Positions 1-31,146 of a stretch of 31,146 bases of DNA are shown here, one piece after another. This DNA comes from a virus. The position numbers and the translations under genes are program-made. The stretch spans positions 1 through 31,146 of the IMG/VR virus record IMGVR_UViG_3300047300_000192; one strand, written 5' to 3'. The notes beneath the pieces are model-generated. The model was not told the DNA's origin and ran no database searches. It worked only from the letters and a program-made list of their open reading frames with translations. Position 1 is the stretch's first letter. The number at the start of each line of letters is the position of its first letter.

Positions 1-127
1 AGCTTCTCTGATGTGTTAGTTCCATTGTTTTTAAATTTAGTTGAGTTGTTCATCCAAGTTTTAATTCTTCTGCTAATATCAAAAAACTTTTCCGTTTCCC
101 ATCTCTCTTTTCCCTTGTCGTTTTTTT
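1..127. repeat. Terminal direct repeat, copy 1 (circular-assembly overlap)
   Basis: Bases 1-127 are identical to 31020-31146. A DUF4373 gene reads without interruption from base 1 into base 31019, which shows the molecule is circular or circularly permuted with a unit length of 31,019 bp. The overlap of exactly 127 equals a common maximum assembly k-mer size, so it is most likely a contig-closure artefact and not a physical terminal repeat. Confidence 0.95.
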
Positions 128-641
128 CAGTCCAATAAGAATAGAAATTATCATATTCGTTTTCTAAAAGATGAGCAAAAGCTGAAAGCTTTTCGCTAAA
201 AGATTCTTTACTTTCTTTTTCTTTTATTTCATTTACTTTACTTTCCTTTTCTTTACTTTGTTCAACGGTCGTTGAACGGTCGTTGAGTTGTCGTTTAGCA
301 GCAGACTTTAAACCAGCTTCTCTCCTTTGTTCTTTCATTCTAAAATATGGCTCAAGATAAACCAACATTTTAGGCGAGAAGAACTTTTGTGAATCGTCTA
401 TTTCGAATAGATCGTACTTGCTTACCGTTACTTGTATCTTGGCTTCTGATACTCCAAATTCTTCAGCTAACAAGTCCAAATCCTCTAAAGGATACATAAG
501 GTCTTGCTGCTCTCTTAAAGTTTCTAATAGCATAAAATAAATGCCATATCCTTCAACTCCAAGTTCTTTTCTTAATCTGCGAATCTTTCTGTCGTGTCTT
601 GCATTGCAGAAATGCGGAAAGTAATATGCTTCTTTTTCCAT
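1..641 (-). CDS. DUF4373-type phage replisome organizer (5' part, crosses the circle junction)
   Basis: The gene starts at the ATG at 641 and, on the circle, continues from base 1 into 31019 and stops at 30977 (684 nt, 227 aa). The N-terminus reads MEKEAYYFPHFCNARHDRKI and continues with a winged-helix-like LRKELGVEGYGIYFMLLE stretch, which is typical of the Lin1244/Lin1753-like DUF4373 domain of phage replication initiators. A charged, Lys/Glu-rich linker near residues 120-155 separates it from a C-terminal domain with a conserved-looking YW...RW...FF-DISRRIKTW pattern. By family and position I infer origin recognition and replisome loading. The linker DNA contains direct repeats that may be the origin. 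A terminator-like hairpin lies 9 nt upstream of the start. The family call is confident; the exact replication role is inferred. Confidence 0.8.
   Translation of the reverse strand, partial: MEKEAYYFPHFCNARHDRKIRRLRKELGVEGYGIYFMLLETLREQQDLMYPLEDLDLLAEEFGVSEAKIQVTVSKYDLFEIDDSQKFFSPKMLVYLEPYFRMKEQRREAGLKSAAKRQLNDRSTTVEQSKEKESKVNEIKEKESKESFSEKLSAFAHLLENEYDNFYSYWTEKNDKGKERWETEKFFDISRRIKTWMNNSTKFKNNGTNTSEK
206..297. other. Candidate replication origin (iteron-like repeats inside the replisome organizer gene)
   Basis: On the plus strand, ACGGTCGTTGA occurs twice head to tail (265-275 and 276-286), with a degenerate third copy to about 297. Beside it CTTTACTTT occurs three times (206, 236, 251) within a pyrimidine-only-like tract. 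The 11-bp period is not a multiple of three, so the repeat is not explained by a repeated peptide. Each 11-mer also holds an AACG-GT-CGTT dyad. Iterons next to a skewed AT-rich tract inside the initiator gene is the arrangement of lambda-type origins. The function is inferred. Confidence 0.45.
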
Positions 642-649
642 TGATAAAT

Positions 650-686
650 AAAAAAAGCCAGTCCAAGTGAGAGATTGGAACTGGCT
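650..686 (-). terminator. Rho-independent terminator upstream of the replication genes
   Basis: Read on the minus strand, AGCCAGTTCCAA and TTGGACTGGCT form an 11-bp stem with one bulged T and an 8-nt loop. Seven Ts follow (plus-strand As at 650-656). It sits between the gene ending at 754 and the DUF4373 start at 641. Because no convincing promoter follows it, transcription of the replication genes would require read-through, which suggests the terminator is conditional. Confidence 0.8.
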
Positions 687-738
687 TGTGGTTTTTTAAC
701 CCTTAAATCACCGAAAGACTCTCACCCCTTTCGCTGAT
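687..738 (-). promoter_or_regulatory. Structured leader with a loop complementary to the terminator loop
   Basis: On the minus strand ATCAGCGAAAG (738-728) pairs with CTTTCGGTGAT (717-707), with one G-G mismatch. The 10-nt loop contains GTGAGAG. The terminator hairpin downstream has CTCTCAC in its loop (plus 667-673), a perfect 7-base complement. A short GGTT/AACC hairpin (690-701) lies between them. The pairing could be a kissing loop stabilising the terminator or an alternative structure that opens it. No gene is present here. Confidence 0.5.
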
Positions 739-753
739 TTATTTCACAATATA

Positions 754-1023
754 TTAATCTTCTTTGAATTTGCAAAGTCTTTTGCGAAAAACTCCAGCAT
801 AAATCGGATGCTCTTTTTCAAACAATCTTGCATAGTCTGAAGTATAAGTATTGTTTACTTTGAATCCATCGTTTCCAGAAATCATTGTATTCCAACGGAT
901 TACTTCAAAGATTTGCTTTGCTCCTATGTGCTTATATCCACGATTAATAAGCTGGTAAGCCAAGCGTTTAAACTCGAGATAGATTTGTGGATTTTCTTCG
1001 TGATACTTTTTGAAGCTTCTCAT
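754..1023 (-). CDS. Conserved phage protein of unknown function (89 aa)
   Basis: The protein begins MRSFKKYHEENPQIYLEF and has an aromatic, basic composition with a YKHIGAKQIFEVIRWNT segment. This resembles a small soluble protein I know from many phages only as hypothetical. It contains no cysteine pair or membrane segment that would suggest a mechanism beyond possible nucleic-acid contact. It is the last gene of the early operon before the hairpin pair at 650-738. The start at 1023 fits the family's usual N-terminus. Confidence 0.7.
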   Translation of the reverse strand: MRSFKKYHEENPQIYLEFKRLAYQLINRGYKHIGAKQIFEVIRWNTMISGNDGFKVNNTYTSDYARLFEKEHPIYAGVFRKRLCKFKED

Positions 1024-1108
1024 CTTTAATTAGTTTAAGTTTTCGATAGTTATTTTGTAATTCTTTAGCAAGATGTGCTTGCCATTCGTTAAAGTTCAGT
1101 TCTTTCAT
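968..1108 (-). CDS. Small basic protein, 46 aa, unknown
   Basis: The ORF starts MKELNFNEWQAHLAKELQ and ends KSTNLSRV. Its ATG (1108) overlaps the TGA of the preceding 40-aa membrane protein as ATGA, the commonest gene junction in this genome. The N-terminal two thirds looks like an amphipathic helix and the C-terminus is Arg/Lys-rich. It overlaps the next gene by 56 nt, which is more than usual, so it could be a decayed or spurious frame. Function is not recognised. Confidence 0.45.
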   Translation of the reverse strand: MKELNFNEWQAHLAKELQNNYRKLKLIKDEKLQKVSRRKSTNLSRV

Positions 1109-1227
1109 ATTAGTCTTGTTAAATAAACAATTAAGTAAATTATCCAAGTTGCGATAATTCCGCAGAGTCCGAAGAAAGCCAACGCTTCGCTGGCTCTCTC
1201 GTGTTGTTTGTTCTTACCTTGTCCCAT
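1105..1227 (-). CDS. Small single-pass membrane protein, 40 aa
   Basis: The protein has a basic N-terminus (MGQGKNKQHERASEALAF) followed by one hydrophobic segment (GLCGIIATWIIYLIVYL) that fits a transmembrane helix with the N-terminus inside. The ATG at 1227 overlaps the end of the preceding gene (stop 1214) and its TGA overlaps the next ATG. It lies in the early operon. Function is unknown; small early phage membrane proteins can act in host takeover or superinfection exclusion, but nothing here proves that. Confidence 0.6.
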   Translation of the reverse strand: MGQGKNKQHERASEALAFFGLCGIIATWIIYLIVYLTRLI

Positions 1228-1405
1228 ATACCTTCTCAAGCATTAGCTCTTTAATTTCCTCCATTACATCATCATTCTTTACTTTGCCATACACTACTTG
1301 TTGTACTAATGGCATAGAAAACTCTCGTGCGCTGAATGGCTTGATTCCTTTTCGGTTTAAACGATCCGCCACTTCTTTATACAATTCCATCTTTCTAATT
1401 TTCAT
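1214..1405 (-). CDS. Small predicted DNA-binding-like protein, 63 aa
   Basis: The sequence (MKIRKMELYKEVADRLNRKG, then SAREFSMPLVQQVVYGK) is fully helical and resembles small helix-turn-helix-like Bacteroidota phage proteins in which a segment ending in VVYGK precedes an acidic C-terminal helix. The start at 1405 forms an ATGA overlap with the upstream stop; an internal ATG at codon 6 is an alternative. The function is not established, and a regulatory role is only an inference from size and fold. Confidence 0.6.
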   Translation of the reverse strand: MKIRKMELYKEVADRLNRKGIKPFSAREFSMPLVQQVVYGKVKNDDVMEEIKELMLEKVYGTR

Positions 1406-1662
1406 ACTAAAAAAGAGTTTTTACTTACAAATTCTTCTATTAATTCTCCATCTCCTGTGTAAAGGACTTGGTCATAAGCATCGTTTAATTCCAATACTTC
1501 GATGCAAATATTCCCAGCAAGCATATTTTTAACATACTCTTGTGCTTGCTCTTGCGATTTGAACTGCTTGACTTGTTGATAAGTTCTCGCATAACCATCC
1601 CAATCTCCCTTGTAATGGTCTTCCCAAATAAATCTATAAGGACTATTTAAATTAAATTCCAT
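1402..1662 (-). CDS. Hypothetical early protein, 86 aa
   Basis: The protein is acidic and aromatic-rich (MEFNLNSPYRFIWEDHYKGD, then YARTYQQVKQFKSQEQAQEY), with no membrane segment or metal-binding cysteines. The start lies 2 nt after the SSB-like gene's stop. It sits between the recombination genes and small early proteins. I do not recognise the family. Confidence 0.65.
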   Translation of the reverse strand: MEFNLNSPYRFIWEDHYKGDWDGYARTYQQVKQFKSQEQAQEYVKNMLAGNICIEVLELNDAYDQVLYTGDGELIEEFVSKNSFLV

Positions 1663-1664
1663 AA

Positions 1665-1955
1665 TTAAAAAGGTAAACTTGAAGAATCAATTTCATTAGC
1701 CTCTTCTGTTGTATTAGCTTTTGTATAATAAGGAATTTTATCTTTAGTACCTTCCCAAGTATTAAGTTCACAATAGAATTTGCTCTTATCCTTGTATGAT
1801 TCCTTGATGTCAAGGTTAACCCATCCATTCTTTGAGTTAGCTTTGATGAACTCAATAGCTTCATCAGCTTTAATTGATAGCTTTCCAACGATCCAATTAG
1901 GAGTGCCTTCAGCTCTTTTAAAATTAATTCCTTTTGCGAAAATTTTAGTTTCCAT
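1665..1955 (-). CDS. Single-stranded DNA-binding-like protein with an acidic C-terminal tip
   Basis: The 96-aa protein has a beta-strand-rich core (METKIFAKGINFKRAEG, WIVGKLSIKADEAIEF, GWVNLDIKESYKDKSKFYCE) that fits a short OB-like fold. It ends with an acidic linker and the tip EIDSSSLPF. An acidic tail ending in -PF is the protein-interaction tip of bacterial and phage SSBs. The gene overlaps the ERF annealase by 11 nt, the expected pairing of an annealase with an SSB. The role, coating replication intermediates and recruiting partners, is inferred from tail and neighbour. A conventional SSB domain is not obvious, so it may be a divergent family. Confidence 0.6.
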   Translation of the reverse strand: METKIFAKGINFKRAEGTPNWIVGKLSIKADEAIEFIKANSKNGWVNLDIKESYKDKSKFYCELNTWEGTKDKIPYYTKANTTEEANEIDSSSLPF

Positions 1956-2502
1956 TTGTTAATTGTTGTTTACGGTTTGAAAATAAATTTAAAATAGTTT
2001 TATCACCAGCTATTGTAGTTTCGTGAGCAGCGTATAAATCAGCTAATTGACTTAAATTATTACAAGCATTAATCTTTGCCTCCAAATTGATTACTGGAAA
2101 TTGACTATCCTTTCCGTGAGTATTGGTCGCATCTGAATCCTTTGTGTCATCAAGAGCAAATAAACCATTTAAGGCATACTTGCGAGCATAGCTTGATGAA
2201 GCTCCAGTAACTTGCGATCCATCCATTCCTTTCTTGCTTTCTTCTTCTCTTGCAAATGCAGTCGATGTATATGTTTCCGTGCCATTAGAAAGAGTCGCAG
2301 TTGCTTGGACATAATATCTGTCGCCTTGCACCACAATCGCATCGCTAATCGAAATATAGAATCCCATAGGATTGATTACTTGCTTTACTGCTTCCAGAAT
2401 ATCTTCGGCAGAACGGTAATGGTATTTACCGAATGAGTTGAATTGACCTTTAGGCGCCTTGACCTTTGCTTGGATTTCAGCTAATGAGTTAGTTGTTTTC
2501 AT
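1945..2502 (-). CDS. erf: ERF-family single-strand annealing protein
   Basis: The 185-aa protein shows the ERF signature: an N-terminal helix (SLAEIQAKVKAPKGQFNSFG), then YHYRSAEDILEAVK, a central strand set (GFYISISDAIVVQGDRYYVQA, TATLSNG) and the conserved SQVTGASSSYARKYALNGLFAL block near residues 100-120. ERF proteins anneal complementary single strands, allowing circularisation and recombination-dependent replication. The C-terminal 60 residues are variable and helical. It precedes the SSB-like gene. The family call is strong; I cannot tell from sequence whether it circularises a linear genome here. Confidence 0.9.
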   Translation of the reverse strand: MKTTNSLAEIQAKVKAPKGQFNSFGKYHYRSAEDILEAVKQVINPMGFYISISDAIVVQGDRYYVQATATLSNGTETYTSTAFAREEESKKGMDGSQVTGASSSYARKYALNGLFALDDTKDSDATNTHGKDSQFPVINLEAKINACNNLSQLADLYAAHETTIAGDKTILNLFSNRKQQLTNGN

Positions 2503-2507
2503 ATTGA

Positions 2508-2738
2508 TTATGTTAAGTAAATTTGAAATTGAACGCCATTGAATTCAAAGTCAAAAGATAAGCTTGCATCTTCTTGTACTACTGGATTAGTAAATGAAGC
2601 TCCAAGTAATAATGGAGCTTTGTTTGAGTATCCTTGTAGCCATACCTTTTGGCTATCTATTCTAACTGAATAAAAGTAATTTAAATCAACTTCATACTCT
2701 GCGATGAAGTCATTAAGTGCTTGGAATTTAGTTTGCAT
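2508..2738 (-). CDS. Hypothetical early protein, 76 aa
   Basis: I place the start at the ATG at 2738 (MQTKFQALNDFIAEYEVDLN), because the longer reading from 2789 enters the upstream gene and looks non-coding. The rest is beta-rich (YFYSVRIDSQKVWLQGYSN, then SFDFEFNGVQFQIYLT). It overlaps the previous stop by 11 nt and lies 5 nt before ERF. I do not recognise the family. Confidence 0.6.
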   Translation of the reverse strand: MQTKFQALNDFIAEYEVDLNYFYSVRIDSQKVWLQGYSNKAPLLLGASFTNPVVQEDASLSFDFEFNGVQFQIYLT

Positions 2739-2883
2739 AATTGATAAATTTAATGAATTGAGAATTTTCTTTTTTGCATTCGTGAGCAATGATATCTTTG
2801 ATAGTCCATAGCTCTTGATTAAATGTGAAGATCATTGTGTAATATCCAGCTTGATCCTTGAATTGTGCTTTGATAGTTTTCAT
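2728..2883 (-). CDS. Small early protein, 51 aa
   Basis: It begins MKTIKAQFKDQAGYYTMIFT and continues as a compact mixed alpha/beta protein (FNQELWTIKDIIAHECKKEN). The ATG at 2883 overlaps the TGA of the preceding 41-aa membrane protein as ATGA. The same frame stays open upstream to 3144, but the extra residues read like a shadow of the membrane gene and of the terminator, so I use the internal start. Function is unknown. Confidence 0.6.
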   Translation of the reverse strand: MKTIKAQFKDQAGYYTMIFTFNQELWTIKDIIAHECKKENSQFIKFINYAN

Positions 2884-3005
2884 AAGTTTTCGATAATTGA
2901 AACGATTGTTAATATTAAGATTAAGCCAGCGAAAGTCTTGATTGCTGGGATGATGTCGGCAGTAGTAAAGTCCTCGCCGATAAGTAACATAAAGAAATTT
3001 TTCAT
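2880..3005 (-). CDS. Small membrane protein, first gene of the early operon (41 aa)
   Basis: MKNFFMLLIGEDFTTADIIP is followed by a hydrophobic helix (IKTFAGLILILTIVSII) ending ENL. This is one probable membrane segment. The gene lies about 36 nt downstream of the predicted early transcription start and is coupled by ATGA to the next gene. Its start codon is immediately preceded by one arm of the 13-bp inverted repeat (3007-3019). An alternative frame over the same DNA (MKQSNKPYQNEK..., ATG near 3034) is less protein-like. Function is unknown. Confidence 0.55.
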   Translation of the reverse strand: MKNFFMLLIGEDFTTADIIPAIKTFAGLILILTIVSIIENL

Positions 3006-3047
3006 TTTGATAAGGTTTATTCGATTGCTTCATTGCTTTCGATAGGT

Positions 3048-3055
3048 CAAAGGTA
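3048..3055 (-). promoter_or_regulatory. Early promoter, Bacteroidota-type -7 box TACCTTTG
   Basis: The minus-strand TACCTTTG matches the Bacteroidota -7 consensus TAnnTTTG. The upstream DNA is an A/T tract (3056-3104) and has no clean TTTG -33 box. It lies directly downstream of the late terminator and would start transcription near 3041, leaving a leader of about 36 nt before the first early gene. Confidence 0.55.
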
Positions 3056-3105
3056 ATACTTTTTTGAATAAAAAAAAACTTTTTTAAATATTTTTTTTCA
3101 ATAAC

Positions 3106-3138
3106 AAAAAAGGACATCAGTAAAACCGACATCCTTTT
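3106..3138 (-). terminator. Terminator of the late operon
   Basis: Read on the minus strand, AAAAGGATGTCGG, loop TTTTA, and CTGATGTCCTTTT form a 13-bp stem that uses three G-U pairs and runs into a six-U tract. In the opposite orientation those pairs become A-C mismatches, so the hairpin is suited to minus-strand RNA. It follows the last late gene (HNH, stop at 3172). Confidence 0.8.
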
Positions 3139-3171
3139 CAACAACTAAACCTTATCAACTTTGAAAACTAT

Positions 3172-3687
3172 TTATAAAGATAAACATTTTTGCATATCAA
3201 GAGCAAGTTCATAAGTTTTAAATAAACCAATATGTTTTCTTACACCATTATTTCTTGACCTTAATCTCCATTTGTTGCTTGGTTTATAAAAATCAATCAG
3301 GTATGTAGTTTTATTATTTGAATCTTGATAAATTTTATTTTTGCCAAAATTTAAAATTATATGTTTAGTGCCGTGCTTTTTATAGTAATGATCCATATTA
3401 TCTTTTCTATTGCACCATTCAAGATTACTACTTTTATTATTTGATTTATCAAAATCAATATGATTTACTTCATTATAATTTAAATCATTATTCACAAAAT
3501 ATTTTGCTACTAACCTGTGAACATATTTCATTTTGTATTTCCCATCTATTTTAATAGATACCATTTTATACCCAATACCATTGTCGTGAATTTTAAGAAT
3601 TTTATTTTTATCATTTCTTAAAACCCTACCGAAATTGCTTATTGAATAAATTAAATCAAAATCATTTACTTCTTTCCAGATTTCCAT
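3172..3687 (-). CDS. HNH homing endonuclease (NUMOD4-HNH with AP2-like DNA-binding end)
   Basis: The NUMOD4 start MEIWKEVNDFDLIYSISNFG is followed by the HNH core: VHRLVAKYF, then EVNHIDFDKSNN and NLEWCNRKDN. The C-terminus (KWRLRSRNNGVRKHIGLFKT, then YELALDM) has the pattern of an AP2-like DNA-binding domain. I start at the ATG at 3687, since the upstream start is a TTG inside a hairpin. Free-standing enzymes of this kind cut phage alleles lacking them and promote their own inheritance. It is the last gene of the late operon, with a promoter-like box and a structured leader upstream. It is intact and about 171 aa. Confidence 0.85.
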   Translation of the reverse strand: MEIWKEVNDFDLIYSISNFGRVLRNDKNKILKIHDNGIGYKMVSIKIDGKYKMKYVHRLVAKYFVNNDLNYNEVNHIDFDKSNNKSSNLEWCNRKDNMDHYYKKHGTKHIILNFGKNKIYQDSNNKTTYLIDFYKPSNKWRLRSRNNGVRKHIGLFKTYELALDMQKCLSL

Positions 3688-3698
3688 AAAAAAATAAT

Positions 3699-3775
3699 GG
3701 CTCAAGTCAAATACATAACTGCAACCTTATGTAAATGAAATGAGCCGTTAAAGTTTTTGTTAAGCAGTTGCAGTT
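3699..3775 (-). promoter_or_regulatory. Structured leader of the HNH gene with two competing pairings
   Basis: GGCTCA (3699-3704) pairs with TGAGCC (3741-3746), and within it TACATAA (3712-3718) pairs with TTATGTA (3727-3733) around a symmetric 7x7 internal loop. Separately AACTGCAAC (3717-3725) is the exact complement of GTTGCAGTT (3767-3775). The two foldings share bases and so compete or form a pseudoknot. In the minus-strand RNA the outer stem is followed by ATTATTTTTTT and the HNH ATG, so it may terminate or hide the start. Confidence 0.5.
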
Positions 3776-3783
3776 GCTTTATA

Positions 3784-3791
3784 CAAAGTTA
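3784..3791 (-). promoter_or_regulatory. Promoter-like -7 box (TAACTTTG) before the HNH gene
   Basis: TAACTTTG on the minus strand matches TAnnTTTG and overlaps the stop codon of the upstream phosphoesterase gene. Transcription would start near 3778 and carry the structured leader ahead of the HNH ATG. No good -33 box is visible, so this is tentative. Confidence 0.35.
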
Positions 3792-4949
3792 ACTAAATAT
3801 ATGTGATAAACGAGCTACCTGTCCGAATTCTTTATGATGTATAAAACCTTCGATGGCTTTTGTTGCATGCTGGTAACCAGCTCTATGATGCCAAGAATCA
3901 GTTCCGCTTGGCGATCTCAAACTTTCTACCACAACTCCGATATAATCCTTGCTTACTTTATGATGCAAGTGATGGCTATAAACGTATTTATGTACCGTAT
4001 TTGCCCACATCTCTTTAGCCTCCACCGCCATTAGCATCGGTAAGTCTTGTGGTTTAGCTCCATCGCCGTGAGTAGTTCCAATTAGATTGCTTCCATATTG
4101 GTAATACTTGCGATGTGCTATGCTACAATCGAATCGAATGTTAGGACATAATCTAAACCAAGATTGAATAACATCAGCAAGAAAGAATCCGCTTTGATAG
4201 TCGTGATTACTTGGATTGAATACAAAGTGAATGTCTGCTACTTGTAGAAGTAGTTCAATTACTTCAATGTATAGCTTCTTGGCTGATAAGAAATTTTCAT
4301 AAAACATCCCATCAGTGTCTTGTGGTGTACCACTCGTAGTAGTTCGCTTGGCTGAATCAGTGTGTAGTATGTCATTCCCAGCTATAAATAAAATTTGGTC
4401 AATATTAAATCCTTGAGCTTTTTGAACGATGCCTCTAACACCATCCAGAACTCTTTGCATAGCGATTTCAACATTGTAAGAATCCCCAGTTTCATAAGCC
4501 GTAGCAAGCTTTCCAATATGGATGTCAGCAGGATCGACAACAAGAAGATGTCCATCAGCAATATTATCTCTAACAATAGTAGGATATTGCGGAGAATAAG
4601 TTTGCATCTCTGCCACAATTTCATCTCTGATTTCCTCATAAGTCTTTTGCTTATCGCCTTTAACATGAATAGAGTATTGCTTCCCTTTGTACCAGTAATT
4701 GCTTACATTCTCAATAGGTAATCCAACCGATTCGCATTCAGTAGTAAGAGCTGGATGGCTATTGATTCGCTTGTATCTTTGTACTCTACGAAGCAAAGCA
4801 ATGCGAAGAAGCTCTTTATTTATATGTGGATAAATCCCAAGCAGATGTCTGACAATAGCTCCTTGACTTGGAAACTTACCGCTGATGTAAAGCTCTAATG
4901 CTTCTTGGCTTACCTCTTGTGTTGATTTATTTTGCGATTGATTGCTCAT
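3789..4949 (-). CDS. Calcineurin-like metallophosphoesterase, phage type
   Basis: The 386-aa protein has an N-terminal helical, HTH-like region (residues 15-60) and then a metallophosphoesterase domain. Ordered metal-site motifs are visible: DPADIH (D142, H144), AGND (191-193), SNHD (N248, H249), THGD (H294) and SHHLHH (325-330). Such enzymes hydrolyse phosphodiesters, either DNA (SbcD/Mre11-like) or small molecules; sequence alone does not decide. The N-terminal HTH and the phage setting favour a nucleic-acid substrate. It sits late, after the lysis genes, and overlaps the preceding gene by 23 nt. All metal ligands look present. Confidence 0.8.
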   Translation of the reverse strand: MSNQSQNKSTQEVSQEALELYISGKFPSQGAIVRHLLGIYPHINKELLRIALLRRVQRYKRINSHPALTTECESVGLPIENVSNYWYKGKQYSIHVKGDKQKTYEEIRDEIVAEMQTYSPQYPTIVRDNIADGHLLVVDPADIHIGKLATAYETGDSYNVEIAMQRVLDGVRGIVQKAQGFNIDQILFIAGNDILHTDSAKRTTTSGTPQDTDGMFYENFLSAKKLYIEVIELLLQVADIHFVFNPSNHDYQSGFFLADVIQSWFRLCPNIRFDCSIAHRKYYQYGSNLIGTTHGDGAKPQDLPMLMAVEAKEMWANTVHKYVYSHHLHHKVSKDYIGVVVESLRSPSGTDSWHHRAGYQHATKAIEGFIHHKEFGQVARLSHIFS

Positions 4950-5097
4950 ATTCAGCCATTAATTGGTCAACTAAAAACTCGATATTGTTTGCAAGCTTCA
5001 TCTTTAAGACAAAGGTAGCATCATCTGAATCGCTGACTTGTTGCATTACATCAAGCATTATATCCAGAACTTGAGCAGTAGTCAGCTTTTCATTCAT
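4927..5097 (-). CDS. Small helical protein, 56 aa, unknown
   Basis: I choose the ATG at 5097 (MNEKLTTAQVLDIMLDVMQQ) because it overlaps the preceding TGA as ATGA; the longer frame from 5154 would extend deep into the upstream gene. The protein is acidic and entirely helical, without membrane segments. It overlaps the phosphoesterase start by 23 nt, suggesting co-translation with it. Function is not recognised. Confidence 0.6.
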   Translation of the reverse strand: MNEKLTTAQVLDIMLDVMQQVSDSDDATFVLKMKLANNIEFLVDQLMAEYEQSIAK

Positions 5098-5450
5098 CGG
5101 ATTAAAAAGTAGGAAGTTACTATTGTTGTGATTATAAATAAGTTTCTTTGCCATCCGTTTCTTTTACGCTTGCTTTCGCTAATATAAAGAGATTTTTCTA
5201 TTTCGTATATCTTTGCTTGTCTATTATAATTTTCGTCCGTTAGAATCGAAATATAAAGCTTGCTTAACGAATCTTTCTTTAGTAGATACTTACGCTCTTG
5301 TAAGTCGTGAATGATTGTATCCATTTGTGTTACCGGAATACATATCTGCTTACCGGTATGTCCTGTAATTTTGTAGGAAATTTGTCCTTTCGCTATCTGA
5401 AAAAGTAAAAGGAATCCGATTAATAGAGGAATCGATTTTAATGATTTCAT
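5094..5450 (-). CDS. Exported protein with C-terminal membrane anchor, spanin-like
   Basis: The 118-aa protein has a signal-type N-terminus (MKSLKSIPLLIGFLLLFQIA), a helical, charged centre (DLQERKYLLKKDSLSKLYIS) and a C-terminal hydrophobic anchor (NLFIITTIVTSYFLI). This N-anchor, helix, C-anchor topology is that of unimolecular spanins, which fuse inner and outer membranes at lysis. However, no lipobox cysteine follows the signal peptide, which counts against a classical spanin. It follows the endolysin and a membrane protein gene that overlaps it by 101 nt. Confidence 0.5.
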   Translation of the reverse strand: MKSLKSIPLLIGFLLLFQIAKGQISYKITGHTGKQICIPVTQMDTIIHDLQERKYLLKKDSLSKLYISILTDENYNRQAKIYEIEKSLYISESKRKRNGWQRNLFIITTIVTSYFLIR

Positions 5451-5580
5451 TTTTTATTACGATTTTTTGTGAAGTTGGCAATGATATTGACTCTTTTTTG
5501 CAAGATTTGTAAACATAAGCCACAAAAAACAAAAGCAGTAAACTCGTTACTGCCTTGATTAAGTTAGTGTATTGATCCAT
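5350..5580 (-). CDS. Small N-terminally anchored membrane protein, lysis-cassette neighbour
   Basis: MDQYTNLIKAV precedes a hydrophobic segment (TSLLLLFFVAYVYKSC), and the remaining 50 residues are polar, giving an N-in single-pass topology with a periplasmic tail. The start shares one base with the HNH stop (TAATG). The 101-nt overlap with the next, signal-bearing gene recalls overlapping inner/outer spanin pairs, but the periplasmic part is short and not a clear coiled coil. A second holin-like role is an alternative. Confidence 0.5.
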   Translation of the reverse strand: MDQYTNLIKAVTSLLLLFFVAYVYKSCKKESISLPTSQKIVIKNEIIKIDSSINRIPFTFSDSERTNFLQNYRTYR

Positions 5581-6095
5581 TAGATTTTAGATAATTGGAA
5601 GTGCATACCTTTGCAAGCTCTATTTTGTTTAATTGCCATTGAAATAGTGGAAATAGACACTCCAGTTTTTCTGCTTGCTTCTGAATACCCATTATAAATA
5701 ATTCCATTGCATTCAATTTTAATACTTCTATTATGCTCAGCTCCAAATTTTCCTTTATAAGTTTGATTATTATATTTTTTATATAACCCAGACTTTAAAG
5801 CGTGAGACATATTTTCCTTCGGAGTTACCCATTCTAAATTGCAATAAATATTATTTAATTTATTACCATCAATATGGTTAACTTGTTCCTTATTATATGG
5901 ATTTTCAATAAAATATTTAGCAACTAATCTATGAACTAAATAATTTTTCCGCTTTCCATTACCAATATAAATTTGAACCATAAGATAAGGAGATGTTACT
6001 CCAGCTCTTAATTTTCTAATTTGTTTGGTATTTATGTTTCTTACTTGTCCTAAGTTTGAAACTTCATAATTTGAATCTTCAATTCTATGCCACAT
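5580..6095 (-). CDS. HNH homing endonuclease (NUMOD4-HNH-NUMOD1)
   Basis: The 171-aa protein starts with NUMOD4 (MWHRIEDSNYEVSNLGQVRN). The HNH core follows (VHRLVAKYF, EQVNHIDGNKLNN, NLEWVTPKEN). It ends with a NUMOD1-like helix-turn-helix (IYNGYSEASRKTGVSISTIS). It cuts DNA at a specific site and spreads by homing. It sits between endolysin and the spanin-like genes and overlaps the following start by one base. Its N-terminal two thirds is clearly related to the HNH protein at 3172-3687, but the C-terminal DNA-binding module differs. A promoter-like box precedes it. Confidence 0.88.
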   Translation of the reverse strand: MWHRIEDSNYEVSNLGQVRNINTKQIRKLRAGVTSPYLMVQIYIGNGKRKNYLVHRLVAKYFIENPYNKEQVNHIDGNKLNNIYCNLEWVTPKENMSHALKSGLYKKYNNQTYKGKFGAEHNRSIKIECNGIIYNGYSEASRKTGVSISTISMAIKQNRACKGMHFQLSKI

Positions 6096-6123
6096 AATTA
6101 TATATTTTGTTTGCCTAAATATA

Positions 6124-6131
6124 CAAACATA
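6124..6131 (-). promoter_or_regulatory. Promoter-like -7 box (TATGTTTG) before the second HNH gene
   Basis: The minus-strand TATGTTTG in the 53-bp gap between endolysin and HNH matches TAnnTTTG and would give a leader of about 22 nt. A 6-bp dyad, TGTTTG/CAAACA, overlaps it. No clear -33 box is visible at the expected distance, so confidence is low. Confidence 0.35.
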
Positions 6132-6148
6132 ATATTAAAAATGCAACA

Positions 6149-6598
6149 CTATATTGATGCTAATTGCATGTGCATAAAATCTGGACGAGACTTCCAATCA
6201 GCTCCACAATCAAATCCGTTTTTTCTAAAGCAATTAAGAAATTCTTCGCTAAATGGAGTTAATCCTTTTGCTTTAATTTGCTCTCTTGTAAGTCCAAGAG
6301 GATTTGCGAAAGCATTCATATCAATAGCAATTCCCCAAGAATGAAGGCTCATTGAGCTTAATCCTCTTTTGTTTCGTATATTGAAACAACCATCCCAAGT
6401 CTTAAGCTCCTTAATACATCCAGTTGAAATTAAAGCTTTAAATGCAGCAGTTAATGGTTTTACCATATCCTTGTTGCAATATATTCGCTTTGGAATAACT
6501 CCAATCTCTAATTCAGTTGGTACATCCCAAAGAATTAAATTAGGATTGCTTTGGCTTGCTGCTCCGTACTTTTTTAGTGCTTGCTGGCTCGTTACCAT
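6149..6598 (-). CDS. Endolysin, M15-family peptidase
   Basis: The 149-aa protein has the zinc-site pattern of M15 (VanY/Ply500-like) peptidases: SLHSWGIAIDMN, giving H86 and D93, and RPDFMHMQL, giving H143. The start MVTSQQALKKYG and the WDVP segment are typical of Bacteroidota phage versions. These enzymes cut peptidoglycan stem peptides. There is no signal peptide, so release would need the holin-like protein encoded just upstream, whose end overlaps this start by 59 nt. Confidence 0.88.
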   Translation of the reverse strand: MVTSQQALKKYGAASQSNPNLILWDVPTELEIGVIPKRIYCNKDMVKPLTAAFKALISTGCIKELKTWDGCFNIRNKRGLSSMSLHSWGIAIDMNAFANPLGLTREQIKAKGLTPFSEEFLNCFRKNGFDCGADWKSRPDFMHMQLASI

Positions 6599-6863
6599 CT
6601 AATCCAAGTTTTAATTTTAAATCGCTATTTTCGCTTCGTAAGTTATGTACTTCTTGTGTTAGTAAGTCAACCTTGTCGCTTAACTCTTTTACTTTAATTG
6701 ACATATCCTCTGCCATCTCTCGCCATATTTTAATTGCTTCCTGTGTGTTTGTTATCTCGCTACCTTGCACCTCGACATTCTCTTTCTTTCTGCCAGCAAG
6801 CCAAGTAACAAAAGCACCGATTGCACCAGTAATAGACGGTACGATTATGTCATCTAAATTCAT
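6540..6863 (-). CDS. Holin-like protein: one membrane helix plus coiled coil
   Basis: From the ATG at 6863 (TAATG overlap with the previous stop) the protein begins MNLDDIIVPSITGAIGAFVT. One hydrophobic segment is followed by a basic boundary (AGRKKENVEV), then a long heptad-like helix (IKVKELSDKVDLLTQEVHNL) and a basic tail. Small one-helix proteins with a coiled coil next to an M15 endolysin are usually called holins in these phages. The assignment rests on topology and neighbours, not on a defined family motif. Confidence 0.6.
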   Translation of the reverse strand: MNLDDIIVPSITGAIGAFVTWLAGRKKENVEVQGSEITNTQEAIKIWREMAEDMSIKVKELSDKVDLLTQEVHNLRSENSDLKLKLGLDGNEPASTKKVRSSKPKQS

Positions 6864-7180
6864 TATGCCCAAGGTAAAGGAAGTACAACAATAGGAGGAT
6901 TAATTAAGCTCTCAATTTGACCTACTAAACTATTATCGATAGCTTCTACATCAAGACCAGCTTCAAGCCAAGATTCAACTTGTGCTTCCGTCAAATCAGG
7001 ATAAGCAGTAAAGTCGGTTTCACTTGGAGTAGGACAAGCCATAGCACCATAAGATTCAACGACATACTCGCCATCGGTAGCTCTCCTTCTCCAATGAACT
7101 ACCGAAACTACATCCATCAAATCGCCATCTTGTGGTTTTGTATCAAGCTGAACGATTATCCAATCAAATTGATTTGCCAT
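6863..7180 (-). CDS. Small conserved tail-region protein (DUF7936-like)
   Basis: The pattern MANQFDWIIVQLDTKPQDGD, WRRRATDGEYVVESYGAM, then a DLTEAQVESWLE helix near residue 82 matches a small phage family commonly found beside tail fibres. It has a compact beta-rich domain and a short helix. It follows the fibre genes and precedes the lysis genes. Its molecular role is not known to me; fibre assembly or accessory virion function is an inference from position. Confidence 0.6.
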   Translation of the reverse strand: MANQFDWIIVQLDTKPQDGDLMDVVSVVHWRRRATDGEYVVESYGAMACPTPSETDFTAYPDLTEAQVESWLEAGLDVEAIDNSLVGQIESLINPPIVVLPLPWA

Positions 7181-7181
7181 A

Positions 7182-7571
7182 TTATAATTCTATTTCTTCT
7201 GGTTTCTTAAATTCAATCCCTGAAACCCATCCATCAAGAAACCAATAAGCTTCTAATCCTTCAGGATTAATAACAGGAATAGGAGTAAAGTCCAAAGTTT
7301 CTAAAAGTAAATCCTTGATTTGCTTATTTAACTTCTTAACTCCCTCTTTATTAAACGAATATTCTCCTTTTTCGTTTGTAATTAAATTACCATCTTTATC
7401 AACGGAAGCGGCATCTAAACGAATTTCTTCTCGCTTGTCATTGAAATCATCAATAAATGGCTTTAATCTTTCGCCAATCTTTACTAATTTCTTTTGACCT
7501 TTAGTCTTTGCTTCGCCTACATTCGCATTTAAGAGCTGAATTAGGTTTAATAAATCTGCATTTGTTTTCAT
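7182..7571 (-). CDS. Hypothetical late protein, 129 aa
   Basis: I place the start at the ATG at 7571 (MKTNADLLNLIQLLNANVGE), 34 nt after the fibre stop; the longer frame runs back into the fibre gene. The N-terminal half is charged and helical. The C-terminal half contains FTPIPVINPEGLEAYWFLDG. It has no signal or membrane segment. It is co-transcribed with the fibres and lysis genes. Function is not recognised. Confidence 0.6.
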   Translation of the reverse strand: MKTNADLLNLIQLLNANVGEAKTKGQKKLVKIGERLKPFIDDFNDKREEIRLDAASVDKDGNLITNEKGEYSFNKEGVKKLNKQIKDLLLETLDFTPIPVINPEGLEAYWFLDGWVSGIEFKKPEEIEL

Positions 7572-7605
7572 TTTATTTTGTGTTTGTTTGTTCAAATATA
7601 ATAAT

Positions 7606-9132
7606 TTATACGATTCTAACATAACCACTACCATCCCGATACAAATCGCCAGCTATTAAGCCAGTAGATGAGCTTGGTATATTGTTCATATTAACGGTAT
7701 TGTGTTTGATTGACATTGCCTCGATCCATACCGCAGTTGATGCTTTAGCTACTACGAATTTTAGAGTAGAGTTTACTGATAAGTTTGGAGCAGTTGCATA
7801 AACAAATCCAGCTTGTCCGGTATTGTCGTAACCTAATCCAACACCAGCATAGGTAGATTCATTCTGCATTACTCTAACCATTGCATAGAATTGAGTGCTT
7901 CCAAGTTTGGTAGTAATATTAGTATTTCCGTTAGCATGAATATTTAAAGCTAATGAAGCATTTGCAGCCGAACTTGCACCAATGTAAATTCTACCATTGT
8001 TTTCAATTCTCATTACTTCGCCCGATGCTCCTGCTGGCTGAAATCCTATTAGGTTATTGCTTCCGTATGTAGCATGATAAATACCTGAATTAGTTAGCGA
8101 TGTTGGACTTGACCACATAGCAATATAATTAGTAGTACCAGCTCCAGAGATTCCGCCTCCGCCTGTACCTATCGCAGTTCCATTAATCTTAAACGCTCCT
8201 GTAATATTAACATCGCCTGAAACTTGTAAAGCTCCGCCTCCTGTGATTCCTGTCGTACCAATTCCAACAATCGATCCGTTATCAAAGATGTTAGAATTAC
8301 CGATATAATTAGAGCCTGTCCATTTAGTAACATAGTTGGTAGTTTGTGTACCAGCAAAGACATTGCCTCCGCCTCCACCACCACTACCGATTGGAGTACC
8401 ATTTATTTTGAACTGACCGCTAATATTTACATCGCCATTTACTTGCAATATTCCGCCTCCGCTTATTCCTGATGTAGTACCCAATAGCATATTCTTTGAG
8501 CTATCAAGTCGCATTGCTTCAGAGAATCCAATGTAGAATCCCAAAAAGCTTGCGTTTATAGCCATCGGAATTGCTCCGTAGGTATTATTTACCGCATTCA
8601 TAAATACGGAATCATCTGAAGCAAATAAAGAAGTTCTACCAATACCAAAGTTTAAGTTAGTAAATGGCTGAACGGTAAAGCGATATAAAGGATTAGTCGT
8701 ATTAATCGCAAAGTCGCTTCCATTATCGTATGCAATGGAGTTAGTTACGGATGTAGAACTTGACCATTTCGTGATATAGTTTGTCGTTCCCGCACCTGAA
8801 ATACCTCCGCCTCCGCCAGTACCGATTGCAACACCATTTACACGGAAAGCTCCTGTAATGTTAATATCTCCATTTACATCTATTTTGTAAGCTGGATTAA
8901 CTACACCAACACCGACATTGCCTGTATTATAATAGATGCTTGTGCCGTTAGTTGTCCATTGTGTAGAAGGAGAAGTAGCAGTTAAGATATTACCGCTTGA
9001 ATCAAATGCAAGATAACCTACCACCGATCCCGTAAAAGAAGTCGTAGATGTATAGAAAGGGAAAGTCAATCTACCTGATGTAGCTCCTTTAGCGTAGTTT
9101 ATTAAACTTGATAAATCAGTATTCTTTGACAT
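7606..9132 (-). CDS. Tail fibre protein 2, repetitive, without an S74 chaperone
   Basis: The 508-aa protein is built from repeated modules of the type GD(I/V)N(I/V)(T/S)G.F(R/K)(V/I)NG..IGTGGGG.(S)GAGTTNY(I/V)(T)KWSSS, about three copies (genomic 8170-8900), separated by beta-rich stretches. It ends SSTGLIAGDLYRDGSGYVRI. It starts 1 nt after the stop of the larger fibre gene. The modules are clearly paralogous to those of that fibre, including NPAYK(I/L)DV. Unlike it, this protein lacks the C-terminal peptidase S74 domain, so it may be folded differently or assembled onto the first fibre. The call as a virion fibre is confident; receptor role is inferred. Confidence 0.8.
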   Translation of the reverse strand: MSKNTDLSSLINYAKGATSGRLTFPFYTSTTSFTGSVVGYLAFDSSGNILTATSPSTQWTTNGTSIYYNTGNVGVGVVNPAYKIDVNGDINITGAFRVNGVAIGTGGGGGISGAGTTNYITKWSSSTSVTNSIAYDNGSDFAINTTNPLYRFTVQPFTNLNFGIGRTSLFASDDSVFMNAVNNTYGAIPMAINASFLGFYIGFSEAMRLDSSKNMLLGTTSGISGGGILQVNGDVNISGQFKINGTPIGSGGGGGGNVFAGTQTTNYVTKWTGSNYIGNSNIFDNGSIVGIGTTGITGGGALQVSGDVNITGAFKINGTAIGTGGGGISGAGTTNYIAMWSSPTSLTNSGIYHATYGSNNLIGFQPAGASGEVMRIENNGRIYIGASSAANASLALNIHANGNTNITTKLGSTQFYAMVRVMQNESTYAGVGLGYDNTGQAGFVYATAPNLSVNSTLKFVVAKASTAVWIEAMSIKHNTVNMNNIPSSSTGLIAGDLYRDGSGYVRIV

Positions 9133-9133
9133 C

Positions 9134-12100
9134 TTATTTAGCTTCTAATTTTGCATTTAATTCTTTGATTGCTTGCACTAATACAGGCACAATCTTTGAG
9201 TAATCAACTTGCTGATTATCTTTCCCATCTTTAATTCCTGTAACTGCATAAGGCAATATTTCTTGCAATTCATGGGCAACTACTCCATCCATTCGTTCAT
9301 TAGAATTTTTCCATTTAAAATCGTACACATTGATTTTATTTACTTTTTCTAATCCACTAATTGGTTTTAAATCTTCTTTTAAACGGTAGTCAGAAGTTAT
9401 ATTATATGAAGTCATAGTTCCATTACCCATAATACTACCAGTTTGACCGCCTGAACTATTTTGGAAATTCATATAATATTGTGTACCTGAAGTATATCCG
9501 TGTTGAATATTAATTCCCCAAATTAATTCATTAGTATAAACATTTAATTTTTCTGTTGGATTAGATGTCCCTATTCCTATTTTTCCACCACTTGTAATTC
9601 GCATCTTTTCAGTAGGATTTACCGCTCCTGTACTTGTACCAAATGACAAATAAGTATTACCGCCTCCTGTATGTTGTGCTTCAATATATGAATAGTGATT
9701 ATTATCGCCACCAATTAACAAAACCGATGTTCCGCCTGCTTGACCAGGAGTACCATTTCTTAATGCTAATTTTACATTATTGATAGTTCCACCAAATCCT
9801 GTGCTTGGGGAATTTGTACCAACACCTAAAATACCGCTATCAGTTAATCTCATAGATTCACTTCCATAAGGTGCAAAAATTATATTAACACCTGCAACTG
9901 CAAAATTAGACCAAGCATTTAATGCTGAATTATGCCCACCGATTGTTGGCATTGATAAATTACCAATAACTACCTTATCAGTTCCACCTGTTCCGCTAAA
10001 TGTTCCACTAATCCAATTTGAGCCATCAGATGCAACTTCTAATCTTCTTATTGGCGAACTTGTTCCAATTCCTACATTTCCACCACTTGTAATTCGCATT
10101 CTTTCGGTATTACTTGCACCCATATTGAACGCCAAGTAACCTGTACCATTATCTGCAACAATTTGAGCAATATTATTACCGCTACCATTGACATAATTCA
10201 ATGCAGGTTGAGAAGCAGTTCCGCCATCATTTATTGCTTTTATAACAATACCTGTTGCATTTGTACCTGAATTCATCACAACGGTTAAACTTTGTGTTGG
10301 CGATGCCGTACCAATACCAACATTAGTACCATTGTCAAATATCAATGAATTACCGATTGCAGAAGTACCTGACCATTTAGCAATGTAATTTGCCGTTCCT
10401 GTGCCAGTTACCGTACCCGATCCGCCACCAATAGCTACTCCATTAATACGGAATGAGCCTGTAATATTAATATCTCCCGAAACATCAAGTTTATAAGCTG
10501 GATTAATTAAACCTATTCCAACATTCCCATTAGCAATTACTCTTACTCTTTCTAAATTATTAGTAGAAAAAGATAAATATGTATCAGTTGAACTTGTTCC
10601 TTTTCCGCTTATATAAGTATATGATGAGCCAGTAGCTAAATCTCCGATATAAAATGCAGCTCCTGTTGTATCGTTAGGAATCCAATTACCACCAGAATAA
10701 ATATATCCAGTAGTTTCAATCGATGCTCTTGGAGTAGTTGTACCAATACCTAAATATCCTGTGGCAGTAAGCCGCATTCTTTCGTTAGCATTGGTAATGA
10801 ATCGCAAATAACTCAAAGCACCGCTAAATGAACTGCCTTCGATTGCAGCGTATTCAGGACTTCCAAAATCTGCGAATACTAATTGGTATCCACTACCAGC
10901 ATACAATCCACCATCAATAGAAGCAATAACTCCATTTGTTACTTTAAATGCTTTTGTAGTAGCAAAATCAATATTTACACCATTAGCATCTTGATAAATT
11001 AAGCTATTAGTCAAGTTTGAACTGCCTGACCACAATGGTAAATAATTAGCAGTTCCGCTTCCTGTAATACCGCTTGTAAGACTTGCAGTGTAGTTAATAA
11101 TATCTACTAAATCATTAGCGATTGCTCCTACTGATAATACTACCGTAGTGCCATTTGTTGCAGTATAATCGCCTCCGTTTAATCTAACACCATTTACAAA
11201 TACATCTACCAAGCCAGCAGTATATCCACCAACTATTGTAAATGTAGTTTGACCTGATGTAGCGACAAATGAAGATACATTTCGCATTCCCGATCCTACG
11301 GAAATTGTCCAGCTTCTATCTGCACTTAAATCGTAAGCAGTACCATTAATAGTTAATGTTCTACTTTGTGGAGTATAAACCGTATTGTCATAACTAATTA
11401 CGCTACCAGTAGCTTTTACAAATCCAGTACCGCTTAATGGTTGTTGTTTAGCACTAAAGTAATTCCAATCCGCAGAGCTTAAATATCCATCAGTAGTTGC
11501 ATTTGCTTGGCTAATGCTGATAACATTAGATGTAATACTTAATGGAGAAGTTGCAGTCAATAACCCCGACAAAGGCTTATTTTCCCAAACACCTAAAGAT
11601 GAATTGTAAATTAAAGCATCCTTATTGATTGGCGAATTAATCTTGACATTGTGAAGCTCATCTAACTCATAGCCATTGTCTACCTTTACAAATATCTTAC
11701 CATTATTAGCATGAGCATAAACAACCCATCCGATTATTACGGTATGATTTGGAGCTTGTGGCTTGACATTAGTTAAATAACCAGCATGAGTAGGAGATAG
11801 GTAAAGTACATCTCCATCTGACCAAGTTTCAGTACCGCCATAAGATTTAGCTCCAGTAGTATTTATCTTATTAACATTCCCTGATGTCGTAATAAAACCT
11901 TCTTGATTATCAGCAATGCTTTCCGTTACTAATCCAATCGTAGTAGCTGAATCAGCATCAGAATCAGCTTGAGCAAGCAATACTGCAAGCCTTTGCCCTT
12001 GTGCTCCGCCTTCTGCTACTGAACGAACACGAACTGCTCTAAAGTCAGCCTCATTTAATGTTGCTCCTGTTTTATTAACTACTCTTAATACTTGCTCTTG

Positions 12101-12742
12101 ACCAATTTGAAGTGTTACATTGCCACCTTTTAATATCAAGTCAGCAGTACCATCCGAATCATTCCAAGTAAAAGTACCTACCGCAGTTGGAGGATTTGTA
12201 GGAGTTGTATCTAAACCAAACCAATTTGATTTGATTCCCCATTCTCCCAAGTCTGAATTCTTGTATGCCCCTAAATATGGTATCTTGTCATCGCTACTTG
12301 CAATTTCTACATATACCTCATCAATAGCATCCCATCGCCAAAACTTATTCTCATCTAAAGTGATGTAATAGGTATCAGTATCTCCGATTGTTGGCAAGTC
12401 AGCAAAGGTATCATATTCTTCAATAGAGAGATTATTTTGTCCTCTATTGATGTTTACCTCAACCAAGCTTGGAGTGATGTTTAAAACGACATTATCAGTC
12501 GCATCAGTTACCGTAACATCAACGATATTTACACAAGTATTTGCATCTACCGTAACTACCTCAGTAATCAGCTCTTGCGTTACATCAATATTAACCTCTA
12601 CTACTGATGGAGTAATGGTAAGCTCGACATTCTCAACTTCCTCAAGAACATTGATGTCAATTATTTGGTCAGTTGGAGTAGCAGAAACAAGAATATTATT
12701 TGTGATTTCCGTTACACCAATTTCGATGTTTTCATCACACAT
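9134..12742 (-). CDS. Long tail fibre with C-terminal S74 intramolecular chaperone
   Basis: The 1202-aa protein is the largest gene. The N-terminus has two copies of an ITPS(V/L)VEVNI motif, possibly the virion-attachment part, followed by a domain around residues 105-370. The middle is beta-rich with many NVGIGT.SP turns and GDINITG.F.INGVAIG modules shared with the neighbouring fibre. The end (about residue 1117 on) is peptidase S74: SDYRLKED with catalytic Ser1117, then YDFKW carrying the expected Lys and GVVAHELQEILPYAV. S74 domains trimerise fibres and cut themselves off. It is a likely receptor-binding fibre. Confidence 0.9.
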   Translation of the reverse strand: MCDENIEIGVTEITNNILVSATPTDQIIDINVLEEVENVELTITPSVVEVNIDVTQELITEVVTVDANTCVNIVDVTVTDATDNVVLNITPSLVEVNINRGQNNLSIEEYDTFADLPTIGDTDTYYITLDENKFWRWDAIDEVYVEIASSDDKIPYLGAYKNSDLGEWGIKSNWFGLDTTPTNPPTAVGTFTWNDSDGTADLILKGGNVTLQIGQEQVLRVVNKTGATLNEADFRAVRVRSVAEGGAQGQRLAVLLAQADSDADSATTIGLVTESIADNQEGFITTSGNVNKINTTGAKSYGGTETWSDGDVLYLSPTHAGYLTNVKPQAPNHTVIIGWVVYAHANNGKIFVKVDNGYELDELHNVKINSPINKDALIYNSSLGVWENKPLSGLLTATSPLSITSNVISISQANATTDGYLSSADWNYFSAKQQPLSGTGFVKATGSVISYDNTVYTPQSRTLTINGTAYDLSADRSWTISVGSGMRNVSSFVATSGQTTFTIVGGYTAGLVDVFVNGVRLNGGDYTATNGTTVVLSVGAIANDLVDIINYTASLTSGITGSGTANYLPLWSGSSNLTNSLIYQDANGVNIDFATTKAFKVTNGVIASIDGGLYAGSGYQLVFADFGSPEYAAIEGSSFSGALSYLRFITNANERMRLTATGYLGIGTTTPRASIETTGYIYSGGNWIPNDTTGAAFYIGDLATGSSYTYISGKGTSSTDTYLSFSTNNLERVRVIANGNVGIGLINPAYKLDVSGDINITGSFRINGVAIGGGSGTVTGTGTANYIAKWSGTSAIGNSLIFDNGTNVGIGTASPTQSLTVVMNSGTNATGIVIKAINDGGTASQPALNYVNGSGNNIAQIVADNGTGYLAFNMGASNTERMRITSGGNVGIGTSSPIRRLEVASDGSNWISGTFSGTGGTDKVVIGNLSMPTIGGHNSALNAWSNFAVAGVNIIFAPYGSESMRLTDSGILGVGTNSPSTGFGGTINNVKLALRNGTPGQAGGTSVLLIGGDNNHYSYIEAQHTGGGNTYLSFGTSTGAVNPTEKMRITSGGKIGIGTSNPTEKLNVYTNELIWGINIQHGYTSGTQYYMNFQNSSGGQTGSIMGNGTMTSYNITSDYRLKEDLKPISGLEKVNKINVYDFKWKNSNERMDGVVAHELQEILPYAVTGIKDGKDNQQVDYSKIVPVLVQAIKELNAKLEAK

Positions 12743-12744
12743 AA

Positions 12745-13086
12745 TTATCGTGTTATTTCAGGAGTGATATTAAATGATCCAGCAATGTAAGTCTTAACTA
12801 CACCGCTTGCAAAGGTAATCTGAATGTCGTATTGATAAGTATCAACTGGTATATCAATGATTTGCTCATTGATTTTAAATTGTCCTAATGTTGCAGCAGT
12901 AATAGTAATACCAGCAGAGCCTGCCGAAGTAAGCGATAAAGCTGGAGTTACATCGTTTGCATTCTTGCGAAGTTGCATCTTAATTACTGCACCAGTCAAG
13001 TTTACCGCTACCGTATCAATTTTAAGCTCAAACGCTACTTGATTAAAAGTATCGCCTTTTATATGTGTGAAATTAAGACCGCTCAT
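12745..13086 (-). CDS. Small virion protein, possible fibre-attachment protein (113 aa)
   Basis: The protein is beta-rich (MSGLNFTHIKGDTFNQVAFE, LTGAVIKMQLRKN, YQYDIQITFASGVVKTYIAG) and resembles the immunoglobulin-like N-terminal domain used by phage baseplate upper proteins to attach fibres. It lies immediately before the large fibre gene (2-nt gap), which supports a connector or baseplate role. This is a fold-level impression and could be wrong. Confidence 0.55.
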   Translation of the reverse strand: MSGLNFTHIKGDTFNQVAFELKIDTVAVNLTGAVIKMQLRKNANDVTPALSLTSAGSAGITITAATLGQFKINEQIIDIPVDTYQYDIQITFASGVVKTYIAGSFNITPEITR

Positions 13087-13198
13087 TATTTATTTTATTT
13101 AAAAATATCTGCAACTTTTTTACATTCTTTTCTTTTGGCTTGTACTTACCTCTACAAGTACCAGCCAATGAAGCTTGCTTCTTTATCTGGATAGACAT
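13073..13198 (-). CDS. Small basic protein, 41 aa
   Basis: The ORF reads MSIQIKKQASLAGTCRGKYK and continues PKEKNVKKLQIFLNKINNER. It is strongly basic, with an N-terminal linker and one amphipathic helix. It fills the gap between the connector (47-nt overlap at its start) and the 113-aa virion gene (14-nt overlap). Starting inside the connector's 3' end lowers confidence, but the composition is protein-like. Function is unknown. Confidence 0.4.
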   Translation of the reverse strand: MSIQIKKQASLAGTCRGKYKPKEKNVKKLQIFLNKINNERS

Positions 13199-13652
13199 CT
13201 GCATTACTATTTGTGTTATATTCAGGAAAGCTTGACTGATTAAAACTCATATAATCAATAAATCTACGAGTATAATTTTGTGCAATGCTTCTTTCCTTTT
13301 CAACTAAAAAATCTACTTCCGTTTTTTCAACATTGGTGCTATTCTCACTACCATGCTTGAATACTCCTTTGTTTGCTATTGTGTAAGCTGCAAATGGCAA
13401 GTATTCCACCATAGTCCAATGAATAACCATTGGCTTAATATACACATTTAAAAGCATTAAATAAGGATTGGCTAAATTATTAGCTACAATCGCATCGTTA
13501 ATCTTGTTAAATAGCTTTGTACCCAAGTAGTTTTGAATGTGAATATCTTGTGCAACTTTAACCCATTGAATAAATTTATCCGTATCAATGTTGCCATTTA
13601 ATGCAGTAAATTTTACAATATCCTCACGAGTAACAAATAATGCTTGTGCCAT
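13152..13652 (-). CDS. Head-tail connector/adaptor-like protein
   Basis: The 166-aa protein is helical: MAQALFVTREDIVKFTALNG, IDTDKFIQWVKVAQDIHIQN, YLGTKLF, MVIHWTMVEYLPFAAYT. This fits the gp6/gp15-type head-completion adaptor fold, in which helices stack under the portal. It follows the portal gene by 4 nt, where such proteins are normally encoded. I expect it to form the ring between portal and tail. The family name is uncertain, the class is likely. Confidence 0.65.
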   Translation of the reverse strand: MAQALFVTREDIVKFTALNGNIDTDKFIQWVKVAQDIHIQNYLGTKLFNKINDAIVANNLANPYLMLLNVYIKPMVIHWTMVEYLPFAAYTIANKGVFKHGSENSTNVEKTEVDFLVEKERSIAQNYTRRFIDYMSFNQSSFPEYNTNSNADVYPDKEASFIGWYL

Positions 13653-13656
13653 TCTA

Positions 13657-15390
13657 TTATCTATTTAAAAAACCTTGATTTGGCATATCAATAGGCTTTT
13701 GATATACTTTTTTATTAACCGTAGGCAATATCTCGCCAGCTTTTCTTGCCTCTGCTGGAGTTATTTCTTTTGCTCCTTTTCTTCTCGGATCGGTAAAACG
13801 CTTATAGGTTTCACGAGTCCAAAAATGATGACAAGCTCCGCCTCCTTTGTACAAGAAAATATCATAAGTATCAGTTCCGCCCGGTCCCCAGCCTTCATTT
13901 GTGTTAGGCTTTTGGCTCATCAATTCGATATCCTCTTTGCGATAAAGCTTATTAGCCTTAATCATTTTTCTGCAAAATTCTCTTGAGTTATCTGATAATT
14001 CGCCACTATAACGATAACGGCTCATAAACAATTTGCCATCCATTTCACTTGGTAAATTTGGTCTTGCAACTCCAGTAGTTACAAACTCCCATACTTTAGC
14101 CATTAAGGATTTTTCAGGATTGTTTAAAGCCTCAAGTTCTGCATCAAGTCTTGCCTCATCTTCGTAATTAACTGGTCTTGAATCAATCAATTCCCATTCA
14201 GTTAAATCAATCTCCTCTCCGAATTCTTCGATGTCTAATTGGTCAATATGAGATGAAAGCTTTACACCAGTTTCTTCTTCCATTGCTGCCTTGTCCATTA
14301 CTGGAGATAAGTCAGTAAATTCTAATGGCTGAAGCGTTTTAAAGTACAAGTCTAAAGAGATACCATTGAATGCCAAGATTTGGTCAAACATATCGCATAG
14401 ATTCTCTTGGAATGGTCTGATAATCATATTGTCAAACAATATGAAGGCATTCTTTAATTCATCAGCATTTGAACTAAATCCGTTAGCTGATGGAATACCA
14501 AACAATAAACCCGAAGTAACTCCGTGTCCTAACAATATCTTTCCTCTTGCCTCCTCGCTTAAATAAGAATAGTGTTCAGGAGCATTATTTAACGGAACTG
14601 AATCTATCGTAGTTTTCTTCGTTTCATCATTATTAAATGCAACGATTGTTTTAACTCCATGCGATCCCGAAGTTTTACGCTTAACATCGTTAGAAATTAA
14701 GGCTTGTTTTTCTTCATCGGGAATTCCGTTGTTAAAATTAATAATAGTAGTAGGAGCAAAGCCATTTTGTACATCATTGATTAAATAGTCTGCAATTTCT
14801 TCCTCTAATTGAGCATAAGGCAAAGCACCTAAATAATCAACATTGGAATAGTATTTTTGTCCGATAGTATAATTACCTACACAAATCAATTCCAAAGTCT
14901 TATCGCCATATCCGAAAGCAGGAATACGCTTTGGCGGGAATTTCTTCGTGTCAGTCCAATTATCGCTATAATAATAACCAGTAATTTCTCCTTTCTCATT
15001 GCATTTCTCTACACGAATATTCATCGTAGGAATATGCTCTACTCTAATAATGGCATTTTTAGACTTATTATAAATAAGTTGTAAATAGCCTTGACCTAAA
15101 CGCTTGTAATCAACTACCAATTTCTTCACAACATCCTTGCGAAGTAACATCTTCATTTGAGCATATTCGTTAGGCTTGCGATTGGAATCAGTAGCATCCA
15201 ATCCTTTGCCATAAATCAATTTGGTAATTGAATTGATAACTGAATTGTTTGTTGTCGATCCGTTATATCTATCGTTTAAGAAAGTATAATAATCGTTATT
15301 ATCTCCAAACTCAACCCAGTCTTTTTTGTTGCTCTCAATAGACTTTGGAGCTTTGTAAGCCTCCAATTCTACAAAGTGAATATTACTCAT
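13657..15390 (-). CDS. Portal protein with an extra C-terminal domain
   Basis: The 577-aa protein has portal features: an N-terminal clip/wing region (GDNNDYYTFLNDRYNGSTTN), the stem segment YGKGLDATDSNR, and the conserved helical region GHGVTSGLLFGIPSANGFSS, LKNAFILFDNMIIRPFQENL. It forms the dodecameric DNA gate of the head. Residues from about 425 on form an additional domain (SGELSDNSREFCRKMIKANK, then GGGACHHFW and RRKGAKEITPAEARKAG) known to me only as an appendage on Bacteroidota phage structural proteins. The gene lies after capsid and tail-tube genes, far from the terminase, which is unusual. Confidence 0.85.
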   Translation of the reverse strand: MSNIHFVELEAYKAPKSIESNKKDWVEFGDNNDYYTFLNDRYNGSTTNNSVINSITKLIYGKGLDATDSNRKPNEYAQMKMLLRKDVVKKLVVDYKRLGQGYLQLIYNKSKNAIIRVEHIPTMNIRVEKCNEKGEITGYYYSDNWTDTKKFPPKRIPAFGYGDKTLELICVGNYTIGQKYYSNVDYLGALPYAQLEEEIADYLINDVQNGFAPTTIINFNNGIPDEEKQALISNDVKRKTSGSHGVKTIVAFNNDETKKTTIDSVPLNNAPEHYSYLSEEARGKILLGHGVTSGLLFGIPSANGFSSNADELKNAFILFDNMIIRPFQENLCDMFDQILAFNGISLDLYFKTLQPLEFTDLSPVMDKAAMEEETGVKLSSHIDQLDIEEFGEEIDLTEWELIDSRPVNYEDEARLDAELEALNNPEKSLMAKVWEFVTTGVARPNLPSEMDGKLFMSRYRYSGELSDNSREFCRKMIKANKLYRKEDIELMSQKPNTNEGWGPGGTDTYDIFLYKGGGACHHFWTRETYKRFTDPRRKGAKEITPAEARKAGEILPTVNKKVYQKPIDMPNQGFLNR

Positions 15391-15709
15391 AGAAAATTAT
15401 GTTTTGATTATGTGCCACATACTCATTTTTGTTAACTGAATATGTATCAATATCTTGGTTAGTACAAAATACTTTATCAAGATACACTAAATCTGTATTA
15501 TTCTTGATAGTCATTGTGTAAAAATGCCCCTCTTCTAAAGCGACAACTTTACTAAATTTCAAATAAAAACTTTCAGCAGTACAAGTAATAGAATACTCTA
15601 CTTCTACATTGGTAGATTCGTTTCGTAAATATAACTTATTAGCAGTTGCAAGTCGTGTAGGTATAAACTTTACCTCTTGAGCCAATGCCGATTCTCTTAA
15701 GATTATCAT
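15383..15709 (-). CDS. Small beta-rich late protein, first gene of the portal unit (108 aa)
   Basis: MIILRESALAQEVKFIPTRL is followed by beta strands (VEVEYSITCTAESFYLKFSK, GHFYTMTIKNNTDLVYLDKV), typical of small phage virion or assembly proteins. It begins the unit directly after the tail-tube terminator, with the CGTTTAT element 5 nt before its ATG, and overlaps the portal start by 8 nt. Function is unknown. Confidence 0.6.
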   Translation of the reverse strand: MIILRESALAQEVKFIPTRLATANKLYLRNESTNVEVEYSITCTAESFYLKFSKVVALEEGHFYTMTIKNNTDLVYLDKVFCTNQDIDTYSVNKNEYVAHNQNIIFYE

Positions 15710-15714
15710 AATTA

Positions 15715-15740
15715 ATAAACGATATTAGTATAGGTTTGTT
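15715..15740 (-). promoter_or_regulatory. Bipartite start-proximal element of the portal unit
   Basis: On the minus strand AACAAA (15740-15735), 13 nt, CGTTTAT (15721-15715), 5 nt, ATG. It is the only DNA between the terminator at 15749-15773 and the gene, so it probably includes the promoter. The same arrangement precedes 19049 and 25710. Confidence 0.5.
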
Positions 15741-15748
15741 TTTAAATG

Positions 15749-15773
15749 AAAAAAGGCGGGACATCTGCCCGCC
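15749..15773 (-). terminator. Rho-independent terminator after the tail-tube gene
   Basis: GGCGGG, 7-nt loop, CCCGCC, followed by six Ts on the minus strand. This is a textbook intrinsic terminator and is GC-rich against a very AT-rich background. It separates the tube gene from the portal unit. Confidence 0.92.
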
Positions 15774-15803
15774 AATTTTCAAACCTCAAACAACACAAAA
15801 AAA

Positions 15804-16331
15804 CTAAACCCCCGACACGATTGTAAAACCAGCAGCAGTTAAAGTAGTAGTCAAGAAGTTTGCTGGTACTGGCTCTTGTCCTGTCAATACTAAAGTATAT
15901 CCCGACAAATCTCCCATAGCTGCACCAGTAACGATAGTACCGCCACTAACTTCCATTCCGTGTTTCAAACCGCAATAGAATAAATTTCCATTGTTGTCTT
16001 CAACAATTACTTGTGGTCTGCCATAAGAAAGCAACTTGATTTGCTTATGGTCTTTAATCGTTAATTTCTTCAAAGTCAAATTCAGAGTTTGCTCGAAGAA
16101 AGTAGTACCATTTTCACGAGATGATGTGATTGTTTGCTCAAATGAAGAGTTTCCTTTCAAATCATATTTGTAAGCAGTTGGAGTACCCGCTACCGCAGAA
16201 ATGGCATCCGTATCCGTAACATCGTATGTTACTCCAGTAGCATCGCCTTCGTTAACAAAGTAAACGGCTTTTAATCCTCCGTTACTTGTTTTGCAAGGCT
16301 CTAATCTACCGAGTGAAATATCACAAGCCAT
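15804..16331 (-). CDS. Probable major tail (tube) protein
   Basis: The 175-aa protein begins MACDISLGRLEPCKTSNGGL and is beta-rich (FFEQTLNLTLKKLTIKDHKQ, YGRPQVIVEDNNGNLFYCGL, GDLSGYTLVLTGQEPVPANF). Size, composition and its own transcription unit (terminators on both sides) fit an abundant structural protein encoded after the capsid gene. In Bacteroidota siphoviruses such proteins are usually the tail tube. A head decoration protein is the main alternative. Confidence 0.6.
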   Translation of the reverse strand: MACDISLGRLEPCKTSNGGLKAVYFVNEGDATGVTYDVTDTDAISAVAGTPTAYKYDLKGNSSFEQTITSSRENGTTFFEQTLNLTLKKLTIKDHKQIKLLSYGRPQVIVEDNNGNLFYCGLKHGMEVSGGTIVTGAAMGDLSGYTLVLTGQEPVPANFLTTTLTAAGFTIVSGV

Positions 16332-16354
16332 ATTTTAATAAATTTAAATGATTG

Positions 16355-16386
16355 TAAAAATAAGCTCCCCGAATTAACGAGGAGCT
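16355..16386 (-). terminator. Terminator after the major capsid gene
   Basis: On the minus strand AGCTCCTCG, 6-nt loop, CGGGGAGCT form a 9-bp stem with one U-G pair, followed by TATTTTT. It lies 13 nt after the capsid stop and is likely to give separate, abundant capsid transcripts. Confidence 0.85.
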
Positions 16387-16398
16387 ATTAAGATGCTA

Positions 16399-17352
16399 TT
16401 AGTTAGCAGCGTTAGTAATACCGTAAGTTACGATATCTTCAACTACTCCGTACTGAACACCAGCAGTCAATCGCATAACAACACGAACATTTTGTGATCC
16501 GTCAATGTCAGCCAAGTCAATAACTTTAACTTCAGTATGGTCAGTCAACAAGCCAGTTCCGAAGAACAAGTTGTCTTTAGTTGTGGCGATAGCTTTGTTA
16601 GAAGGCATACCGTTAGCTACGAAGATTTTAACACCATCGAAAGATAATGAGCCATTGTTGTACCATTGAGTACCCAAAGTGTTAGTACCGTTAGCACCCA
16701 AACCTGATGCACCAAATCCGCCTAAAGCACGAACATAAGCACGAGCAATGTTTTGAGATACATATAAGTACAAGCCATCATTTCCGTAAAGAGAAGCAGG
16801 AATTGCATCAACGATTTTGCCTAATTCAGCAACAACATTTGAAGCAGTTACCGTAGTACCAGCAACTTCTTGAGCAGCAGGCAAACCAGCATCAGTAGTC
16901 AATAATGTAGTGAAACCATCAAACTCGCCAGCGTTAGCGTTAACACCGCCCCAGATGTTTGTTTCGTTCTTTGCAGCAACTTTAGCAGCAACATGAGCTA
17001 CCAAGAAATCTTGGAAAGAAGAAGGCAATACATCAAATGCAGAGTATCCTTGTTGTGCTGATAACCAATCTGAATGGAAATCCTTCTTGCAAAGTTGTAA
17101 GTTAACTTGGAACTCTTCTGGAGTTAAAACTCGCTCCGTTAAAGTAATAGTAGAAGTAGCATCGAAATCGCAAGTAGCGTTTTTCAAGATGTCGTTAGAA
17201 GACAATTTCTTGATAACCTCTTTGTACTTGATGCTTGGTTTTACTGTGATACCACCAGCTTCGATAGTTGGAGCTGATAACAATGCTGCTGCGATAATTT
17301 GATCCTTAAACTCGCCAGCATAAGTTGTTGTAATGCTTGTTGTAGTAGCCAT
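16399..17352 (-). CDS. Major capsid protein
   Basis: The 317-aa protein follows protease and scaffold genes. It contains an N-terminal arm (MATTTSITTTYAGEFKDQII), a central region with VLTPEEFQVNLQLCKKDFHS and FQDFLVAHVAAKVAAKNETN, and a C-terminal set of strands (GLYLYVSQNIARAYVRALGG, DGVKIFVANGMPSNKAIATT, NVRVVMRLTAGVQYGVVEDI) in line with the HK97-like capsid fold of Bacteroidota phages. It should form the icosahedral shell. Its own terminator supports high expression. Confidence 0.85.
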   Translation of the reverse strand: MATTTSITTTYAGEFKDQIIAAALLSAPTIEAGGITVKPSIKYKEVIKKLSSNDILKNATCDFDATSTITLTERVLTPEEFQVNLQLCKKDFHSDWLSAQQGYSAFDVLPSSFQDFLVAHVAAKVAAKNETNIWGGVNANAGEFDGFTTLLTTDAGLPAAQEVAGTTVTASNVVAELGKIVDAIPASLYGNDGLYLYVSQNIARAYVRALGGFGASGLGANGTNTLGTQWYNNGSLSFDGVKIFVANGMPSNKAIATTKDNLFFGTGLLTDHTEVKVIDLADIDGSQNVRVVMRLTAGVQYGVVEDIVTYGITNAAN

Positions 17353-17362
17353 TATTTAATAA

Positions 17363-17965
17363 TTATTTGTTAAAAATTTTTGAAAATACTGAATCTTCGA
17401 TTGAACGAACACGATTCTTTGCTAATTTGAATGAATTTACTTTTACTTCTGCTTCAGGATTAGGTACGATTGCTTCAGCACCAGCTTCTACATTCGATAA
17501 CTCAACCTCTAAAGATTCTTTAGATGCTTTTAAAGATTCGTTCTCTGCTTTGATAGCAGCTAATTCAGTCTTTAATGCTTCAATTTCAGCCTCAAAGAAA
17601 GTTTCTTTTGAAACTGATTCCACAATACGCTTTGGAGAAGGAGCAACTTCAGCTTCCATCATTGGCTCAACTACCTCTTCAGGAGCTGCTTCAACTTCGA
17701 TTTCTACTTCTGCTTCAGCTTCTTCTTGTTTGATTGCAGCAATAATGCCTTCAACCTCAACAACCAAGATGCGACCATCTTCCAACTTGTACTCGCCAAC
17801 TGGCATAGGTACAATCCCGTCAGCAGTTACTATTCCAATAGAGAAATCAGGCTCGAATGATTCTGCTTCAACAATGGTAATACCATCCTCAAGCTTCATT
17901 TGAGCAAGCTTAACCTCTAAAGCAAGTAACGCTTTAATTTGGTTTAACTTGTTTTTGTAGTTCAT
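17363..17965 (-). CDS. Capsid scaffold-like protein
   Basis: The 200-aa protein is very acidic, with a short N-terminal domain (LEDGITIVEAESFEPDFSIG, DGIVPMPVGEYKLEDGRILV), an Ala/Glu/Val-rich low-complexity middle and a coiled coil (AEIEALKTELAAIKAENESL) before a basic C-terminus (KLAKNRVRSIEDSVFSKIFN). A coiled coil ending in a basic helix, encoded between protease and capsid, is the classic form of a phage scaffold that binds capsid subunits. It is presumably digested by the upstream protease. Confidence 0.75.
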   Translation of the reverse strand: MNYKNKLNQIKALLALEVKLAQMKLEDGITIVEAESFEPDFSIGIVTADGIVPMPVGEYKLEDGRILVVEVEGIIAAIKQEEAEAEVEIEVEAAPEEVVEPMMEAEVAPSPKRIVESVSKETFFEAEIEALKTELAAIKAENESLKASKESLEVELSNVEAGAEAIVPNPEAEVKVNSFKLAKNRVRSIEDSVFSKIFNK

Positions 17966-17980
17966 ACTATATTTATTTAA

Positions 17981-18169
17981 TTAATTTACGCTTACAATAG
18001 TTCTTGGCTCATTTGTATTAACGATAGTAGAGCCAGAGTTTTGACCTACTAATGATCCAATACCTTGATTAATTAATTCGCCATTGCAACAATCTTTGCT
18101 ATATGTACCATCTGCACATAAACAAGCTCTATCTCCACCTTGAGGAGATGATGTTTTACTCTTCGCCAT
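17981..18169 (-). CDS. Small cysteine-rich head-region protein, 62 aa
   Basis: From the ATG at 18169 the protein reads MAKSKTSSPQGGDRACLCAD with CLC and CC clusters (four Cys within 15 residues) and then a Gly/Ser/Asn-rich tail. The upstream ATG at 18196 would extend into the protease. Similar short Cys-rich proteins sit between protease and scaffold in related phages. It may bind zinc or form disulfides. The function is unknown. Confidence 0.6.
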   Translation of the reverse strand: MAKSKTSSPQGGDRACLCADGTYSKDCCNGELINQGIGSLVGQNSGSTIVNTNEPRTIVSVN

Positions 18170-19049
18170 CTTGAAGTATTTTAATAATTTCATCAATAAC
18201 TTTTTGCTCCTCTAATTCCAACAATCCTAACTCCTTGAGTTTATTTCTGCTCCAACCTAATGCAGACTTGCCACCCCATAAAAGATAGCTAATATATCCA
18301 CAATCATTTTGCGAATCAGCATTGTCGTAATAGGTTTCAGCTCTGCTCAAGTAAGAGTACATTCTCTTAATTGTTTCAACTGAAATAGCTTCACCATTTG
18401 CTAATTGTTGTGCTCTAACTTTTCCGGTTTGAGTAGCACACTTATTGCCATTAGCATCGTTTAATTCAATGCCTCTTTTAGCATTGCTCTTGATATCATC
18501 GCCATAATCAGCATACGATTCAAGCTCAACCTCTTTAGCCATTTCTAACTTATCAGCAAAATAACCTTCAATAGAGAATCCTTTTACTTTGCCATCCTTA
18601 ACATCTTGCCAAACTTGGTCATTATCAGCTTTCATTGAAATCATCCAAGTACCTTGTGGCAAAGAAAAACCATAAGCATTTGACTTATCGTTTTCAGTAT
18701 CGTCAATAATCCACGATTCTACTACTGTCATTCCATCAATCTTGCTATTATGTTGCAAAGTAGCATTTGACTGATTACCATTTTTTAGGAATAATTCAGA
18801 AGCAAGCTTTACGGTTTCTTTTGAGAAGAATACATAAAACTCGTCATTCCCATACTTACGATAAATCTGCTTATTAGGTATTAATGCAGCACCCATCAAT
18901 ATCCGTTTCTCCGCATCTACTTCGGCAAGCTTAACTTCGTATTCTTTATTTAAAGCGACAAAGTTGCTCTCTATTGCGGGAAAGTCGACAAGGGAAACTG
19001 CATCAATACCATCAGTATCTTTATCAATAATTAATTCCACGATTCTCAT
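18156..19049 (-). CDS. Prohead protease, XkdF-like, with an added C-terminal domain
   Basis: Residues 1-170 match the XkdF-like phage serine protease pattern: AVSLVDFPAIESNFV, RILMGAALIPNKQIYRK, ATLQHN with the likely catalytic His100, and KGFSIEGYF with the likely Ser159. Such proteases digest the scaffold during capsid maturation. Residues about 175-285 form a second domain (NAKRGIELNDANGNKCATQT, GKVRAQQLANGEAISVETIK, SYLLWGGKSALGW) that is widespread as an appendage of phage proteases and whose function is unknown. It is the first gene of the head unit and has the CGTTTAT element 5 nt before its ATG. Confidence 0.82.
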   Translation of the reverse strand: MRIVELIIDKDTDGIDAVSLVDFPAIESNFVALNKEYEVKLAEVDAEKRILMGAALIPNKQIYRKYGNDEFYVFFSKETVKLASELFLKNGNQSNATLQHNSKIDGMTVVESWIIDDTENDKSNAYGFSLPQGTWMISMKADNDQVWQDVKDGKVKGFSIEGYFADKLEMAKEVELESYADYGDDIKSNAKRGIELNDANGNKCATQTGKVRAQQLANGEAISVETIKRMYSYLSRAETYYDNADSQNDCGYISYLLWGGKSALGWSRNKLKELGLLELEEQKVIDEIIKILQDGEE

Positions 19050-19054
19050 AACCT

Positions 19055-19079
19055 ATAAACGATTTAAAATTTGATTGTT
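19055..19079 (-). promoter_or_regulatory. Bipartite start-proximal element of the head unit
   Basis: On the minus strand AACAAT (19079-19074), 12 nt, CGTTTAT (19061-19055), 5 nt, ATG of the prohead protease. The element occupies almost the whole 39-bp gap after the tape measure gene. Confidence 0.5.
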
Positions 19080-19088
19080 TTATTTTCA

Positions 19089-20798
19089 CTACATTGATGC
19101 AGCACTTACTATATTTCTATCAAGGCTTTGTGCAGTCGTTACATCCTTTGAAACTACATAAGCCTTTACTGGAGTATTAGCTTGCTTGTTTATAGTTTGT
19201 GCTACCTGATTAATACCACTTGCTCCTACTACATTAAATTGTGGAGCTGCTGAAGCTGGAGTAGCACCAGTCATTTCCATACCTCCAAATGATGTAGATG
19301 GTTGAGTATTAATAATATCTTTAACTGCTTTAAAACCCATTGCAGCTACGGTAGCAACATTAGCAATTTTTAATCCAAACTCAAAAGGAGTAGCAGTCTT
19401 TGTAGCTAATTCGGCAGTAATACCTTGATATGTATTTATTAATGATTGAGCAACTGCAAATGCTTTGCCTTCAGTTGAAGCAGCATCAAATAATGATGAT
19501 ATATTACCAAGTGTATTAGCAACCATTGAAATTCTTTGTCTTTCAATTATTTTCTGCTGGTTATAGGTTTCCATTGAAATTCTCCTCTTCTCATCCTCTG
19601 AAAGTTGAGTAGATTTTTGAGCTGCTTGATTATATTCATCTAAAGCTTTTAGCCTTGTTGAATATGCCTCTAATTCATTTGAATAAACAATAGATAAATT
19701 ATTAAGATGACTATTTAATAAATAGGTTTCTAATTCATCTCGCTTAATCTTTAAGTTATTATCTAATTCTTGTGATTTAGTACGATAAGCTTCATCGGCA
19801 TCAACTCTTGCTTGAGTGCCTTGCATATATTTCTTTCTTCTTTCGTCAAGCAATTTTAACTCAAATTCTCCAGTTTGTTGCATCTGGAAAATCTCTTCGA
19901 TTCTTCTATCTTGCTCATTTTTTATTAAAGAAGTGTTAGTATCAATTCTTGATTTTACCCTTGCCAAAGCACTATCAGTAGCTGATACATCTAAAGCATC
20001 TTCTTCTTTTAATAAAGCTATTCTATTAACAATTTGCTCCGATCTAAAACCAGTAATTTGAGCATTTATAGCTTGCTTATTATTTAAAGCTTCTTGTAAT
20101 GCAACTTGATTTTCAATGTTATTATTAATTTTAACATTTAATTCGGCTAATTCAATTTGTTTATCAGCCATTAAAGTCATAGCAGCAGCCTGATTATCAA
20201 GTACAACTTTTAACTTATCATTGGCTTTTATTCTATCTGAAATAGATTTAGATTCATCATCCCTTAATTGTCTTTGTCTTTCAGCTTGAATATCAAATTG
20301 CTCAACTAATCCAGCTTGTTTTACAATGGCTAATCTAACTTGGTTTTCAAGTTTTACAAGTTGTTGTGAAGTTTCATAAGCTCCTTTGAAATAATTTTTA
20401 GCATTTTCTAAAAAGTTACCACTAATGGTAGTATTCATTAATGCCTTTAGTTTTTCCCAATTAGTAAATGTTGAAACTAAATCATTAAAAACAATTTTAG
20501 TAGTATTTAAACCTACATTGAATTTATCTGTAATTCCTTGATTTGAAGCAATGACATCCTTTAATTGAGCAAATGCTTCAATGGCTACTGCAATTCCAGC
20601 ACCTTTAATTGCTAAACCTAATCCCTTAAAAGCATCTCGAAGTGCATTGGTAGATTTGGTATTGCTTTCTACTGCATCATTTACTTTTTCTTGCTGCTCT
20701 TTTACATCTTCAAGAGTTTTAACAACATCTTGTAAATCCTTGTTTACCTCATCAATGTTATTACTGATTTCTAACTCTATCTTTTTCTTTTCAGCCAT
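19089..20798 (-). CDS. Tape measure-like tail protein
   Basis: The 569-aa protein is mostly helical, with long coiled-coil stretches (residues 1-45, then QAERQRQLRDDESKSISDRI and onward). It has hydrophobic segments at about residues 58-76 (GLGLAIKGAGIAVAIEAFAQ) and near 465-490 (FGLKIANVATVAAMGFKAVK), and a flexible C-terminus. This fits a tape measure protein that sets tail length and is ejected with DNA. At about 1.5 angstroms per residue the tail would be near 85 nm, if all residues count. It is shorter than typical tape measures, and lies downstream of the other tail genes. Confidence 0.7.
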   Translation of the reverse strand: MAEKKKIELEISNNIDEVNKDLQDVVKTLEDVKEQQEKVNDAVESNTKSTNALRDAFKGLGLAIKGAGIAVAIEAFAQLKDVIASNQGITDKFNVGLNTTKIVFNDLVSTFTNWEKLKALMNTTISGNFLENAKNYFKGAYETSQQLVKLENQVRLAIVKQAGLVEQFDIQAERQRQLRDDESKSISDRIKANDKLKVVLDNQAAAMTLMADKQIELAELNVKINNNIENQVALQEALNNKQAINAQITGFRSEQIVNRIALLKEEDALDVSATDSALARVKSRIDTNTSLIKNEQDRRIEEIFQMQQTGEFELKLLDERRKKYMQGTQARVDADEAYRTKSQELDNNLKIKRDELETYLLNSHLNNLSIVYSNELEAYSTRLKALDEYNQAAQKSTQLSEDEKRRISMETYNQQKIIERQRISMVANTLGNISSLFDAASTEGKAFAVAQSLINTYQGITAELATKTATPFEFGLKIANVATVAAMGFKAVKDIINTQPSTSFGGMEMTGATPASAAPQFNVVGASGINQVAQTINKQANTPVKAYVVSKDVTTAQSLDRNIVSAASM

Positions 20799-20935
20799 TT
20801 CAATTCTCGCTTAAATTGTTTGAATAAATCTTTAAATGTATTTGGTAACCAGTTTTTTCCTTTTGCAATTTCAATAACCTCTGCTTGGGCAAAATGGTCA
20901 TCTATTATAAGCAAGTCTATTATGTGTTTTATCAT
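20777..20935 (-). CDS. Small tail-region protein, 52 aa
   Basis: The ORF reads MIKHIIDLLIIDDHFAQAEV, then IEIAKGKNWLPNTFKDLFKQ and a basic tail. Its ATG overlaps the stop of the 659-aa tail gene as ATGA and its end overlaps the tape measure start by 22 nt, both typical of real genes here. It is placed where tail-assembly chaperone parts are often encoded before a tape measure, but it is too short to assign. Function is unknown. Confidence 0.6.
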   Translation of the reverse strand: MIKHIIDLLIIDDHFAQAEVIEIAKGKNWLPNTFKDLFKQFKRELKWLKRKR

Positions 20936-22911
20936 ATTATTCTAAAATCGTTTAATAATTCTAAATCAACTTCGCCTGTACTTAAATTAGTAGAATATGA
21001 GTTTATAGTATAACGCTTATCTCTTATTACAACTCTATCATTTAATTTTAATGAAGTTAAAAATGGTATTGGCATAATTGCTTTAACTCTTAAAATTCGA
21101 GCCTTTATATTAAAGATATTATTTACATATTCAGCATAATAGTTATAGTATAAGCTATTAGTTTCTATAAAATTTGTAAAGCTTGATTGTTCAGCTCCAA
21201 AATTTATTGTCCAGTTTATGCTTGATATGTTTGTATCTTGACCAAATACATTATAAGAGCTTGCAGTAGAAGTAGTTGATCCATCATTAAACTTAAACGA
21301 AGCAGAAGTTATTGTTCCGTAATCGTATAATATAACTGGAGCTGGAATATAATTGTCAAAGCCTACTTTTAAAGAATATCCAACTTGTAAGTCTGTTCCT
21401 GTAAATTTTGAGAATAATAAATTTTCAAATGGAATTGATATTTCATAATCTTCTCCATCATTGTTTAATTCATAATTTAAATCTCCGTATTCATGATTAG
21501 CAATACCTAAATATTTCCTATTCATAAAACTTTCACTTGGAGTATAATTAAACTTAATTCTCTTATAAGTTTTAGAACGCTCAATATCTATTTCATCAGT
21601 AATTACATATTTTGTAATATCTTTTATAGTTCCAGCATTATACCAATCTTCAATCTGCTCAATCTTGTAAACTGAATCTTCTTCAGAATAACAAGTAAGA
21701 TTAAACATCTTTAATATTCCAGTAAAAAAATCTTCTAAACTAATTTCTGGCATATACGATGAAATATCTAATACCGTTTCAGTAGTTTGGCTTATAGTTT
21801 GTGTTACCGTAACATCGCTTGTAGTAGTTGCACCTGATTTTGTTTCAAAGTAATATACCGATGTAAAAGTAACTGGAGCTTTTGCTGACATATGAAAAGT
21901 ATATGCACCAGATTCTTCTAAAGGTACTTCTAAATACATTGGAGTAATTTGAGTATTGTAAGTCTGCTTACTTAATTCAATTCCATTACGATAAACATAG
22001 AAAGTAAATTGTACTGCATCTTCTCCAATACCGGGATCGCTAAATGTAATAGTAATATGGCTTTGGCTTAAATAAGCTGGAGCAACTGGCTTTGTATATG
22101 TTAATGTATCAGTAAATACATTGAACATTCCTTGAGTACCAGTTGTAGAAGTATTTGTCTGAAAATTTAACTTTGTTACTCTATATTTTTCCTCAAATGA
22201 ATCTGTATTTTTTAGCCATAAGAAAGCACGAGTAAATCGAGAATCCGTTAAAAAATCCCCTTCAAAATTAATTGATAAATTTTGAGCAAGCACATCAAAT
22301 AAACTTGAAACTCGTATTGCTGGAAATAAATCAGTATGATAAATTGGAGTTGATGAATTAGATATATCCCAATTAACTACCGTATTGCCGCCTCCGCCAT
22401 ATTGCCATACATTCTTTGAAGTAATTAATGGAAACTTAATATCATTTGTAACTCCACCAATTACACGATTTCTAACTACATTCCCATTGTATGTAAAATC
22501 ATATCCACTTAAATCTAAATCTTTTAATTGCTTCCCAGCAAAAGCATCCTTTAGTGAAATCAGACTTCCAAGAAAAGTTAATTGATAATTATCAATAACT
22601 CCATTTTTATATTGTGCCTTTTCAATTTGAATCTTACCTTTTTTAAATGGAATAGTATCAAGTTCAATATAGGCATCAACTCTTATTCTTGCATCAAAAC
22701 CATCATCAATAGAATTTTCGTACCAATGCTTAAATATTGCATTGTTATTTTTTGAAGCTGGAACACTAAATGATTGACTAAAATCAGTAAATACTTTACT
22801 AATATCACTTACATCTTGTATCGAACTTGTGATGCTTATTGTTTCATCATTGAAAAGCTCAAGTCGTTTAGCGACACCATCTACATAAATATATACTCCA
22901 ACTATTACCAT
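20932..22911 (-). CDS. Large tail protein, candidate baseplate hub
   Basis: The 659-aa protein is beta-rich. It opens with IYVDGVAKRLELFNDETISI, DFSQSFSVPASKNNNAIFKH and a QIEKAQYKNGVIDNYQLTFL segment. It ends LKLNDRVVIRDKRYTINSYS followed by TNLSTGEVDLELLNDF, a C-terminal motif that recurs in Bacteroidota siphovirus tail proteins. Position before the tape measure and size suggest the distal tail or hub complex. I see no clear lysozyme or protease motif in it. Confidence 0.6.
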   Translation of the reverse strand: MVIVGVYIYVDGVAKRLELFNDETISITSSIQDVSDISKVFTDFSQSFSVPASKNNNAIFKHWYENSIDDGFDARIRVDAYIELDTIPFKKGKIQIEKAQYKNGVIDNYQLTFLGSLISLKDAFAGKQLKDLDLSGYDFTYNGNVVRNRVIGGVTNDIKFPLITSKNVWQYGGGGNTVVNWDISNSSTPIYHTDLFPAIRVSSLFDVLAQNLSINFEGDFLTDSRFTRAFLWLKNTDSFEEKYRVTKLNFQTNTSTTGTQGMFNVFTDTLTYTKPVAPAYLSQSHITITFSDPGIGEDAVQFTFYVYRNGIELSKQTYNTQITPMYLEVPLEESGAYTFHMSAKAPVTFTSVYYFETKSGATTTSDVTVTQTISQTTETVLDISSYMPEISLEDFFTGILKMFNLTCYSEEDSVYKIEQIEDWYNAGTIKDITKYVITDEIDIERSKTYKRIKFNYTPSESFMNRKYLGIANHEYGDLNYELNNDGEDYEISIPFENLLFSKFTGTDLQVGYSLKVGFDNYIPAPVILYDYGTITSASFKFNDGSTTSTASSYNVFGQDTNISSINWTINFGAEQSSFTNFIETNSLYYNYYAEYVNNIFNIKARILRVKAIMPIPFLTSLKLNDRVVIRDKRYTINSYSTNLSTGEVDLELLNDFRII

Positions 22912-23981
22912 TAAATTACATTATTAATTAGGTTATAAGCATACTCAAATTCAATCGTATAATTTATGTTACGATCCATTAAAGAAGTTTTTAAAGTTGT
23001 ACTATTAGTCTTGCATTCCGCTGGCTTGCCATCAAGCAAAATAGTTTCCGCAAGCATTAAGTCTTGAATTAAATCTGAATAATTCTCATTTACCCAACCT
23101 GTGTTTAAAACAACCGATTGACTTCCATTAATATTGAAAGATGTACTTTGAGCCTTGCTTGTATTATAATTAATTGCATCAGGCATCAATTTAAAAGTAG
23201 TAGATTCTACGCTGATTGAATTAGTTTTAGCCTTAAAGAAATTAAGGAACTGCCAACCTCCGTAACGATTAATAAATGAGCAAACTACTGGAGTATATTT
23301 TACCTCACATACAGGAATAACTCTGAATGTCTTGGTAATTTGTACTTCTCCGCCTGACCAAAAGCGAATGGTTAAAGTATTTCCACATTTGTACTTGACT
23401 GATGAAGTGCTTAAATCAATCACAAGCATATCAGTAGTTGCTGCATCAGTTGTATTAATTAAGATAGAAGAAACCTCATTTCTGCCATTTAAATCTTTAT
23501 AAGATATATCTACTTTATCTCCAAGCGATGTATTTACTACTACATTAACAAATGGAATCTCGCCTAATGTATATTCGATTTCTTTAGCAGTATCAGCAAG
23601 AACTACAAATCTATTAGAAGCATCCGTTTCGTTATAGCCATCTAAATACTTTGTATATCCATTAACACCGACATAGTTTACCGTATCAATTAAAGAGTAA
23701 GTACCAAAACTTGTTTCCTTGTATCTTTTGATTCTAACATTGCACCACATTGAATTAGTAGATTCAGTAGGAGCTATATTATCAATATACTCACGAATAA
23801 ATGATGATATATTGTAGGAGTTTTCAGTTTGAGTTGCGGAGGCATTTCGCTTACTTAAAGTGTAAGTCGCTGAAGCTGGAACTGAATTAGGTTTATTCCA
23901 CAAAAATATCTCAATCTTACTACCTACTTGTCCGCTTTCATTAACTAAAATGAAATATGGACTTCTTGCATTTATAATCAT
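22911..23981 (-). CDS. Tail structural protein, 356 aa, possible distal-tail component
   Basis: The protein has repeated beta-sandwich-like stretches (IINARSPYFILVNESGQVGS, KIEIFLWNKPN, then ASATYTLSKRN, later VRIKRYKETSFGTYSLIDTV, then INRYGGWQFLNFF) with no signal peptide. The stop shares a base with the next start (TAATG). It lies between the gp10-like gene and the large tail protein, so it is probably a distal tail or tail-tip protein. The exact family is not recognised. Confidence 0.55.
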   Translation of the reverse strand: MIINARSPYFILVNESGQVGSKIEIFLWNKPNSVPASATYTLSKRNASATQTENSYNISSFIREYIDNIAPTESTNSMWCNVRIKRYKETSFGTYSLIDTVNYVGVNGYTKYLDGYNETDASNRFVVLADTAKEIEYTLGEIPFVNVVVNTSLGDKVDISYKDLNGRNEVSSILINTTDAATTDMLVIDLSTSSVKYKCGNTLTIRFWSGGEVQITKTFRVIPVCEVKYTPVVCSFINRYGGWQFLNFFKAKTNSISVESTTFKLMPDAINYNTSKAQSTSFNINGSQSVVLNTGWVNENYSDLIQDLMLAETILLDGKPAECKTNSTTLKTSLMDRNINYTIEFEYAYNLINNVI

Positions 23982-24523
23982 TTCGCTTTTGTTATTCCGT
24001 TATCTACTATTGTTTCCAAATCTATTAATAATGCTTTCGCTAATTGTGTTTGAATATATTTTTTATATCCAGCTTCAAATGGTTTAGTAAAAAACATTGT
24101 TGGCTTCATTCCTGTTTGATAAATACTTCTTGCAATTATAAAAGCAGTAGATTGATATGTTAAAAACTTACCAGTCTTTTTATCTCTAAACTGAATTTTC
24201 CTATCTCGCACCCATTTATCAATTCCTTCAGTTAAGCCACCAGATTTACCTGTCTTTCTGCCAAATCTATATGGACTATTGGGAGCTTTTTTTGTTGAAG
24301 ATTTACCTTGAACACCTTTATCTAAAAAATCTCCGTAATACTCATATTGGAATCCAACTAAAAAATAGTTCTCTTCATTTAATATTTCTCCTTTTAAGCT
24401 TTTATATAAGTTTTTAGAATTATTGTGCTTCAGCTTTGATAGATTGCTTCTTGATTGCTGAATTACATAATCCCTATATTTTTTAACTATTTTATAAGAT
24501 TCAGTTAATTTTTGCATTAGCAA
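23978..24523 (-). CDS. HK97 gp10-like tail/neck protein
   Basis: The 181-aa protein has the gp10-like order: an N-terminal helix, a strand pair around YFLVGFQYEYYGDFLDKGVQ (the conserved YG.FLdkGvqG turn), a basic loop (GRKTGKSGGL), and a C-terminal helix after GMKPTMFFTKPFEAGYKKYI. Members of this class are tail-completion or neck proteins. It is followed in ATGA overlap by the 356-aa gene and precedes the tail structural genes in the operon. Confidence 0.7.
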   Translation of the reverse strand: MLMQKLTESYKIVKKYRDYVIQQSRSNLSKLKHNNSKNLYKSLKGEILNEENYFLVGFQYEYYGDFLDKGVQGKSSTKKAPNSPYRFGRKTGKSGGLTEGIDKWVRDRKIQFRDKKTGKFLTYQSTAFIIARSIYQTGMKPTMFFTKPFEAGYKKYIQTQLAKALLIDLETIVDNGITKAK

Positions 24524-24969
24524 GTAGTCATATCATTGGGAATAATTACATCAAAAGTTAAAGTCCAGCCAGCAATCGAATTTTCGAAACGATCCACAAA
24601 TGGCTCGCAAGTTGGAGTACCATCTAATTGAACTAAATTATCATATAATTCTCCTCTAATTAAATCCATATAAGTTTTATTAGCCAAATCTAATTGAGTA
24701 TTCAACACATCGTGAGTATTATCATTTCCTTCAAATACATCAGAAGTTTCAGCTTTGCTTTCATCAACAATATCCATAAAAAGAATAGATATATTAAAGC
24801 TTAATGATTGCTCGCTTGGAGTAGCATTGTTTACAATAATATGGCTTAATGGAAATATGGTCTGCTTGGCATTGTCTATAAATGTCAAATCACCAGTAGT
24901 TACCGTATTAATAAAATCGGTAGCTTTTAAGTAAGTTCTTAACTTATCAATTATGTAATAGTACCCCAT
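24517..24969 (-). CDS. Tail terminator/completion-like protein, 150 aa
   Basis: The alpha/beta pattern fits the gpU/tail-completion class: an N-terminal helix (MGYYYIIDKLRTYLKATDFI), strands in FPLSHIIVNNATPSEQSLSF, and the pattern NISILFMDIVDESK followed by helix and C-terminal strands ending WTLTFDVIIPND. It is encoded beside the gp10-like protein, the usual arrangement. I infer that it caps the tail tube. It is reported as a class resemblance, not a proven family. Confidence 0.6.
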   Translation of the reverse strand: MGYYYIIDKLRTYLKATDFINTVTTGDLTFIDNAKQTIFPLSHIIVNNATPSEQSLSFNISILFMDIVDESKAETSDVFEGNDNTHDVLNTQLDLANKTYMDLIRGELYDNLVQLDGTPTCEPFVDRFENSIAGWTLTFDVIIPNDMTTC

Positions 24970-25032
24970 ATTATCTTTGCTTTAGCATATTTGCTTCTAA
25001 TGTATTCTTTTGCTTTTCAAATGTTAAATAAG

Positions 25033-25710
25033 TCAAACAGGTAAAGATGGAAAGCTTGGAAATTTCATCAAATCTTCTAACATCTCCTTGAGAGAGAGCA
25101 TAGATAGATGAATACCATCCCCATCTTTTCCCAAATTGAGCTTGTTCAGAGTATTCATTGCCTCCTGATTGCTCTCCAAATAGGTCAGAATACTTTTCAG
25201 TAATTCGTTTCCTAAATGATAAAAAAAAACCATAGCACCCATTACAACATTCAAAGGCATTCGCTTCATAAGCTCTCCATATTCCGATGTGCCATTGTAA
25301 TCAGTAATAGAATATCTTGCTCCAGCTTTACTTATAACTGGTCTAAATAGCACCGCCATAGCTTTGTGCATACTTGACCAATCAGTTACATATGAATCAA
25401 TGTCCATATATTCTCCAGAAGTTATATCATCCAAGTTTGGAATAAAACCAAATTCCGTGTTATCAATTTTAAATCTTTGCACTAAATCGTGCTTACCATT
25501 AAACAATGCTGAAACATTGCTTACAATATAACTTAAATCTTTATGCTTAATTTTAGCTACATTCTTTAGACTAACTCCGCAGAATATTTCTACCATTTTG
25601 TGATGCACAAATTCAGATTCTTCATTATCCTCAACTATCTTCAAAAACTTTTGGTATTGACCAAGAGTAATTTCACTTAAATCAGTTGGAATATCTAATT
25701 CTATCTTCAT
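25033..25710 (-). CDS. Conserved phage protein, first gene of the tail unit (225 aa)
   Basis: The helical protein starts MKIELDIPTDLSEITLGQYQ and carries the blocks YMDIDSYVTDWSSMHKAMAV, LFRPVISKAGARYSITDYNG and MPLNVVMGAMVFFYHLGNEL. Proteins with this pattern are common in Bacteroidota phages near tail genes; a tail-assembly chaperone role is a guess. The -1 frame stays open past its stop, but I see no slippery heptamer. The CGTTTAT element lies 5 nt before the start, the first in a tail-gene series. Confidence 0.55.
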   Translation of the reverse strand: MKIELDIPTDLSEITLGQYQKFLKIVEDNEESEFVHHKMVEIFCGVSLKNVAKIKHKDLSYIVSNVSALFNGKHDLVQRFKIDNTEFGFIPNLDDITSGEYMDIDSYVTDWSSMHKAMAVLFRPVISKAGARYSITDYNGTSEYGELMKRMPLNVVMGAMVFFYHLGNELLKSILTYLESNQEAMNTLNKLNLGKDGDGIHLSMLSLKEMLEDLMKFPSFPSLPV

Positions 25711-25715
25711 AATTT

Positions 25716-25741
25716 ATAAACGAGTTATTAAAATCTTTGTT
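25716..25741 (-). promoter_or_regulatory. Bipartite start-proximal element of the tail unit
   Basis: On the minus strand AACAAA (25741-25736), 13 nt, CGTTTAT (25722-25716), 5 nt, ATG. It fills the 34-bp gap after the terminase gene. Same architecture as at 15715-15740 and 19055-19079. Confidence 0.5.
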
Positions 25742-25744
25742 ACT

Positions 25745-26956
25745 CTAATATACAAAGTATTGACCTTTGTTTGGATTTGATAAGTGATAAAAGACATTGT
25801 ATCTAATCGCATCAATAGCATGATTAAAATTGTCAATTACCAAGCCTGATTTCTTATCCGAATAAATGTAGTTATTAAACTCCTTTGCCACATTCAAAGA
25901 ATTAGGCTCAAGGATAATCTCAAAGTCTTGCATTAAAGCAATACCAGCAGTAATACTACCAGCTCCTTTTTCGGTAGGCTGAATGTTACACCTTTGGCTC
26001 TGAAGCTCCGCAATTAGTCTTGGCTCTGCACTATCTGCTATAATCAGATTTCCTCCGCATACTTGCTTGTTAATTACTGCTATCTCTGATGTAGTAAGCT
26101 TTGGCTTATACAAATGCTCCTTGACATAAATCTTACGCTTGCTCTTGTCAATGGCTACCTCTACCAATGTTGTTGGATCGATAGAGAATCCAAAGTCTTG
26201 ACCAAATGAAGTCTGCAAGTTGTCAGGATTAAATGCTCCAAACTTCCAATTAGTAAATACAACACCTTCTGCCTTGTCAAGCCATCCACCAAGAATTGTA
26301 TGCTGGTATTTCTTTGGATTGCTTTTTTCAAGTTGCTCAATCTGATTAAGAAATGATTCAGATAGATATTCCTTGTTATCCAAGTAAGTTGTATGGATGT
26401 ATGTCGTATCTCCTTTGGTCAGAGTAGCACCAGCTTCAACTCCTTTTTGCTCGAAGAATCGTGAGTAAATGAAATGCTCCTTTGTTGTCGGATTTAGAAT
26501 AAGAATAACTCTATTCTGCTTGGTAAAATTACGGACTGATAAATCAATCTTATCAAATACATCTTCTTCTACCAATTCCTCTGCCTCATCAAGCACCCAA
26601 GTAGTAACACCTTGCAATGATTTTAAATTAGCCGTTTGAGTACCTGAAGAAGTCTTGATTCCCTTAAATAAAATCTTGCTACCAGTTCGAAGATTTATAA
26701 TCTCATCTTTGGTAATACTAAAGTCATTATGCAAGTCAGCCATTTCAATCTTCTCCACAAATTCTGGAATAATTGAGATATGAGCCGATGTTAATGTGTA
26801 ACGAGTAAATAGTATGGTATGTCCTACTTCGTATGTCAGAAGCAAAAGAAATGAGTTTAGGGCAAACGATTTCCCGCTGCCCCTACCTCCTGTAACTACA
26901 AAGTATCTACTATCACTTTCAAATAATGGTATATACTTCTTATTAATTGTTATCAT
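25745..26956 (-). CDS. terL: Terminase large subunit (PBSX/Terminase_3 type)
   Basis: The 403-aa protein has a full ATPase and nuclease. Walker A is GGRGSGKS (residues 23-30), Walker B WVLDEAEE (120-127), and a coupling NPT motif follows at 155-157. The RNase H-like nuclease carries D254 (QDFGFS), D308 (IIADSA) and D382 (NHAIDAIRY). It packages DNA into the head and cuts it. The 4-nt overlap with the small subunit start region and the immediate neighbours fit a terminase pair. No truncation is seen. Confidence 0.93.
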   Translation of the reverse strand: MITINKKYIPLFESDSRYFVVTGGRGSGKSFALNSFLLLLTYEVGHTILFTRYTLTSAHISIIPEFVEKIEMADLHNDFSITKDEIINLRTGSKILFKGIKTSSGTQTANLKSLQGVTTWVLDEAEELVEEDVFDKIDLSVRNFTKQNRVILILNPTTKEHFIYSRFFEQKGVEAGATLTKGDTTYIHTTYLDNKEYLSESFLNQIEQLEKSNPKKYQHTILGGWLDKAEGVVFTNWKFGAFNPDNLQTSFGQDFGFSIDPTTLVEVAIDKSKRKIYVKEHLYKPKLTTSEIAVINKQVCGGNLIIADSAEPRLIAELQSQRCNIQPTEKGAGSITAGIALMQDFEIILEPNSLNVAKEFNNYIYSDKKSGLVIDNFNHAIDAIRYNVFYHLSNPNKGQYFVY

Positions 26957-27213
26957 TTGAACTTCACGATCTCTCGAATGTCAAAGTCGTTTACCGTATG
27001 AGTAGTATTTTGGTCAATAACTTGTTTAGGCATACCAAACTTATATTGAAAGAATAGTTTTACTGCCCAGTCTTTGTGGTCTTCTAATGCAGCCACCAAT
27101 GCCTCAAATGCTTTTGGCTCTAAAGGAGTTAGCTTTTCAACCAAAGACTGCTCCTCTGCTTTTGATTTTCTGCCACTTCCTTCACGATAGCCTCCTCTTT
27201 TCTTATCTTCCAT
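26953..27213 (-). CDS. Terminase small subunit-like protein
   Basis: The 86-aa protein begins MEDKKRGGYREGSGRKSKAE, a basic N-terminus commonly seen on small terminases, followed by a helical region (LTPLEPKAFEALVAALEDHK) and the conserved-looking FFQYKFGMPKQVID. It is encoded just upstream of terL in ATGA-type overlap, and its start shares a base with the previous stop. DNA recognition for packaging is the expected role. A classical helix-turn-helix is not clear from inspection. Confidence 0.7.
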   Translation of the reverse strand: MEDKKRGGYREGSGRKSKAEEQSLVEKLTPLEPKAFEALVAALEDHKDWAVKLFFQYKFGMPKQVIDQNTTHTVNDFDIREIVKFK

Positions 27214-27575
27214 TAGTATTCGTTATAAATTCTTCTGATTTGTCCAATGTAATCTCTCCAACAAGAATCGCAAGAAGTTGATTCCAGATTTACATTAAAA
27301 ATATTCTTGTAAATCGCTGATAATTCCCTTTGAACTACTGGAGTTATTTGGCTTGGATTTCTTTCAAAAAAATCTTTTAAGTAATTGTAGTCTGATTCGT
27401 TTAAGCAATTTGGTTTCTTGTAAGGAAATAACTGATTCAGCTTCTCCTTTCTTTCATCGCATCCGCAATCTAAACCAGTTGCTTCACTAAATAATTCAAA
27501 TACTTTCTTAATACCTGTTGCTTCGGTTAGCTTTTCTATCGAATCGCCTAATCCTTGTGATTTTCTTTTTCCCAT
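27213..27575 (-). CDS. Conserved phage protein with cysteine pairs (120 aa)
   Basis: The N-terminus GLGDSIEKLTEATGIKKVFE and LFSEATGLDCGCDERKEKLN, with later TSCDSCWRDYIGQI, form a recognisable conserved protein of Bacteroidota phages. The CxC and CxxC pairs could bind zinc. It lies between the sigma-like gene and terminase and overlaps the former by 28 nt. No established function is known to me; partnership with sigma or terminase is a position-based guess. Confidence 0.65.
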   Translation of the reverse strand: MGKRKSQGLGDSIEKLTEATGIKKVFELFSEATGLDCGCDERKEKLNQLFPYKKPNCLNESDYNYLKDFFERNPSQITPVVQRELSAIYKNIFNVNLESTSCDSCWRDYIGQIRRIYNEY

Positions 27576-27997
27576 TTTTGTATTTTTTCTTTACAATTTT
27601 TGATTGTGTTATAAACTGACATAAACCCGATGTTAGTCCTTCGAGCAATTTCTCGCATACTTACGCCTGATTCAACCCAAAGCATAAATAACTTCTTATC
27701 GTACCATTCCCAAGTTTCGATAAAATCCTGATATGGTTTTGCAAGGTCAATGATATATTCATCGTCCTCTTCTATTAACGAATATTCTACCTCTTTTGTA
27801 ATCTCTATCTTCTCTACCTTCTTACGATGCAAGTCCATTGTCAAGGATCGTAGCGTGAAATAAAAGTAAGCTTCGTTAATATCTTTATCAAATACCTTGA
27901 TATATGCTTCTTGCACTACATCTTCAGCATAATGCTTTTCTCCAAACTTCTCTACCACCTTAATCCAATGCTTGTGCTTTTGGTAGATGTGATTCAT
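27548..27997 (-). CDS. Sigma-70-family-like factor (phage transcription factor)
   Basis: The 149-aa protein has a region 2-like stretch near residues 10-50 (HWIKVVEKFGEKHYAEDVVQ, then EAYIKVF) and a C-terminal region 4-like helix-turn-helix near 105-135 (FMLWVESGVSMREIARRTNI, then GFMSVYNTIK). The acidic linker between them is typical of compact ECF-like factors. It would bind host RNA polymerase and redirect it. Its place immediately upstream of the terminase and structural genes suggests late-gene control, possibly by the CGTTTAT elements. A sigma-derived DNA-binding protein without polymerase binding remains possible. Confidence 0.7.
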   Translation of the reverse strand: MNHIYQKHKHWIKVVEKFGEKHYAEDVVQEAYIKVFDKDINEAYFYFTLRSLTMDLHRKKVEKIEITKEVEYSLIEEDDEYIIDLAKPYQDFIETWEWYDKKLFMLWVESGVSMREIARRTNIGFMSVYNTIKNCKEKIQKWEKENHKD

Positions 27998-28173
27998 CGT
28001 AACTTATATATTTCTTCGACAACCAGCTTCCAGTAGATTCTGTCATCTTCTTTTAAACGATTTTCCATAATCAACTCACAAATAAGTAAAGCCAGTTCAA
28101 TAGCGTTTGCCCTATCTCTACAAAAGAAATTCGCATGATTACAAAGGAAAGCTGCTCTTTCATCAGGCTTCAT
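27994..28173 (-). CDS. Small helical protein, 59 aa
   Basis: I start at the ATG at 28173 (MKPDERAAFLCNHANFFCRD), which overlaps the TGA of the small membrane protein as ATGA; a TTG at 28203 would lie inside that gene. The rest is helical (ANAIELALLICELIMENRLK, then IYWKLVVEEIY). Its stop overlaps the sigma-like gene start. It is co-translated with that gene and its function is unknown. Confidence 0.6.
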   Translation of the reverse strand: MKPDERAAFLCNHANFFCRDRANAIELALLICELIMENRLKEDDRIYWKLVVEEIYKLR

Positions 28174-28289
28174 AATTGTTTTGATTTTAAGTAAATTCTC
28201 CAAGACATATACACTATAAACGAAATTTCCATAATTCCGATTACGATGCCCATTAAAATTAATCTATCCTCTGAATTTTGATAGTTCAT
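28170..28289 (-). CDS. Small single-pass membrane protein, 39 aa
   Basis: MNYQNSEDRLILMGIVIGIM continues EISFIVYMSWRIYLKSKQL. The hydrophobic stretch from residue 10 to 27 would span a membrane, with a basic C-terminal end. The ATG at 28289 overlaps the DUF3310 gene; the ATG at 28253 is a shorter alternative (27 aa). Its TGA overlaps the next ATG. A CGTTTATA string lies inside it. Function is unknown. Confidence 0.45.
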   Translation of the reverse strand: MNYQNSEDRLILMGIVIGIMEISFIVYMSWRIYLKSKQL

Positions 28290-28476
28290 GATTCAAATAC
28301 CAAATGGATTTTTCAAGGTCTTGCTTCTTATTGCCTTTCTTATCTGCTCGCAAGATATACTTGATAGCATTTCCTAACTCAAAGTTCAATGAGTAGTCGT
28401 TAATAATGTCAATCACTTCAAAGTTTTTACCTTGATAGTGTTGAGGATGGTCAACCATATTAGAATTCGATTCCAT
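28264..28476 (-). CDS. DUF3310 protein
   Basis: The 70-aa protein matches the family pattern: MVDHPQHYQGKNFEVIDIIN, ELGNAIKYILRADKKGNKKQ, then DLEKSIWYLNHELSKF. DUF3310 proteins occur in many phages and are sometimes called SaV-like or nucleotide-kinase-like, but their reaction is not established. It overlaps the upstream gene by 17 nt. Confidence 0.85.
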   Translation of the reverse strand: MESNSNMVDHPQHYQGKNFEVIDIINDYSLNFELGNAIKYILRADKKGNKKQDLEKSIWYLNHELSKFRG

Positions 28477-28804
28477 CTATTCCGTAATTTTTAAGTAAAA
28501 TATTTAATTGAGTATTTAAGCCTTCGTGCTTTACATCGTCCATATCTGACATCTGAATGCCTATACGGAAAAGCTTAATCATAATATTGCCAGCTTCAAT
28601 ATGCTGGTCTACTGCTTCAGCGGAGGCTTGTTTTGAATAAAGTTTATCCGTAATGATTTCAAGCTCTCGCAATACTGCTTGGCTATTGTATTTTAAACTA
28701 TGTCTATTAAATATGTTTTTGCGGAAGTCATTATCTATATGGTCAATAAGCGCATTAGTTAATCCCGCATAAATTACAATCGTTTCTTTTTCTGATAGTT
28801 TCAT
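28460..28804 (-). CDS. Helical protein of unknown function, 114 aa
   Basis: The protein is helical throughout (MKLSEKETIVIYAGLTNALI, then LRELEIITDKLYSKQASAEA) with an acidic C-terminal segment (IQMSDMDDVKHEGLNTQLNI). It has no membrane or metal motif. It follows the intergenic dyads at 28821-28875, so it may be the first gene of a new transcription unit. I do not recognise the family. Confidence 0.6.
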   Translation of the reverse strand: MKLSEKETIVIYAGLTNALIDHIDNDFRKNIFNRHSLKYNSQAVLRELEIITDKLYSKQASAEAVDQHIEAGNIMIKLFRIGIQMSDMDDVKHEGLNTQLNILLKNYGIDGIEF

Positions 28805-28820
28805 TTGATTAAGTTAAATA

Positions 28821-28875
28821 TACCTTAAAAGGTACAAATGTTGTTAGATTTTGTAATATAATACCCATTAAGGTA
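28821..28875. promoter_or_regulatory. Two dyads TACC-N6-GGTA, candidate operators
   Basis: TACC, six bases, GGTA occurs at 28821-28834 (TACCTTAAAAGGTA) and at 28862-28875 (TACCCATTAAGGTA). Start-to-start distance is 41 bp, about four helical turns, so both sites face the same side. They lie in the largest gap of this region (28805-28901). I see no clear promoter box there. Confidence 0.45.
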
Positions 28876-28901
28876 TAAAAATTGCTTGTCTTTCCAAGCT
28901 G

Positions 28902-29171
28902 TCAGCCCAGTACATCTCTTTGGATTTCGGGGGACTTCTGCTCTTGTAAAAAATCCTTTATTATCTTCGTTTGTAAAAATACAATTTTCTGATTATATCC
29001 TTCTAAATGTATCAATCTTTCTCTTTTGACTTCCAAGCACTTATGCAAATCGTTTATTATAATGCCTCCGCCAAGATTGATATTAAATTTATTTGGCTTG
29101 GTCAGTTGTTCATTTAGCCAAGATAGAGCTGCTTGGTAATTCGATGGTAAGTGTTTCTCTAAACTTGTCAT
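28902..29171 (-). CDS. Hypothetical protein, 89 aa
   Basis: Helical and charged (MTSLEKHLPSNYQAALSWLN, IIINDLHKCLEVKRERLIHL, KIIKDFLQEQKSPEIQRDVL). The start overlaps the upstream gene by 62 nt. It has no recognisable family motif. It lies in the replication block downstream of RusA. Confidence 0.55.
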   Translation of the reverse strand: MTSLEKHLPSNYQAALSWLNEQLTKPNKFNINLGGGIIINDLHKCLEVKRERLIHLEGYNQKIVFLQTKIIKDFLQEQKSPEIQRDVLG

Positions 29172-29361
29172 GTTGAGCTTTATTAATCTTTACATATCCT
29201 CTGCCTTTTAAGAATGCTTCGATGCGATCCGTGTCAGCTCCAAGTAGCCATCGCTTTCTACCTTCCGTTGAATAATGGTCGTGAAATAGTTTATCGTAGT
29301 CTATTTCAACATAGATGGTCTTATCTGCTGACCGATAATAATGCTTTCTTGCTTTTGCCAT
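29110..29361 (-). CDS. Hypothetical protein, 83 aa
   Basis: A small basic protein (MAKARKHYYRSADKTIYVEI, EGRKRWLLGADTDRIEAFLK, GRGYVKINKAQHDKFRETLT) with a predicted mix of helix and strand. It starts 12 nt after RusA and may be translated with it. No family recognised; nucleic-acid association is only suggested by the basic N-terminus and neighbours. Confidence 0.55.
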   Translation of the reverse strand: MAKARKHYYRSADKTIYVEIDYDKLFHDHYSTEGRKRWLLGADTDRIEAFLKGRGYVKINKAQHDKFRETLTIELPSSSILAK

Positions 29362-29373
29362 GATAAAAAATGA

Positions 29374-29715
29374 TTAATCAATTTTGTATATAAATAACTC
29401 TACTCTCGGATTCAATTTATCTATTTCTTTGGTCATTTGCAACTGCCAGCAATTCCTGTCGTTTTTGATAATGCCATTCGATTGCAAGCAGTCCAGAATT
29501 ACCTTTGCTGCATTGTCTAAATCTGAACGATTAGACTGGAAATAAATAGTCATTGTAACACCAAACTTCTCATCAAACTCTTGCAATACCTTCGCTGATT
29601 GCCATGCAAATGATTCCTCGTATTGCTTTAACTCTTTCGATTTAAACAAGCGATTGTTAGCTATTCGATAGCCATTGCTCTTGCTTGGAACTTGTCCTTT
29701 AATTGTGAGTAGCAT
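29374..29715 (-). CDS. rusA: RusA-family Holliday junction resolvase
   Basis: The 113-aa protein starts MLLTIKGQVPSKSNGYRIAN and contains the RusA signature SDLDNAAKVILDCLQSNGII, giving D65, D67 and D75 as likely metal ligands, then KNDR. RusA cuts four-way DNA junctions. In a phage with ERF and SSB-like genes this points to recombination-dependent replication and clearing of branched DNA before packaging. It overlaps the zinc-ribbon protein start region by 17 nt. Confidence 0.88.
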   Translation of the reverse strand: MLLTIKGQVPSKSNGYRIANNRLFKSKELKQYEESFAWQSAKVLQEFDEKFGVTMTIYFQSNRSDLDNAAKVILDCLQSNGIIKNDRNCWQLQMTKEIDKLNPRVELFIYKID

Positions 29716-29968
29716 ATTTTAGTCTTTTTCTTTTTTCCCGATCCGCACGATTCTTTCTTATTTGTTCTTCCGTTACATCGTAAATCTTAAACCATCCATT
29801 ACTCAAATCTCTCAAGCTTAACCTCCTTTTGCAATCGCAGATAAATCGCAAGCAATGTTTATTTCCTACTTTCTCAAACCTTTGCACCAAGTTAGTCTTT
29901 GAGTAATCTTTAAAGCAAGTTGGACAATACAAATGGTCTTTGTCTATTGTTGCTCTCCTATTTCCCAT
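29699..29968 (-). CDS. Zinc-ribbon-like protein, 89 aa
   Basis: The protein has a CPTC pair near residue 16 and a CDCK near residue 46, which together suggest a small zinc ribbon, and a strongly basic C-terminus (IRKNRADREKRKRLKYATHN). Such proteins bind nucleic acid or bridge to polymerases, but the role here is not known. It overlaps the previous small lipoprotein-like gene by 11 nt and RusA by 17 nt. Confidence 0.6.
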   Translation of the reverse strand: MGNRRATIDKDHLYCPTCFKDYSKTNLVQRFEKVGNKHCLRFICDCKRRLSLRDLSNGWFKIYDVTEEQIRKNRADREKRKRLKYATHN

Positions 29969-30128
29969 TTATTTTAATTATTGGTACATAAATAGGATAG
30001 AATGATGAACCAGTAGCAAGCGGAGTAATTCCGTAAATCGCTTTGTACTTTGGAGCTTGTGGCTTTGGTATCTCTTGCATCTCGCAAGATGTACATAAAA
30101 TTGTACATATTAACATCAGCTTTTGCAT
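29958..30128 (-). CDS. Small lipoprotein-like protein, 56 aa
   Basis: The N-terminus MQKLMLICTILCTSCEMQEI is a signal with a Cys at position 15 preceded by T-S, close to a lipobox although the -3 residue is Cys and not Leu. A Pro-rich mature part follows (KPQAPKYKAIYGITPLATGS). Its start overlaps the upstream gene's stop by 13 nt and its end overlaps the next start. It could sit in the inner or outer membrane and be a superinfection exclusion protein, but that is a guess. Confidence 0.5.
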   Translation of the reverse strand: MQKLMLICTILCTSCEMQEIPKPQAPKYKAIYGITPLATGSSFYPIYVPIIKINGK

Positions 30129-30313
30129 TTGTGATTTAGTTTAAAAGTATCAATTCGACATCCGTTAAAGTAATAAGTAGAATCAAAGTCTTCGTGAAAG
30201 TATTCCTCTACCATTTTCAAATATACTCTTTTCTTTGGCTTATTGCTTTTTTCTATTGTATATAAACAAAGAATTGCAAGTATTCCGATTACAATTAGTA
30301 TTAGCTTTCTCAT
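30116..30313 (-). CDS. Small N-anchored membrane protein, 65 aa
   Basis: A basic start and hydrophobic helix (MRKLILIVIGILAILCLYTI) is followed by a basic stretch (EKSNKPKKRVYLK) and a small polar domain. This gives an N-anchored topology or a secretion signal. Its start shares a base with the stop of the 243-aa replication-block gene (30313). Function is unknown. Confidence 0.6.
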   Translation of the reverse strand: MRKLILIVIGILAILCLYTIEKSNKPKKRVYLKMVEEYFHEDFDSTYYFNGCRIDTFKLNHKCKS

Positions 30314-31044
30314 TATTCAATAGGTTTAATATTTCCGTTTTCATCAATTCTTACATCAAAGTCTGCCAAGTTCTGGATAAACTTCTTGTATCCTTGAACT
30401 TTTGATTTAATTACATCGCCTTTGCATTTATTCCAAATCTCCTCTCTTTCTTCTCCAGATAATCGAAGTATTCCAGTTTGCTTGGCTAAATCATATAAGT
30501 GATGAATACCACCTTCAAACCATTTAAAGTTTCCATCTTTTGAAACTTGGTCAGCATACATATTAGCAGATTCAATAGCTTGTGCTTTAAGTTCTGCTTC
30601 GCTTGGCTTTGGCAATGGCTCATCTTCAACTACTCTTTGTGCAATAATCCTTGTTTCCTCTGCTGAATATTCAAGAAATCTCGCCATTATTCTTCCGAAG
30701 AATTCGCAAGAAAAGTTCTCGTAGCATTTAGCATCTACTCCAAGCTTACCAGCTACTGCCATATCAAAAGCCATTTTGATTTGAGCAAGAGTTACATTGG
30801 CAAAATTTGTTTTAATGAAATTGATTAATACAAACTTTTCTTCTTCAGTTGGCATATTGTTTGCTCGTAAGCCAACCAAAAGCATAGAATAGCGTAATAC
30901 TTGCTTTAACTCATTATCATCGCATAATCGCAAAGTATTACCTTTGCTTGCAAGCATAAGTTGCTCTGCTAAAGCATTACCAGTTGCGGAGTGCTTCCAT
31001 TCTTGCGGCTGAAGTTCCGAGCTTCTCTGATGTGTTAGTTCCAT
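30313..31044 (-). CDS. Replication-block protein of unknown function, 243 aa
   Basis: A helical protein (MELTHQRSSELQPQEWKHSA, LRANNMPTEEEKFVLINFIK, KMAFDMAVAGKLGVDAKCYE, FMSRY-like basic patches absent). It overlaps the end of the DUF4373 gene by 68 nt on the circle and starts inside the 127-base overlap. The pairing with a replisome organizer suggests a helicase loader or replication partner; I see no Walker A motif, so a DnaC-type ATPase is unlikely. The name is left open. Confidence 0.65.
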   Translation of the reverse strand: MELTHQRSSELQPQEWKHSATGNALAEQLMLASKGNTLRLCDDNELKQVLRYSMLLVGLRANNMPTEEEKFVLINFIKTNFANVTLAQIKMAFDMAVAGKLGVDAKCYENFSCEFFGRIMARFLEYSAEETRIIAQRVVEDEPLPKPSEAELKAQAIESANMYADQVSKDGNFKWFEGGIHHLYDLAKQTGILRLSGEEREEIWNKCKGDVIKSKVQGYKKFIQNLADFDVRIDENGNIKPIE

Positions 31045-31146
31045 TGTTTTTAAATTTAGTTGAGTTGTTCATCCAAGTTTTAATTCTTCTGCTAATATCA
31101 AAAAACTTTTCCGTTTCCCATCTCTCTTTTCCCTTGTCGTTTTTTT
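30977..31146 (-). CDS. DUF4373 replisome organizer, 3' part (continuation of the gene at 1-641)
   Basis: This is the downstream end of the gene that starts at 641. In the window it runs off the right edge because of the duplicated 127 bases; on the circle 30977-31019 joins directly to bases 1-641 in the same frame. The C-terminal residues read MNNSTKFKNNGTNTSEKLG and end in MEALRNW before TAA. Confidence 0.85.
   Translation of the reverse strand, partial: KNDKGKERWETEKFFDISRRIKTWMNNSTKFKNNGTNTSEKLGTSAARMEALRNW
31020..31146. repeat. Terminal direct repeat, copy 2
   Basis: This is the second copy of the 127-base end overlap. It contains the start codon (31044) of the 243-aa gene and part of the DUF4373 gene. 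Removing one copy gives the circular genome. Confidence 0.95.

Follow-up and report, generated by a model that had tools for sequence, protein, structure and literature searches.

Start-codon-linked AAC/CGT elements as candidate late promoters of an ECF-like sigma factor in a phage with probable Bacteroidota hosts

The virus record analyzed here, a single stretch of 31,146 bases (hereafter the window), raises the question of what reads a two-part sequence found directly before three of its gene blocks, and where the transcripts of these blocks begin. The element AACAA-N(13,14)-CGTTTAT-N5-ATG has three exact matches in the window, all of which are located on the minus strand (15740-15707, 19079-19047 and 25741-25708), and no match was obtained in 100 dinucleotide shuffles of the window. 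In each match the ATG is where an ORF starts (15709, 19049 and 25710), and each of these ORFs opens a structural block, in agreement with the original prediction of an element before exactly three genes, each the first of a module. The constant distance of 5 nt between CGTTTAT and ATG and the nearly constant spacing to AACAA were likewise confirmed (5 nt in all three cases, with spacers of 14, 13 and 14 nt at 15709, 19049 and 25710). The genes for the large terminase subunit, head protease, portal and tail fibre were identified by PHROGs and Pfam. The elements and the features next to them are, in the order of the minus strand:

25745..26956, minus strand: large terminase gene, whose stop codon lies 4 nt before element 1; it belongs to the upstream region, which carries no element
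25716..25741, minus strand: candidate promoter element 1, with AACAA at 25741-25737, a 14-nt spacer, CGTTTAT at 25722-25716, then AAATT and the ATG at 25710; conserved in about 100 relatives
25033..25710, minus strand: gene for a 225-aa protein (phrog_32199), the first one in the block that follows the terminase gene
19055..19079, minus strand: candidate promoter element 2, with AACAA at 19079-19075, a 13-nt spacer, CGTTTAT at 19061-19055, then AGGTT and the ATG at 19049; conserved in relatives
18156..19049, minus strand: head-maturation protease-like gene (Peptidase_S78_2), first of the head block
15745..15773, minus strand: terminator-like stem-loop with T run just upstream of element 3, hairpin GGCGGGCAGATGTCCCGCC-TTTTTT
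15715..15740, minus strand: candidate promoter element 3, with AACAA at 15740-15736, a 14-nt spacer, CGTTTAT at 15721-15715, then TAATT and the ATG at 15709; conserved in relatives
15383..15709, minus strand: 108-aa gene that opens the portal block; the gene for the portal protein comes next (13657-15390)

The names tail, head and portal module, under which these blocks had been introduced, are only approximate. The gene at 25710 opens the block after the large terminase gene, and it is the end of this block that contains a tape-measure-like ORF. At 19049, the head protease gene is followed by the probable capsid gene (ORF 16399-17352), which we infer to be such from its position and conservation. 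The gene at 15709 precedes not only the portal gene but also fibre and lysis genes.

The box CGTTTAT taken by itself is unremarkable, with 8 copies in the window against 4.6 expected. Besides the three elements, these include the two copies that had already been named in coding DNA (3806-3812 and 3978-3984) and three further ones that had not been listed (8553, 28216 and 29051). The complete element is much more distinctive. With a weight matrix derived from related phages, the three sites reach 20.6-22.2 bits (21.0 bits for element 1), against 11.9 for the highest-scoring other site in the window.

Relatives were gathered by capsid-, sigma- and terminase-centred searches and by searches with whole records. 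Many of them are represented by 10-kb capsid-centred loci without the sigma gene, and they are not independent of each other. The element recurs upstream of the three orthologous genes in these relatives. Of 129 distinct NGTTTA elements, 112 have a box that starts 12 nt ahead of the start codon; the distance is 11 nt for 6 elements and 13-15 nt for the other 11, and ACAA is mostly followed by a spacer of 13-14 nt. In the weighted matrix the ACAA core is invariant and preceded by A in 91%, and the GTTTA core is invariant too, partly by construction as the class was selected on GTTTA. The spacer carries little signal besides its A/T richness. None of 230 control starts, taken from sigma (75), terminase (77) and capsid (78) genes, is preceded by the element. 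A blind exact-match scan of viral contigs returned at least 83 matches; for 44 of the matches listed, the ATG is the start codon of one of the same three genes, and the remaining matches mostly stand before ORFs of less than 60 aa, as would occur by chance. The absence of the element from relatives with the same gene order, which had been named as grounds for abandoning the idea, was thus not observed; the element is kept, with clade-specific variants of its second box.

The two boxes correspond to a known type of promoter. Extracytoplasmic function (ECF) sigma factors are characterized by AAC at -35 and CGT at -10 of their promoters and by a sigma2-sigma4 architecture with a linker of less than 50 residues; a co-transcribed anti-sigma factor and autoregulation are further hallmarks, the latter with known exceptions (PMC8103513). 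The combination of AACAA and CGT therefore argues for ECF-type promoters and supports the earlier reading of CGTTTAT as a -10-like box. A candidate reader is encoded upstream of the terminase gene:

27548..27997, minus strand: ECF-like sigma factor (149 aa), proposed reader of the three elements

The 149-aa ORF matches a phage sigma family. Its own score against Pfam Sigma70_r2 is 17.6 and stays below the cut-off of 24, while 18 of 37 members of the family match this domain (best 8.7e-8). A profile of the 37 sigma relatives matches the ECF sigma factor SigW in the PDB with an E value of 1.2e-5 across both domains, by which the protein is related in sequence to ECF sigma factors. The predicted structure, of low overall pTM (0.39), contains helices at residues 2-58 and 87-146 and a low-confidence linker between them. 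Its best Foldseek matches are ECF sigma factors, none of which reaches an E value of 0.001; the sigma4 part gives a Z score of 9.3, and region 2 of E. coli sigmaE was matched to residues 1-64. As far as the model can be followed, the protein has the ECF architecture of a sigma2 and a sigma4 domain joined by a short linker. Of the original designation as a sigma-70-like factor, the sigma part is therefore retained, whereas a general sigma-70 factor is replaced by a two-domain, ECF-like one, as indicated by the profile match to SigW and the predicted fold. The gene was found in 21 of the 25 relatives' records searched, also in clades whose -10 box is different. In 75 relatives the start of the sigma gene carries no element, and the window contains only the three sites described, which means that the usual ECF autoregulation is absent; for this reason we name the protein ECF-like and do not file it as a member of the ECF group. 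In the ORFs neighbouring the sigma gene, DUF3310 is the only Pfam domain recognised and transmembrane-like stretches are lacking, a search that a soluble anti-sigma factor of a novel type would escape.

We consider it fairly likely that the three elements are late promoters of this ECF-like sigma factor, with transcription starting at the A of the start codon and leaderless mRNAs for the structural genes. The 149-aa sigma factor, made from the upstream region, would associate with the core RNA polymerase of the host and recognize AACAA as the -35 box through its sigma4 domain and CGTTTAT as the -10 box through its sigma2 domain. Transcription would begin at the A of the start codon, and the structural blocks would be expressed from leaderless mRNAs. 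Binding to the elements, the exact start site, the late timing and the leaderless translation are what we infer in this scheme. The original proposal, which had already put forward leaderless mRNAs and the phage sigma factor as reader, is thereby supported and made more precise.

The position of the start site can be judged from the bases around the start codon. In all 112 elements with fixed spacing the start codon is preceded by a pyrimidine (T in 106, C in 6); in the control genes (capsid, terminase and sigma) this position is mostly A. The start codon of the fixed-spacing genes is ATG in 107 and GTG in 5, with unchanged distance to the box. Bacterial polymerases prefer a pyrimidine at -1 and a purine at +1. 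Together with this preference, the pyrimidine makes the A of the ATG the likely +1 position. The same promoters, read by the same phage sigma factor, might also start transcription a few nucleotides upstream of the ATG and produce a very short leader. Such an arrangement would fit the few relatives with 13-15 nt between box start and ATG, which corresponds to a leader of 1-3 nt, and a sister clade that appears to carry about 8 extra nucleotides, but the fixed distance of 12 nt and the invariant pyrimidine followed by A or G point to a +1 at the start codon, so that we regard a short leader in the window phage as unlikely. In the wider clade concerned (L036, L037, L039, L044, L049, L055, L065 and L067), the distance between AACAA and the ATG is about 39 nt rather than 30-31 nt. 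An AT-rich -10 box is followed there by an A-rich stretch, with about 8 extra nucleotides before the ATG, and this L036/L037/L044-type clade probably makes short-leader versions of the same promoters. The leaderless layout would therefore be restricted to some clades within the group.

Whether start sites lie at the ATG or close to it, the assignment to the phage sigma factor depends on its relation to the -10 box. This box varies between clades (CGTTTAT, GGTTTAT, AGTTTAAT, TGTTATTAT and others), and AACAA is constant. Distances between -10 boxes correlate with distances between regions 2.3-2.4 of the sigma factors (r = 0.70), a value from Mantel-type tests, which are inflated by phylogeny and shared ancestry. 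The correlation is 0.55 after control for a neighbouring protein, the orthologue of the 25710 gene product, and 0.46 after control for region 4; with region 2.3-2.4 controlled for, the contribution of region 4 amounts to only 0.08. The -10 boxes of promoters within one genome are more alike (0.77) than those across genomes (0.58; permutation p < 0.001). Co-variation and likeness within genomes would be the pattern expected from a shared reader. AAC/CGT promoters are read by ECF sigma factors in general, and thus an ECF sigma factor of the host could act on the same sites, with another role for the phage protein. This is clearly improbable, as the -10 box co-varies with region 2.3-2.4 of the phage sigma factor beyond the neighbouring phage protein, and the phage sigma gene is kept upstream of the terminase gene in nearly all relatives.

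Region 2.4 does not reveal a simple residue-to-base code. Such a code is contradicted by L095 and L142, in which residues of sigma region 2.4 are altered and CGTTTAT is retained, and by L176, which combines an L165-type sigma factor with an L172-type promoter. The sigma factors of L165 (141-572) and L172 (187-618) themselves are near identical except for a swapped block that covers region 2.3-2.4, and the differences between their promoters are confined to the surroundings of the -10 box. From its sequence, this pair looks like a natural recombination of promoter specificity; L176 breaks the pattern.

The nearest cultured relatives found are the Nonlabens (Persicivirga) phages P12024L (JQ823123) and P12024S (JQ823122) of the genus Inhavirus, and therefore the host of the window phage probably belongs to the Bacteroidota. 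The capsid-like protein shares 29.7% identity over 98% with those of these phages, and profile matches in P12024L were obtained for the sigma factor, terminase, protease and the homologue of the 25710 gene product. With sigma, terminase, protease and capsid genes in common, the window phage is Inhavirus-like as judged by sequence comparison. The homologous sigma gene P12024L_35 is located shortly before the terminase gene, as in the window. P12024L carries a sister element, AACAA-N14/15-CGTTA[A/T]T-N5-ATG (CGTTAAT or CGTTATT), before seven genes (P12024L_01, _05, _08, _37, _42, _45 and _46), of which P12024L_37 lies between the sigma and terminase genes. Its box likewise begins 12 nt before the ATG. 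P12024L differs from the window phage in its -10 box, in the larger number of promoters and in a capsid identity of only about 30%. The gene table of the P12024L record lists no promoters. In a genome scan, the sigma profile matched 21 loci of weak similarity. One of them, on the Bacteroidetes MAG contig L223 (4998-7294), contains a weakly similar sigma gene, directly followed by an ORF as long as a terminase gene, and also a possible element, CGTTATATTGGT-ATG. L223 is probably a related phage that was binned with its host.

The probable host phylum also allows a comparison with known translation signals. In Flavobacterium johnsoniae, which does not use Shine-Dalgarno sequences, 87% of the predicted transcripts have leaders of more than 10 nt (mean 33), and the positions at which A favours translation are -3, -6, -12 and -13 (PMC6847099). 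The fixed position relative to the start codon would also suit a translation-initiation or RNA regulatory signal within a longer leader, without any promoter. This is very improbable, since at -12 and -6, two positions at which A promotes initiation in F. johnsoniae (PMC6847099), the element carries C and T, respectively, and therefore does not resemble a translation signal; in addition, two boxes with an unconserved spacer of 13-14 nt are the layout of an ECF promoter, and the element is confined to block-opening genes. A short repeated motif in intergenic DNA could also be a packaging or recombination site or the operator of a phage repressor or activator, but the invariable orientation and start-codon distance, the lack of evident dyad symmetry in the sequence and the co-variation with sigma region 2.3-2.4 make this extremely unlikely.

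The preferred reading, late promoters read by the phage ECF-like sigma factor, has partial parallels in known systems. Phage ECF sigma factors with their own promoters were described for phiEco32-like phages (PMC4331800, PMC7881722). The Kuravirus-like phages phiEco32, 7-11 and Privateer have in common with the window phage a phage sigma factor of the ECF group (PMC7881722) and own low-copy promoters before structural genes, which in 7-11 were predicted by a similar sequence argument. They differ in their enterobacterial hosts, and the predicted core motif of 7-11 is TGATGT plus TATA as opposed to the canonical AAC/CGT fixed onto the start codon. Bacterial ECF systems such as SigW and EcfG (PMC8103513) share AAC at -35, CGT(T) at -10 and a two-domain sigma factor with short linker; in the window phage neither an anti-sigma factor nor autoregulation was found, and the distance between promoter and start codon is fixed. 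F. johnsoniae (PMC6847099), which has in common with the window phage the probable host phylum and the absence of Shine-Dalgarno use, is mostly leadered, and systematic leaderless late genes would be unusual there. No description of ECF sigma factors or leaderless late promoters in Bacteroidota phages, and none of a transcription programme of this lineage, was found in the open-access literature. Late promoters of the canonical AAC/CGT type that probably yield leaderless mRNAs would thus be new for Bacteroidota phages. There may be about an even chance that this aquatic lineage of Bacteroidota phages puts its whole structural programme on leaderless mRNAs by means of its own ECF sigma factor, and that joint evolution of the sigma factor with its few promoters leads to -10 codes distinct from each other. 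If true, the lineage would offer a naturally occurring set of paired ECF sigma factors and promoters, with each promoter fused to a start codon, and may alter late-gene translation in hosts that use mostly leadered mRNAs. Expression of the late genes may do without the A-rich leader signals which the hosts use for translation. The matched variants of sigma factor and -10 box could be used to learn how region 2 of ECF sigma factors selects the -10 sequence. The programme proposed here is specific and testable with regard to which protein reads which promoters and where the transcripts start.

Host-type Bacteroidota sigma-A promoters (TTG-N17/22-TAnnTTTG) were not detected on the coding strand of the window and show no excess over a random model, and early promoters could therefore not be assigned. 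Sites found in a scan with the sigma-70 consensus are no more numerous than in shuffles. A strong terminator-like hairpin is located at 16363-16386, between the capsid-like gene and the next gene (15804-16331), which itself lacks an element. Furthermore, an HNH/NUMOD4 homing-endonuclease-like gene (5580-6095) adjoins the peptidase M15 lysis gene (6149-6598).
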